Shown one piece after another: positions 1 to 51,282 of a stretch of DNA of 51,282 bases. The notes beneath the pieces were generated by a model. It made no database searches. It saw nothing but the letters and a program-made list of their open reading frames with translations, and was not told where the DNA came from. The position numbers and the translations under genes were made by a program. This stretch comes from a virus. The first letter of the stretch is position 1, and every line of letters begins with the position of its first letter. The stretch spans positions 1-51,282 of the IMG/VR virus record IMGVR_UViG_3300008448_009374; one strand, 5' to 3'.

Positions 1-507
1 GCAGCTTCTGATTTTTATGGAGGGGCAGTAGGTGCCGTACAAACTATAGGAAGTTATGCAACAACCGCATATAATGCAATTGTAGGTACTACTGCGGGAA
101 CAGCTGCATCAATTCTTCCTGGACCCAGCGCCGCCGCGTATTTAGATGCGGGAGGAGCTGGATTATTTGCATCGTCAATTACTGTACCTACGGGTTATGC
201 ACTTGTATCCGGATCAGCAACTGTAGCATTTTCAGTTGCTACGAGTTCTTATATGCTTACTTCGGCTGTAATAGAGACTGCAGGCATAGCAGCATTTGAT
301 GCTAGCGTTGGATTAACTGCTGGTGCTGCTGCCACCGGGTCAAGTAGTCTATTTTCGTCGATTGCTGCCGACCCAACAGGAACTGCGCTATTAGTTGTTG
401 CAGCAGTAGTTGTTGCAGATCAAATTTTAAGCGATCCGGATAAGAAAAATATTAAAGATTTTGTTACTAATCCGACTGACACAGTTGCAAGAGCATTTGG
501 TTGGTAA
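1..507 (+). CDS. C-terminal part of an unidentified Ala/Gly/Ser-rich protein
   Basis: The reading frame is open from the first base to the stop at 505-507, so this is the last 168 residues of a gene that begins upstream of the window. The sequence is dominated by Ala, Gly, Ser, Thr and Val. It has a hydrophobic stretch near the end (around LLVVAAVVVAD) followed by a charged tail that ends in FGW. No domain is recognised. It lies 34 bases upstream of a baseplate/fibre-type structural gene and is probably a virion or lysis-related protein, but that is inferred from position only. Confidence 0.6.
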   Translation, partial: AASDFYGGAVGAVQTIGSYATTAYNAIVGTTAGTAASILPGPSAAAYLDAGGAGLFASSITVPTGYALVSGSATVAFSVATSSYMLTSAVIETAGIAAFDASVGLTAGAAATGSSSLFSSIAADPTGTALLVVAAVVVADQILSDPDKKNIKDFVTNPTDTVARAFGW

Positions 508-541
508 AAATGAATATTAATAAGATAGCAGGAATTTAAAA

Positions 542-2269
542 ATGGCAACAAATATAAACAGTTTAAATATACAAGATGCAACAGCAGCAGGCACTGCTGT
601 ATATGCCGGCGCACAATTAGTTGGATTTGGTATTGCAGAAATGCCACCTAATACAAAAATATATGTATATTGTAATGGTGTAAATATTACTTCTTTTTGT
701 GCACCTAATACATCTGGTTCAAAAATAGGAGATACTATAACAACCAATTCTGCAGGTACAGCAGCCGGATGGTTGTATATTCCTAGTGATGACGGAGATT
801 ATAAATTTTTAATAGGAGAAATTTTATTAACATTCTCTGATAGCGCAGATGGTGTAGAAAAATCTAAATATATTTCAGAAACTATATTATATAATCATGG
901 ATACAACCTTGTAGACACTGAACAGGGTGGTACTATTTCTTTGAGACAAACTATAAAGTTTAGAACAGATCCTGTAGGTTCTTCTGCCGAAGCAAATAAA
1001 ACATTATCAAGATTAGATCCTCTAGCACAAACTTTTATTGTTGATGGGGTAAAATATCCATATGGAATATATTTAACAGGAATAAATCTTTTTGTATATT
1101 CTAAAGATGAAACTTTACCAATAGGTGTAGAATTAAGACCAGTAACTGCAGGCAAACCATCAACAACAGAATACTTATCGGGTAGTTATGTACTACGAGC
1201 ACCAAATGAAGTTAATACTTATGACAATGTAGCAAAAAATTGTTTGCCTACTCCTTTTACTTTTAATCATCCAATTTATTTACGCCCGGGCGAATATGCG
1301 TTTTGTGTGTTAACAAAGTCCGACAAATATCTATTATTGTCTGCAAAATCCGGAGATGGAAAAATAGTTAAACAACCATTTGCCGGACGTTTGTTTAAAG
1401 CGCAAAATACTGGAGATTGGGTAGGCGATAGTAATGAAGATTTAGCATTCCTCTTAAGAAAAGCTGCATTTACTACAGGCACCGTAACCATTGAAGCAAA
1501 AACACTGCCTATTACAAATGGGGTAACTTATAATAGATTAAGACTATTATCTACTGCTGTAAATTTTGGCGATGTTGGTTCTGCAACGTATAAAGCATCA
1601 ACAACATTAGCCGGTTCTAGAACTAAATCCGATTTCAAAGAAATAACACCTGGAGTAAATTTTGATTTAAACGGAAGACAAATTTTAACTGAAGAAGGCG
1701 ATTTGACAATACAACTGGAACTTACTACAAAATCAAAAGATATATCCCCAATGTTGGATCAACAATTACTTGCAGCTCAAGTATTTAGAACTAATATTAC
1801 AGAATATTCCGAAGCAATTTCTGTTAGCGAATTGAAACCGAATCATGGTACCGCTACTTGCAGATATTTAAGTAAAGTTGTAGAATTGGCAGATGGATTT
1901 GATTCTACGGGGTTGGAAGTTAAAGTAAATGTTAACAGAAAAACTGGTACAGATATAGATGTATTTTGTAGAACATTATCAAGAAATGATACATCTGTTT
2001 CTAATGGTATATTTGATAGATACTGGAAAAAAATGCCTTTAGTATATCCTGTATCTAAAACTTTTGCAGGAACATCGGACACATTTTCTCAAGAAACTTA
2101 CAGAATACTTGAACCAAATCTAGAATATACTGCAAATGCGGGACCTAATACTAATATAACTGCAAATTTTGAAGATTTTGCATACTATCAAGTTAAGGTG
2201 GTAATGTATTCTAGTGATCCTATAAATGTACCTAGATTAAAAAGCTTATCTGCGACATCGTTAATATAA
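542..2269 (+). CDS. baseplate/tail-fibre-type virion structural protein with LDPLAQTF domain
   Basis: This 575-residue protein has an N-terminal beta domain (about residues 30-105) that looks like the adhesin-like repeats of marine T4-like virion proteins. It is followed by the motif LDPLAQTF (158-165) and a segment on tolerated ranges of beta strands, ending in a YLRPGEYAF-type motif near residue 250. From memory this combination (DUF4815-like) occurs in large structural proteins of T4-like cyanophages that sit at the baseplate or in fibres. The start follows a weak AGGAAT signal. The gene is coupled to the next one, since its TAA overlaps the following ATG by one base. The structural role is fairly safe; the exact location in the virion is inferred. 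Confidence 0.7.
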   Translation: MATNINSLNIQDATAAGTAVYAGAQLVGFGIAEMPPNTKIYVYCNGVNITSFCAPNTSGSKIGDTITTNSAGTAAGWLYIPSDDGDYKFLIGEILLTFSDSADGVEKSKYISETILYNHGYNLVDTEQGGTISLRQTIKFRTDPVGSSAEANKTLSRLDPLAQTFIVDGVKYPYGIYLTGINLFVYSKDETLPIGVELRPVTAGKPSTTEYLSGSYVLRAPNEVNTYDNVAKNCLPTPFTFNHPIYLRPGEYAFCVLTKSDKYLLLSAKSGDGKIVKQPFAGRLFKAQNTGDWVGDSNEDLAFLLRKAAFTTGTVTIEAKTLPITNGVTYNRLRLLSTAVNFGDVGSATYKASTTLAGSRTKSDFKEITPGVNFDLNGRQILTEEGDLTIQLELTTKSKDISPMLDQQLLAAQVFRTNITEYSEAISVSELKPNHGTATCRYLSKVVELADGFDSTGLEVKVNVNRKTGTDIDVFCRTLSRNDTSVSNGIFDRYWKKMPLVYPVSKTFAGTSDTFSQETYRILEPNLEYTANAGPNTNITANFEDFAYYQVKVVMYSSDPINVPRLKSLSATSLI

Positions 2270-2472
2270 TGAAAGAATATTTACCTATAGAAAACGAATC
2301 TGGATATGTAAAAGATCCTTATTCTTCTGCTATCTTGTATAATGATTTATCTGGTCTTGCTGAAGTTAAACAAAAGAGAAAACAGACACGACAAATTTCA
2401 ACCATGCAAGAGGAAATAAATATGTTGAAAGAAGAAATTATAAAAATTAAATCTCAACTTAACTTAAGTTAA
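2269..2472 (+). CDS. small coiled-coil protein, possibly fibre-associated
   Basis: The product has 67 residues. The first half is polar with several Tyr; the second half (about residues 30-65) is Lys/Glu/Gln-rich with regularly spaced Leu, Ile and Met, as in a trimeric or dimeric coiled coil. The ATG overlaps the stop of the upstream structural gene (TAATG), so it is likely translated by re-initiation. The fibre gene starts two bases after its end. A chaperone, linker or connector of the neighbouring fibre proteins would fit, but the family is not recognised. Confidence 0.6.
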   Translation: MKEYLPIENESGYVKDPYSSAILYNDLSGLAEVKQKRKQTRQISTMQEEINMLKEEIIKIKSQLNLS

Positions 2473-2474
2473 CC

Positions 2475-4100
2475 ATGGCAACATCCAAAAATTTATCAAA
2501 TATTAATATAGGTACTTCTCCCAATAGTGGAGATGGAGATCTATTACGAGACGCATTTATTAAAGTTAATTCTAATTTTAATGATACTTATAATAATGGA
2601 CAATTTGTAGGATATGGTCAAGACCAAAAATTAATACCTGGTTATACATGGGATGGTGATAAAGATACTGGTATGTATCATGCATCATCGGGAGCTATTG
2701 GATTTTCTTTAAATGGTTTAGAATCATTATTATTGAACAATGATGGTACTATTAAATGGTTCAATAAACAATTAGCAACACAAGATTATGTTACTGCACA
2801 ATTAACTTCTTTTACTGGAGGAATAAGTGGTGCAAATATTTCCGTGTCAACAGGATCGGGAAATGTTAGTGTAACTGTTAATGGTGTTCCTGTAGTATCT
2901 TCATTGCCAACAACAGGAAATTATCAAGGACGTATTGTATTTAATAATGGAGATGTTTGGATATATTCAAATTATCCTGCAGGAAACGGAACAGGATTAC
3001 CTGCAGATTCTAGTATAGCAAGAGCTGCGGGTTCAGATTCAAGATGGGTTAGATTCAGAGGAGACCAAGCAGTATCAATTGGTTTGGTTCGTCCCCCAAT
3101 TGCTGCAGAAGGAACTACATTCTACGAAACAGCAAATGCAAAAATATACATGTATTTGTCTGGTTCTTGGAAAACATTATCAAGTTTAATTACTTCAAGT
3201 TCCCCATCAGGATTAGAAGTATTAGTTTCATTGCCATCAGTAGGCGATGCTGGTAATTATTCTGGCAGAACAGTTATTGTAGGTTCTATTGCTTATATTT
3301 TTATAAGTGGTGCTTGGCAAACATTAAGCACATACGTAGGGTCAAATGCTGCAGTAGGCGGAGGAATTTCGTCAGGTATATTATTACCACCTACTGCAAA
3401 TGTCGGCGAATTGTTTAGATTAACAATTGCATCGGGCGTATCTTTACCCGACTTATACATATACGATGGAGGTAATTGGCAAACTTTACCTCAATATACT
3501 GCAAATACGGGAACTGCAAGTATAAAAACACTTACAGGATTGCCTTTAGATGTTAGATATTATAATGCTGGCGATTTAATTATAGTAGGTGGGAAAACTT
3601 ATATTTTAAATACTGCAAAAACAAGTTGGGATTTATTCACACCCGGCGCAAATACTACAGTAACAAATATAGTATTAAATGCAGGGCAAGTAGGTACAAC
3701 CCAATTAGCAAACGCATCAATTACAAATATTAAATTAATAGCAAACAGTATTACATCTGATAAATTAGTAAACAATACTATTACAACTAGAGAATTATCT
3801 GATGGATCAGTAACAGATGCTAAGTTAGCAGCAAATAGTATTACTTCAGCAAAAATACAATCCGGAATAATAACCGGAAGAGAAATTGCAGGCAATTCTA
3901 TTCCAGGTAATAGAATACAACTAGGAAGTATTACTTCAGATTTATTAGCTCCAGGGGCAATTGCAATTAGCAGAATAAATGCTAATACATTATCTGAACT
4001 ATCTCAAAATGCAGGTACATTGACTTCGGGGGTATTAAAATCTTCTGACGGCAAAATGATGATAGATTTAAATAATAAGTTTATAAGAATTGAACTATAA
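2475..4100 (+). CDS. tail fibre protein with WxTL modules and a decapeptide-repeat stem
   Basis: The 541-residue product opens with a motif common in marine T4-like fibres (NIGTSPNSGDGDLLRDAF, 11-28), here probably the attachment end. Residues 150-390 hold about four beta modules of roughly 50 residues, each ending in an aromatic motif: SWKTL near 232, AWQTL near 281, NWQTL near 335 and SWDLF near 385. Residues 411-500 are nine uninterrupted ten-residue repeats of the type L-x-x-N-S-I-T-S-x-K. The last 25 residues (DGKMMIDLNNKFIRIEL) look like a fibre end. It probably forms a trimeric fibre or spike that contacts the host; this is inferred from repeats and position. Confidence 0.75.
   Translation: MATSKNLSNINIGTSPNSGDGDLLRDAFIKVNSNFNDTYNNGQFVGYGQDQKLIPGYTWDGDKDTGMYHASSGAIGFSLNGLESLLLNNDGTIKWFNKQLATQDYVTAQLTSFTGGISGANISVSTGSGNVSVTVNGVPVVSSLPTTGNYQGRIVFNNGDVWIYSNYPAGNGTGLPADSSIARAAGSDSRWVRFRGDQAVSIGLVRPPIAAEGTTFYETANAKIYMYLSGSWKTLSSLITSSSPSGLEVLVSLPSVGDAGNYSGRTVIVGSIAYIFISGAWQTLSTYVGSNAAVGGGISSGILLPPTANVGELFRLTIASGVSLPDLYIYDGGNWQTLPQYTANTGTASIKTLTGLPLDVRYYNAGDLIIVGGKTYILNTAKTSWDLFTPGANTTVTNIVLNAGQVGTTQLANASITNIKLIANSITSDKLVNNTITTRELSDGSVTDAKLAANSITSAKIQSGIITGREIAGNSIPGNRIQLGSITSDLLAPGAIAISRINANTLSELSQNAGTLTSGVLKSSDGKMMIDLNNKFIRIEL
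3705..3974 (+). repeat. nine tandem 30-bp units coding a ten-residue fibre repeat
   Basis: Residues 411-500 of the fibre gene are nine consecutive decapeptides, for example LIANSITSDK and LAANSITSAK, with no insertion or deletion. The first position is Leu or Ile in all units, and an Ile/Val-Thr pair usually occupies positions 6-7. The strict period fits a repetitive beta structure such as a triple beta-helix stem. Third-codon positions vary, so the repeat is maintained at protein rather than DNA level. Confidence 0.85.
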
Positions 4101-4102
4101 AA

Positions 4103-4591
4103 ATGGCGACTAATGTTTTTTACGCAGGAAATCTATATAAAACATCCGGAGAGCCTGTAGTATCTATATTCAATAATCCATATACAACAGAAGATGATTC
4201 CCCGTTGTTTGAAAGACATCGCTATATAGATAGAATTTATTTTGATTCTAGATTTGATTATTTGAATATCAATTATCAAATAGATGTCACTGTTCCTTTT
4301 CCTGCGGTATCCGCCGGAGGATCTGGAGAAACAATAACTACTATAGCTTATCACGATTTTGGATATCCTCCTGTTGCTATATTATTAGATACTGATACTC
4401 GAGAAGTTGTAACTAATGGTAGTTATATTCATATAGTAAATTTTTCATCATATCGTACTATATCTTTTTTAATGGATTCTACAAAATTTTATGTGAAACA
4501 ACAATATTCTAATACATTAGATAATTTGCCTGCTATAACAAGAAGATATTCAATAATAGCCTTTAGCACTACTGCGCAAACTCCTTCTTAA
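4103..4591 (+). CDS. hypothetical virion accessory protein
   Basis: The product has 162 residues, is rich in Tyr, Ser, Thr and Ile, and has a predicted all-beta look (alternating hydrophobic residues, for example in the segment around ATIAYHDFGYPPVAILLDTD-type text near residues 85-100). There is no signal peptide, membrane segment or recognised motif. It begins two bases after the fibre gene and ends one base before the next gene, so it belongs to the same structural transcript. A small fibre or baseplate component is the best guess. Confidence 0.55.
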   Translation: MATNVFYAGNLYKTSGEPVVSIFNNPYTTEDDSPLFERHRYIDRIYFDSRFDYLNINYQIDVTVPFPAVSAGGSGETITTIAYHDFGYPPVAILLDTDTREVVTNGSYIHIVNFSSYRTISFLMDSTKFYVKQQYSNTLDNLPAITRRYSIIAFSTTAQTPS

Positions 4592-4592
4592 T

Positions 4593-5738
4593 ATGGCAAA
4601 CGTATATCTATTAAATTTATCCGATAATCAAGTAACACTAGGTAATGTTTTTGATTCTTCAAAAAGTTATATAGTAAAAGATACATTAGATTATCAATCT
4701 AGAACATTTGCTTTTACTAAAGTATTATCCTCTCCATCTTTAAGAGTATACAGAGAACCTATACGAGGGATATTATTAAATGCGTATGCCGACAGAGAAA
4801 TGCGAGAACAGGTTCCTTCCGATGGTCCAGTATCAGGGCCATTTATAGAAAATTATTCATACACTGGAGAATTAAGAACTGATACATTTGTTAATTTATT
4901 ATTAATAGATAAACCTCCTGTAAGAACAGGATTTTTTAAGTTTAGTATCGGAACAGTTTCTTTTACTGGTATAGTAAGACAAAGGATTCCGTATGTACAT
5001 TATGATTGGGAAAGAAATGGTTCTAAATACGAGTATATTAGAAAATCAGATGATTTGGGATATGCCATAGAGATAAGTAAAAATTTATTATATACTGCTG
5101 TAACTAATACCAATGGTACTACTTATACTCCTACAAATTTGAATTTCTTTTTAAAAAATCTAAACGGCGGAGAAGAAATAACATCTTTTGCCACTACAGA
5201 TAATCCGAATTCATATTTACAAAGTATACCTGGAGCAAATGCGAAAATATCTGGAGCATTGCCTGAAAGTATATTTTATATCTCTCCTGAATATGCATTA
5301 AGATATATTGCAAGTTATCCAGATTTAATTGCATCTTATGGAACAAATTATGCACTAGGGCAATCTCATTATGCAAGGTATGGTGCGGTTGAGGGTAGAA
5401 TTATTTCTTTTGATCCTATAGTGTATTTAAATAAGTATCAAGATTTAAGACAAACATATGGATATGATACATATAGAGCAACTATACATTATATAACAAT
5501 TGGGTATTATGAGGGCAGAACATTAGATTTGTCTAGTGGATTCAACCCTCTAACTGGAGGATTATATGATGAAAGAAATTATTCTATATCATTAACAAAT
5601 AAGAATATAATTTGGCCTGTAGGTAAAACATCTACGGCTAAAGGAAAACAATTTACATACAAATATGGAACAACTTCCTATTATGTAGGAGCAGCTTTAG
5701 ATTTTGAAAGTAATGTCATATATTTGAAAGTACAATAA
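4593..5738 (+). CDS. virion protein with two YIASYPDL-type repeats
   Basis: This 381-residue protein contains two adjacent units of about 40 residues, at 229-269 (core YIASYPDLIASYG, ending HYARYGAVEGR) and 271-309 (core YLNKYQDLRQTYG, ending HYITIGYYEGR). Such units occur in bacterial surface and RTX-like proteins and in some phage fibre proteins; their function is not well defined. The flanks are beta-rich. The start follows the upstream stop by one base and the stop overlaps the next ATG. The protein is probably a surface-exposed virion component, perhaps for attachment; that role is inferred. Confidence 0.6.
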   Translation: MANVYLLNLSDNQVTLGNVFDSSKSYIVKDTLDYQSRTFAFTKVLSSPSLRVYREPIRGILLNAYADREMREQVPSDGPVSGPFIENYSYTGELRTDTFVNLLLIDKPPVRTGFFKFSIGTVSFTGIVRQRIPYVHYDWERNGSKYEYIRKSDDLGYAIEISKNLLYTAVTNTNGTTYTPTNLNFFLKNLNGGEEITSFATTDNPNSYLQSIPGANAKISGALPESIFYISPEYALRYIASYPDLIASYGTNYALGQSHYARYGAVEGRIISFDPIVYLNKYQDLRQTYGYDTYRATIHYITIGYYEGRTLDLSSGFNPLTGGLYDERNYSISLTNKNIIWPVGKTSTAKGKQFTYKYGTTSYYVGAALDFESNVIYLKVQ

Positions 5739-6238
5739 TGGGAATATCTTTAAACACATCTAATGCATTTACTATTACCGATAGTTTAGGTAATACTAAA
5801 TTTTCTTTAGATTATAGAATGCCTCATATTATTCATAATATATCAAGCACCTATATTGAGATTCCTAAAATGTTTAAGCCCGGAGTAAATTCTGATACTC
5901 AAAATATAGACAGAGTAGATGAGATTGCGGTGCTGGCAAATACGCATATAACAAGTAATCTTCAAGATAGTATGATATTACCGTTTTTTAAAATTAGCGG
6001 AGGATATGCAGATACTAATTCTAAAATTGTTAGCGGAACAGGATCTGTAGTTTTAAGAAGAATTGTACAAGCAACATCCAGAGAACTCTTAGGAACATCC
6101 ATTCTGAATATTGTTCAAGAAAATGACCAATTAAAATTAGTATGTAATCAGCAATTAGATAGATCAGGATTTGCTAATTATAATGGAGATGATGAAATTT
6201 ATATTTCATACAGAATATACTACGGAAGATTTAGATAA
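5738..6238 (+). CDS. hypothetical virion accessory protein
   Basis: The 166-residue product has no recognised family. It has a Thr/Ser/Asn-rich N-terminus, a middle with the charged segment around NIDRVDEIAVLA, and a C-terminus ending in aromatic and basic residues (YISYRIYYGRFR). The ATG overlaps the preceding stop by one base and the next gene begins one base after its own stop. Membership of the structural transcript is clear; the function is not. Confidence 0.55.
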   Translation: MGISLNTSNAFTITDSLGNTKFSLDYRMPHIIHNISSTYIEIPKMFKPGVNSDTQNIDRVDEIAVLANTHITSNLQDSMILPFFKISGGYADTNSKIVSGTGSVVLRRIVQATSRELLGTSILNIVQENDQLKLVCNQQLDRSGFANYNGDDEIYISYRIYYGRFR

Positions 6239-6239
6239 A

Positions 6240-6584
6240 ATGGCAACAATAAAAAATTTAATTATTGACCAAGGCACTACTTTTGTAGCAAATACTACCT
6301 TTGTTTCTGATAGTGGTACTATTTTAGATTTAGCAGGTTATACAGTAACAGGTCAATTACAAAGAACATATCAATCTGCAAATGTTACTGCAAGTTTTAA
6401 TACTACAATAACTAATAATACTACGGGATCAATACAAATACAACTAGCATCAAATGTAACTGCTAATATATCTGCAGGTAGATATGTATATGGAATATTT
6501 GGAAAAAATGGAGATTTTACTATAAAGATAAATGAAGGTATTGTTACTGTAAATCCAAGTACACTAGCAACCGGTCGGCGCTAA
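6240..6584 (+). CDS. small beta-sandwich virion protein (BppU-N-like)
   Basis: The start is taken at the ATG one base after the preceding stop, giving MATIKNLIIDQ and 114 residues. An upstream in-frame ATG at 6171 would overlap the preceding gene deeply and adds an unlikely sequence. The pattern DLAGYTVTGQL, then GSIQIQLASNVTANI, then GRYVYGIFG and EGIVTVNP resembles small phage baseplate or fibre-attachment domains (upper baseplate protein N-terminal type). It is the last gene before the neck genes. A baseplate or fibre connector role is inferred. Confidence 0.6.
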   Translation: MATIKNLIIDQGTTFVANTTFVSDSGTILDLAGYTVTGQLQRTYQSANVTASFNTTITNNTTGSIQIQLASNVTANISAGRYVYGIFGKNGDFTIKINEGIVTVNPSTLATGRR

Positions 6585-6586
6585 GG

Positions 6587-6594
6587 AATAAATA
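6587..6594 (+). promoter_or_regulatory. possible T4-type late promoter before gp13 (one mismatch)
   Basis: AATAAATA differs from the T4 late consensus TATAAATA at the first base and lies 17 bases before the gp13 start. It is weaker than the four exact matches elsewhere in the window, and chance occurrence in AT-rich DNA is possible. Confidence 0.3.
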
Positions 6595-6610
6595 TACAAA
6601 AGGATAACAA

Positions 6611-7354
6611 ATGGCACTAATAACAACTAGAGAACAATTAAAAGATTATTGCCTAAGACGATTAGGTGCGCCTGTTATTGAAATAAATTTAGATGACGAT
6701 CAAATTGAAGATCGTTTAGATGATGCTTTTCAATTCTATAGAGAATATCATTATGATGCTGTAGAAATGGTTTATCTAAAACATGAAATTACTTCAACTG
6801 ATATAGCAAATCAATATATTCCAGTGCCCGATAGTGTAGTCGGGGTAAGTAGAATGCTTCCTTTTACTAATAGATCAGATGGAACAAATATATTCAGTAT
6901 CAGATATCAATTATTAATTAATGATTTATATAGTTTAATGTCTACAAATTTGATTTATTATGCTCAGGTTAAAACAGAGTTAGAATTAATAAACCAATTA
7001 CTTACAGGAATTAAACCTGTAAGATTTAATAGACATATGAATAGACTTTATATGGATATGGATTGGACAGGCGATGTGGATGTAGGTACATTCATTATTG
7101 TAGAATGTTACAGAATATTAGATCCAGAAACATATCGAGATGTTTATAATGATATGTTCCTTAAAAAATACGCAACAGCATTGCTAAAACGTCAATGGGG
7201 TGAGAATCTTAAGAAGTTTTCAGGTATGCAATTACCTGGCGGAGTAACAATTAATGCGGATGTAATCTATCAAGATGCATTAGCTGAGATAGATAAGATT
7301 GAATCTGAAATGCAATCTAGATTCGAGTTACCTGTAGATATGTTCACGGGATAA
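6611..7354 (+). CDS. 13: neck protein gp13
   Basis: The 247-residue product starts with a helical segment (YCLRRLGAPVIEINLDDDQIEDRLDDA) typical of the T4-like neck protein gp13, which together with gp14 closes the portal after packaging and forms the site where the tail joins. It is shorter than T4 gp13 (309 residues), as in marine relatives. A Shine-Dalgarno-like AAAAGGA lies upstream. The identity rests on this N-terminal pattern and on the order gp13-gp14-gp15-gp16-gp17. Confidence 0.8.
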   Translation: MALITTREQLKDYCLRRLGAPVIEINLDDDQIEDRLDDAFQFYREYHYDAVEMVYLKHEITSTDIANQYIPVPDSVVGVSRMLPFTNRSDGTNIFSIRYQLLINDLYSLMSTNLIYYAQVKTELELINQLLTGIKPVRFNRHMNRLYMDMDWTGDVDVGTFIIVECYRILDPETYRDVYNDMFLKKYATALLKRQWGENLKKFSGMQLPGGVTINADVIYQDALAEIDKIESEMQSRFELPVDMFTG

Positions 7355-7424
7355 AATTAAGTATTTAATTAACCGGGACACATAGAAGATGATAACACCG
7401 AGTCAATAGGAAGTCAATACAATT

Positions 7425-8174
7425 ATGGCTACTGTTAATCCATATTTTCAATCTGGTAGATCAATAGGAAGAGCTTCTGAACAAAATCTGTACGAAGATC
7501 TGATAATTGAATCCATGAAGATTTATGGGTTCGAAGTATATTATTTACCTCGATCAGTTTCGAATCCCGATTTAATCTTAACAGAAGATCCTACAAACAA
7601 ATATGAACACGCATTTCCAATTGAAATGTATCTTCAAGAAGTGGATGGGTTTGCTGGCGATGATGAATTAATTTCTAAGTTTGGTTTGGAGATTAGAAAC
7701 TCTGCAAACTTTGTAGTATCAAGACGCAGATGGTCAGATGTTGTAGGATCAACTAACACTTCTGTTTTGAGTACTAGACCTACAGAGGGAGATATAATTT
7801 ACTTTCCCCAAACGCAATCTTTATTTGAGATAAGAAAAGTCGATAGTCAAATTCCATTTTTTCAAGCAGGCAAATTATATACATATAAAATGAATTGCGA
7901 ATTGATACAATTCTCAAATGAAATTTTTGATACAGGTGTTGCGGAAATAGATAACATAGCTGCATCTTTTGGAAGAACAATAGAAAATTTCGACATATTA
8001 TTAGAATCAGGAGACTCCTTGTTATTAGAAACAACTTCTTTAACTCCATTAGTTAATGAAAGCTATACTGTAAATAATGATATTGCAGCTGCGGATAATG
8101 AAACTTTTACTGCGGAAGCAGACAATGTATTGGATTTTTCTGAAAGAAATCCTTTCGGAGAGGCATATAGATAA
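7425..8174 (+). CDS. 14: neck protein gp14
   Basis: The 249-residue product has the gp14 signature near its N-terminus: LYEDLIIESMKIYGFEVYYL, followed by EMYLQEVDGFAGDDELISKFGLEIR. In T4, gp14 and gp13 form the neck ring between portal and tail. The length is close to T4 gp14 (256). A 70-base gap separates it from gp13; an AGGAAG lies 15 bases before the ATG and no promoter motif is obvious there. It overlaps gp15 by one base. Confidence 0.85.
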   Translation: MATVNPYFQSGRSIGRASEQNLYEDLIIESMKIYGFEVYYLPRSVSNPDLILTEDPTNKYEHAFPIEMYLQEVDGFAGDDELISKFGLEIRNSANFVVSRRRWSDVVGSTNTSVLSTRPTEGDIIYFPQTQSLFEIRKVDSQIPFFQAGKLYTYKMNCELIQFSNEIFDTGVAEIDNIAASFGRTIENFDILLESGDSLLLETTSLTPLVNESYTVNNDIAAADNETFTAEADNVLDFSERNPFGEAYR

Positions 8175-8920
8175 TGTTAGATCAAAAATTTTACTGGGGA
8201 ACTATACGAAAAGCAGTTGTTGCTTTTGGTAATATGTTTAATAATATTACTATAGATCGCAAAGATGCGAATGGTAGTATTATTCAAACAATCAAAGTAC
8301 CATTATCGTATTCTCCGAAACAAAAATTCTTAACAAAGATAAGACAACACCCTAATGTGGATAATCAGAATTTACAAGTTATTGTTCCTCGTATGGGGTT
8401 TGAAATGGTATCTTTAGATTATGATCCTAACAGAAAAATTGCACCTATACAACAATCAAGAACAATTAATAGTAGTACATCGGCAAGCGCTCAGTATGCT
8501 CCGACACCGTATAATATTAATATGCTACTTTATATTTACGTGAAGAATCAAGATGACGGTTTACAAATTGTAGAACAAATATTACCATACTTTAATCCTG
8601 ATTATAATCTTACACTTAAAGCTATTCCAGAATTAGATATTAAAAATGACCTTCCTATTCTTTTAAACTCCATTGGGTTTGAGGATGACTATGAAGGGGA
8701 CATGACTACAAGAAGATCTATTATTTGGACAATGAATTTTATAATGAAACTTAATTTTTATGGTCCTGTTAATAAACAAGGCATAATTAAAAAGGTTATA
8801 TCTACTACGTATAATGATGAAAATTTAAATGTAATACTACAAAAAATATCTGCCACCTCAAGTGCAAATGCTACACCTACAAGCGATTATACTTACATAG
8901 ATACTTTTGAAGATTTTTAA
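8174..8920 (+). CDS. 15: tail sheath stabilizer / tail completion protein gp15
   Basis: The 248-residue product begins LDQKFYWGTIRKAVVAFGNM and carries VPLSYSPKQKFLTKI and VPRMGFEMVSLDYDP-type segments, which are characteristic of gp15 of T4-like phages. In T4, gp15 caps the top of the tail as a hexamer and contacts the last sheath ring and the neck. The length is close to T4 gp15 (272). The ATG overlaps the gp14 stop, so the genes are translationally coupled. Confidence 0.88.
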   Translation: MLDQKFYWGTIRKAVVAFGNMFNNITIDRKDANGSIIQTIKVPLSYSPKQKFLTKIRQHPNVDNQNLQVIVPRMGFEMVSLDYDPNRKIAPIQQSRTINSSTSASAQYAPTPYNINMLLYIYVKNQDDGLQIVEQILPYFNPDYNLTLKAIPELDIKNDLPILLNSIGFEDDYEGDMTTRRSIIWTMNFIMKLNFYGPVNKQGIIKKVISTTYNDENLNVILQKISATSSANATPTSDYTYIDTFEDF

Positions 8921-8922
8921 TT

Positions 8923-9348
8923 ATGAAAAATTTAGAAAATTTGAATAATCTTTTTAATATTGATCCTATGGAGGAAACTTCAACAGCCATTCAACCTTTG
9001 CCTGAAAATTTAAATGGTAATAAGGAAATGGATCAAGAAGAGGATTATCAATTAGCTCGTCAAACGATGCGTAAGTTATTACTTAAGGGCGAAGATACTT
9101 TAGATACATTAATTGAATTATCTAAAAGTTCTGAGCATCCAAGAACATATGAAGTTGCTGGGCAATTCATGAAAACTTTATCTGATGTATCTAAAGATTT
9201 AATGGGTCTGCAAAAACAAGTTAAAGATTTAAAAGCAGATGATCCTGTAAAAATAGGAACACAAAATAATAATGTTGTGTTTGCTGGCTCTACGAATGAG
9301 CTAATGAAAATGCTAGGCAAAAAAGATGACAACATCATCGACCAGTAA
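8923..9348 (+). CDS. 16: terminase small subunit gp16
   Basis: The 141-residue acidic, helical product has the gp16 core motif (SSEHPRTYEVAGQFMKTL, then VSKDLMGLQKQVKDLK). In T4, gp16 forms a ring that recognises concatemeric DNA and stimulates the gp17 ATPase and nuclease. The length is typical (T4 gp16 is 164). Its end overlaps the gp17 start by 23 bases, so the two packaging subunits are coupled. Confidence 0.85.
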   Translation: MKNLENLNNLFNIDPMEETSTAIQPLPENLNGNKEMDQEEDYQLARQTMRKLLLKGEDTLDTLIELSKSSEHPRTYEVAGQFMKTLSDVSKDLMGLQKQVKDLKADDPVKIGTQNNNVVFAGSTNELMKMLGKKDDNIIDQ

Positions 9349-11011
9349 AAAATTATCTTATAATGGTAATCCCAATCTAAAACAGATTGGTACGGTTATC
9401 TCTTATTCTGCAGAACAAGTTAAAGAAATAATTCGTTGTTCTCAGGATCCTATATACTTTATAGAACAATATTGCCAAATTGTTTCTTTGGATAAGGGCC
9501 TAATACCATTTAAATTATACGATTGTCAAAAGAAAAAAGTATTAACCATATTGAATAATCGTAAGGTTATTCTAATGGAAGGCAGACAGCAGGGAAAGAC
9601 CATTACTTCTGCTGCTTGTATACTTTGGTACACTTTATTTCAATCAAATAAAACTGTTGCTATTCTTGCTAACAAATCCTCCGCTGCTAGAGAAGTTCTT
9701 TACAGATATGAGATGATGTATGAAATGCTTCCGATCTGGATGCAGCAAGGTGTAAAAACATTCAACAAGGGCGATATAGAATTAGAAAACGGATCTAGAG
9801 TATTTACTGCAGCAACAAGTTCTTCGGGTATTCGAGGTAAATCTGTAAATTGGCTGTACATTGACGAAGCGGCAATTATTCCAAATAATGTTGCTGAAGA
9901 TTTCTTTACATCTGTTTATCCAGTTGTTTCTGCAGGTGAAACTACAAAGATTCTTTTAACTTCTACTCCACTTGGATATAATCATTTCTGGAAATTCTGG
10001 AATGAAGCAGAACAGGGATTAAACGGATTTGTTCCTATGTTTATTCCTTACAGTGAGATTCCTGGTAGAACTGAAAAATGGGCGGAAGAACAAAGAGCAT
10101 TATTGGGCGAGCTTAAGTTCAACCAAGAGGTTTTATGCAGATTCTTGGGATCATCTAATACACTTATCAATCCTGATACTATTGGAAGAATGTCAGTCAA
10201 ACCATATGTTTACAGTAAAGATGGTTTAGATGTGTTTGACGAACCGGAAGAAGAAAAAGTTTATATGTTGGTAGCGGATACCTCGCGTGGAGTTGGTGGG
10301 GATTACTCCGCATTTGCAGTCATGGATATTACCGCGTATCCCTTTAAAGTTGTTGCGAAGTATAGAAACAATAAAATAAGCCCCCTTCTTTTTCCGAATA
10401 TAATATATAAAGTAGCCAAGGATTATAACAAAGCTTATTGTTTAGTTGAGATTAATGATAACGGGCAACAAGTAGCGGATACTTTGTATATGGATTTGGA
10501 ATATGAGAATGTGTTCTTTGTCGGAAGTAATAGTAAATCAGGGCAATTTTTATCTGGCGGATTCTCCCAGGGAGCGACTCTTGGGGTTAGAACCACTAAA
10601 CAAGTAAAACGATTAGGGTGTACCTCATTTAAGAGTTTGGTTGAAGGTACGAAATTATTAATACACGACCCAGATATTATTAACGAAATATCCACATTCA
10701 TTGAAGTCCGCGGAAGTCATAAAGCAGATGAGGGATATCAGGACGATTTAGTTATGTGTTTGGTCTTATTCTCATGGGCCACTAACGAATCATTCTTTAA
10801 GGATTTAACAGACTCAAATCTCAGAAAAGCTCTATACGAAGAACAGTTCAAACAGATTGAAGAAAATCTTACTCCGTTTGGTATTATAGATACGGGAATT
10901 CCCGAACACGAAGCTCCGCAGATTATGTCGGATGCTATTTGGTTTAATGTTGGTTCAAAATCTCAAGATGAAATACAAGAATTACAAAGAAAATTCCTTG
11001 AAAATGTCTAA
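9326..11011 (+). CDS. 17: terminase large subunit gp17 (ATPase-nuclease)
   Basis: This 561-residue protein is the DNA-packaging motor. The N-terminal ATPase has Walker A EGRQQGKT (85-92) and Walker B LYIDEAA (177-183, catalytic Glu in DEAA), followed by the coupling motif TSTP (212-215). The C-terminal RNase H-like nuclease has the metal-binding Asp residues at MLVADTSRGVGGDYSAF (D318, D326). The length is close to T4 gp17 (610). The start lies inside gp16. No frameshift or intein is seen. Confidence 0.95.
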   Translation: MTTSSTSKKLSYNGNPNLKQIGTVISYSAEQVKEIIRCSQDPIYFIEQYCQIVSLDKGLIPFKLYDCQKKKVLTILNNRKVILMEGRQQGKTITSAACILWYTLFQSNKTVAILANKSSAAREVLYRYEMMYEMLPIWMQQGVKTFNKGDIELENGSRVFTAATSSSGIRGKSVNWLYIDEAAIIPNNVAEDFFTSVYPVVSAGETTKILLTSTPLGYNHFWKFWNEAEQGLNGFVPMFIPYSEIPGRTEKWAEEQRALLGELKFNQEVLCRFLGSSNTLINPDTIGRMSVKPYVYSKDGLDVFDEPEEEKVYMLVADTSRGVGGDYSAFAVMDITAYPFKVVAKYRNNKISPLLFPNIIYKVAKDYNKAYCLVEINDNGQQVADTLYMDLEYENVFFVGSNSKSGQFLSGGFSQGATLGVRTTKQVKRLGCTSFKSLVEGTKLLIHDPDIINEISTFIEVRGSHKADEGYQDDLVMCLVLFSWATNESFFKDLTDSNLRKALYEEQFKQIEENLTPFGIIDTGIPEHEAPQIMSDAIWFNVGSKSQDEIQELQRKFLENV

Positions 11012-11022
11012 AAGACTATAAT

Positions 11023-11030
11023 TATAAATA
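11023..11030 (+). promoter_or_regulatory. T4-type late promoter before tail sheath gene 18
   Basis: The exact consensus TATAAATA lies 50 bases before the gp18 ATG, in the gap after the gp17 stop. In T4, gp55 with gp33 and the sliding clamp directs host RNA polymerase to this -10-like element; gp55 is encoded in this window. Confidence 0.8.
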
Positions 11031-11080
11031 AATAGAAATCAAATTATAGACGCATCTATAAAATTATCAAGGAGAAGAAG

Positions 11081-13771
11081 ATGGCATTTCAGCTTTCACC
11101 TGGCGTTGTAGTAACCGAAGAAGATAGAACAACCTTTGTTCCTTCCGTTGCAACCACTGCAGGAGCGTTTACAGGCGCTTTCCAATGGGGCCCTGTGGAA
11201 GAAGTTACGACCGTAGATTCGGAAAGTTCTTTAGTAAGTACTTTTGGTAGACCAAACGACACAACTGCGGGATATTTCTTTACCGCAGCAAATTTCTTGT
11301 CATATGGAAACAATCTTAAAGTTGTTCGTGTTGTAGATAAATCAACATCAAGAAACGCAGTTTCTACCCCCACAGGAATAATCACAGGAATTACCTTAGC
11401 TACAGATGTGGGTGGTCCAACTAATGTAACAACTACCACATTCTTAACAGCATCAAATATTAATGTTATTATTGAAAATCCAATTGCTGGCGGAACACAG
11501 GCTACTGCAAATGTTGTTTTAGAAACAACAGGGAATGTTGCAAAATTACTTATCAATAATGCAGGACAAGGATATAATACTGCGCCAAGCTTATCGTTTG
11601 AAGCAGCGGCAGGTGGTACTGGAACTACCGCAACTGTTGCACTAGGGTCAGGGGCTCTTGCAAATATTTACGTTATAGATGGCGGTAATAATTATACATC
11701 CACATCTAATGTGGTAATTCAAAATCAAGCAGCAACCGGTGCAAGAGCAAATCTAGTTGTTAGATATAAATTGATACAAGTAGGTGTGGCAAACGGCGGG
11801 ACAAATTATGGGCCACAAGCAAATATACAATTTAGCGGAAATATTGCAGAAAATGGGACACATGCTACAGCATCGTTAGTTCTAAGCGGAGGAAATACAA
11901 TAACAGGTATTGTAATTACTAGTATGGGTTCAGGATATATATCTACTCCCAATGTAATTATTAATAGAAGAGATGGAAATACTGGTTCTGACGCTTCTGT
12001 TGTAGCAAATATAGGACATGGTTATGTTGATAGCGTAGTAATTGATAATACTGGTCCCGGCGGATATAGTTATCAGCCAATTCTTACAGTTAACAGAAAT
12101 AATAGTTTAGGTGGCGCAAATGCTGCGTTACAATCTCGTATCAATAGCGGCATTGCAAGTGTAACTTTAGTAGATACAGGTTCTGGGTATATTAGAAATC
12201 CTAATGTAACTGTTACACCTGCCACATCTGACATTGGATTTATTACTACAAATGCAGATATATTAGCAGTAGTAGAATATTTAATTGACAGTGTAAATCT
12301 AATTAATCCTGGTACAGGATATGGTTCTGCTCCTACAGTTACAGTTAGTACAGTTGCAGGATTTAGTACTCCTGCAAATGCAACAGTTACATCAAATCCT
12401 ACACTAATTACAAATCGAGATTTTTATCAGGCAACTTATGAAAATGGATCTGCAACAGTTGGAGAATTTGCTGCTAAGTATCCCGGAGAATTAGGAAACT
12501 CTATTAGAGTTTCAATGGCGGATTCTAATACATTTAGCACATGGCAATATGCTGCTAATTTTGATTCTGCTCCAGGAACATCTGCATACGTTTCTGGTAA
12601 GAGTGGATCGTTGGACGAGATGCACGTTATTGTTGTGGATTCAAATGGAACTTGGTCAGGTACATCTGGTTATGTACTTGAAAAATTCTCATTCTTATCT
12701 AAAGCATCTGATGCTAAAAATTCCGATGGATCAACCAATTATTACAGAGACGTAATTAATAATCAATCTAATTATGTTTGGTGGATGGATCATCCTTCAC
12801 AAGGTACAAACTGGGGAACATCTGGTTCAAATAAAACATTTGCAGTATTAAGTTCTGCAGTTACAAATACTTTATCCGGCGGGGTTTCTTCAGATAGTGT
12901 TTCTTCAGGAAATGTATCAATTGGATATAATCTTTTCTCTAATGACGAATTGTATGATGTTAGCTTAATCCCAATGGGACCAACTACAGATGTATCAGTA
13001 GTTAATAGCGTTATTGGCATTGCGTCAACCAGACGAGATGCTGTAGTATTTGTATCACCTCCATACACTTCAGTTGTTAATTCTACAACTCCTGCAGATA
13101 ATATTGTTTCTTACAGAAATACTTTAACAGATTCTTCTTATGCTGTTTTAGATTCTGGTTGGAAATATCAGTACGATCGTTATAACGACAAATATCGTTA
13201 TGTTCCATTGAACGGGGATATTGCAGGTCTTGCAGCAAGAACAGATTACATTGCAGATCCTTGGTTCTCTCCTGCGGGATATAATAGAGGTGTTATTAAG
13301 AATGTAGTTAAATTGGCATATTCTCCATCCAAGACAGATAGAGATACATTGTACAAGAAGGGTGTAAATCCTGTAGTAACATTCCCAGGACAAGGAACAT
13401 TGCTGTTTGGTGATAAAACTCTACAATCAAGACCAAGCGCATTTGATCGTATTAACGTACGTAGATTGTTTATTGTTCTTGAAAAAGCAATTTCTACAGC
13501 ATCTAAATTCCAGTTATTTGAATTTAATGATCCATTTACTCGCGGACAATTTAGAAACCTTGTAGAACCATTCTTAAGAGATGTACAAGGTCGCAGAGGT
13601 ATTACAGACTTTAAAGTTGTTTGCGACGAAACAAACAACCCAGCTTCTGTAATTGATGGAAATCAATTTGTTGCAGATATTTACATCAAGCCTGCAAGAT
13701 CGATTAACTTTATCCAGTTGAACTTTATAGCTACAAGAACTGGCGTATCTTTCGAAGAAGTAGGCGCATAA
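11081..13771 (+). CDS. 18: tail sheath protein gp18 with a large repeat-containing insertion
   Basis: The N-terminus (FQLSPGVVVTEEDRT, then AGAFTGAFQWGPVEE) and the C-terminal half (INVRRLFIVLEKAI, FNDPFTRGQFRNLVEPFLRDV) are unmistakable for the contractile sheath. At 896 residues it is far longer than T4 gp18 (659). The difference lies at about residues 95-445, a Gly/Thr/Asn-rich region with seven repeats of the type GSGYxxxPxVxV. In T4 the comparable region of the sheath is the outer, exposed part. The C-terminal domains form the contractile core. An AGGAGAAG ribosome site and an exact late promoter precede the start, as expected for a highly expressed late gene. Confidence 0.95.
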   Translation: MAFQLSPGVVVTEEDRTTFVPSVATTAGAFTGAFQWGPVEEVTTVDSESSLVSTFGRPNDTTAGYFFTAANFLSYGNNLKVVRVVDKSTSRNAVSTPTGIITGITLATDVGGPTNVTTTTFLTASNINVIIENPIAGGTQATANVVLETTGNVAKLLINNAGQGYNTAPSLSFEAAAGGTGTTATVALGSGALANIYVIDGGNNYTSTSNVVIQNQAATGARANLVVRYKLIQVGVANGGTNYGPQANIQFSGNIAENGTHATASLVLSGGNTITGIVITSMGSGYISTPNVIINRRDGNTGSDASVVANIGHGYVDSVVIDNTGPGGYSYQPILTVNRNNSLGGANAALQSRINSGIASVTLVDTGSGYIRNPNVTVTPATSDIGFITTNADILAVVEYLIDSVNLINPGTGYGSAPTVTVSTVAGFSTPANATVTSNPTLITNRDFYQATYENGSATVGEFAAKYPGELGNSIRVSMADSNTFSTWQYAANFDSAPGTSAYVSGKSGSLDEMHVIVVDSNGTWSGTSGYVLEKFSFLSKASDAKNSDGSTNYYRDVINNQSNYVWWMDHPSQGTNWGTSGSNKTFAVLSSAVTNTLSGGVSSDSVSSGNVSIGYNLFSNDELYDVSLIPMGPTTDVSVVNSVIGIASTRRDAVVFVSPPYTSVVNSTTPADNIVSYRNTLTDSSYAVLDSGWKYQYDRYNDKYRYVPLNGDIAGLAARTDYIADPWFSPAGYNRGVIKNVVKLAYSPSKTDRDTLYKKGVNPVVTFPGQGTLLFGDKTLQSRPSAFDRINVRRLFIVLEKAISTASKFQLFEFNDPFTRGQFRNLVEPFLRDVQGRRGITDFKVVCDETNNPASVIDGNQFVADIYIKPARSINFIQLNFIATRTGVSFEEVGA
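11552..12346 (+). repeat. seven GSGYxxxPxVxV protein repeats inside the tail sheath gene
   Basis: Repeat cores are at residues 158-173 (AGQGYNTAPSLSF), 198-213 (GGNNYTSTSNVVI), 235-251 (GGTNYGPQANIQF), 278-294 (GSGYISTPNVII), 320-337 (PGGYSYQPILTV), 362-378 (GSGYIRNPNVTV) and 406-422 (GTGYGSAPTVTV). Spacing is about 35-45 residues. This is a beta-structured motif also known from extracellular and virion proteins. Confidence 0.8.
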
Positions 13772-13787
13772 CAGGAGAATAATAAAA

Positions 13788-14363
13788 ATGGCAATACCAT
13801 TTAATGTAGAACGATTTAAAGCAGAACTTACAAACGGCGGCGCAAGACCGAATCAGTTTGCAGTTCAAATGACCTTCCCTAACTATGTTTCGGGAAGAAC
13901 TGCTGCTCTTGCAAAGGCGCCCTTTTTAGTTAGTGTTGCGGAATTACCAGGACAAACCATCGGGGTTGCTCCAGTTTATTATCGCGGACGATTAGTTAAA
14001 ATGGCAGGCGACAGAGAGTTTGCTCCATTTAACTGTACAGTTCTAAACGACTCAGGATTTACTATTAGAACAGCCATTGAACAATGGATGAACGGAATAG
14101 AAGATCTTGCTAACAAGACAGGTGCTTTACAACCAGCCACATATCAAACAGATATGTTTGTTTCCCAATTGGATCGTAATGGCGCAGTTCTAAAACAATA
14201 TAAATTATTAGGAGCCTTCCCTGTAGACTTGGGAGCAGTTGCGTTAGATTTTGGATCCAACGATCAGTTGTCGACATTTGGTGTATCATTCCAGTATCAA
14301 TCTTTTGAATTCTCTAATAATCCAGCACAACAATTGGTCGACGCATTAACATCATTAGGTTAA
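13788..14363 (+). CDS. 19: tail tube protein gp19
   Basis: The 191-residue product has the tube pattern: RPNQFAVQM near residue 22, VAELPGQTIGVAPVYYRGR in the middle and FGVSFQYQSFEF near the C-terminus. In T4, gp19 hexamers stack to form the inner tube through which DNA passes. The length is near T4 gp19 (163). It follows gp18 after 16 bases with an AGGAG ribosome site, so the two are co-transcribed. Confidence 0.9.
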   Translation: MAIPFNVERFKAELTNGGARPNQFAVQMTFPNYVSGRTAALAKAPFLVSVAELPGQTIGVAPVYYRGRLVKMAGDREFAPFNCTVLNDSGFTIRTAIEQWMNGIEDLANKTGALQPATYQTDMFVSQLDRNGAVLKQYKLLGAFPVDLGAVALDFGSNDQLSTFGVSFQYQSFEFSNNPAQQLVDALTSLG

Positions 14364-14384
14364 TTTTAAAAAGTGAATTAAATT

Positions 14385-15938
14385 ATGGCAATTAAACTAT
14401 TTGGCTTTACTATTGGTAGAGAGGATGAAGAACCTCCTATAGACAGAAAACTACAGGGGTTTGCCACGCCTGTTGCTGACGATGGAGCATCCACTGTACA
14501 AGCGGGTGGATATTTTGGAACGTATGTTGATTTAGATGCAACCGCAAAATCTGAATATGATCTTATTACCAGATATCGCGAATGTGCAATGTATTCAGAT
14601 ACATCTGCAGCAATAGATGAAATATTAACTGAAGCAATTGCTGCTATAGACGATGAGGCTGTAGTACAAATTAATTTAGATAGATTAGATATTCCTGACG
14701 ATATTAAAGATACTATCCTTGATGAATTTACTGCATTGATGAAAATGATTGAATTTGATACCAAAGGATTTGATTATTTTAAAAGATGGTACATAGATGG
14801 TAGATTATACTTTCAAAAGATCGTAGATACTAAAAATCCTAAACGTGGTATTTTAGAGACGATAGTGTTAGATCCAAGGAAAATAAAGAAGATACGTGAA
14901 GTTAAGAAAGAAAAAGATAAAGATAGTGGCGTAGAGATTATTAAGTCTGTTGAAGAGTATTTCTTATACAATGAAAAAGGTATCACTTATAATCCAGGAT
15001 TTACTACACATGCTGCGAATCAGGGCATAAGAATTTCTTTAGATGCTATTACATTTGTACCTTCGGGTATAATGGATTTGGATAAGAATGTAGTTTTAGG
15101 TCAATTGCATAAAGCAATTAAACCTGTGAATCAATTAAAGATGATGGAAGATTCTTTAGTTATTTACAGATTGGCAAGAGCACCTGAGAGAAGAATATTT
15201 TATATAGATGTGGGCAATTTACCAAAATTGAAAGCAGAGCAATATTTAAAAGATATTATGGCTCGCTATAGAAATAAGATTGTTTATGATTCCAGTACTG
15301 GAGAAGTTAGAGACGATCGTAAATTTATGTCTATGTTGGAAGATTTTTGGTTGCCTAGAAGAGAAGGCGGCAGAGGTACAGAAATTACTACATTGCCTGG
15401 CGGCGAAAACTTAGGTCAGATTGACGATATTAATTATTTTCAAACTAAATTATATCAGGCATTAAATGTTCCGTTATCAAGAATGCAACCCCAAACAGGT
15501 ATATCGTTTGGCAGAGCAACAGAGATTACTAGAGATGAATTAAAATTTGCTAAATTTGTCGGCAGACTCAGAGTAAAATTTAATGAGCTATTCAATGATT
15601 TGTTAAAAACTCAGTTGTTGTTAAAGGGTGTTTTAACAGAAAAAGATTGGAACTCAATAAAGAATGAAATAGATTATCGATATGCTCAGGATCAGTATTT
15701 TGAAGAAATGAAAAATGCTGAGAATTTGAGAAACAGAATTGATCTGTTGAATCAAATTCAACCTTTTGTTGGCGCATATTATAGCCAAGCATATGTTATG
15801 AAAAATATTTTGAGAATGTCGGATAAAGAAATGAAGGAGATGAAAGCTCAAATAGAGACAGAACCTCCACCGCCACCGATAGGAATGCCTGGCATGCCGC
15901 CTGGTCAATTGCCTCCTGGGCAGGAACCTCAGCAATAA
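14385..15938 (+). CDS. 20: portal vertex protein gp20
   Basis: The 517-residue product matches the T4 portal in length (524) and motifs: YRECAMYSDTSAAIDEIL, VLDPRKIKKIREV, APERRIFYIDVGNLP and LPGGENLGQIDDINYFQ. The dodecameric portal sits at one head vertex, nucleates head assembly and is the docking site for the terminase. The C-terminal tail (from about residue 490) is Pro/Gly/Met-rich. The start has no strong ribosome site. It is the first of the head genes. Confidence 0.95.
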   Translation: MAIKLFGFTIGREDEEPPIDRKLQGFATPVADDGASTVQAGGYFGTYVDLDATAKSEYDLITRYRECAMYSDTSAAIDEILTEAIAAIDDEAVVQINLDRLDIPDDIKDTILDEFTALMKMIEFDTKGFDYFKRWYIDGRLYFQKIVDTKNPKRGILETIVLDPRKIKKIREVKKEKDKDSGVEIIKSVEEYFLYNEKGITYNPGFTTHAANQGIRISLDAITFVPSGIMDLDKNVVLGQLHKAIKPVNQLKMMEDSLVIYRLARAPERRIFYIDVGNLPKLKAEQYLKDIMARYRNKIVYDSSTGEVRDDRKFMSMLEDFWLPRREGGRGTEITTLPGGENLGQIDDINYFQTKLYQALNVPLSRMQPQTGISFGRATEITRDELKFAKFVGRLRVKFNELFNDLLKTQLLLKGVLTEKDWNSIKNEIDYRYAQDQYFEEMKNAENLRNRIDLLNQIQPFVGAYYSQAYVMKNILRMSDKEMKEMKAQIETEPPPPPIGMPGMPPGQLPPGQEPQQ

Positions 15939-15963
15939 ATAAATAATGATTATAGGAGAAGTT

Positions 15964-16137
15964 ATGGAATCAACAGTTATACAATCTATGGTAGATAGCA
16001 TCATTAATAATCAACAGTCGGATGCTGTTGAAAGATTTAATGAGATTATTGCAAGTAAAGTGTCGGATGCGTTAGAAGCAAAGAAACAGGAAGTTGCAAC
16101 TTCTATAGGAACAGAAAAAGAACATGAAGAAGTTTAA
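15964..16137 (+). CDS. 67: small prohead core protein, gp67-like
   Basis: The ATG at 15964 is chosen over one at 15946 because AGGAGAAG lies just upstream of it. This gives 57 residues. The segment AVERFNEIIASKVSDALEAKKQEVA is typical of small prohead core proteins encoded between portal and protease in T4-like phages; T4 has gp67 and gp68 here. The protein probably sits in the scaffold core and is degraded by gp21. It overlaps the next gene by 14 bases. The gp67 name follows mainly from position. Confidence 0.65.
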   Translation: MESTVIQSMVDSIINNQQSDAVERFNEIIASKVSDALEAKKQEVATSIGTEKEHEEV

Positions 16138-16744
16138 CGAGCTTAGAGAACAGTATTTAGAAGAAAAGCTAAAGGCATCTGATCCTGCCGGAACGTACAT
16201 TCACGACTTTGTACATTCTGACAATCCAAGATTTGCAGGCAAATCTAAAGCTAAACGTATTCAAATGGCGTTGGCTGCTTCTTATGCTGCTAAGGGAAAA
16301 TCTCGTAATGAAGAAGTTGAACAACAAGATGAAGGAATTCTAGGAGCAATTGGAAAAGCAGTAGGCGGGGCAGTAAAAACTGTAGCTTCTGCGGGCAGAT
16401 CTTTAGCATCGGATGTTGCTAAACCTATAGTACAAAATACTGTTCCTAAATCAATACAAACTACCGGTAGTTCTAGCACTACTAATTCTAATACTAATAC
16501 GTCAACAAAACCTGCAAAACCTGTTAAGTTGAAAACTGAAGAAACAGAACAGATTGATGAATTGAAAAAATCAACTCTTGGATCATACGTCAAGAAAGCA
16601 ACATCCGGAATGTCCGGTATTGCAATTAACGCACATCAAGCTGGAGGTGCAGCGCCAGGATCTAAAGAAAGAAAGACTTTCTTAACTAAGGCCAATAAAC
16701 GTATTGCTGGTGTTGATAAAGCAATCAACCGTTTAAGCAAATAA
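16124..16744 (+). CDS. prohead core-type protein in the gp68 position
   Basis: The 206-residue basic product starts with a helical segment containing YIHDFVHSDNPRFAGKSKAKR, a motif I associate with marine T4-like phage proteins. The middle is low-complexity (Ser/Thr/Asn/Pro, residues 120-135). The C-terminal part starts with EQIDELKKSTLGSYVKKATS, another motif shared among such phage proteins, and is rich in Lys and Ala. Two acidic blocks (EEVEQQDEGILG and EETEQIDELKKS) look like duplicated boundaries, perhaps protease sites. Its place between gp67-like and gp21 suggests a core or internal head protein; this is inferred. Confidence 0.6.
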   Translation: MKKFNELREQYLEEKLKASDPAGTYIHDFVHSDNPRFAGKSKAKRIQMALAASYAAKGKSRNEEVEQQDEGILGAIGKAVGGAVKTVASAGRSLASDVAKPIVQNTVPKSIQTTGSSSTTNSNTNTSTKPAKPVKLKTEETEQIDELKKSTLGSYVKKATSGMSGIAINAHQAGGAAPGSKERKTFLTKANKRIAGVDKAINRLSK

Positions 16745-16753
16745 GAGGAAGAC

Positions 16754-17134
16754 ATGGCAACAATAAGAACAATACTTAAAAAAGTTAGACAACAAGCAGT
16801 TGTAAAAATAGTTGGTGATGGTCAAGCAAATATTACAAGTGCAGATCTTGCTATTGCCGATGAAACTATAGATCAACCAAATGTCCAAATGAATATTACT
16901 GGTGTAATGTGGTCTACTCCTGGCTCTATTCCTATTGTTGTTTCTCGCGGCGGTACAGCAATACTATATCTTAATGGAAATGATAACTGGTCTATGACTC
17001 AAACAATGGGATTCTCAGATACAGCTAATAATAACGCTAATATATTTGTTGCAATGCCGGCGAATTCTTTAGTATATTTTACTATTTCAAAGCCTGCTGG
17101 TTTTATTGAGCCAGACCAACAAACTAAGAAGTAA
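16754..17134 (+). CDS. hypothetical head-associated beta protein
   Basis: This 126-residue product starts with a basic segment (TIRTILKKVRQQAVVKI) followed by alternating beta-type sequence (GSIPIVVSRGGTAILYLNG, NSLVYFTISKPAGF). It is preceded by AGAGGAAG, a good ribosome site, and is followed after 9 bases by the prohead protease. No family is recognised. The setting between head genes suggests a structural or decoration protein. Confidence 0.55.
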   Translation: MATIRTILKKVRQQAVVKIVGDGQANITSADLAIADETIDQPNVQMNITGVMWSTPGSIPIVVSRGGTAILYLNGNDNWSMTQTMGFSDTANNNANIFVAMPANSLVYFTISKPAGFIEPDQQTKK

Positions 17135-17143
17135 GGAATTTTA

Positions 17144-17794
17144 ATGAGATTAATTAAAGAAGTTGCACAAGATTTAAAATACCTTGTAGAAGAGAAACAA
17201 GGTGGTGGTAAGAACATTTTTATCGAAGGTATTTTTGCACAAGCAGAAAAACCAAATAGAAATAACCGTTCTTACGGTAAAGGTATAATGGAACGCGAAG
17301 TAACTAAGTACCAATCACTTATCGGCGAAAAACGTTCATTGGGAGAATTAGGACATCCTGAAAATCCTTCGATTAATTTACATCAAGTTTCCCATCTAAT
17401 TACCGGCCTAAAAATGGAAGGTAATGATGTATACGGCAAAGCTAAAATCTTAGATACGCCAATGGGAATTATTGCTAAAAACTTAATAGAAAATGAAGTT
17501 CGTTTAGGCGTATCAACTAGAGGTCTAGGATCGTTAAAAATGAACTCAAACGGAATCAACGAAGTGCAAGATGACTTTCATCTAGCAACCGTAGATATTG
17601 TTGCTGATCCTTCTGCGCCGGATGCCTTTGTGCAAGGTATTATGGAAAATGTAGAATGGATTTGTGAGAATGGTATTTGGAAAGCAACACAAATTGAGGC
17701 TGCACAAAAAACAATTAAGAAGGCTTCTGCCAAGGAATTGGACGAAGTTAAATTAAAAATATTTGAACAATTCGTAAATCAATTGTCTAGGTAA
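17144..17794 (+). CDS. 21: prohead core protease gp21
   Basis: The 216-residue product is the serine protease that processes the scaffold and capsid proteins before packaging (family S73 by resemblance to T4 gp21, 212 residues). Likely catalytic residues are His71 in GELGHP and Ser124 in LGVSTRGLGS, and a DDFHLATVDIVADPSAPDA segment follows, as in this family. AAGGAATTTT upstream is a weak ribosome site. Gene order with gp22 and gp23 supports the call. Confidence 0.92.
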   Translation: MRLIKEVAQDLKYLVEEKQGGGKNIFIEGIFAQAEKPNRNNRSYGKGIMEREVTKYQSLIGEKRSLGELGHPENPSINLHQVSHLITGLKMEGNDVYGKAKILDTPMGIIAKNLIENEVRLGVSTRGLGSLKMNSNGINEVQDDFHLATVDIVADPSAPDAFVQGIMENVEWICENGIWKATQIEAAQKTIKKASAKELDEVKLKIFEQFVNQLSR

Positions 17795-17801
17795 CTAGAA
17801 T

Positions 17802-17809
17802 TATAAATA
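17802..17809 (+). promoter_or_regulatory. T4-type late promoter before scaffold gene 22
   Basis: Exact TATAAATA 35 bases before the gp22 ATG, in the 50-base gap after gp21. It would let the scaffold and capsid be expressed independently of upstream genes late in infection. Confidence 0.8.
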
Positions 17810-17844
17810 TTGATTGAGTATATTCATACATTTAGGAGACACTA

Positions 17845-18999
17845 ATGTCAGTAGAAAGTAAAGTTAAGGAATTGCTAGAACGCGTAACAGCTAAAGCTTC
17901 TTCTTTAAATGAAGAAGCTGGGCCTATGGTACCGACAAAGCCAAAAGATTCCACAATCAAACCTGCCAATGCTGGCGATAGTGGCAATCCCAAGCAAGGC
18001 GACTCTCAAGAAGCAAGTCACGAAGACCGTGATGAAAAAGATGCTAACCAAGGATCTATTACTGCAAAAGGTATTTCTAAAAATACTATTGCAATGAAGG
18101 GCCCTGTAGGCGATGCACCTAATTTCACCACTGTACAGAGTTTGTCTTCTATCCCTCAGAACACCGGTAATCATATGCAACACGGTGAAGAAACAGAATC
18201 AGATGAAAATCTAGAAGTTGTTTCGGAAGAGGAAGAAACCGAAGAAGAAACAATTGAAGCTCAAGAAACAGTTGTTGAGCCAATTGATTTATCTCCAATT
18301 TTCGGTGAAGGCCTATCAGAAGAATTCAGAGAAAAAGCTACAGCCATTTTTGAAGCAGCAGTTATTGCTCGCGTAAATAACGAAATGGAAAAAGTAGCAG
18401 CTTCCTTAGAAGAAAAATATGCAGAAGAATTTGATGTATATAAGGAAGGCGTAGTAGAAAAAATCGATTCATATCTTAACTATGTAGTTGAGAATTGGAT
18501 GGAAGAAAATAAATTAGCGATAGAAAATGGTCTTCGTACAGAAATCGCAGAAGATTTTATGTCGGGACTTAAGGCTCTCTTCAAAGAACATTACATTGAA
18601 GTGCCTGAAGAAAAATATGATGTAATAGGTGATTTACAAGGTAAAGTAACAGAGTTGGAAGAAAATCTAAATAGTCAGTTGGCAAATAATATTGGTTTGA
18701 ATACTGAAGTAACAGATCTTAAAAAGAAACTTATCATTAAAGAAATGACTAAAGATCTAGCAGATACTGAAGTAAACAAATTAACAAAACTTCTAGAAGG
18801 TGTAGAGTTCGATAATTCCGATATCTACAAGGAAAAAGTTTCCGTTATCAAGGAAAATTATTTCCCTCGCGAATCAGTTGTTAAAGAAACAGCTAAGCAA
18901 GCTCTAATAGAAGAAACTGGCACACAACCTGAATATTCAGGCAACGATGTTGTTTCATCTTATGCACAGGCCTTATCAAGAACAATCAAAAGACAATAA
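17845..18999 (+). CDS. 22: prohead scaffold protein gp22
   Basis: The 384-residue product is highly acidic and mostly helical, with a low-complexity N-terminal third (Lys/Asp/Ser/Gly/Asn), a Glu-rich block at about 125-145 (EEEETEEETIEAQE) and long amphipathic helices to the end. This composition and its position between gp21 and gp23 identify the main scaffold, which is cleaved by gp21 during head maturation. It is longer than T4 gp22 (269 residues). A TTTAGGAGAC ribosome site and an exact late promoter precede it. Confidence 0.85.
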   Translation: MSVESKVKELLERVTAKASSLNEEAGPMVPTKPKDSTIKPANAGDSGNPKQGDSQEASHEDRDEKDANQGSITAKGISKNTIAMKGPVGDAPNFTTVQSLSSIPQNTGNHMQHGEETESDENLEVVSEEEETEEETIEAQETVVEPIDLSPIFGEGLSEEFREKATAIFEAAVIARVNNEMEKVAASLEEKYAEEFDVYKEGVVEKIDSYLNYVVENWMEENKLAIENGLRTEIAEDFMSGLKALFKEHYIEVPEEKYDVIGDLQGKVTELEENLNSQLANNIGLNTEVTDLKKKLIIKEMTKDLADTEVNKLTKLLEGVEFDNSDIYKEKVSVIKENYFPRESVVKETAKQALIEETGTQPEYSGNDVVSSYAQALSRTIKRQ

Positions 19000-19001
19000 C
19001 T

Positions 19002-19009
19002 TATAAATA
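19002..19009 (+). promoter_or_regulatory. T4-type late promoter before capsid gene 23
   Basis: Exact TATAAATA 39 bases before the gp23 ATG, directly after the gp22 stop. A short inverted repeat, ACTTAT and ATAAGT, brackets the element. Confidence 0.82.
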
Positions 19010-19047
19010 AGTAATAAGTTATCCAAATTTAAACAAGGAGACATTAA

Positions 19048-20331
19048 ATGTTTTTATCAGAAAATGCACAACAAAAATGGGCAGCAATTTTAGATCATCC
19101 CGATCTAGCTCCTATTAAAGATTCATATAAGCGTCAAGTAACAGCAGTGTTGCTTGAAAATCAGGAAAGATCTTTGAGAGAAGAGCGTCAAGCACTTTTC
19201 GAAACACCTGCAAACAACATTCAAGCCACAAGCGGTATTGACAAGTACGATCCAATCATGATTGGTCTAGTACGTCGTGCAATGCCTAACCTAATGGCAT
19301 ATGACATTTGCGGTGTACAACCTATGACTGGCCCAACAGGCTTGATCTTCGCAATGAGATCAATGTATGGTTCAGAGCGTAATAACACCTCAACTCGTAA
19401 AGAAGCATTGTACAATGAAGCAAATACTTCATTCTCAAGCTCAATGCAAGATGCTACAGGTAACAACCCAGTATTTGGAACATACAACACTGGTAATGCT
19501 ACAATGACAGCTTCAATGGAAGCTCAAGAGAATTTTGGTGAAATGTCATTCTCAATTGACAAGACAACAGTTACTGCTAAGAGCAGAGCATTGAAGGCAG
19601 AATACACTGTTGAATTGGCACAAGACTTGAAAGCAATTCACGGTCTTGACGCAGAGGCAGAATTATCAAATATTCTATCTCAAGAATTCATGTTTGAGAT
19701 CAATCGCGAAGTTGTTCGTACAATCTACAAAGTTGCTAAGAATGGTTCACCTTCAACCGCAACCGCTGGTACATTCGACTTAGACGTTGACTCCAATGGT
19801 CGTTGGTCTGTAGAACGCTTCAAAGGTCTATTGTTCAATATTGAACGTGATGCTAACCACATTGCACAAGACACAAGAAGAGGAAAAGGTAACTTCATCG
19901 TTTGCTCTGCAGACGTTGCAAGTGCATTAGCTATGTCTGGTGTTCTAGACTATACCCCAGCTCTTTCTACAAACTTGAATGTAGACGATACAGGCAATAC
20001 ATTCGCAGGCGTTCTAAATGGTCGCTTCCGTGTTTATATTGATCCATATTCTGCAAACCTAGGAGCTGCTAATCAGTTCTACATGGTTGGTTATAAGGGT
20101 TCTTCTCCTTATGACGCAGGTATGTTCTATTGCCCATATGTACCTCTACAAATGGTTCGTGCAATTGATCCTAACAGCTTCCAGCCAAAGATTGGCTTCA
20201 AGACACGTTATGGTTTGATTGCTAACCCATACGTTACATCTAGCGACTCTTTATCAGACGCAGATGCTGACAGATTTACCGCAGGACGTAACCAGTACTA
20301 TCGTAAGACTAAGGTTATCAACCTAATGTAA
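19048..20331 (+). CDS. 23: major capsid protein gp23
   Basis: The 427-residue product has the gp23 pattern: an N-terminal region removed in T4 during maturation, then DPIMIGLVRRAMPNLMAYDI, GVQPMTGPTGLIFAMRSMYG, and a C-terminal KTRYGLIANPYV with GRNQYYRKTKVINLM at the end. It is shorter than T4 gp23 (521) but in the range of marine relatives. AAGGAGAC gives a strong ribosome site. Codon usage contains more C-ending codons than in neighbours, as expected of the most expressed protein. A strong terminator follows. Confidence 0.97.
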   Translation: MFLSENAQQKWAAILDHPDLAPIKDSYKRQVTAVLLENQERSLREERQALFETPANNIQATSGIDKYDPIMIGLVRRAMPNLMAYDICGVQPMTGPTGLIFAMRSMYGSERNNTSTRKEALYNEANTSFSSSMQDATGNNPVFGTYNTGNATMTASMEAQENFGEMSFSIDKTTVTAKSRALKAEYTVELAQDLKAIHGLDAEAELSNILSQEFMFEINREVVRTIYKVAKNGSPSTATAGTFDLDVDSNGRWSVERFKGLLFNIERDANHIAQDTRRGKGNFIVCSADVASALAMSGVLDYTPALSTNLNVDDTGNTFAGVLNGRFRVYIDPYSANLGAANQFYMVGYKGSSPYDAGMFYCPYVPLQMVRAIDPNSFQPKIGFKTRYGLIANPYVTSSDSLSDADADRFTAGRNQYYRKTKVINLM

Positions 20332-20356
20332 TCAACCGACATTAAGATCGGACTTT

Positions 20357-20382
20357 AAGGGGGAAGCAATTCCCCCTTTTTT
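20357..20382 (+). terminator. rho-independent terminator after gp23
   Basis: A nine-base-pair stem (AAGGGGGAA / TTCCCCCTT) closes a GCAA tetraloop and is followed by a run of T. It lies 26 bases after the gp23 stop and separates the head transcript from the next late unit. Confidence 0.92.
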
Positions 20383-20396
20383 GTCTTTGCACAGGC

Positions 20397-20404
20397 TATA
20401 AATA
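20397..20404 (+). promoter_or_regulatory. T4-type late promoter after the gp23 terminator
   Basis: Exact TATAAATA, 15 bases beyond the terminator T-run and 24 bases before the ATG of the tube-fold gene. It restarts late transcription after the stop. Confidence 0.78.
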
Positions 20405-20427
20405 TAATGTAGAGTAAAAGGTTTAAA

Positions 20428-21015
20428 ATGGCATTCACACAAAATATTAATTTAATACAAGAAAGTTCTGTTAGTTCGTTATCCAAAACATACGATTTCT
20501 TACGACCAAACGCTTTCAAATTTAGTATTAAAGATTTGCCCACTACATCGTTTACTTGTCAATCTGCAAATCTCCCTGATTTACAATTAGGGTTTGCAAT
20601 ACAACCTACCCCGTTTGTTGATGTTCCTACAATAGGAGATAAAATAAATTTCGGGGATTTTACTATTAGATTTTTGATAGCAGAAGATATGTCCAATTAC
20701 ATTGAATTATATCGTTGGCTTATTGCTCTTGGGTTCCCAGACAATTATAATCAATTCTCAACCTTTGCGAAAAACAGACCAAGCAGTTTTCCTTTTGTAA
20801 CAAAAACAAATGGAAAGTCTGATATTTTGGCTTACTCGGATGGATTATTGACTATTTTAGACTCGACAAATAACCCTAAAGTAAATATAATATTTAAAAA
20901 TCTTTTCCCTATATCATTACAGGCCCTTGATTTTGACATTGCGTCACAAAGCGTAGAATATTTTACAGCGATAGCATCGTTCAAATATACTATTTTCGAA
21001 GTAGAACCCTTATAA
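20428..21015 (+). CDS. second tail-tube-fold protein (gp54-like or gp19 paralogue)
   Basis: The 195-residue product shares the layout of gp19 in this window: LRPNAFKFSI against RPNQFAVQM, SANLPDLQLG against VAELPGQTIG, then GDKINFGDFTIRFLIAEDMSNYIELYRWL in the place of the second tube strand and helix. In T4, the gp19 fold is also used by gp54, the baseplate tube initiator, so a tube initiator or completion role is likely. It has its own late promoter between a strong terminator and the recombination genes. The exact T4 counterpart cannot be fixed from sequence alone; a gp3-type tail completion protein is an alternative by position. Confidence 0.65.
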   Translation: MAFTQNINLIQESSVSSLSKTYDFLRPNAFKFSIKDLPTTSFTCQSANLPDLQLGFAIQPTPFVDVPTIGDKINFGDFTIRFLIAEDMSNYIELYRWLIALGFPDNYNQFSTFAKNRPSSFPFVTKTNGKSDILAYSDGLLTILDSTNNPKVNIIFKNLFPISLQALDFDIASQSVEYFTAIASFKYTIFEVEPL

Positions 21016-21032
21016 TATAACTTGGAGTTATT

Positions 21033-21935
21033 ATGGATAAAAATAAAAAAGTAATTAAACCTATGGCCCTACCTAAAATTCCTTCTTTGCCGAAGGTACC
21101 TGGTACGCCAACCGCAGAAACTCCTGCGGCACCTGGTCAACAAAAATTAGAAGTTAAACTTGAGGATTTGCGAAAAGAAAAAATCTTTATTGCAACTCCT
21201 TGCTATGGCGGACAATTGACTGAGGCATATTTTAGATCAACAATTCGTTTGTTAACATTCTGCAATCAACATCAAATTCCAATTGCATTTGGTACAATTG
21301 CAAATGAGTCTCTTGTTACTCGTGCTCGTAACGTATTGGTTGCTTATTTCCTACAAAGCGACTTTACCCGTTTAATGTTTATTGATGCGGACATTGAATT
21401 CCAAGTTGAAGATGTAATTAAATTAATTGCACATAATAAGGAAGTTGCAGTAGGTGCATATCCTAAGAAGGGTGTTAATTGGCAACGTATTCGTGAAAGT
21501 GTTAAACAAACAGATCAGCCTTTTGACGACAAAGCAATTGCATCATTCGGTAGCGATTATGCCATTAACTTTAAATTCATAAATCGTGAAGCAAAACAAA
21601 TTGCAATCGAGAATGGTCTAATTCGTTTGCATGACGGCGCAACAGGCTTCATGATGATTAAGCGTGAAGTAATTCAGAAGATGATTGAGAAGTATCCTGA
21701 ATTGAAATATAACAATGATTTGAATACTCCTCCAGAGTTGAATCCTCATTTCTACGCATTCTTTGATACAATGATTGATCCGAAGGATAAGCGTTATTTG
21801 TCTGAAGATTATACCTTTAGTCGCAGATGGCAAGACATCGGTGGCGAAATTTGGCTTGATCCTTCAATCTCATTGAATCACTATGGTTCGTTTAATTTCC
21901 AAGGTAATCCTCAGCAAATTATTCAAATAGGTTAA
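21033..21935 (+). CDS. GT-A type glycosyltransferase-like protein
   Basis: The 300-residue product begins with a Pro/Lys-rich linker (1-48), followed by a nucleotide-sugar-binding fold: KIFIATPCYGGQLTEAYF (50-67), LVTRARNVLVAYFL (94-107) and the DxD motif in MFIDADIEF (115-123). Later come LHDGATGFMMIKREV and a C-terminal SEDYTFSRRWQDIGGEIWLD. This layout is common in glycosyltransferase-like proteins of large phages and viruses. It lies between the tube-fold gene and uvsY with a GGAG ribosome site. Target unknown: virion protein, DNA or host glycan are all possible. Confidence 0.72.
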   Translation: MDKNKKVIKPMALPKIPSLPKVPGTPTAETPAAPGQQKLEVKLEDLRKEKIFIATPCYGGQLTEAYFRSTIRLLTFCNQHQIPIAFGTIANESLVTRARNVLVAYFLQSDFTRLMFIDADIEFQVEDVIKLIAHNKEVAVGAYPKKGVNWQRIRESVKQTDQPFDDKAIASFGSDYAINFKFINREAKQIAIENGLIRLHDGATGFMMIKREVIQKMIEKYPELKYNNDLNTPPELNPHFYAFFDTMIDPKDKRYLSEDYTFSRRWQDIGGEIWLDPSISLNHYGSFNFQGNPQQIIQIG

Positions 21936-21950
21936 TTTAAATAATATATT

Positions 21951-22391
21951 ATGAAATTATCAGATCTACAAGATTCCTGGAAGGATGATTGTAAAATTGA
22001 TGAAATGAATCTTGGACGTGAATCGGCTAGAACTCCTACCCTTCACGCCAAGTATTTAAATTATCTATCGTCCACTCGTCTTAATCTTCGTAAAACCGAA
22101 TCCGATTATTTAAATTGCCGTCGTAAGAAATATAAGTATTATCGCGGCGAAATGACTAAGCAAGAATTGGACGATGAAGGTTGGGAACAATGGCAAGGAA
22201 ATAAACCCCTAAAGAACGAGATGGATGAATTTCTAACTGTAGATAATGATCTTATTTTACTACAGGATAAGGTAGAATATTTTAAAACAGTATTGTATCA
22301 ATTAGAACAAATCATCCGTTCTTTGAATAGTCGTACTTGGGATATTAAAAATGCTATTGAATGGAATAAGTTTACTAACGGCATGATGTAA
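21951..22391 (+). CDS. uvsY: recombination mediator UvsY
   Basis: The 146-residue helical product matches T4 UvsY in size (137) and context, directly upstream of uvsW. Segments LHAKYLNYLSSTRLNLRK and DYLNCRRKKYKYYRGEMTK are typical of the family. UvsY helps load the UvsX recombinase on ssDNA covered by gp32. Its stop overlaps the uvsW ATG by one base. Confidence 0.9.
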   Translation: MKLSDLQDSWKDDCKIDEMNLGRESARTPTLHAKYLNYLSSTRLNLRKTESDYLNCRRKKYKYYRGEMTKQELDDEGWEQWQGNKPLKNEMDEFLTVDNDLILLQDKVEYFKTVLYQLEQIIRSLNSRTWDIKNAIEWNKFTNGMM

Positions 22392-23872
22392 TGGCTGATC
22401 TTTACGTATCTAAATTAAATGAAGTACATCTTAGAGTAGATTGTGAACCTTCATTAGCACAAGAATTAAACGACCATTTTTCGTTTGAAGTTCCTGGTGC
22501 TAAGTTCCATCCTCTCTATAAGTCTCGTATGTGGGATGGAAAAGTTAGACTATTTTCAATGTTCACAAAAGAGTTGTATGTTGGACTTTTAAGTTATTTA
22601 GAACACTTTGCAAAAGAACGAGATTATGTAATAGATTATGAAAAGTATATTCATACTGCAGATGCTGTTACTTATGATATAGTTAAAAACTTCTGCGAAG
22701 GATTGAAACTCTCATCTAAGGGACAACCCCTTCAAATAAGAGATTACCAAATTGATGCGGTATATCAAGCAATCAATGATGGCAGACGTCTATTATTATC
22801 ACCTACCGGTTCAGGTAAATCACTAATACTTTATTGTTTGATTCGTTGGAATGAACGATGGAATCGTCGTCAACTTATTCTTGTTCCTACAACCTCTCTT
22901 GTAGAACAAATGTATTCTGATTTTCAAGATTATTCTGGTCTTAATGGTTGGAAAGCATCTGAGGAATGCCATCGCATTTACGGCGGACATGAAAAATCAA
23001 ATCAATATAATGTAGTCATTAGTACATGGCAATCACTATATAAACTGCCCAAGCAATTCTTTGCAGACTTTAAGGTAATTTATGGTGATGAAGCACACAA
23101 CTTTAAAGCAAAATCACTTACAAGTATACTAAATAAGTGTATACATACTCCCTATAGATTTGGTACTACAGGAACTTTAGATGGCACTAAAACTCACAAA
23201 CTTGTACTTGAGGGTTTATTTGGTCCTGTTTATAAAGTAACAACAACTAAGAAGTTAATTGAAAGTAAGTCTCTTGCTGATTTAGAAATATTTAATGTTA
23301 TTCTGCAATATACAGATGAAATTAAAAAAGCAGTAAAAGGAAATTCTTATCAAGAAGAAATGGATTTCATTGTTCAATACGAACCTAGAAATAAATTTAT
23401 TCGTAATTTGGCTTTAAAGCAAGAAGGTAATACTTTGGTTCTTTTTCAATATGTTGAGAAGCATGGCAAGATACTATATGATATGATAGCAGAGAGATGT
23501 GATACTAGAAAAGTATTTTTTGTATATGGCGGAACAGATACAGAACAACGAGAACAAATTCGAGCATTGACAGAAACAGAAAATGATGCTATAATTGTAG
23601 CATCATATGGAACTTTCTCTACAGGAATAAATATTAAAAATTTACATAATATTATTTTTGCTTCTCCCTCAAAATCTAGAATTAGAAATCTTCAATCTAT
23701 TGGACGAGGACTACGAACAAGCGAATCTAAAAAGACATGTAAACTATATGATATTGCAGATGACCTAAGTTGGAAAAATAAAAAGAACTATACGTTGTTA
23801 CATATGATTGAAAGAATTAAAATTTATAATGATGAGCATTTCAACTATAAGTTAGTAAAGGTATCAATTTAA
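22391..23872 (+). CDS. uvsW: DNA/RNA helicase UvsW
   Basis: The 493-residue protein is a superfamily 2 helicase. After a short N-terminal DNA-binding domain come Walker A SPTGSGKS (137-144), the DEAH-type motif GDEAH (232-236), GTTGTLDGT (motif III-like) and motif VI QSIGRGLR near the C-terminus. T4 UvsW (503 residues) unwinds R-loops and branched DNA and drives the switch from origin- to recombination-dependent replication. The ATG overlaps the uvsY stop. Confidence 0.95.
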   Translation: MADLYVSKLNEVHLRVDCEPSLAQELNDHFSFEVPGAKFHPLYKSRMWDGKVRLFSMFTKELYVGLLSYLEHFAKERDYVIDYEKYIHTADAVTYDIVKNFCEGLKLSSKGQPLQIRDYQIDAVYQAINDGRRLLLSPTGSGKSLILYCLIRWNERWNRRQLILVPTTSLVEQMYSDFQDYSGLNGWKASEECHRIYGGHEKSNQYNVVISTWQSLYKLPKQFFADFKVIYGDEAHNFKAKSLTSILNKCIHTPYRFGTTGTLDGTKTHKLVLEGLFGPVYKVTTTKKLIESKSLADLEIFNVILQYTDEIKKAVKGNSYQEEMDFIVQYEPRNKFIRNLALKQEGNTLVLFQYVEKHGKILYDMIAERCDTRKVFFVYGGTDTEQREQIRALTETENDAIIVASYGTFSTGINIKNLHNIIFASPSKSRIRNLQSIGRGLRTSESKKTCKLYDIADDLSWKNKKNYTLLHMIERIKIYNDEHFNYKLVKVSI

Positions 23873-24351
23873 TGTCAGAAGAATTACAATACAAATTTTT
23901 AAAATTATCTTCAGGCGACGGCATAATTTGCAAGACTACGGATGATTGCTCAAATCTGTTTGATAGAAAAACAATAAGTATTACTGATCCTATAGTGTTG
24001 AATCCTGTTAGAGTTCCTCGAGGAGATGTTCTTGTAGAATCTTATATTATGTATCCTTGGTTTAGTTTTTCGGAAGAAAAAGAGTATGTTATTTCTACTG
24101 GACAAATTATTTTTGTATCAAATGTAGAAGACCGATTGAAACAAAACTATATACAATATTTAAAAACACAAGAAGAAAAAGAACAGGAAAATGATGATGA
24201 TCCCATCATCATAGAAGAAGATGATGACGAAGAAAACGAAAGTTTGTTTGATAAATTACTAAATGCATTAGGAGAAGAAATTCATGAAGAAGAAAGACAC
24301 GACGATTTTATTACCGGAAGAACTAGAAGAACTTCAAGAACCATCCACTAA
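23872..24351 (+). CDS. hypothetical protein between uvsW and gene 55
   Basis: The 159-residue product has an N-terminal half (residues 1-95) of beta character (YKFLKLSSGDGIICKT, ITDPIVLNPVRVPRG, YVISTGQIIFVSNVED) that recalls small Sm-like barrels, and a very acidic C-terminal tail (ENDDDPIIIEEDDDEENES). It overlaps the uvsW stop by one base and the gp55 start by 68 bases. An RNA-binding or transcription-accessory role is a guess from shape and neighbours only. Confidence 0.5.
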   Translation: MSEELQYKFLKLSSGDGIICKTTDDCSNLFDRKTISITDPIVLNPVRVPRGDVLVESYIMYPWFSFSEEKEYVISTGQIIFVSNVEDRLKQNYIQYLKTQEEKEQENDDDPIIIEEDDDEENESLFDKLLNALGEEIHEEERHDDFITGRTRRTSRTIH

Positions 24352-24898
24352 GATTCCTGAAAGTTCTCATTACGTAGATAATAAAAAGTTTCTTGCAGCG
24401 CTCATTGAATATAAACAAAGCATAGATGATGCGAAAGCTAAAGGTGAGGAACAACCCAGAGTACCTCATTATATAGGTGAATGCTTTATTAAAATTGCTA
24501 CACATCTATCATATAAATCTAATTTTATTAATTATACTTTCAGAGACGATATGGTTTCGGATGGTATTGAAAATTGCTTGACCGCAGCTGCAAAATTTGA
24601 TCCAACTAAATCATCTAATCCGTTTGCATATTATACTCAAATTATTTACTTTGCTTTCATTCGAAGAATCCAAAAAGAAAAGAAGCAACAGGCAACTAAA
24701 TATAAGATTATTGAAAATTTGGATTTTGATTCTCTAATGCAAAATAGTGATGACTCAGAATCGAGTAGACAACTAATAGATTATTTGAAAACTCAATTAG
24801 ATCAAATTGACCCGGAAAAAAGAGAGACTCCGGCTCAAACCAAAGCTAGAAAGAAAAAGGCTAAAGAGGAAGAATCTAATATTGACTTACTTAACTAA
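24284..24898 (+). CDS. 55: late-transcription sigma factor gp55
   Basis: The 204-residue product fits T4 gp55 (185 residues): a FRDDMVSDGIENCLTAAAKFDPTKSSNPFAYYTQI core equivalent to sigma region 2, which binds the -10-like TATAAATA element, followed by a basic RRIQKEKKQQATKYK segment. The N-terminal 68 bases overlap the preceding gene in another frame, but TTAGGAGAAG upstream of this ATG is a strong ribosome site. Four exact TATAAATA elements in the window are its likely targets. The C-terminal tail is Lys-rich. Confidence 0.9.
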   Translation: MKKKDTTILLPEELEELQEPSTKIPESSHYVDNKKFLAALIEYKQSIDDAKAKGEEQPRVPHYIGECFIKIATHLSYKSNFINYTFRDDMVSDGIENCLTAAAKFDPTKSSNPFAYYTQIIYFAFIRRIQKEKKQQATKYKIIENLDFDSLMQNSDDSESSRQLIDYLKTQLDQIDPEKRETPAQTKARKKKAKEEESNIDLLN

Positions 24899-24910
24899 AT
24901 ACATTATAAT
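24882..24910 (+). promoter_or_regulatory. sigma70-type promoter before mazG
   Basis: TTGACT (24882-24887) and TATAAT (24905-24910) are separated by 17 bases and overlap the end of gene 55. Such promoters are used by unmodified host polymerase, so region 24916-33465 is probably early. The predicted start of RNA falls at about 24917, almost on the mazG ATG. Confidence 0.75.
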
Positions 24911-24915
24911 ATATT

Positions 24916-25188
24916 ATGGAAACTAAAGAAGAAGAAATTATGCTCATTCTACAAGAAGAATGCGCAGAAGTAACTCAAGCAATTTCAAAATGTTTTCGCT
25001 TTGGTGTTGATAATTTTAAGCCAGGTAAACCGAAAACAAACAGGGAACATCTGGCTGAAGAATTGGGTGATCTACAAGCAATGATTGATTTGTGTATTAA
25101 ATTTAATATTGTCGGCAGTGAACAGATCAGTATTGCAGCTGATAATAAAATTGCCAAACTTAAAAAATGGTCTAGTATATATGAATAA
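24916..25188 (+). CDS. mazG: MazG-like nucleotide pyrophosphohydrolase
   Basis: This 90-residue protein has the all-alpha pyrophosphatase motifs EECAE (metal-binding ExxE type, residues 14-18) and EELGD further on. MazG-like enzymes hydrolyse NTPs or dNTPs or the alarmone ppGpp in some reports, and are common in marine T4-like phages. The ATG lies at the predicted transcription start, so the message may be leaderless; an in-frame ATG at 24940 is an alternative. Its last 8 bases overlap the queE start. Confidence 0.8.
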   Translation: METKEEEIMLILQEECAEVTQAISKCFRFGVDNFKPGKPKTNREHLAEELGDLQAMIDLCIKFNIVGSEQISIAADNKIAKLKKWSSIYE

Positions 25189-26029
25189 ACTTAAGATATC
25201 AGAATTATTTTATAGCATTCAGGGTGAAGGACGTTATATGGGCGTCCCTTCTGTCTTTTTAAGAACCTTTGGTTGTAATTTTACTTGTGGTGGCTTTGGC
25301 ATGCCTAAGGGAGAACAAAGTAATGAACGATTTAAAATTGACGCAGAGTCTTTTAAAAGTTATAACGACTTGCCTTTGGTTCATACTGGATGTGATTCTT
25401 ATGCTTCTTGGGATGTTCGTTTTAAGCATCTCAGTCCTGTGTTATCTGTTGACGCTATTGCCGACGCTATCGTGGATACGTTACCGTACAAGGAATGGAA
25501 AGACGAACATCTGGTAATTACTGGAGGTGAACCTTTATTGGGATGGCAACGAGCTTATCCTGAATTATTAGAGCATTCTAAAATGCAATCTCTAAACGAA
25601 TTGACTTTTGAGACAAACGGTACACAAAACATATCAGAAGAATTTAGTACATATCTATTTGAAGAATGGACCAGATTTGGTAGGGAATACTTTAAATTAA
25701 CATTTTCAGTATCTCCTAAATTATCTGTTTCGGGTGAATCTTGGGATGAAGCTATTAAGCCAGATGTTGTTATGCAATATAATTCTTTAGGTTATACTTA
25801 TTTAAAGTTTGTAGTAGCAACAGAAGAAGATGCTCTAGAGGCAGAGGAGGCAGTAAATGCTTATCGTAAAGCGGGGTTTGGTGGTCCTGTTTATCTTATG
25901 CCTCTCGGTGGCACTGAGCAGTTGTACTCTCTTAATAATAGATCGGTTGCGGAATTGGCAATGAGAAAGGGTTGGAGGTATTCGGACAGACTCCAGATAC
26001 CATTATTTAAAAATGCTTGGGGAACCTAA
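25181..26029 (+). CDS. queE: 7-carboxy-7-deazaguanine synthase QueE (radical SAM)
   Basis: The start at 25181 gives MNKLKISELFYSIQGEGRYMG; a longer frame from 25085 is rejected because it runs through mazG. The 282-residue enzyme should convert CPH4 to 7-carboxy-7-deazaguanine (CDG). YSIQGEGRYMGVPSVFLR and TFGCNFTC are the family start; TGGEP (114-118) binds SAM. The cluster cysteines are unusual: C32 and C36 are as expected, but no third Cys follows within two or three residues. The next candidate is C71 in HTGCDSYASWD, after a 34-residue insert. It overlaps mazG by 8 bases and the next ORF by one. Confidence 0.9.
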   Translation: MNKLKISELFYSIQGEGRYMGVPSVFLRTFGCNFTCGGFGMPKGEQSNERFKIDAESFKSYNDLPLVHTGCDSYASWDVRFKHLSPVLSVDAIADAIVDTLPYKEWKDEHLVITGGEPLLGWQRAYPELLEHSKMQSLNELTFETNGTQNISEEFSTYLFEEWTRFGREYFKLTFSVSPKLSVSGESWDEAIKPDVVMQYNSLGYTYLKFVVATEEDALEAEEAVNAYRKAGFGGPVYLMPLGGTEQLYSLNNRSVAELAMRKGWRYSDRLQIPLFKNAWGT

Positions 26030-26235
26030 TGAATAAATTGGCATGGGACATTGAAAAGATGGGGCATGAAATGAGATCGCCCTATAATGATGGATTTACC
26101 ACATTTGAAATTAAAAAGAAATTATATGAAATTAAATGGGCAGTTCTAAAACAATTAGACAACTCGCCTAATTATGTTGGTGAAAAAGAATGGCTTGAAG
26201 AACAGGAGACTAAAAATGGCAAAAAAGAAAATTGA
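26029..26235 (+). CDS. small hypothetical protein
   Basis: The start at 26029 overlaps the queE stop (TAATG) and follows GGGGAACC; an in-frame ATG at 26017 lacks a ribosome site. The 68-residue product is charged and helical, with a Trp-containing N-terminus (KLAWDIEKMGHEMRSPYND) and a Lys/Glu-rich C-terminus. No family is recognised. It overlaps the next small gene by 20 bases. Confidence 0.55.
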   Translation: MNKLAWDIEKMGHEMRSPYNDGFTTFEIKKKLYEIKWAVLKQLDNSPNYVGEKEWLEEQETKNGKKEN

Positions 26236-26392
26236 ACTATACGCAGAAGCACCTTATAAACAAGGTTACGATTCTGCAAAAGCAAATGAAACATTTTATA
26301 ATCCATATTCTGATATTGAAGATGCAGAAGCAGATGCAGAAGATTATCAGCGTGGATTTGAAAACGCACTAGAAGAAAATACTAATAAATAA
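26216..26392 (+). CDS. small acidic hypothetical protein
   Basis: The start at 26216 follows CAGGAGACTAAAA, a good ribosome site; upstream in-frame ATG 26174 has none. The 58-residue product has a basic start (AKKKIELYAEAPYKQGYDSA) and an acidic end (EDAEADAEDYQRGFENALEE). No family is recognised. It is the last of the small genes before folE. Confidence 0.55.
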   Translation: MAKKKIELYAEAPYKQGYDSAKANETFYNPYSDIEDAEADAEDYQRGFENALEENTNK

Positions 26393-26452
26393 TAATGTTA
26401 CACAAAGGTAACAAAATTCAATCATCATATCCGTGTAAGGAAGGATTCAAAA

Positions 26453-27133
26453 ATGTCATACAACAAGACAAAAACTGACCCTGAGTTGGGTAATTTGGTT
26501 CACAAACATTTGGTGAACATGGGCGTAGAAACTCCCACATTTAAAACCTCATTAGATCGCAAAGACAAAATTGCTGAGATTGAGAAAAGCTTCAGCCATA
26601 TTATGCAGGTGCTTGGTCTTGATCTTACAGATGATAGTCTTATTGAAACGCCTAAGCGTGTTGCCAAGATGTATGTTAATGAAATTTTCTGGGGACTTGA
26701 TTATGACGCATTCCCTAAATGTACAACTGTAGATAATAAAATGAAGTACAACGAAATGGTTGTAGAACGTAATGTTAATGTGCAATCAAATTGTGAGCAT
26801 CACTTTGTAATTATTGATGGTCTGGCTACAGTTGCGTATGTTCCAAAGCAAAAGGTATTGGGATTAAGTAAAATTAATCGTATTGTAGAATACTTCTCAA
26901 AGCGTCCTCAGATTCAAGAACGTCTAACAGAACAAATTTTTCACACACTACAATTTATTCTTGAGACTGATGATGTTGCGGTACTAATTGATGCACAACA
27001 CTATTGTGTTAAATCTAGAGGTGTTGAAGATACCGGTAGTTCTACAGTAACAGTTCGTCTCGGTGGAGGATTTAAAACAGATCCATCTGCTAGAAACGAA
27101 TTTTTAAGTATTGCGAGAATGAGTAAAAAATAA
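26453..27133 (+). CDS. folE: GTP cyclohydrolase I FolE
   Basis: This 226-residue enzyme converts GTP to 7,8-dihydroneopterin triphosphate, the first step toward 7-deazaguanines (and folate). The zinc ligands are C114 and H117 in NCEHHF and C185 in HYCVKSRGVED. IDGLATVAYVPK and LGLSKINRIV complete the family pattern. The size matches E. coli FolE (222). AAGGAAGG precedes the start. With queE upstream and queD downstream it points to deazaguanine rather than folate synthesis. Confidence 0.95.
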   Translation: MSYNKTKTDPELGNLVHKHLVNMGVETPTFKTSLDRKDKIAEIEKSFSHIMQVLGLDLTDDSLIETPKRVAKMYVNEIFWGLDYDAFPKCTTVDNKMKYNEMVVERNVNVQSNCEHHFVIIDGLATVAYVPKQKVLGLSKINRIVEYFSKRPQIQERLTEQIFHTLQFILETDDVAVLIDAQHYCVKSRGVEDTGSSTVTVRLGGGFKTDPSARNEFLSIARMSKK

Positions 27134-27149
27134 TTCTTGGAAAGATAAT

Positions 27150-27659
27150 ATGACAGTTAATGTAATGGTTGACTTAGAAACAATGTCAACAAGATCGAAT
27201 GCTGCAATTTGTTCTATCGGTGCAGTTAAATTTGAAGGCAAAGAAATACTTGATAAGTTTTATTGCACTATAGATATTAAGACTTGTAAAGATGCGGGAT
27301 TTCATATCTCAAAAGATACAGTCAAGTGGTGGTCAGAACAAAACAAAGAAGCATTACGAGAATTAACTCGTAATAATATTCCATTGGATGAAGCTTTAAC
27401 AAAATTTTCTGATTGGTTTGGCCCTAAGAGTTTGCCTGTCTGGGGAAACGGTGCGGTATTTGATAACACAATTTTGGCAAATGCTTACTTTAATACTAAC
27501 AGAGAACCACCCTGGAAATGCTGGGATGACCGTTGCTATAGAACAGTTAAAGCTTTATTCCATTGGGTAAAATCAGATGAAAGAGAAGGCGTATATCATA
27601 ATGCTCTAGATGATGCTGTTTATCAGACTAAACATTTAATTAAAATTTTAGGTGAGTAA
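27150..27659 (+). CDS. dexA: DEDD-type 3'-5' exonuclease, DexA-like
   Basis: The 169-residue product has the DEDD nuclease motifs: D8 and E10 in VDLETMS, an Asp in GNGAVFDNTIL and the His-Asp pair of HNALDDAVYQ. It resembles the Rv2179c/DexA type; T4 DexA is 227 residues. A role in DNA or RNA turnover is expected. A GGAAAG lies upstream. The stop overlaps the following glycosyltransferase ATG by one base, so it is co-translated with that gene. Confidence 0.8.
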   Translation: MTVNVMVDLETMSTRSNAAICSIGAVKFEGKEILDKFYCTIDIKTCKDAGFHISKDTVKWWSEQNKEALRELTRNNIPLDEALTKFSDWFGPKSLPVWGNGAVFDNTILANAYFNTNREPPWKCWDDRCYRTVKALFHWVKSDEREGVYHNALDDAVYQTKHLIKILGE

Positions 27660-29026
27660 TGAAGACATACAAGAAAAGAATTGCCTTTTGTTTAAGCGAT
27701 CAACATACTATTCCTCACGGGGGTTTAGGTCAATTTGCTAAAAGTTTTATTGAGACTTTTACGCCTCTCGGTTATAAGATAGATATTATTACTGATAAGC
27801 CAACAACCGGAGTACCCTTTAAAGAATACTTAGAAAGTCAAGGTGCAAACTTTGTTTGTAATCCTGACCCCAAATCTTATAGTGCACATACTAAAACATT
27901 TATGTTTGAGGATTCCTATAACTTTGAAAAGATGTCGGCGTTTAGAGACTCTATGATGTATGCTCTAAATACTAATCTTTATGATATTATTATATGTAAT
28001 ACCTTAGAATCATTCCCCGGTATTTACGCTTTAAATTTGCATAAGTCTATTCAAGTTATTTACTATACTCATAATGAAAGTATGGTATTTCTAGATGATA
28101 GAACATGGAAGAATGAATTTACAGAATCGTTTAATGAATTGTTCAATGCTTTAATGAAAGTTAAAGGCATTACTATTGGTACACAGACTAAAAGAAACCT
28201 TTTAGAATTGTATGGACAAAAATTGCATAATGCTAAATATCTCCCAATCCCAATGTCTGAAAAATCTTTATTAGAAGAACATCACAAAGAAAGAAGCGGT
28301 GTGCTTTGGATTGGCCGTTGGGAGCCTAGAAAAAATCCAGAAGAATTTATTCGTGTTATTAAGGAAACAAAATTGCCTGCAAAGGTAATTACCAATGTAA
28401 ATGGCGCTAGAAAATTTGAAGCAGCCTTAAAAGAAATTGATGCCGAATATGAAATTAAGATTGGCGTATATGGCAAAGAAAAGGTAGACTTTATCACATC
28501 CGCACGGGTAGCATATAACCCTGCAATTAGAGAAAGTTTTGGTCTAGCATTTTATGAATGTATGGGACAATTGCCTACAGTAGCAATAAAGGGAATGTCC
28601 TGGTTGGATAATTTTAGTAATCAAAATTATTGGTGCGAGGAAAAGAAAAACATTCCGGGATTGATACTAAAGTTATATGAGGATTTTCCTAATTCTAAAA
28701 TTTGGTATAGCAAATCTCAACTAAATACTATTGTAAAAGAACATGATGAAGGTATACAAGATTGGATTAATTGCTTTGAGTCATTTACTCCTGTAGAATC
28801 TAATTCTACTAGAGCAACAATTAATGAATATGAGCAGATTAAATATTCAGATTTTATTCAAAAGCTAAATAGAAAAGATTTGTCAATCGATGATGTCCGT
28901 TCTGTATTGACAAACAAGTGCAAATTTAATATAATATATACAGATACTAGTACATACTTATCTAAAGATAAAAATTTTATACCACAAGAAGATACTGTTA
29001 ATAGTTTAGAAAGTTTATTTTCATGA
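27659..29026 (+). CDS. GT-B (GT4-like) glycosyltransferase next to dpdA
   Basis: This 455-residue product starts with the HGGLGQFAKSFIETF glycine loop that binds the donor in GT4 enzymes. The second domain starts at VLWIGRWEPRKNPEEFIRVI and has the ESFGLAFYECMGQ motif (Glu-rich nucleotide-sugar site). The last 90 residues are an unassigned extension. It starts inside the dexA stop and overlaps dpdA by four bases (ATGA). Possible substrates are a modified base in DNA, a virion protein or host polysaccharide. The coupling to dpdA makes the first worth testing. Confidence 0.75.
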   Translation: MKTYKKRIAFCLSDQHTIPHGGLGQFAKSFIETFTPLGYKIDIITDKPTTGVPFKEYLESQGANFVCNPDPKSYSAHTKTFMFEDSYNFEKMSAFRDSMMYALNTNLYDIIICNTLESFPGIYALNLHKSIQVIYYTHNESMVFLDDRTWKNEFTESFNELFNALMKVKGITIGTQTKRNLLELYGQKLHNAKYLPIPMSEKSLLEEHHKERSGVLWIGRWEPRKNPEEFIRVIKETKLPAKVITNVNGARKFEAALKEIDAEYEIKIGVYGKEKVDFITSARVAYNPAIRESFGLAFYECMGQLPTVAIKGMSWLDNFSNQNYWCEEKKNIPGLILKLYEDFPNSKIWYSKSQLNTIVKEHDEGIQDWINCFESFTPVESNSTRATINEYEQIKYSDFIQKLNRKDLSIDDVRSVLTNKCKFNIIYTDTSTYLSKDKNFIPQEDTVNSLESLFS

Positions 29027-30312
29027 GCAAAATATTAGAATATGTTATCTCGGGTCCAGCATATTTGCGATTAGGATCTGAGCAATGTGAAGAAACAGAA
29101 ACTCTTCAGATGATTAATGATATGATTTCTAAGACTGTTCATAATAAAAACAATCATGAATTTTCTTTATTGTATAATGGATTTACAGAAAAGAACTTTG
29201 GAAAGAAGCTACAAAAGTACAGACCATCAATTAAAAATATTCATGCGGACTCTGGCGGGTTGCAGATTATTACTCGAGGTCTACAAAATACTCCAGAAAC
29301 TCGTAATAAGGTTTATGAGAATCAAGCAACATACGCAGACATTGGAATGGCATTTGATGAGATTCCTGTAAAGTCTACATCTGCAAGTGGAGTATCAGCA
29401 AAGATTGATACTAAGCGCAGATATGTTGACATGGAAAATTTTGAAACATACGCAAGACAAACAGGTAAGAATGTACGAGATCAAATTCAAAAGTTTGATT
29501 CTATGAAAAGTAAGTGTCGCCCTTTTATTATTCTGCAAGGTTCCGGTGCGGATACCTATAAACTGTGGGCAGAATATTTACTAGATGAGGTTCCAAAAGA
29601 ATTGCATAGTCGTATTGGTGGTGTTGCTATGGGATCAGCTGCTCTTGGTATGGGTCCACTTGAAGATGTTAAACGAGCATTTTATGTTAATGCTGTTCCC
29701 TTTGATAGACCATTTCATTTGCACGTATTGGGAGTAGGTGCACTAAAGCGCATTTTGCCTTATTTGTTATTTAGCCAAACTGGTCTATATGACGGCATTG
29801 ATATTTCATATGACTCTACTACACATTCTATGTCTTTAGATAATGGATTGTTTTATTTCTCGCACAGTAAGAAAAGTACACCTGCAGACTACGGCGGATC
29901 ATCGGTTAAGATGGGTAGACCATTTTCAAATATCTATAGAACAGTAACAACTGAAATTAATAATGTCTGCGACACTGATTATACTCCAGAACAATTTCAT
30001 AAGTTAATGAATATTAGTGTTGGAGAATATATAGAAAAGGGCGGCAATTTTAAAGACATTATGGAAGCACGCCTTAGTTTCATTTTAACTAATGTACATA
30101 ATTTTACAAGAGATGTTTCTACATTAATGAATTCCAAAGAAGAATTTTTGCGATTCTGTAGAGAAAAAAATTGTGAAAACGAATATGCTACATTATTCGA
30201 TGTAAAAAATACTGATGACTTTTTATACTGGGAAAAACACGTTGGCAAGTTTATGGACTCTGAACCTGTTAACGCTGTAGCTCCTTCTTCACTTGAGGAC
30301 TTATTCGCATGA
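29023..30312 (+). CDS. dpdA: TGT-like 7-deazaguanine DNA transglycosylase (DpdA-like)
   Basis: The 429-residue product has the queuine/TGT fold motifs: HADSGGLQII (75-84; TGT equivalent DSGGF/Y), GGVAMGSAALGMG (199-211), HVLGVGALKRILP (234-246) and YDGIDISYDSTTHS (256-269), in which D264 aligns with the nucleophilic Asp of tRNA-guanine transglycosylase. The expected zinc loop CxCxxC is reduced to a single Cys (NNVCDTDYTPEQFH). DpdA enzymes exchange guanine for a 7-deazaguanine in DNA. Presence of folE, queE and queD in the same operon supports DNA modification. A tRNA-specific enzyme is less likely but not excluded. It overlaps both neighbours by four bases. Confidence 0.85.
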   Translation: MSKILEYVISGPAYLRLGSEQCEETETLQMINDMISKTVHNKNNHEFSLLYNGFTEKNFGKKLQKYRPSIKNIHADSGGLQIITRGLQNTPETRNKVYENQATYADIGMAFDEIPVKSTSASGVSAKIDTKRRYVDMENFETYARQTGKNVRDQIQKFDSMKSKCRPFIILQGSGADTYKLWAEYLLDEVPKELHSRIGGVAMGSAALGMGPLEDVKRAFYVNAVPFDRPFHLHVLGVGALKRILPYLLFSQTGLYDGIDISYDSTTHSMSLDNGLFYFSHSKKSTPADYGGSSVKMGRPFSNIYRTVTTEINNVCDTDYTPEQFHKLMNISVGEYIEKGGNFKDIMEARLSFILTNVHNFTRDVSTLMNSKEEFLRFCREKNCENEYATLFDVKNTDDFLYWEKHVGKFMDSEPVNAVAPSSLEDLFA

Positions 30313-30773
30313 CAACAATAAACGCAGACGCAGGAACTTTTAAAATTGTAGACTCCCTTATGAACAAAATTGGATATCGCACTACCAAAAACAGAAGTTT
30401 TATTTGGGTAACTTTTCGGAAAGAAGGTATTCACAAATATCCTGCAGCAGCAACTGATCCTAAATTAGCTACTGGAGATTGGTTGGATGTTTCTTTCTTA
30501 GGAACACCTCATAGACATATTTTTCATTTTAGAGTAGAGATGGAAGTATTTCATGATGATAGAGATGTTGAATTTATCCAAGCTAAACGTATTATGGAGC
30601 GTTGGTATTCTGATGGCACAATACAATTGGATTACAAATCATGTGAAATGATGGCAAAGGATTTATATGATAAACTTATTGCAACTTGGCCTGATAGAGA
30701 TTATATTATTGAAGTATCAGAAGATGGCGAGAACGGATGCAGAATGTATTTTGAAGGAGTAAAAAATGTCTAA
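30309..30773 (+). CDS. T-fold (QueD/PTPS-like) protein adjacent to dpdA
   Basis: The 154-residue product has a distant QueD-like layout: GTPHRHIFHFRVEMEVFHDD (65-84) in the place of the HGHNY strand, then TIQLDYKSCEMMAKDLYDKL (104-123) as the helix with the T-x-E-like position, and IIEVSEDGENGC at the end. It lacks the usual Cys of QueD before the His pair. A pterin- or deazaguanine-processing role is inferred. A 7-carboxy-7-deazaguanine decarboxylase (DpdL) has been proposed in other phages, but whether this protein belongs there cannot be decided here. It overlaps dpdA by four bases and the next gene by eight. Confidence 0.55.
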   Translation: MTTINADAGTFKIVDSLMNKIGYRTTKNRSFIWVTFRKEGIHKYPAAATDPKLATGDWLDVSFLGTPHRHIFHFRVEMEVFHDDRDVEFIQAKRIMERWYSDGTIQLDYKSCEMMAKDLYDKLIATWPDRDYIIEVSEDGENGCRMYFEGVKNV

Positions 30774-31935
30774 GTTATATTATATGGGGTTGGAGCCCTA
30801 TGAAGGTAGATATACTTTGCAGTTACAGCAATGGAGCGAGGATGCTTTCAAACGTCGAGGTATTGATTATGAAATAATTCATGGTGAAACTCTAGATGAT
30901 TCGAAAGCAATTGTTACTGGTCAAGTATTAGATGCACATGGGCGTAGTTATTATTCTTTGACGCAAATGGCAAAGCTTGTTAAAAAAATGAAAGCAGGTG
31001 AGATTACCTGGGAAGATACTATTTTCTTTGAAGATATGTTTACTCCCGGTATGGAAGTATTGCCATATATTATGGATCAATTGCCTTGGGAATATCAACC
31101 TCGAGTATTTGTTCGTTGTTTAGCTCAAACAATTGACCCCGATGATTTCCTTCATGTATGGGATATGCAAGAATGGATGGCACACTATGAAAAGATGACC
31201 GATCACTTTGTTACAGGAGTTCTTGCTTCAAATGAAGAAATGGTTGCCCATATTAAAATTGCAGGCTGGAAGGCTCCAATTTATAATATTTCTGGATTGG
31301 CATTTGATAAAGATGAAGTCCAAAGTCGAGTGAAAGAAATTAAACCTTTTATTAATCGTAAGAAGCGAGTAGTTTTTGCTGCTAGATTTGATCAAGAAAA
31401 GCAACCAGATTTCTTTATGGACTTGATTGAACGATATGGACAAAATCACAGAGATGTAGAATTTGCTGTTCTATCAGGCGGACCATTACGTAGTAACGAC
31501 CAAAAGTATATAGATCGTGCAAGAGAATTAGAAAAGACTGCCAATTTTAAAATCTATGAAAATCTTAAAAAGAATGAATACTATTGTCTGTTAGCAGATT
31601 CTAGAGTATTGTTTAATTGTGCTTTGCAGGATTGGGTAAGTAATACTGCATCAGAGGCAGATGCGTTAGGTACAAATTGTTTGTATCCCGCGTATAGATC
31701 ATTCCCCGAAACATTTGCAAATGATGCAGAATGTTTATATATTCCTTGGTCAATGGATGATGCTTGTGAAAAATTAGATAAACTATTAGTCGCCCCTAGA
31801 AAAAGAATGGGTCAATTATCTAATTGGACAACTGGCACAATTGATAGATGTTTAGACATTATGTTTGAAGAAAATTATCATTGGCATCGTGGATCTAAGG
31901 ATTATAGAAATTATGTCTCAGAAACAAAATACTAA
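30766..31935 (+). CDS. GT-B glycosyltransferase in the dpdA operon
   Basis: This 389-residue product has a GT-B shape: the C-terminal domain begins KKRVVFAARFDQEKQPDFFMDLI and has VEFAVLSGGP and NTASEADALGTNCLYPAYRSFPE, where the Glu-Ala-containing loop is the usual nucleotide-sugar site. The N-terminal domain is less typical. It is translationally coupled to the T-fold gene (8-base overlap) and to the epimerase (23-base overlap). The acceptor is unknown; a DNA base is the speculative choice. Confidence 0.7.
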   Translation: MSKLYYMGLEPYEGRYTLQLQQWSEDAFKRRGIDYEIIHGETLDDSKAIVTGQVLDAHGRSYYSLTQMAKLVKKMKAGEITWEDTIFFEDMFTPGMEVLPYIMDQLPWEYQPRVFVRCLAQTIDPDDFLHVWDMQEWMAHYEKMTDHFVTGVLASNEEMVAHIKIAGWKAPIYNISGLAFDKDEVQSRVKEIKPFINRKKRVVFAARFDQEKQPDFFMDLIERYGQNHRDVEFAVLSGGPLRSNDQKYIDRARELEKTANFKIYENLKKNEYYCLLADSRVLFNCALQDWVSNTASEADALGTNCLYPAYRSFPETFANDAECLYIPWSMDDACEKLDKLLVAPRKRMGQLSNWTTGTIDRCLDIMFEENYHWHRGSKDYRNYVSETKY

Positions 31936-32944
31936 AACAGTAATTGTTACAGGAGCCGCCGGTTATATCGGTGGTTCTATTTGTATTGAATTAAAGAAAC
32001 AGGGATATAAAGTAATAGGTATTGATCGACGCAAATTGCCAGATCATCTAGAACAATATGTAGATCAATTTGTTTGCGAATGTTTTACGCATCCTTTTTC
32101 TTTAGAACATATTGAAAAAGAACCTATAGGAATTATACATTGTGCTGGCACTAGTTTAGTTGGTCCTAGTGTAATAAACCCTTGGGAATATTATGATAAC
32201 AATGTAAGTAAAACTTTAAAGTATTTAGATTACATTCGTAGATGGGCTCCTACAACTAAATTTATTTTTAGTAGTAGTGCGTCGGTATATGGGCAGCATT
32301 CATCAAATCATGCTATTTTTGAAAGCTCTACTACCGCACCTATTTCGCCATACGGCGAATCTAAATTAATGGTTGAACAAATATTACATTCGTTCAATAA
32401 AGCTTATAAATTAGATTACGTTTCTTTTAGATACTTCAATGCTTGCGGAGCAGTTGAAGGCGGCATCCATGGCCAAGAACCAGATGCTACTCATATATTT
32501 GCGAAACTGTTTGAAGCAGCTATATCAAATGAACCATTTACTATGTATGGTGCAGACTATAATACTAAAGATGGAACTTGTGTTCGAGACTATGTCCATG
32601 TTACCGATATTGCGAAAGCGCACATCTTTGCTATTGAGAATAATACCAAAGGGATATATAATATAGGATCATTGAAAGGTTATTCAAATCTTCAGATTTA
32701 TAAAGCAGTAGATGATTATCTAATAAAGAAAAAAAGAATTGATAAAAGTATTGTTATGCTTGTTGAAAAGGCAAGAGAAGGTGATCCTGCAATACTAATT
32801 GCAAATTCTTCAAAGTTAAAACGAGCAACTTCTTGGAAAACAGAAAAAAATCTAAACAGTATAATTGAAGATTTACATGATTGGTACTATTCAGATACAT
32901 TCAAGAAAATGCAACAGAGGTCTTCCGACGCTCATCCCTCTTAA
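31913..32944 (+). CDS. galE: UDP-sugar 4-epimerase (GalE-like)
   Basis: The start is taken at MSQKQNTKTVIVTGAAGYIG; a frame from 31865 would overlap the upstream gene more and lacks a ribosome site. The 343-residue protein is a short-chain dehydrogenase with NAD-binding GAAGYIGG, the SSSASVYGQ strand (catalytic Ser region) and the catalytic YGESK. The C-terminal part has the sugar-nucleotide pocket and ACGAVEGG as in GalE. It probably interconverts UDP-glucose/galactose or a relative and could supply the adjacent glycosyltransferases. Confidence 0.82.
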   Translation: MSQKQNTKTVIVTGAAGYIGGSICIELKKQGYKVIGIDRRKLPDHLEQYVDQFVCECFTHPFSLEHIEKEPIGIIHCAGTSLVGPSVINPWEYYDNNVSKTLKYLDYIRRWAPTTKFIFSSSASVYGQHSSNHAIFESSTTAPISPYGESKLMVEQILHSFNKAYKLDYVSFRYFNACGAVEGGIHGQEPDATHIFAKLFEAAISNEPFTMYGADYNTKDGTCVRDYVHVTDIAKAHIFAIENNTKGIYNIGSLKGYSNLQIYKAVDDYLIKKKRIDKSIVMLVEKAREGDPAILIANSSKLKRATSWKTEKNLNSIIEDLHDWYYSDTFKKMQQRSSDAHPS

Positions 32945-32985
32945 AATATTCTGCGTGTCATCAAACTTACTCGAGGAGGCAAGAG

Positions 32986-33465
32986 ATGGCAAAATATATC
33001 TCAACTAAAACTTATAAACAAATTGGACCGGTAGCATATAGACAATGGAGAGCAGACAGTCATTGTAATTTAATTCATGGTTATGCTTTATCATTTCATT
33101 TTGAATTCGAATGTGATACTTTAGATGCTCGCAATTGGTGTATGGACTTTGGTGGTCTTAAACCCTTAAAAGGACATCTAGAAGATTGGTTCGATCACAC
33201 ATTACTTGTAGCACAAGATGATCCTATGCGAGAACATCTTTTGGAACTAGGTAAACTTAAACTTGCGAAAATAACAGAGGTGGAGAAAACAGGTTGTGAA
33301 GGTATTGCTAATTTTTTGTATGAGTATGTTAACACTATCTTCTTGCCTGCATATGGCAAATCCGAAGCAGATAGAATCTGGTGTTGCAAGGTTGAAGTAC
33401 GAGAGACCGATGCGAATATGGCAATGAGGGTCGGTCATCGTGAAGACAATGAATTCGTGGATTAA
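32986..33465 (+). CDS. queD: 6-carboxy-tetrahydropterin synthase QueD
   Basis: The start at 32986 follows GAGGAGGC, a near-perfect ribosome site; an in-frame frame from 32881 would run through the epimerase. The 159-residue enzyme makes CPH4 from dihydroneopterin triphosphate. Catalytic candidates are C27 in SHCNLIHGY, the Asp-His pair in WFDHTLLV (D70, H71), E105 and E140 (VRETD). The usual HGH zinc motif is HGY here (H31, Y33). The MDFGGLK strand is conserved. It closes the deazaguanine cluster. Confidence 0.88.
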   Translation: MAKYISTKTYKQIGPVAYRQWRADSHCNLIHGYALSFHFEFECDTLDARNWCMDFGGLKPLKGHLEDWFDHTLLVAQDDPMREHLLELGKLKLAKITEVEKTGCEGIANFLYEYVNTIFLPAYGKSEADRIWCCKVEVRETDANMAMRVGHREDNEFVD

Positions 33466-33583
33466 TGAATTTTTATATTCAGTGGACTGTGGTATTAACG
33501 CAGTCCCTGTTTTAATTTGTTCTTTTATTATTGAGTTAGCATTTGTAATTTTTATGGTGGGTTCAATATGCAGTGGTTTTTAA
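33449..33583 (+). CDS. small single-span membrane protein
   Basis: A 44-codon frame starts inside the queD end and stops inside the cupin gene, filling the gap exactly (17- and 16-base overlaps). The product starts MNSWINEFLYSVDCG and then has about 20 hydrophobic residues (VLICSFIIELAFVIFMVG). The ribosome site is weak (GTGAAG). The bridging fit and the clear membrane segment support it; it has no recognised family. Confidence 0.5.
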   Translation: MNSWINEFLYSVDCGINAVPVLICSFIIELAFVIFMVGSICSGF

Positions 33584-34026
33584 AGGCTTTAGAAAAGCTA
33601 GGTAGAAAAAGAATTATCATGGACAGGGTAAACAATGAACCCTATCTTGAACGATACTATCTTTTCCTCAAAGATAGAAAACGGTTTCCGTTTAACATAT
33701 TCCTGCATAAGTTTTTAAAGGGCGATCCTGACGATGTTCATGATCATCCGTGGCCTTATGCTACCTTAATTTTGAAGGGCGGTTATTGGGAATGGATTCC
33801 GCAATTTAATGCGAAAGGAGAAAAAATTAATGAAATTGCTGCTTGGAGGAAACCTGGGCATTTTCGTACTTGTGCTGCTAATAGTTATCATCGCATTGAG
33901 TTAGATCCTAATGTAGAAACATGGACATTGTTTATGCCAGGTAAACATAAAAGAGATTGGGGCTTCTTAGTTAAGAACAAATGGATTCAAAATGAAGAAT
34001 ATTTGAAATCTAAATATCAGGGGTAA
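33568..34026 (+). CDS. cupin-domain protein
   Basis: The 152-residue product is a single-domain cupin. The first metal motif lies in HDHPWPYATLILKGGYWE (residues 58-75) and the second in SYHRIELDPNVETWTLF. An RxxxxR-rich N-terminus (RKRIIMDRVNNEPYLERYYL) precedes it. Cupins include dioxygenases and sugar epimerases; which applies here is not clear. It follows queD and the small membrane ORF and precedes gp47 after one base. Confidence 0.65.
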   Translation: MQWFLKALEKLGRKRIIMDRVNNEPYLERYYLFLKDRKRFPFNIFLHKFLKGDPDDVHDHPWPYATLILKGGYWEWIPQFNAKGEKINEIAAWRKPGHFRTCAANSYHRIELDPNVETWTLFMPGKHKRDWGFLVKNKWIQNEEYLKSKYQG

Positions 34027-34027
34027 T

Positions 34028-35092
34028 ATGAAAATAGCATTAGTTACAGATACTCACTTTGGGGCAAGATCAGACTCCCAACAATTTGATGCATACTTTA
34101 AAAAGTTCTATGATGATATTTTCTTTCCCGAATTAAAAAAGAGAAAAATTAATCAAATTATTCATTTAGGTGATTGTTTTGATCGCAGAAAATATATCAA
34201 TTTTAATTCGTTAAAATCTTGTAGATCATATTTCTTTGAAGAAGCCTACAATCGCGATATTGATATAGATATGATTGTTGGTAATCATGATACATTTTTT
34301 AAAAATACAAATGATGTAAATTCGCCGAATCTGCTATTGGGGGAATATTCGAATCTAACTACCTATGATAAAGCAGATATTATTACCTATGACAATCTAA
34401 ATATTTTATTGATGCCCTGGATATGTGCTGACAATTGGGAACATTCTTTACAGCTAATTAAATCTGGCGCATCCAAAGTATGTTTTGGTCATTTGGAACT
34501 TGCTGGGTTTGTGATGTTTAAAGGACAAGAAACTCATATTGATAATTCGGGAATGGACCCTAGTTTTTTTAAAGACTACGATCTTGTCTGCTCAGGACAT
34601 TTTCACCACAAGCATAGTAAAGGACATATCAAATATATTGGCAATCCATATCAATTATTCTGGAATGACTATGAGGATGAAAGAGGGTTTCATATTTTTG
34701 ATACAAAGACACTGGAATTAGAATTCATTAAGAATCCCTATACTATATTTGAAAAGTATTACTATGATGATGAAAAAAATGATCCTAGTTCTGTAGACAC
34801 TAGCATTTTTACTAATAAGTTGTTAAAATTAATAGTTGTTAATAAAAAAGATTACTATAAATTTGATAAGTTTGTAGAGGCATTGTATAAAGAGAATCCA
34901 ATTGAATTAAAAATTATTGAAGATTTTTCTGAGTTTGAATCTGAGGCTATTGATGAAAATATAGACTTAGAAGATACTATGACTTTATTAACTAATTATG
35001 TAGATGGTGTAGAGACAGATGCCGATAAAGACAAACTAAAAAGCATTCTCAAAACTCTATACGTTGAAGCACAGAACTACGAGGACGCATGA
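34028..35092 (+). CDS. 47: recombination endonuclease subunit gp47 (Mre11-like)
   Basis: The 354-residue product has the metallophosphatase motifs DTHFG (D8, H10), HLGDCFDRR, VGNHD and CSGHFHHKH. With gp46 it forms the Mre11/Rad50-type complex that resects DNA ends for recombination-dependent replication. The size matches T4 gp47 (339). It overlaps gene 46 by four bases (ATGA). Confidence 0.95.
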   Translation: MKIALVTDTHFGARSDSQQFDAYFKKFYDDIFFPELKKRKINQIIHLGDCFDRRKYINFNSLKSCRSYFFEEAYNRDIDIDMIVGNHDTFFKNTNDVNSPNLLLGEYSNLTTYDKADIITYDNLNILLMPWICADNWEHSLQLIKSGASKVCFGHLELAGFVMFKGQETHIDNSGMDPSFFKDYDLVCSGHFHHKHSKGHIKYIGNPYQLFWNDYEDERGFHIFDTKTLELEFIKNPYTIFEKYYYDDEKNDPSSVDTSIFTNKLLKLIVVNKKDYYKFDKFVEALYKENPIELKIIEDFSEFESEAIDENIDLEDTMTLLTNYVDGVETDADKDKLKSILKTLYVEAQNYEDA

Positions 35093-36804
35093 TAAAATTT
35101 ACAAACATCAAATGGAAAAACTTTTTATCTACCGGTGCTCAGTTTACTGAAGTAAAACTAAATAAAATATCTACTACTTTAATCGTAGGAGAAAACGGTG
35201 CGGGCAAAAGTACTATTCTAGATGCCATATGTTTTGTACTATTCAATAAGCCATTCAGAAGTATCAATAAGCCTCAGTTGATGAATAGTATCAACGGCAA
35301 AAATTTAGAAGTACACTTAGAATTTAGTATCGGTAAAAAAGATTACAGAATTGTACGAGGAATAAAACCTACTATTTTTGAAATCTATGTAGATGGCGTA
35401 TTACTTAATCAAGATGCTGCCGCAAGAGATTATCAAAAATATCTTGAAGACGGTATTCTAAAACTAAATTATAAATCATTCACTCAAATTGTTATTTTAG
35501 GTAGTGCATCTTTTACTCCTTTTATGCAATTGCCTGTATCTCATAGACGAGAAATTATTGAGGATATTTTAGATATCCAAATTTTCACGGTTATGAATTC
35601 TGTACTAAAAGATAAACAGGCAGAAATAAAAACCAAAATAACAGAATTAGATACTGCAATTGACCTTGGTAAAAACAAAGTTAAACTGCAACAACAGTAT
35701 ATTGTTAATCTTGAGAATGATAAGCAGAAGAAAGTTGAAGATGTACAAAAACGAATACTTGAAACGACTGATGAGATATCACAGCTTAATGCCAGAATCT
35801 TTTCAGAAAAGGAAACAGAAGCTAATCTCAAATCCTCGATTTCGGACTCAGTTGAGAAACGTAACAAGCGTACGGAAATGGGAAATCTTATTAGAAAACT
35901 TTCCGAACGAATTACGTCGCATGAAAATAGCAAACAATTTTACGTCGAACATGACGTATGCCCGACATGTAGCCAAGGTCTTCATGATGATCACAAACAC
36001 TCCGCTATCTCACTTCATACACACAAACTCGAAGAAATACGGACAGCAGTTCAAACCCTTACCGTTCAACACAAAGATATCGAAACTAGACTTGATGAGA
36101 TTGCTGTTATCGAAGAGAAAATATCTGAACATAAGAGCACTATCATCGAACTCAGTGCATCAATTATTGCAAGCCAAAACTACATCAATAAGTTACAAGG
36201 AGACCTTTCAGGCAGCACTGTTACGGAAACCAATTTGCTCTCAGAAAAGGCAATACTTAAAGATCTGGCAAAAGACGTGGTACAACACGCCGAGGCAAAA
36301 AGCCAAGTTACTGAGGAAAAACACTACCTCGATATCGCGTCTGTACTATTAAAAGATACAGGCATTAAAACTAAAATTATTCGACAGTATCTTCCTGTCA
36401 TTAATAAATTAGTTAACAAGTATTTACAGGCAATGGATTTCTTTTGTCACTTTGAACTCGACGAAACATTCAATGAAAAAATAAAGTCAAGACATCGTGA
36501 CGAATTTTCATACGCATCTTTTAGTGAGGGAGAAAAGCAACGAATAGATTTGGCTTTGCTTTTCACTTGGAGAACTATTGCTAAAATGAAAAATTGTGCT
36601 AGCACAAACATCTTGTTACTTGATGAAGTATTTGATTCTTCTTTGGATGTTAACGGAACAGACTATGTAATGAATCTAATAAATACTCTAGGAGAAGAGA
36701 CTAATGTATTCGTCATTAGTCATAAAGGAGACCTTCTATTTGATAAATTTAGAAGTGTTATTAAATTTGAAAAGAATCAGAATTTTTCGAGAATTGCAAC
36801 TTAA
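35089..36804 (+). CDS. 46: recombination ATPase subunit gp46 (Rad50-like)
   Basis: The 571-residue protein has Walker A GENGAGKST (34-42), two coiled-coil stretches around a zinc-hook motif CPTC (291-294), the ABC-type signature SFSEGEKQRIDLALLF and Walker B NILLLDEVFDS near the C-terminus. T4 gp46 has 560 residues. It is coupled to gene 47. A long overlapping frame inside it is a shadow. Confidence 0.95.
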   Translation: MIKFTNIKWKNFLSTGAQFTEVKLNKISTTLIVGENGAGKSTILDAICFVLFNKPFRSINKPQLMNSINGKNLEVHLEFSIGKKDYRIVRGIKPTIFEIYVDGVLLNQDAAARDYQKYLEDGILKLNYKSFTQIVILGSASFTPFMQLPVSHRREIIEDILDIQIFTVMNSVLKDKQAEIKTKITELDTAIDLGKNKVKLQQQYIVNLENDKQKKVEDVQKRILETTDEISQLNARIFSEKETEANLKSSISDSVEKRNKRTEMGNLIRKLSERITSHENSKQFYVEHDVCPTCSQGLHDDHKHSAISLHTHKLEEIRTAVQTLTVQHKDIETRLDEIAVIEEKISEHKSTIIELSASIIASQNYINKLQGDLSGSTVTETNLLSEKAILKDLAKDVVQHAEAKSQVTEEKHYLDIASVLLKDTGIKTKIIRQYLPVINKLVNKYLQAMDFFCHFELDETFNEKIKSRHRDEFSYASFSEGEKQRIDLALLFTWRTIAKMKNCASTNILLLDEVFDSSLDVNGTDYVMNLINTLGEETNVFVISHKGDLLFDKFRSVIKFEKNQNFSRIAT

Positions 36805-36812
36805 GGATTATT

Positions 36813-37406
36813 ATGTCTAATAAATGGGAATTACATACACATCAAGTTAACGCATATTGTTACTATCAAAATATTTTTGATGATGATATGATTAACAGTA
36901 TTATTGAAACTGGCGATAAGCTAGAAATTGGAGATGCCTATGTAGGTGGAGATTTTCAAAAGAGCGGAATTGTTGATGAGTCTATTCGCAGAACAAAAAT
37001 TTCTTGGATACATGGTACTGCGGAAAATGCCTGGCTCTTTAGAAAATTGACTGATGTGATTCAGGCAGCAAATGAACAGTGGTTTGGATTTGATCTAACT
37101 ACGATTGAAGCATTACAATATTCTGTATATCATGAAACAGGATTTTATGACCAACACGTTGACCATCACTTTCAAGGTGCAGGGCAGTATCCTCGTAAAC
37201 TAAGTTTTACTATGCAATTAACTGATCCAAGTGAATATGAAGGTGGCGATACAAGATTAATTACTGCAAAGGATCCTTTTACTATTCCAAAAGAAAAAGG
37301 AACAATCACATTTTTTCCATCTTATACTTTGCACGATGTTACTGCAATAACTAAAGGTACTCGTAAAGCATTGGTAGGTTGGATTTTAGGACCACGCTGG
37401 AAATAA
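36813..37406 (+). CDS. 2-oxoglutarate/Fe(II)-dependent oxygenase
   Basis: The 197-residue product carries the iron triad H115 and D117 in YDQHVDHH, and H174 in SYTLHDV, with R184 (KGTRKALVGW) as the 2-oxoglutarate-binding residue. This is the prolyl-4-hydroxylase-like (PKHD-type) shape common in marine T4-like phages. Substrate unknown; a virion or host protein is the usual proposal. It follows gene 46 after eight bases with AAGGA upstream. Confidence 0.85.
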   Translation: MSNKWELHTHQVNAYCYYQNIFDDDMINSIIETGDKLEIGDAYVGGDFQKSGIVDESIRRTKISWIHGTAENAWLFRKLTDVIQAANEQWFGFDLTTIEALQYSVYHETGFYDQHVDHHFQGAGQYPRKLSFTMQLTDPSEYEGGDTRLITAKDPFTIPKEKGTITFFPSYTLHDVTAITKGTRKALVGWILGPRWK

Positions 37407-37408
37407 AA

Positions 37409-37684
37409 ATGGCATCAAAGATACCAATAGAATATTTAGATTTAAGTAATGATTTTGGATTTACCGCAGTTCATGAAAATGATGTAGTAGATCCACTCAT
37501 TACAGAAGTCAAAACATCTGCAGATGCGGATACAAAACAAAAGTTGGCAACAGTTGAGAAATTGATTTTGCCGCTTTTGGTTAATTTGATGAAGAATCCT
37601 GATAAAGATTATATCCATTGGCCCAATAGAGTCCCCCTAATAGAGAAGCAGATTGATAAGATTTTGGCTATAACTAGATCATAA
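37409..37684 (+). CDS. hypothetical protein
   Basis: The start is the ATG three bases after the preceding stop (MASKIPIEYLDLSNDFGFTAV); a frame from 37379 would overlap the oxygenase. The 91-residue product is mostly helical, with a C-terminal KDYIHWPNRVPLIEKQIDKIL segment. The latter resembles a motif I have seen in small marine T4-like phage proteins. No function is assigned. Confidence 0.6.
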   Translation: MASKIPIEYLDLSNDFGFTAVHENDVVDPLITEVKTSADADTKQKLATVEKLILPLLVNLMKNPDKDYIHWPNRVPLIEKQIDKILAITRS

Positions 37685-37700
37685 AATGGCAAACTTTTGC

Positions 37701-37729
37701 TTGACTTCTGATACTGAAGGTGTTATAAT
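37701..37729 (+). promoter_or_regulatory. sigma70-type promoter before the cobT-like gene
   Basis: TTGACT (37701-37706) and TATAAT (37724-37729) with a 17-base spacer, ending in AAGGTGT before the -10. It lies 26 bases before the ATG at 37756, leaving room for the AACAGGAGAAT ribosome site. Confidence 0.85.
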
Positions 37730-37755
37730 AATGAAACATCCAACAGGAGAATCAG

Positions 37756-39876
37756 ATGTTAATGACCTCAAAGTCTATACTAGCAAAACTACTTGCCTCA
37801 GAAAACATTACAGTAGAACATCGTAAAACATCTACTGCTTATTTTGATACTTTAAATCGAGTCATGGTGCTCCCTATGTGGGGCAATATGACTTCGGAAC
37901 TATATGACTTGTTACTTGGTCATGAAACGGGTCACGCTCTCTATACACCTAATGAAGGTTGGCATGATAACCTTAAAGATAAAACCAAAAAAGGTTTCAA
38001 GACATATCTTAATGTTATCGAAGATGTTCGCATTGAGAAAAAAATCCAAGAAAAATTCCCTGGTCTAAAATCTAGCTTTCGTAAAGGCTACTCAGATTTA
38101 ATGGACAAAGATTTCTTTGGCGTCAACGAACGCGGTGAAGAAATTGAAGAACTTCCATTGATTGACCGAATCAATCTGCACTACAAGATTGGTTCATATC
38201 TTAATGTACAATTTTCAGAACAAGAAATGGTGTACATTGATCTTATTGAAAAAATTAAATCGTGGGATGACGTTGTAGAAATTGCCAAAATGCTATACGA
38301 GAATGGCAAGGGCGAGGTTCGTAAAAACCTCGAAAAGCAATTTTTTAATGATCTTTCTATAGATGAAGATGGCAACTACGATGATGACTATGACGACTCA
38401 GATGAAGAACGAGAATTTGCCGAAGGACAACGTCAGATCAAAGGTGCGGGTTCTTTTAATGATCTAGATCCCGAATCTAAAACAGATTCGCATTTTAGAA
38501 AACGTGAAAAAGATCTAATCGATCCTACATTCAAACCGTATGTATATATCAATTCGCCTACACCGGATTTGTCTAACATCATTATTCCGTATAATAAACT
38601 CAAAGAACAGCACAATAATTTTGTCAATAGGTTAGAATTTTCCGAAACTGAATTTAACTCCAAGGTTGTAGAATCTAAAGAAATTGTATATAAGCATTTT
38701 CTTCAAACCAATAAAAAGTATATTTCTTATTTGATTAAGGAGTTTGAACTTCGTCGTAATGCTAGACAATTTGCCAGAGCAAGTGTATCTAAAACTGGTG
38801 AATTGGATATGAAGAAAATTCATAACTATAAAACTAATGATGATTTGTTCAAACGAATGACAGTTGTTCCTAAAGGTAAATCACATGGACTAGTTATGTT
38901 TATTGACTATTCTGGTTCAATGGCAGACAACATTCTCGGAACAATTGAACAGACATTGGTGTTAGCAACATTCTGCAGAAAAGTAAATATTCCTTTTCGA
39001 GTATATGCATTCTCAGATAATCACGCAGGCACACAGTATTTGGATAAGTGGAAACCGAAATTTTCTAGTAATGACAATGAAGCAAAATTTGGCGAAGAAA
39101 ATTTTCATTTGCGAGAATATATTTCAAGCGAAATGTCCAGTACAGATTTTAAGGATGCGATTCAATATTGGTTACTGGTTGGGCATACTTACAATAAAAG
39201 AAATTATGGGTACAAAAATAAATTAGACCTCTATCCGCATATTTGGAATAGTGATTTTGAGGGATTGAATGGAACTCCTTTGAATGAGACAGTTGTTACA
39301 TCTATGGAAATAGTAAAGCAATTTAAAAAGCAATATCGTTTGGACATTGTCAACACAGTATTTCTTACAGACGGGGAAGGTAATGATACTACCCAAAAAT
39401 GGGAAGGTGGCCGTGTGACTTATTTCAGAAATCGATGGGATGAAAACAATGTACTCATTCGAGATGTAAAAGGTATGGCAGAAGCCAAAGCTCCTGCAGG
39501 TACAGAAATTACTGTAGGGTTTTTGAATTTGCTAAAAGAAACAACGGGTGTAAATGTTATTGGTTTTTATATTACGGGCAGAGGCAATCCTAAAAGAGCA
39601 ATTCAGAATCGTATATTGAAAACTAATGCACAGGTAGAAAATTTCGATGAAAAATTCAAAGAGTTTAGAACTAAAAAATTCTTTATGTTGAACAATGCAG
39701 GATATGATGATTACTATTTTATTCCCGGCGGTGAAGATCTCGGAGTTCAAGAAGAAGAAATGGACATCAAAACTGGTGTGAATAAAAATGATTTGAAAAG
39801 GGCATTCCTGAAAATGCAAAAAGGCAAGAGTGTAAATCGAATTCTTTTGAGTAGATTTGTTGAAAAGATTGCTTGA
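37756..39876 (+). CDS. CobT-like protein: zinc-metalloprotease motif plus VWA domain
   Basis: The 706-residue product has a metallopeptidase-like N-terminal domain with HETGH (56-60) and, 30 residues later, NVIEDVRIE, which could give the third ligand. A Glu/Asp-rich linker follows (about 200-225), then a von Willebrand A domain with the MIDAS motif FIDYSGSMAD (382-391) and a Thr/Asp site in FLTDGEGND. Bacterial CobT pairs with CobS in cobalt chelatase, but a VWA/MoxR-type remodelling role is just as plausible in phages. It has its own sigma70 promoter and AGGAG site. The AAA+ partner is the next gene. Confidence 0.8.
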   Translation: MLMTSKSILAKLLASENITVEHRKTSTAYFDTLNRVMVLPMWGNMTSELYDLLLGHETGHALYTPNEGWHDNLKDKTKKGFKTYLNVIEDVRIEKKIQEKFPGLKSSFRKGYSDLMDKDFFGVNERGEEIEELPLIDRINLHYKIGSYLNVQFSEQEMVYIDLIEKIKSWDDVVEIAKMLYENGKGEVRKNLEKQFFNDLSIDEDGNYDDDYDDSDEEREFAEGQRQIKGAGSFNDLDPESKTDSHFRKREKDLIDPTFKPYVYINSPTPDLSNIIIPYNKLKEQHNNFVNRLEFSETEFNSKVVESKEIVYKHFLQTNKKYISYLIKEFELRRNARQFARASVSKTGELDMKKIHNYKTNDDLFKRMTVVPKGKSHGLVMFIDYSGSMADNILGTIEQTLVLATFCRKVNIPFRVYAFSDNHAGTQYLDKWKPKFSSNDNEAKFGEENFHLREYISSEMSSTDFKDAIQYWLLVGHTYNKRNYGYKNKLDLYPHIWNSDFEGLNGTPLNETVVTSMEIVKQFKKQYRLDIVNTVFLTDGEGNDTTQKWEGGRVTYFRNRWDENNVLIRDVKGMAEAKAPAGTEITVGFLNLLKETTGVNVIGFYITGRGNPKRAIQNRILKTNAQVENFDEKFKEFRTKKFFMLNNAGYDDYYFIPGGEDLGVQEEEMDIKTGVNKNDLKRAFLKMQKGKSVNRILLSRFVEKIA

Positions 39877-39901
39877 CAGGCATCTGAAAAGGTGTTATAA
39901 T
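39873..39901 (+). promoter_or_regulatory. consensus sigma70 promoter before the cobS-like gene
   Basis: TTGACA (39873-39878, overlapping the upstream stop) and TATAAT (39896-39901) with a 17-base spacer. It shares the CTGAA-AAGGTGTTATAAT pattern with the promoter at 37701, so the two may be a family of phage early promoters. Confidence 0.88.
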
Positions 39902-39936
39902 TATTTGTGAATTGACTTTAACCGGAGATTTATATC

Positions 39937-41115
39937 ATGTCAAAAACGCACTTTAGCGAAGACCAGCGCAAAGAATTAGTTACCAAATTGATTACTACTT
40001 ATGGTAATCAAGTAACTAAAGAAACAATTGTTTCCTATTGTACTCAAAACGGATTGCCTAATCCGCATTTCTTAGTCTCTCGCCGAGATATTAAGGTTGG
40101 TAAAGAGTATATGCTAGATAAAATTTATGAGCAGAAAGTAACTAAAGAAATGAGTACCGAAGAAATGTCACCTGCAATGGCCGCACAAGTTATGCCTTTT
40201 CGGCAAAAGCGGGTAACTGTGGAAATTGATAGCGTCGTTCCTGACAAGGATGAGACTTATGTTCCTTTTGGATTTTTCAAGCAATTGGAACAGATTCTAA
40301 AATCTAAAACATTCTATCCTGTTTTTATTACTGGTCTTTCAGGTAACGGCAAAACAACTATGGTCGAACAAGTTGCTGCTAAATTGAAACGGGATTGTAT
40401 TCGTGTTAATATTAGCGTTGAGACTGACGAAGAAGATTTGATTGGTGGTAACACACTGCAGGATGGTAATATTATTTACCGAGAAGGTCCTGTACTTACA
40501 GCAATGCGTCGAGGTGCTATTCTTTTGATTGACGAAATCGATCGAGGTTCCAATAAATTGATGTGCTTGCAGAGTGTGTTAGAAGGCAAAGCTTACTTCA
40601 ATAAAAAGACCGGTGAAGTTATTCGCCCGGCTGACGGTTTTACTGTTGTTGCAACAGCAAACACTAAAGGTCGAGGTACTGAGGATGGTCGTTTTATTGC
40701 AGCACAAATTCTCGATGAGGCATTCCTTGAGCGTTTTCCGATTACTGTTGAACAAGAATATCCCTCAACATCAATTGAGAAAAAGATTGTTATCAACAAA
40801 ATGAAACACTACAATAAATTGGATGAGGCTTTTGCTGATAAGCTTGTTGCTTGGGCAGATATTATTCGTAAGACTTTTCAAGAAGGCGGTGTGGACGAGA
40901 TTATTAGTACTCGCCGATTGGTTAATATTGTTCAAGCATATTCGATCTTCAATGATCAGGTTGAATCAATTCAATATTGTATTAATCGCTTTGATGACGA
41001 TACAAAATTAGCATTTATGGATTTGTATGCTAAGATGTACTCACCCGAAGAAGTTATGAAAGTTGCTGAACCGGAGAAAAAGTACAGTGTTACTGTTGAT
41101 GAAATTCCATTCTAA
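39937..41115 (+). CDS. cobS: CobS/MoxR-like AAA+ ATPase
   Basis: The 392-residue product has an N-terminal extension (1-105), Walker A GLSGNGKTT (133-141), Walker B ILLIDEID (195-202) and the sensor region VVATANTKGRG. It closely fits the CobS-like ATPases found in most marine T4-like phages. ATP-driven action on the CobT-like partner is likely. It has its own consensus promoter and ends in a hairpin terminator. Confidence 0.9.
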   Translation: MSKTHFSEDQRKELVTKLITTYGNQVTKETIVSYCTQNGLPNPHFLVSRRDIKVGKEYMLDKIYEQKVTKEMSTEEMSPAMAAQVMPFRQKRVTVEIDSVVPDKDETYVPFGFFKQLEQILKSKTFYPVFITGLSGNGKTTMVEQVAAKLKRDCIRVNISVETDEEDLIGGNTLQDGNIIYREGPVLTAMRRGAILLIDEIDRGSNKLMCLQSVLEGKAYFNKKTGEVIRPADGFTVVATANTKGRGTEDGRFIAAQILDEAFLERFPITVEQEYPSTSIEKKIVINKMKHYNKLDEAFADKLVAWADIIRKTFQEGGVDEIISTRRLVNIVQAYSIFNDQVESIQYCINRFDDDTKLAFMDLYAKMYSPEEVMKVAEPEKKYSVTVDEIPF

Positions 41116-41134
41116 TTTTTAATTTTTATAAAAA

Positions 41135-41152
41135 AGGGCACTTCGGTGCCCT
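41135..41152 (+). terminator. stem-loop after the cobS-like gene
   Basis: A seven-base-pair stem (AGGGCAC / GTGCCCT) closes a TTCG tetraloop, 19 bases after the cobS-like stop. The T-run after it is poor (ACACCTTT), but A-rich sequence upstream would give a bidirectional type. It marks the border to the sugar island. Confidence 0.75.
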
Positions 41153-41164
41153 ACACCTTTCTAT

Positions 41165-41998
41165 ATGCACACTAATGAAATAACTTATAATACTTTTATA
41201 CCTAGATGGTATGGTCGTTTGGGCAACAATGTTCAACAGATATCCAATGGAATTTACTTTTGTGAAAAAAATAGAATTCATTTTACTTCACCCGACCATC
41301 CATACATAAATGCTATTGATATAAATTTTGGAAATACAGAATATAAAATACGAGAGACAAGTGATAATTGGTTTTATCATTTTGAAAAACCTTATAGTGA
41401 TTTTGATGTAGATATAGAGGATTTAAATAGAAATAGGAAACGTATATGTGAACAATATATACTACCAAATTTAAAAGTAGATCATGAAAAATTAAAGGAT
41501 CCTTTGCCTTCCGATACTTTAGTTATACATATACGGAGCGGGGATCTTTATACTAGTTTTCCTAATACGCACCCACAAAATCCTTTACGATATTATTTAG
41601 AATTATATAAAATATTTGAAGAGAAAATTATTTATCTAGCAGAGGATAATAATAATCCGATAGTGCAAGTATTACAGACAAATAATTTTGACGTCAGAGT
41701 GTTGGGGGTCGATGACACTTATACCTTATTATTACGTGCACAAAATCTTGCAACCTCGGGTGCAGGGTCTTTTGCAATATCATCTGCATTTTGTTCCACA
41801 AACCTTAAAAATTTTTATTGCACAGACTTATACATAGACCATAGTTTAAATCCAATTATGCTAAAAGAGCAACTTAATGTTTTTATGGCGGATGTCTCAG
41901 GCAATAAATATTTTAGAGTAGGTGAGTGGAGCTCTGCCAGAAACAACATTAATAAAATCTTTGAGTATCAAGAAGATATATCATTTAGGAGACTATAG
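41165..41998 (+). CDS. fucosyltransferase-like glycosyltransferase (GT11/GT23-type)
   Basis: The 277-residue product starts with [19 protein letters not shown] (GRLGNN type, as in alpha-1,2-fucosyltransferases) and has the donor-binding motif VIHIRSGDL (residues 118-126). A later segment ([16 protein letters not shown]) matches the third conserved region. These motifs bind GDP-fucose in GT11/GT23-type enzymes. No ribosome site is evident. It precedes gmd by one base. The nearby GDP-sugar pathway supports a GDP-deoxysugar donor. Confidence 0.7.
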
Positions 41999-41999
41999 T

Positions 42000-43013
42000 A
42001 TGACAAACAAAGTTGCTCTTATTACGGGCATTACTGGGCAAGACGGTTCTTATCTTGCAGAACTTCTTTTATCTAAAGGCTACGAAGTACACGGTATTGT
42101 TCGTCGTAGTTCTTCTATGAACACGGGTCGGATAGACCACATCTATTCAAATCCAAATTTGCATCTTCACTATGGCGATGTTACAGATTCTCTTTCCATT
42201 ATGAATGTTTTAAAGAAACATAATCCTGCAGAAATCTATAACCTTGCAGCACAAAGCCATGTTAAAGTATCATTTGATACTCCGGAATATACAGCAATGG
42301 TTGATGGCTTAGGTACTTTAAAGATTTTAGAATCTGTTAGATTGTTAGGGTTAGAAAAAACAACTAAAATTTATCAGGCATCTACATCTGAACTATATGG
42401 ATTAGTTCAGGAAACCCCTCAAAAAGAAACCACACCATTCTATCCCCGCAGTCCGTATGGTGTTGCTAAGTTGTATGCTTATTGGATTGTTAAGAACTAT
42501 CGTGAGTCATACGGTATGTTTGCTTGTTCTGGTATTTTGTTTAATCACGAATCTCCTCGCAGGGGGTTTAACTTCGTAACTAAAAAGATAGTTAATGGTT
42601 TAGAGGCGGTTAGTGCTGGTCGTCAAGATTGCTTAACATTAGGAAATTTAACAGCGTTAAGAGATTGGGGCCATGCTAAAGATTATGTCGAAGCAATGTG
42701 GTTAATGCTCCAACAAGATAAGCCGGAAGATTTTGTTATTGCTACCGGTGAGCAATATACTGTTAAACAGTTTGTCGAACATTGCGCCCCGTATTTTGCA
42801 TTGAAAATACGTTGGGAAGGAGAAGGATTGGATGAGGTTGGTATTGATGAACATACTAAACGAATTGTTGTTCGAGTCGATCCTAAATATTTTCGTCCAG
42901 CAGAAGTTCAAACATTGTTGGGAGATTCTTCAAAGGCTAAGAGTGTGCTCGGTTGGCAACCTAAACATTCTTTTGATGACTTGGTTGAAGACATGTGCAT
43001 AAATTTTGAATAA
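42000..43013 (+). CDS. gmd: GDP-mannose 4,6-dehydratase Gmd
   Basis: The start at 42000 follows TTTAGGAGAC, a good ribosome site; an upstream in-frame start at 41922 lies in the preceding gene. The 337-residue enzyme has NADP-binding [18 protein letters not shown], the STSELYG strand with catalytic Thr/Glu, and the YGVAK motif. It makes GDP-4-keto-6-deoxymannose from GDP-mannose. The length is slightly short of E. coli Gmd (373). It starts the GDP-deoxysugar pathway of this island. Confidence 0.95.
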
Positions 43014-43014
43014 T

Positions 43015-43650
43015 ATGTTTCCTCCATCATACAAAGATTTAAATAAAGTAATTACTGAAAAATATTTAAACTATAATAATGGTTTTTATATTGAGGTAGG
43101 TGGTGCAGATGGTTATACGCAAAGCAACACTTGGCATCTTGAAATGTACAAACAATGGTCGGGTATATTAATTGAACCAAATCCTGTTGCGGCGGAACAA
43201 TGCAGAGATAGTAGACCAAATTCTTCCGTATTTAATTATGCTTTAGTTGGTAATGATTTTAAAGGCGATACTATAAAAATGTTGTATCGTACAGTATACG
43301 GCGGAGATCCTGGTTTAATGACTTCTACTGTAGATTCTCCTATTCGGCAAAATAAAGAATGGATCGCGCCTGCTACTGAAAATGATAAAACTGAAGAATT
43401 TGAAATTCAGGTAGCCACATTAACTGATATTTTAGAATCTCAAAATGTGACAGATATAGATTTCTTTTCTTTAGATGTTGAGGGATATGAACTAGAAGTG
43501 TTGAGAGGATTAGACTTGAAAAAGTTTACCCCTAAAGTTATTTTAGTCGAATGGCATTTAGATTTTGAAGAAATTAAAAAAGTACTAGATGAAACTCACG
43601 TATATGCAGAACAATTAACTAGACATGATTATGTCTTTTTGGCGAGGTAA
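43015..43650 (+). CDS. FkbM-family methyltransferase
   Basis: The start is the ATG at 43015, just after the gmd stop; a TTG at 43006 is possible. The 211-residue product has SAM-binding FYIEVGGADGYTQSNT, LIEPNPVAAEQC and DFFSLDVEGYELEVLRGL, the FkbM pattern. It likely O-methylates a sugar in the island. The next gene starts two bases after its stop. Confidence 0.88.
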   Translation: MFPPSYKDLNKVITEKYLNYNNGFYIEVGGADGYTQSNTWHLEMYKQWSGILIEPNPVAAEQCRDSRPNSSVFNYALVGNDFKGDTIKMLYRTVYGGDPGLMTSTVDSPIRQNKEWIAPATENDKTEEFEIQVATLTDILESQNVTDIDFFSLDVEGYELEVLRGLDLKKFTPKVILVEWHLDFEEIKKVLDETHVYAEQLTRHDYVFLAR

Positions 43651-43652
43651 TA

Positions 43653-44588
43653 ATGGAAAAAAATAGTAAAATTTTTGTAGCAGGACATAACGGATTAGTA
43701 GGTTCGGCAATTGTTCGGAAATTAAAAGAAGAAGGTTATACAAATCTTATTCTTAGATCAAAAAACGAATTAGATCTTCGAGATCAACGAGCAGTTAAAA
43801 ACTTCTTTAGTATTGAAATGCCCGAGTATGTATTTTTGGCTGCTGCTAAAGTTGGTGGCATCAATTGGAACTGGACAAATCCTGGTGAATTTATTTATGA
43901 TAATTTACAGATTCAAACCAATGTTATAGATTCTGCTTATAAAAACAAATGTAAAAAATTATTGTTTCTAGGTTCTGCTTGTATCTATCCGAAGGTTACT
44001 CCTCAACCGATTAAAGAAGAATATCTTCTTACTGCTCCATTGGAACCTACAAATGAAGGATATGCTTTAGCAAAAATTACTGGTCTAAGAATGTGCGAAT
44101 ACTATAGACGTCAGTATGGGTTCAATGCTATTAGTTGTATGCCTGCAAACCTATATGGACCGAATGATAATTTTATTCCCGAACATGGACACGTTATTCC
44201 GGGTATCATTACTAAGATGCATAATGCTACGATTAATGGCGAAGATAGTATTGAATGTTGGGGCGATGGCACACCTACACGAGAATTTTTATATGTAGAT
44301 GATTTAGCAGACGCTTGTTTTTGGCTGATGCAAAATTATGACGAAAAAGAATTTGTAAATGTCGGAAGCGATGAAGAACTTACAATTAAAGATTTAGTAA
44401 ATCGACTTAAAAAAGAATTTGGGTTTAAAGGTAAAGTTGTCTGGAACACTGATAAACCAAACGGAACACCTAGACGCAAAATGGATAACACAAAACTAAA
44501 AGAATTAGGTTGGTCTGCAAAGGTTAGTTTTGATGATGGATTGAAACGCACTATGGATTGGTATAAAAAAGAAAAGGGGTTGTTATGA
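43653..44588 (+). CDS. GDP-L-fucose synthase or GDP-colitose synthase (Fcl/ColC-like)
   Basis: The 311-residue product has NADP-binding GHNGLVGSAIVRKL, LAAAKVGGI, GSACIYP (catalytic Ser and Cys), YALAK (Tyr, Lys) and HGHVIPG (catalytic His), so it has the full set for epimerase-reductase action on GDP-4-keto-6-deoxymannose. Fcl and ColC are homologous and cannot be told apart by eye. A ColD-like enzyme lies directly downstream, so the product may be GDP-fucose, GDP-colitose or both. It overlaps the next gene by four bases. Confidence 0.9.
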   Translation: MEKNSKIFVAGHNGLVGSAIVRKLKEEGYTNLILRSKNELDLRDQRAVKNFFSIEMPEYVFLAAAKVGGINWNWTNPGEFIYDNLQIQTNVIDSAYKNKCKKLLFLGSACIYPKVTPQPIKEEYLLTAPLEPTNEGYALAKITGLRMCEYYRRQYGFNAISCMPANLYGPNDNFIPEHGHVIPGIITKMHNATINGEDSIECWGDGTPTREFLYVDDLADACFWLMQNYDEKEFVNVGSDEELTIKDLVNRLKKEFGFKGKVVWNTDKPNGTPRRKMDNTKLKELGWSAKVSFDDGLKRTMDWYKKEKGLL

Positions 44589-45754
44589 GATGGCCTTTAA
44601 TGGGTGAGACAATCACCTTCGCAGATAGATTAAAAATGGCGCACTTTGCGCTAACCGCAAAGAAATTTACCTTCGGCGAAAAGGTAAAACAATTTGAGAA
44701 TGAATGGAGTGAATGGCTTGGCGCTAAACATTCTTTATACGTTTCGTCAGGAAGCACTGCAAACTTCTTATTGGTTGCTGCAGTTATGGAATTGTATGGA
44801 TTAAAACGAGGCGACAAAGTATTGTTGCCCGCTTGCACTTGGATGACTAATGTTGCTCCTATTATGCAGCTAGGACTTGAGCCAGTATTCTGTGATATTA
44901 ATCTAGATAATTTTAGTTTTGATCTAGAAGATGCTCATAAAATATCAAAGAAACATGATATTAAAATGGTCTTTATTACTCACTTGCTAGGATTTTCTGC
45001 AGACAATGAAGGTTTAAAAAGACTCTTCCCGAATGCTTTATTCATAGATGATGTATGCGAATCTCACGGATGCACGGGTTCGGATGGTATTAAACGAGGA
45101 GCAGACAGCTTAGGTGGAACCTTTAGTTTTTATTTTGGTCACCATATGTCTACAGTAGAAGGCGGAATGATTTCTACAAATAATACTGATCTATATGATT
45201 TGATGAAAATTAAACGCAGTCATGGTATGGCAAGAGAGTCTATTCGGTATGATGACTATGCACAACTATACCCGGATATAGATAAACAATTCTTGTTTGT
45301 TACCGATGGATATAATTTTAGAAATCATGAGATTTGTGCTGTACTTGGTATATCTCAATTGAAGAGATTAGATAGTATGATTGAGATTAGAAATAGAAAT
45401 CATTACTTATTTACTAAGATTATAGACAAATATCCTAATCTGTTTTATAATATTAAAAATGCACACACGAACAGTAGCTTTTGTTTGCCCTTTATTTGTA
45501 AGTCCAGAGAAGTTATGCTTGCAATGAAAACAGTATTTAAAGATGGTGGAATTGAATATAGACCAGTTGTTGCTGGCAATCTATTATCGCAACCTTTCCT
45601 TAAAGACTATAAAATAGAAACAAGTAAGAAACAGACGAATGCAGACTTAGTGAATTCTCAAGGTGTGTATATAGGCAACAACCATTTTGTAACCGAACAG
45701 GATATGGAATATTTAGAAAAAGTAGTGGAGGATATTAATGAAATCTTTAGGTGA
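44585..45754 (+). CDS. ColD/RfbH-like PLP dehydratase of the DegT family
   Basis: The 389-residue product is a DegT/StrS-fold enzyme: SSGSTANFLL (cofactor site), DDVCESHG (D156, pyridine-N ligand), SFYFGHHMSTVEGG (181-194). In ordinary DegT aminotransferases a Lys forms the internal aldimine at the position occupied here by H186. That substitution is the hallmark of 3-dehydratases such as ColD (GDP-4-keto-6-deoxymannose 3-dehydratase) and RfbH. With gmd and the Fcl/ColC-like gene this gives a colitose-type route. GGGGTTGTT precedes the start and it overlaps its neighbours. Confidence 0.85.
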   Translation: MRWPLMGETITFADRLKMAHFALTAKKFTFGEKVKQFENEWSEWLGAKHSLYVSSGSTANFLLVAAVMELYGLKRGDKVLLPACTWMTNVAPIMQLGLEPVFCDINLDNFSFDLEDAHKISKKHDIKMVFITHLLGFSADNEGLKRLFPNALFIDDVCESHGCTGSDGIKRGADSLGGTFSFYFGHHMSTVEGGMISTNNTDLYDLMKIKRSHGMARESIRYDDYAQLYPDIDKQFLFVTDGYNFRNHEICAVLGISQLKRLDSMIEIRNRNHYLFTKIIDKYPNLFYNIKNAHTNSSFCLPFICKSREVMLAMKTVFKDGGIEYRPVVAGNLLSQPFLKDYKIETSKKQTNADLVNSQGVYIGNNHFVTEQDMEYLEKVVEDINEIFR

Positions 45755-46088
45755 AAATATTGAGGACATCATTGCTAGAACAGTAAAAGATGTTTTATCT
45801 AAAATTGAGATACCAGATTCGACTTATGTTGAAACAGACAATTTGGGTGAAGTAATTGAGAAGCTAGCAATTATTCATATTAGAATGTGGATGTTGGAAG
45901 ATGCAATTCAAGCTGCAACTTCAGATGCAGAAATTGCAGATTTAAAAAGAAAATGCGATATTTGCTTTAAAGTAAAGCGACCAAGATATGTTCAAGCAAT
46001 TAATCTAATGGTGGACAATGCGATTAGAACTAACAGATCATTGATTGAGGATTCAGTAAAATTATATAAAGGTATAGACAATGGCTAA
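45738..46088 (+). CDS. helical hypothetical protein, DUF4254-like
   Basis: The 116-residue, mostly helical product has a central segment (IEKLAIIHIRMWMLEDAIQA) that recalls the DUF4254-type proteins found in polysaccharide clusters; the resemblance is from memory. A GGAGG ribosome site lies inside the ColD-like gene, which it overlaps by 17 bases. It overlaps the next gene by eight. Function unknown; an accessory role in glycan synthesis is inferred. Confidence 0.5.
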   Translation: MKSLGENIEDIIARTVKDVLSKIEIPDSTYVETDNLGEVIEKLAIIHIRMWMLEDAIQAATSDAEIADLKRKCDICFKVKRPRYVQAINLMVDNAIRTNRSLIEDSVKLYKGIDNG

Positions 46089-47064
46089 AATTATTTTCTT
46101 CAATCACTATCATAGAGGTGATCTATTGACGCATAAAGAATTTATTCGTCAAATTAAAACTGAATTAGATGGAGTTGAGTATGAATACATGCATTTCAAT
46201 CATCCTAAATTGACTAGAGATTTGGATGTACCATTGACAGGCGATCCTACAAATCTAGATCCAAAGACTCCTTTTTATCAAGAAGAAGAAGCATTATATA
46301 TTAATACTTGGATTGGTTGTCATTGGGATATCTTTTCTCAATGTGGCGGAATTAATATGGATTCGTTAATGGGGCAGTGGTCCAGAATATTCCAAATTGT
46401 TAATGAATGCTTTGGCACTAATCTTGCGATAAACCCTAATAGAGATTATTATTTACCAAAGATTGATTTCAATAGATTTGATATATCTCATATAGATGAT
46501 TATCTTGAAAAAAATAAAGATGCAAAAAAGATTCTAATTTGTAATGGCGCTCCTAAATCAGGACAATCCTTCGCATCAAATATGAAAGAATTTTTAGAAC
46601 CTCTTGCTTTAGAAAATACTGACACTCACTTTATTTGTACTGAAAAATTTAGTACAGTTGTAGACAACATTTTGTTTACTGAAGATATTATTTTAGATAA
46701 AGAAGCTGTAGAAAAGAGAGCACCGTGGGAAGATCGAGCTCTGAATAATTGTGATTTACAAGAGATATCATATCTAAGCGAAAATTGTAATGCAATTGTA
46801 GGCAAAAATTCTGGTCCATATGTTTTCTGTGAGACATATAACAATTATACTAACCCTAATAAAAAGTTTTTATCTTTTAATGTTAGCTGGGGCATAGGTA
46901 AAGCAACAACAGAAACAATGTCCCATAATATGCATAACTTTATGAAATGTGAATATAAGATTATTCCCGTAGAAGGTCCTCATAAGGGAGATCTTAATTT
47001 ACTCACGAGCGATGATATCGCAAATATTAACACAGCACTTGACACACTGGTAAAAAGCCTATGA
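46081..47064 (+). CDS. probable GT-B glycosyltransferase
   Basis: The 327-residue product begins KIIFFNHYHRGDLLTHKEFI. Its C-terminal half has KILICNGAPKSGQ and NCDLQEISYLSENCNAIVGKNSGPYVFCET, which resembles the donor side of GT-B enzymes of the heptosyl- and fucosyltransferase type. No family is certain. It is coupled on both sides (8- and 4-base overlaps) and sits directly before the GT10 gene. Confidence 0.5.
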   Translation: MAKIIFFNHYHRGDLLTHKEFIRQIKTELDGVEYEYMHFNHPKLTRDLDVPLTGDPTNLDPKTPFYQEEEALYINTWIGCHWDIFSQCGGINMDSLMGQWSRIFQIVNECFGTNLAINPNRDYYLPKIDFNRFDISHIDDYLEKNKDAKKILICNGAPKSGQSFASNMKEFLEPLALENTDTHFICTEKFSTVVDNILFTEDIILDKEAVEKRAPWEDRALNNCDLQEISYLSENCNAIVGKNSGPYVFCETYNNYTNPNKKFLSFNVSWGIGKATTETMSHNMHNFMKCEYKIIPVEGPHKGDLNLLTSDDIANINTALDTLVKSL

Positions 47065-47939
47065 AGAAATTGAAAATTGGGTTTGCAGATACCCATGAAC
47101 ATCTAATGCAATTTTTCTATACTCTATTAGCAAATAGATTTGATGTAGAGTTGGATAATGATAATCCTGATTATTTAATTTTTGGTGATGATAATTTTGG
47201 TACAGCGAATAAAAAATTCTCTAAAAAGGATTGCGTAAAGATATTCTTTACTGGAGAAAATAGACGCCCAGAAGATTATGATTGTCACTACGCAATCACT
47301 TTTGATCATAACTATAGTAATTGGCATTACAGATTACCATTGTTTGTAGTATACCAATGGGCTTTGGATGCTATTCATAACACTGGTCATGACTTTTATC
47401 ATATCCTAGGTGAGCATACGCCTAAGTTAAAAACAGATTTTTGTTCATTTGTAGTATCAAATCCCCGATGTGATGAGAGAAATGAATTCTTTAAAAAGCT
47501 AAGCGCAATTAAAAAGGTGGATAGCGGCGGCGGCGCATTTAATAATATTGGTAAAAAATTAGAAGGCGAAAAGGCAAAGATAGATTTTCTAGCATCAAGA
47601 AAATTTAATATTTGTTTTGAGTCTAGCTCTTATCCTGGGTATGTTACTGAAAAAATTCTACATGCATTCTATGCACAGACAATTCCTATATACTGGGGTA
47701 GCCCAACAGTAGCAGCAGATTTTAATCTTCAATCTTTTATTAATGTAAATGACTTTAATAACTTTGATGAAGCAATAGAATATGTTATGCGTATAGATTC
47801 AGATGAAGAATTATACTATAGAATATTAACTGCGCCTAAGCTATCGGGCAATGTTCCTAGAGATTATATGTTACTAAATAATTTCTTGAATTGGTTTGAA
47901 GCAGTTGTCTATAACAAAGCAGATATGAGAACTGAGTGA
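47061..47939 (+). CDS. GT10 alpha-1,3-fucosyltransferase-like protein
   Basis: The 292-residue product has a clear GT10 donor motif: NICFESSSYPGYVTEKILHA, then PIYWGSPTVAADFNLQSF and FINVNDFNNFDEAIEYV. An N-terminal acceptor domain contains IFFTGENRRPEDYD. GT10 enzymes of Helicobacter and eukaryotes transfer fucose from GDP-fucose. The GDP-deoxysugar genes upstream fit this donor; a colitosyl donor is also possible. It overlaps the next gene by four bases. Confidence 0.9.
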   Translation: MKKLKIGFADTHEHLMQFFYTLLANRFDVELDNDNPDYLIFGDDNFGTANKKFSKKDCVKIFFTGENRRPEDYDCHYAITFDHNYSNWHYRLPLFVVYQWALDAIHNTGHDFYHILGEHTPKLKTDFCSFVVSNPRCDERNEFFKKLSAIKKVDSGGGAFNNIGKKLEGEKAKIDFLASRKFNICFESSSYPGYVTEKILHAFYAQTIPIYWGSPTVAADFNLQSFINVNDFNNFDEAIEYVMRIDSDEELYYRILTAPKLSGNVPRDYMLLNNFLNWFEAVVYNKADMRTE

Positions 47940-48646
47940 AAATACAAACATTTATATTCAATTGGAGAGGACAATACCAAAATACTTTAAATAAAGAAAA
48001 ACAATTTAAAGAAATAGGTATTGTTCCTACAGTAATTAATAGTGATGAGTCTTATCCTTTTGAGGGCGACAATTGGCATTGTATTGGCGAGGAAAGTTAT
48101 TTCAATGCACAATTTTTAAAAGCAATTGAATTGTTTGATGGTGATGTATTGTTTCATGTACAAGGAGATGCTTCATATGACAATTGGAAAGATCTTATTA
48201 CTGATGCGAAAACATACTATGAAATGGCTAATTGGGGAATCTATGCACCCAATGTAGATTATACCTGGTATGATTCATCTAGAACGGATGTTAATACTAT
48301 AGACTTTCCTTTAGATAAACTAAAGATGGTTGCTAACACAGATTGCACTTGTTGGTTTATCCACAAAGATGTTATCAATTGGTATAAAGAAAGAAAACTA
48401 GATTTTAGTAAATATAAGATGGGGTGGTCTTGGGATATCGTATTGCCTGCATTATGTTATATTAATCAGCGACCTGTTCTAAGAGATTATAATCATACTA
48501 TTTCTCATCCTCGCGGTACGGCATATGACACGAATAAAGCAGAACAAGAAATGTGGCATCTCTACAATTCTCTTCCTTCGGATTTAAAGGAAGCATTTGG
48601 TCTTATTAAATCTAATAAAGAAGGACTTTCTAGATACTATGAATAA
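47936..48646 (+). CDS. GT-A-type glycosyltransferase-like protein
   Basis: This 236-residue product starts with GTG (GTGA overlap with the preceding stop). It has an N-terminal KIQTFIFNWRGQYQNT, FDGDVLFHVQGDASYDNW (acidic site in place of a DxD) and GWSWDIVLPAL. It looks like a nucleotide-sugar-binding GT-A domain but has no certain family. Its context makes a glycosyltransferase likely. Confidence 0.55.
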   Translation: MKIQTFIFNWRGQYQNTLNKEKQFKEIGIVPTVINSDESYPFEGDNWHCIGEESYFNAQFLKAIELFDGDVLFHVQGDASYDNWKDLITDAKTYYEMANWGIYAPNVDYTWYDSSRTDVNTIDFPLDKLKMVANTDCTCWFIHKDVINWYKERKLDFSKYKMGWSWDIVLPALCYINQRPVLRDYNHTISHPRGTAYDTNKAEQEMWHLYNSLPSDLKEAFGLIKSNKEGLSRYYE

Positions 48647-49274
48647 AATTATATCATTTAGTATATGGGGAAATAAACCTATGTATTGTGCGGGTGCAAT
48701 ACGAAATGCACAACTTGCTAAAGAAATATTTCCCGAATGGACTTGCTATTTCTTTTACAATAATACTGTACCTAAGATTTATATAGAAGCGTTAAATGCT
48801 TTTGACAATACTATCACGCATGAAATTACAGATTCTTCATACGGAGCCTGGTGGAGATTTTATCCGATGGTTGAGGGAAATGTTGTTTTATCTAGAGATA
48901 CTGATTCAAGATTATCTTACAGGGAAAAACGTATAGTTGACGATTGGATGGCATCCGATTATAAGGTATGCGTAATGCGAGATCATATTCGGCACTATGA
49001 CTTCAATATATTATCTGGTATGTGGGGAATTAAAGATGGTATGAGTCCCACAATTTATAAAGGTATGGAATCTAAATTAGGGGAAAATTTCTATGCCGCG
49101 GAACAAATATATGTAAGTAATACGATATGGCCAGCATATGAAAATTCTCGCATCTCATATGGAATAAAAGAAACACAATGGATGCGAGATTCTTATAAAG
49201 ATATAGGTAAAGATTTTATTGGTCAACAGTATGATGATAATGAAATACCAGTATATGAAGGACAATTAGAATGA
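48639..49274 (+). CDS. GT-A-like protein with RDTDSR motif
   Basis: The start at 48639 (ATGAATAA overlap with the upstream stop) gives 211 residues; an earlier frame start lies within the preceding gene. Segments KIISFSIWGNKPMYCAGA, VVLSRDTDSRLS (DxD-like) and DFNILSGMWGIKDG resemble phage and viral GT-A-like proteins. The target is not known. It overlaps the next gene by four bases. Confidence 0.55.
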   Translation: MNKIISFSIWGNKPMYCAGAIRNAQLAKEIFPEWTCYFFYNNTVPKIYIEALNAFDNTITHEITDSSYGAWWRFYPMVEGNVVLSRDTDSRLSYREKRIVDDWMASDYKVCVMRDHIRHYDFNILSGMWGIKDGMSPTIYKGMESKLGENFYAAEQIYVSNTIWPAYENSRISYGIKETQWMRDSYKDIGKDFIGQQYDDNEIPVYEGQLE

Positions 49275-50278
49275 GTACTATACTAATTACTGGTGGTGCA
49301 GGATTTATTGCACACCACACTATTAAAGAAATATTGGATAACACCGACTGGAATATTATTTCTTTAGACAGATTGGATTTTTCTGGCAATTTAAATCGTT
49401 TATATGATATGCTTAAAGATCACGATCAAAAGCATAGAGTAAAAATTGTACACCATGATTTAAAGGCAGAAATAAATCAAACAACTTCTAATCTTATTGG
49501 TAGCGTAGATTATATTTTACACATGGCAGCAAACCCCCATGTCGATAAAAGTATAAAGGATCCATTGGGGACTGTATTAGATAATGTAGTTGGAACTTGT
49601 AATATTTTAAATTTTGCGAGAACTCAATTACCGTCGCTAAAAAGATTTATATATTTTAGCACCGATGAAATATTTGGCCCTGCTCCTGCCGGTATGGATT
49701 TTACAGAATATGCTAGATATAATTCTAAAAATCCATATAGTGCAAGTAAAGCAGGGGGAGAAGAATTAGCAGTCGCATTTCATAACACATATAAATTGCC
49801 CGTATACATAATTCATTCTATGAATGTTTTTGGTGTAAGGCAACAAGCTGCGGCATTTATTCCGATATGTATCCGCAAAATTTTAAATGATGAAGTATTG
49901 ACCATACATTCTGACAGCACATTAACTAAAATACCTACAAGAAAATATGTTAATGCTTCAGATGTTGCTGAAGCAATTTTACTTTTACTACAAAAAGATG
50001 TTGAATCAATGGACGAAGGATTAGTAAAAGTTCCTAAATTTAATATTGTGGGTATGGAAAAAATTGATATTTTAACTATAGCAAAAACTATTGCAGGATG
50101 CATAGGAAAACCTTTAAATTATAAACTAACATCTTCGGATAGGCCCGGTGCAGATTTAGATTATTCTTTGGCAGGAACAAAATTAAATGATTTAGGTTGG
50201 TATCCAAAAACATCATTTAAAGATTCTATTCCCTCAATTGTTGATTGGTATTTAAAAAATAAAGAATGGATTAGTTAA
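49271..50278 (+). CDS. RmlB-like NAD-dependent sugar-nucleotide dehydratase/epimerase
   Basis: The 335-residue product has GGAGFIAHH (NAD-binding), HMAANPHVD, FSTDEIFGPAP (the dehydratase TDE triad) and catalytic YSASK. The C-terminal half matches the family. Presence of Asp-Glu after Thr suggests 4,6-dehydratase chemistry as in dTDP-glucose dehydratase. The sugar nucleotide is not defined. It overlaps both neighbours (4 and 1 bases). Confidence 0.82.
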   Translation: MSTILITGGAGFIAHHTIKEILDNTDWNIISLDRLDFSGNLNRLYDMLKDHDQKHRVKIVHHDLKAEINQTTSNLIGSVDYILHMAANPHVDKSIKDPLGTVLDNVVGTCNILNFARTQLPSLKRFIYFSTDEIFGPAPAGMDFTEYARYNSKNPYSASKAGGEELAVAFHNTYKLPVYIIHSMNVFGVRQQAAAFIPICIRKILNDEVLTIHSDSTLTKIPTRKYVNASDVAEAILLLLQKDVESMDEGLVKVPKFNIVGMEKIDILTIAKTIAGCIGKPLNYKLTSSDRPGADLDYSLAGTKLNDLGWYPKTSFKDSIPSIVDWYLKNKEWIS

Positions 50279-51006
50279 TGAGTAAAAAAGTAACTATAAT
50301 TACGCCAACAACCGGGTCTAATTATCTAGACATAAATTTAAATTCTGTTTCAAAACAAACATATGATAACATAGAACATCTTGTTGTTGTAGATGGTCCT
50401 AATTATTGGGATAAAGCAAACAATGTTTTAAATAACTATGAAGATAAAACAGTAATGTATCTTCAAGAAAATACTGGCGCAGATCAATACAATGGTCATA
50501 GAATATACGGGGCAATGCCCTATCTAGTCAATTCTGACTATGTTATATTTTTAGATGAAGATAATTATGTTGAACCAACCCATATTGAATCTCTTGTTAA
50601 GGTTGCCGAAAATAATGATTGGGCATTCTCTTTAAGACAAATTGTAGATAAAGATGGCAAATACATTTGTAATGATGATTGCGAAAATTTAGGTAAATGG
50701 CCAACCTGTTTAAGCGAGAAAGAATTGTTTGTGGATGTTGGCGCTTACTTTTTACCTACAAAAATTGCAGTACAAATTTCTCCTATATGGTATAGACGGG
50801 CAAGACATCCCGACGAACAGCCAGAAGTCGATAGACTTTTAATGCAAGTTCTGTTAGACTATGGTTTTAGTTATGATACTAACGGAGAGTATACGTTAAA
50901 TTATAGAGTAGGTAACCGAGCAGATTCTGTACAAGCAGATTTCTTTTTGTGGGGAAACTCTAAAATGCAACAAAAATATAATGGAAATTTTCCCTGGAGA
51001 AAATAA
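50278..51006 (+). CDS. GT2 family glycosyltransferase
   Basis: The 242-residue product opens KVTIITPTTGSNYLDINLNS, then SVSKQTYDNIEHLVVVDGPN and VIFLDEDNYVEP (DxD, DED), which is the GT2 pattern. A later RRARHPDEQPEVDRLLMQV region may hold the catalytic base. It begins in TAATG after the RmlB-like gene and is followed directly by another frame. Confidence 0.88.
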   Translation: MSKKVTIITPTTGSNYLDINLNSVSKQTYDNIEHLVVVDGPNYWDKANNVLNNYEDKTVMYLQENTGADQYNGHRIYGAMPYLVNSDYVIFLDEDNYVEPTHIESLVKVAENNDWAFSLRQIVDKDGKYICNDDCENLGKWPTCLSEKELFVDVGAYFLPTKIAVQISPIWYRRARHPDEQPEVDRLLMQVLLDYGFSYDTNGEYTLNYRVGNRADSVQADFFLWGNSKMQQKYNGNFPWRK

Positions 51007-51282
51007 TTGAGAAAAGTTTTAATACATACCCATTCAGGTTTAGGTGACAATATCTGTTGCTATGGTATTGTAAAACACTTTGCCGAGAATGAATTCGATG
51101 AAGTATATGTTTCCTGTAAAGAAATATATCTAGATTCGGTTATGCATTTATATAGAAATGACGATAATATTTTTATTGCACCTATTCCTAATCCAGGCAA
51201 TAATATAGGTTTAGAATTTGAATATGTAGATCAAATTTGTAAAGAACAAAATTTAGAATTAATTCGTATAGGATTTGATAAG
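51007..51282 (+). CDS. N-terminal part of a GT-B-like protein, cut by the window end
   Basis: A TTG start directly after the preceding stop opens a frame that stays open for 92 codons to the last base. The product starts with RKVLIHTHSGLGDNICCYGIV, with a Gly-Leu-Gly-Asp loop as in heptosyltransferase-type (GT9) enzymes, and continues with EVYVSCKEIYLDSVMHLY. It is probably another glycosyltransferase of the island. The 3' end lies beyond the window. Confidence 0.6.
   Translation, partial: MRKVLIHTHSGLGDNICCYGIVKHFAENEFDEVYVSCKEIYLDSVMHLYRNDDNIFIAPIPNPGNNIGLEFEYVDQICKEQNLELIRIGFDK

Follow-up and report, generated by a model that had tools for sequence, protein, structure and literature searches.

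The DNA analysed here, referred to as the window, is a stretch of 51,282 nucleotides from a freshwater T4-like phage, in which the genes for FolE, QueE, QueD and a DpdA2-type transglycosylase all lie on the + strand. The first-pass annotation had reported these genes, the transglycosylase as a TGT-like protein; they are in frame, and their positions were confirmed (Table 1). GT1, u154, GT2 and GalE, also encoded in the operon, were not counted in that annotation.

Table 1. Genes and sequence features of the gene run, with window positions and the basis of each assignment
Feature	Position	Strand	Basis
MazG-like nucleotide pyrophosphohydrolase, first in gene run	24916..25188	+	Pfam MazG above cut-off; phrog_4856 2e-22
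QueE-like radical SAM enzyme (7-carboxy-7-deazaguanine synthase)	25181..26029	+	phrog_2076 9e-53
FolE, GTP cyclohydrolase I	26453..27133	+	Pfam GTP_cyclohydroI 2e-61; NCBIfam FolE above cut-off
3'-5' exonuclease, Rv2179c-like	27150..27659	+	Pfam 9e-47
GT1, glycosyltransferase of GT-B type, ending in a clamp-type tail	27659..29026	+	Pfam Glycos_transf_1 1.4e-5, just under cut-off
Sigma70-consensus promoter-like site, 12/12, inside GT1, upstream of dpdA	28907..28935	+	Consensus match only
GT1 clamp-type tail NSLESLFS	29000..29023	+	C-terminal peptide comparison
DpdA2, predicted DNA-guanine transglycosylase	29023..30312	+	phrog_10773 2e-96
DpdA2 clamp-type tail SSLEDLFA	30286..30309	+	C-terminal peptide comparison
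u154, T-fold protein (QueD-like fold), candidate CDG-processing enzyme of QueC-less loci	30309..30773	+	AlphaFold/Foldseek; phrog_17812
GT2, GT-B type glycosyltransferase, EPxExRYT family, beside u154	30766..31935	+	Pfam Glycos_transf_1 above cut-off
GalE-type UDP-sugar 4-epimerase	31913..32944	+	NCBIfam galE 4e-80, above equivalog cut-off
QueD-like protein	32986..33465	+	Pfam PTPS above cut-off; phrog_2389 'QueD-like' 1e-40
Terminator-like hairpin, starts 18 nt past queD	33484..33506	+	Sequence scan

Of the earlier description of the genes as one transcript behind a sigma70 promoter, the first part is supported by overlapping stop and start codons. The promoter is less secure: a promoter-like site (positions 24,882 to 24,910, 11/12 consensus) ends 5 nt upstream of the first ATG, but such sites are no commoner than in shuffled sequences (52 observed against 44.4, sd 7.8). 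Terminator-like hairpins in the scanned region numbered 11, for 4.6 expected (sd 2.6).

A DNA search of a phage collection for near-identical copies of the operon gave no match. Largely the same gene set was found in 38 IMG/VR loci. A distant cultured cyanophage, BUCT-ZZ01, also has most of it (GT1 41%, DpdA 38%, u154 38% and GT2 66%); GalE was not found in the 25 kb of BUCT-ZZ01 examined. The window is a fragment, as are most of its relatives, and the Rv2179c-like exonuclease gene is retained in the operon of most relatives listed in the neighbourhood table.

In the transglycosylase, the HADSGGLQ motif and the Asp at position 264 reported earlier are real. Residues D76, D112 and D264 do not vary among 18 aligned DpdA2 sequences, window included. 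In the hhalign comparison with E. coli TGT they fall on its DSGG segment, its FDE segment and the segment of its catalytic Asp. The DpdA2 profile matched E. coli TGT with a probability of 94.4 (E 8.5e-8, D264 paired), against 0.3 for QueA, used as a negative control. A tblastn comparison with KVP40 DpdA2 gave 36% over residues 4-274 (3e-48), the phrog_10773 match spans residues 4-419, and homologues were found in 70 phage records; the name DpdA2 is that given to KVP40.0122 in the accessible part of PMC8056088. No Pfam model, TGT included, matched at E<=1, and a PDB sequence search with the DpdA2 profile gave no convincing relative. The AlphaFold model is weak (pLDDT 62.8), and the top Foldseek match obtained from it, the DpdA structure 7ui4 (E 7e-6, TM 0.36), was considered as supporting evidence only. 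The zinc site of tRNA TGT has the form CxCxxC...H; no invariant cysteine column for such a site was found in the 18 aligned DpdA2 sequences. By its neighbourhood the gene is linked to deazaguanine synthesis genes. In the comparison of DpdA with tRNA TGT proposed in the first-pass annotation, homology to the KVP40 protein thus groups the 29,023-30,312 protein with DpdA2, and it is assigned on its sequence to that family and not to the tRNA-type TGTs.

With the DpdA2 deazaguanine systems of the Vibrio phages nt-1, KVP40 and 6E35.1a (PMC6884629, PMC8056088, PMC12028318), the window shares FolE, QueD, QueE and a homologous DpdA2, all in a T4-like phage. QueE of the window lies below all NCBIfam QueE cut-offs, and C32, C36, C71 and TGG are invariant in 8 aligned QueE sequences. 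QueD lies below the NCBIfam QueD cut-off. The earlier statement that FolE, QueE and QueD keep most family residues is fair, but in the window's QueD the alignment places Tyr at two of the three zinc-histidine positions of E. coli QueD.

Model searches gave no QueC match in the window, itself a fragment. The same holds for BUCT-ZZ01, for ACP17 and for 13 IMG/VR relatives, which measure up to 222 kb; QueC was recovered in the controls KVP40, 6E35.1a, pf16 and Ps15. The QueC model applied to loci was built from four phage QueCs only. QueC-model matches above cut-off were obtained in D479 and in G014 and G016, two records of the u154-GT2 kind in which the matches are partial (17.5-24.7 bits); phage X1 gave one match, below cut-off. 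Since the window and 13 relatives are without a QueC match, preQ0 is probably not what the phage makes with genes of its own. A host QueC could supply preQ0, and host genes may contribute to phage deazaguanine synthesis (PMC6884629).

The protein u154 has, in its AlphaFold model (pLDDT 89.4), a T-fold, with a Foldseek match to QueD 4ntk (E 7e-5) and VIA Z values of 11.0-11.7 to QueD and PTPS. The evidence for the fold comes from structure searches: hhalign matched u154 only weakly to E. coli QueD taken singly (probability 13, E 0.002), and a PDB sequence search with the u154 profile gave no convincing relative. H42, H68, H70 and E138 are kept. The catalytic Cys of QueD lies in a CxxxHGH motif; no such Cys was found in u154, whose sole invariant Cys, C112, is placed elsewhere. 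Two modified nucleosides, dCDG and dDG, and a decarboxylase, DpdL, were reportedly described by Cui et al. in 2023, and u154 may be DpdL, that is a 7-carboxy-7-deazaguanine (CDG) decarboxylase, or a relative of it; among the literature matches listed for the word DpdL, none treated the enzyme. If u154 is DpdL, its product would presumably have no C7 group to hold a sugar. Six named phages (Bakedbeans, RHph_I1_18, D479, Ahp1, phiST and MA9V-3) have u154 and no GT2 nearby, neither GT2 nor a DSGG transglycosylase-like gene being present in the 14 kb examined around their u154. The distribution of u154 is therefore broader than that of GT2, to which it is not tied.

With the Pfam model Glycos_transf_1 (cut-off 26.4 bits), GT2 scored 31.6 bits and GT1 25.1 bits (E 1.4e-5); an EX7E motif was recognised by eye in GT1, within RESFGLAFYE. 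In the GT2 family, the X1 member scored 45.5 bits and those of ACP17, Phosso and PA5oct were below cut-off, Phosso and PA5oct being included by alignment and motif (both seeded the GT2 model). The GT1 slot is occupied in 7 of 38 close relatives by an unrelated 300-residue protein, considered as GT-A-like on visually judged motifs; neither Pfam nor PHROGs gave a useful match for it.

Co-occurrence was counted in sets of viral loci centred on u154 (best 80 of at least 591), GT2 (best 80 of 396 relatives) and GT1, which share contigs and lean to the window's kin. Around u154, GT2 was present in 67/80 loci, FolE in 52/80 and QueC in 0/80. When only the 46 loci with at least 3.5 kb on each side were used, the counts were 41/46 for GT2 (absent from 5/46), 42/46 for Que genes and 0/46 for QueC; grouped as 38 clusters below 90% identity, 35 had GT2 and none QueC. 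For GT2, one locus of the 80 (L046, an earlier locus) was left out and 48 of the other 79, with full flanks, were used: u154 and a TGT-like gene were each present in 48/48, Que genes in 46/48 and QueC in 0/48 (18 clusters below 90% identity). For GT1, 40 of 60 loci had at least 2.5 kb on each side, and Que genes were found in 40/40 (16/16 clusters below 90% identity). GT2 thus goes with deazaguanine genes. The loci of KVP40, 6E35.1a, pf16 and Ps15, DpdA2 phages with QueC, contain no u154 or glycosyltransferase, and their records are not among the 26 that matched u154, all of which were listed.

DpdA2 and GT1 end in an SLExLF-like peptide that resembles the C-terminus of gp43, the replicative polymerase, in relatives (ATLEGLFG in seven) and in T4 (SLDFLFG); in BUCT-ZZ01 the ends are STLDDFFS for gp43, ASLDSFFD for DpdA and SLEDFFND for GT1. 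Using patterns that were defined after the tails had been inspected, this tail was detected in 44/51 unique C-termini of GT1 and 45/48 of DpdA2, and in none of those of GT2 (0/115), FolE (0/104), QueE (0/79), u154 (0/139) and QueD (0/64); in the window it is carried only by GT1 and DpdA2. In a second group of phages, whose polymerase has a different dialect, the peptide lies near the C-terminus of 36/50 gp43, 37/52 TGT-like, 3/51 GT2 and 1/533 other proteins (unique sequences: 33/46, 33/47, 2/49 and 1/509). The TGT-like class had first been defined by DSGGFQ and was extended to all DSGG proteins once 11 of 12 'other' matches proved to be DSGGYQ; under the DSGGFQ definition the counts were 26/35 for TGT-like and 12/573 for others. 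The label in this group depends on DSGG, the type of about 534 residues matching E. coli TGT weakly (probability 9.8, E 0.003; control 0.2, 0.25). The C-termini of T4 gp43, gp55 and gp33 are described as clamp-binding and interchangeable in the accessible part of PMC2988020. The available part of PMC13216743 reports that T4 alpha-GT acts on DNA and binds the clamp, and that beta-GT glucosylates DNA without clamp binding. A tail is therefore not needed for action on DNA, and in the tail comparison alpha-GT, itself clamp-binding, has no polymerase-type tail. Because their tail is of the same kind as that of the replicative polymerase, DpdA2 and GT1 probably attach to the sliding clamp, and the tail-less FolE, QueD, QueE, u154 and GT2 probably act on soluble precursors.

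The first proposal, that this phage modifies its DNA with a 7-deazaguanine, is well supported by sequence, and we regard the placing of such a base in its DNA as very probable. Taking the locus as an ordinary member of the known systems leaves out the glycosyltransferases, GalE, u154, the lack of a QueC match in the window and 13 relatives, and the clamp-type tails, features which together point to a further modified, probably glycosylated, deazaguanine. In the order of steps that we infer, FolE, QueD and QueE would convert GTP to CDG, u154 would act on CDG or on an intermediate of the pathway, and a sugar would be added by GT2, with UDP-hexose supplied by GalE. DpdA2 would then put the deazaguanine base into DNA in place of guanine; GT1, or the GT-A-like protein in its slot, would add or extend a sugar on the DNA, the clamp-tethered enzymes modifying it during copying. 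A CDG-derived 7-deazaguanine, most likely glycosylated, is considered the likelier content of the phage DNA, and a position of the sugar on the deazaguanine base itself is likewise moderately favoured. The chances are slightly better than even for the whole scheme, that is, a replication-coupled hypermodification, common among large phages including the T4-like ones of freshwater, in which DpdA and a DNA glycosyltransferase act on the clamp, u154 stands in for QueC, and the CDG-derived base receives its core sugar from GT2 and bears one or more sugars in all.

It is also possible, if rather unlikely, that FolE, QueD, QueE, DpdA2 and u154 acting as DpdL yield dCDG or dDG without a sugar, or dPreQ0 if a host QueC takes part, the glycosyltransferases acting elsewhere. 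Such an outcome would agree with the products and the decarboxylase attributed above to Cui et al., the QueD-like T-fold of u154, its position beside Que genes without GT2 (the six named phages and 5/46 full-flank loci) and the part that host genes may take in the pathway (PMC6884629); against it stand the presence of u154 in all 48 full-flank GT2 loci, the polymerase-type tail in 44/51 GT1 C-termini and the overlap of the genes in one operon. That GT1, GT2 and GalE serve to make glycans of the cell surface or the virion and lie near dpdA by chance is improbable: a second sugar cluster does occur in the window (41,165-51,006), and cyanophage glycosyltransferase clusters are interpreted as host-polysaccharide modifiers by Iyer et al. 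2021 (PMC7824862, in its accessible part), but in divergent phages GT1 and GT2 are accompanied by Que genes and by a gene for a transglycosylase-like protein, and the window's polymerase-type tails are confined to GT1 and DpdA2. A role in tRNA queuosine, as a host-boosting auxiliary pathway of the kind suggested for phages with preQ0 genes and no DpdA (PMC6884629), is highly improbable given the DpdA2 homology of the transglycosylase, its lack of a Pfam match, the absence of an invariant zinc-site cysteine in 18 sequences and its DNA-polymerase-type tail.

The glycosylated base favoured here would unite two known DNA disguises, and DNA containing it would be predicted to resist many restriction and CRISPR nucleases. 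The polymerase-type tails would explain, simply and testably, the access of DpdA and a DNA glycosyltransferase to freshly copied DNA, and would serve as a sequence criterion for which enzymes of such operons act on DNA and which on precursors. The proposal is testable now in cultured relatives that have both u154 and a gene of the GT2 family: Synechococcus phage BUCT-ZZ01 (host S. elongatus PCC 7942), ACP17, X1, Sinorhizobium phage Phosso and PA5oct.

The accessible parts of the literature matches listed describe no DpdA system that includes glycosyltransferases or binds the clamp, though they do not establish its absence in print. KVP40 and 6E35.1a differ from the window in having QueC and QueF, no u154, GT1 or GT2 in the examined stretch, and a DpdA2 that does not end in the clamp-type peptide of the window protein. 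A QueC-less pathway from CDG would be shared with the DpdL-type modifications, and we know of no glycosyltransferase for dCDG or dDG. To our knowledge, pyrimidines are the only bases of phage DNA on which sugars have been described. The alpha- and beta-glucosyltransferases of T4 are likewise phage enzymes that glycosylate DNA, at hydroxymethylcytosine, with alpha-GT bound to the clamp gp45 (PMC13216743, in its available part). The base proposed here is different, and the gp43-like tail of the window's GT1 is absent from T4 alpha-GT. Galactosyl- and mannosyl-queuosine of tRNA are glycosylated 7-deazaguanines with the sugar on the cyclopentenediol of Q; that modification is in RNA, whereas the one proposed for the window is in DNA and, if true, would be a sugar on a purine-type DNA base, the DNA counterpart of glycosylated queuosine.

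The window, an IMG/VR virus record of 51,282 bases, has a T4-like gene content; the major capsid protein shares 63% identity with its counterpart in Methylophilales phage Melnitz. FolE, QueE, QueD and a TGT-like protein, from which the first-pass annotation had proposed a 7-deazaguanine DNA modification operon, were recovered at the positions it gave; GT1, GT2, a GalE-type epimerase and u154, a protein of 154 residues, are located between these genes and had been left unused. The TGT-like protein matched 70 phage records, including that of KVP40, whose matching protein KVP40.0122 is named DpdA2 (PMC8056088). The proposed nucleophile, D264, is indeed paired by profile alignment with the catalytic-Asp segment of E. 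coli TGT (probability 94.4, E 8.5e-8, the same comparison giving 0.3 for QueA, the product of a gene neighbouring TGT in E. coli). The DSGGLQ, FDEIP and YDS/FDS segments are kept in 18 aligned DpdA2 sequences, with D76, D112 and D264 invariant, and the top Foldseek match of the (weak) AlphaFold model among 350,542 PDB chains was 7ui4, the DNA preQ0 insertase DpdA (E 7e-6, TM 0.36).

Features of the window and of related viral loci (L numbers)
Feature	Position	Strand	Remarks
QueE	25181-26029	+	
FolE	26453-27133	+	
GT1	27659-29026	+	GT-B type glycosyltransferase, slightly below Pfam cut-off; ends NSLESLFS
DpdA2	29023-30312	+	TGT-like; ends SSLEDLFA
u154	30309-30773	+	
GT2	30766-31935	+	GT-B type glycosyltransferase
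GalE	31913-32944	+	exceeds NCBIfam equivalog cut-off
QueD	32986-33465	+	HGY, not HGH, as in several phage QueDs; Tyr also at another E. coli zinc-His position
Small protein	33568-34026		matches phrog_4786 'cysteine dioxygenase'; apparently similar protein in 11/67 second-group loci (by eye)
2OG-Fe(II) oxygenase	36813-37406		Pfam 3e-14; downstream of gp46/47; possibly a further modifier
Second sugar cluster	41165-51006		FkbM methyltransferase, DegT aminotransferase, GT10 fucosyltransferase, GT2-family transferase (Pfam); GDP-mannose dehydratase-, GDP-fucose synthase-, epimerase-like genes (by eye)
Alternative GT1-slot protein	L022:9102-10004		also L023, L024, L028, L030, L040, L045; GT-A-like by motif; tail SLESLF; Pfam and PHROGs gave nothing useful
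Third glycosyltransferase-like gene	L032:7184-8119		within the operon of a 222-kb relative
Phosphoribosyltransferase-domain protein	L012:6921-7358		in a relative's operon
Heptose-1-phosphate adenylyltransferase-like gene	L104:11634-12098		near u154-GT2; with 15 others, 16/67 second-group loci

Close relatives of DpdA2 were found in 38 viral loci, where gene set and order are largely those of the window; in 7 of them the GT1 slot is occupied by an unrelated protein of 300 residues. The cultured cyanophage BUCT-ZZ01 carries QueE, QueD, FolE, GT1, DpdA2, u154 and GT2 in a single run (identity to the window 38% for the distant DpdA2, 66% for GT2), GalE not being found in the stretch examined; a phosphoribosyltransferase-domain protein after its queE is annotated as a xanthine-guanine phosphoribosyltransferase. 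DpdA2 is adjoined by u154 and a GT2-family protein in ACP17 and X1, and both of these proteins are also present in Phosso and PA5oct. Bakedbeans, RHph_I1_18, D479, Ahp1, phiST and MA9V-3 have u154 and FolE (4/6 also match QueE or QueD), with neither GT2 nor a gene bearing the transglycosylase DSGG motif found in 14 kb of these phages.

The u154 model is a T-fold predicted with high confidence (AlphaFold, pLDDT 89.4), with its nearest matches in the 6-pyruvoyl-tetrahydropterin synthases, QueD among them (Foldseek E 7e-5). VIA Z scores were 11.0 (E. coli QueD), 11.7 (the Pyrococcus enzyme) and 10.7 (dihydroneopterin aldolase, likewise a T-fold). At the aligned positions that we take to be the zinc ligands and catalytic cysteine of QueD, u154 retains the three histidines and lacks the cysteine. 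In QueD itself, C28, H32, D71-H72 and E106 are invariant across 7 aligned sequences.

Among the best 80 of at least 591 u154-centred viral loci, GT2 was present in 67 and FolE in 52, without a single QueC. When flanks of 3.5 kb or more were required on both sides, 41 of 46 had GT2 (35/38 when counted as clusters below 90% identity), 42 a Que gene, 39 a DSGG gene and none QueC. Loci centred on GT2 (48, in 18 clusters, with at least 2.5 kb on each side, from the best 80 of 396) all contained u154 and a DSGG gene, 46 a Que gene and none a QueC match; Que genes accompanied GT1 in 40/40 such loci (16 clusters). In a second phage group, 56/67 loci have a transglycosylase-like gene of another type (~534 residues, called by the DSGG motif, the profile match being weak). 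Since this type differs between groups and u154 and GT2 occur in both, u154 and GT2 stay coupled. Bacterial and archaeal genomes gave u154 patterns on 10 contigs only, all metagenome bins, 8 of them with GT2.

The window gave no match to the QueC profile PF06508, and neither did 13 IMG/VR relatives (the largest 222 kb), BUCT-ZZ01, ACP17, Phosso, PA5oct, Bakedbeans, RHph_I1_18, Ahp1, phiST or MA9V-3. The same search recovers the control phages KVP40, 6E35.1a, pf16 and Ps15, which have DpdA2 with QueC and show no u154 match and, in their loci, no GT1 or GT2. Partial matches were obtained in X1 (below cut-off) and, above it, in D479 and two u154-GT2 viral records (G014, G016); these may be other PP-loop ATPases. 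For QueF (PF14489), a search of 10 records gave two matches below cut-off and none above it.

Within the window, a C-terminal tail resembling clamp-binding peptides is limited to DpdA2 and GT1, and is absent from all proteins of the second sugar cluster. The collected loci contain 1112 ORFs with 100 or more residues, of which 76 end with the pattern: only DpdA2, GT1, the alternative GT1-slot protein (7) and the DNA polymerase gp43 (3), whose C-terminus is ATLEGLFG in seven relatives. The T4 counterparts, SLDFLFG in gp43 and SLDFLYEAND in gp55, bind the clamp and can be swapped (PMC2988020). Among unique C-termini the motif occurs in 45/48 DpdA2 (missing from those of pf16 and two Vibrio phages) and 44/51 GT1 (5 of the 7 exceptions being near variants, e.g. 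GLESLFA, VFDDLFEFQ), and in 0/115 GT2, 0/104 FolE, 0/79 QueE, 0/139 u154 and 0/64 QueD. GT1 relatives without a DSGG neighbour end in, e.g., NTFEDFFEFQ or EEETNLFEGL. The form of the tail goes with the polymerase of each lineage: in BUCT-ZZ01, gp43 has LDDFFS, DpdA LDSFFD and GT1 LEDFFND, and in the second group a TFNSLF-like end of gp43 is matched by QFNALF-type peptides near the ends of many TGT-like proteins (gp43 36/50, TGT-like 37/52, GT2 3/51, other 1/533; as unique sequences 33/46, 33/47, 2/49 and 1/509).

FolE, QueD and QueE produce 7-carboxy-7-deazaguanine (CDG) by an established pathway (PMC6884629). u154 would process CDG or a pathway intermediate, and may be the CDG decarboxylase DpdL. 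The tail-less enzymes would build the precursor, and the tailed DpdA2 and GT1 would work on DNA at the clamp. GalE suggests a donor of the UDP-galactose type, and the recurrent heptose-1-phosphate adenylyltransferase-like gene hints at other sugar donors. As GT1 is the sugar enzyme that can be exchanged and GT2 the one that stays constant, we infer that the first sugar may come from GT2 and a later one from GT1. The boldest reading would be a glycosylated deazaguanine base in phage DNA.

7-Deazaguanine in phage DNA is already known (PMC6884629), and the deazaguanine system of PA5oct was pointed out by Iyer et al. (PMC7824862); in the literature surveyed, an incomplete survey, no paper was found that connects glycosyltransferases or the sliding clamp with a DpdA system. 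A precedent is offered by T4, in which alpha-GT and beta-GT both glucosylate DNA, but only alpha-GT binds the sliding clamp gp45 (PMC13216743).
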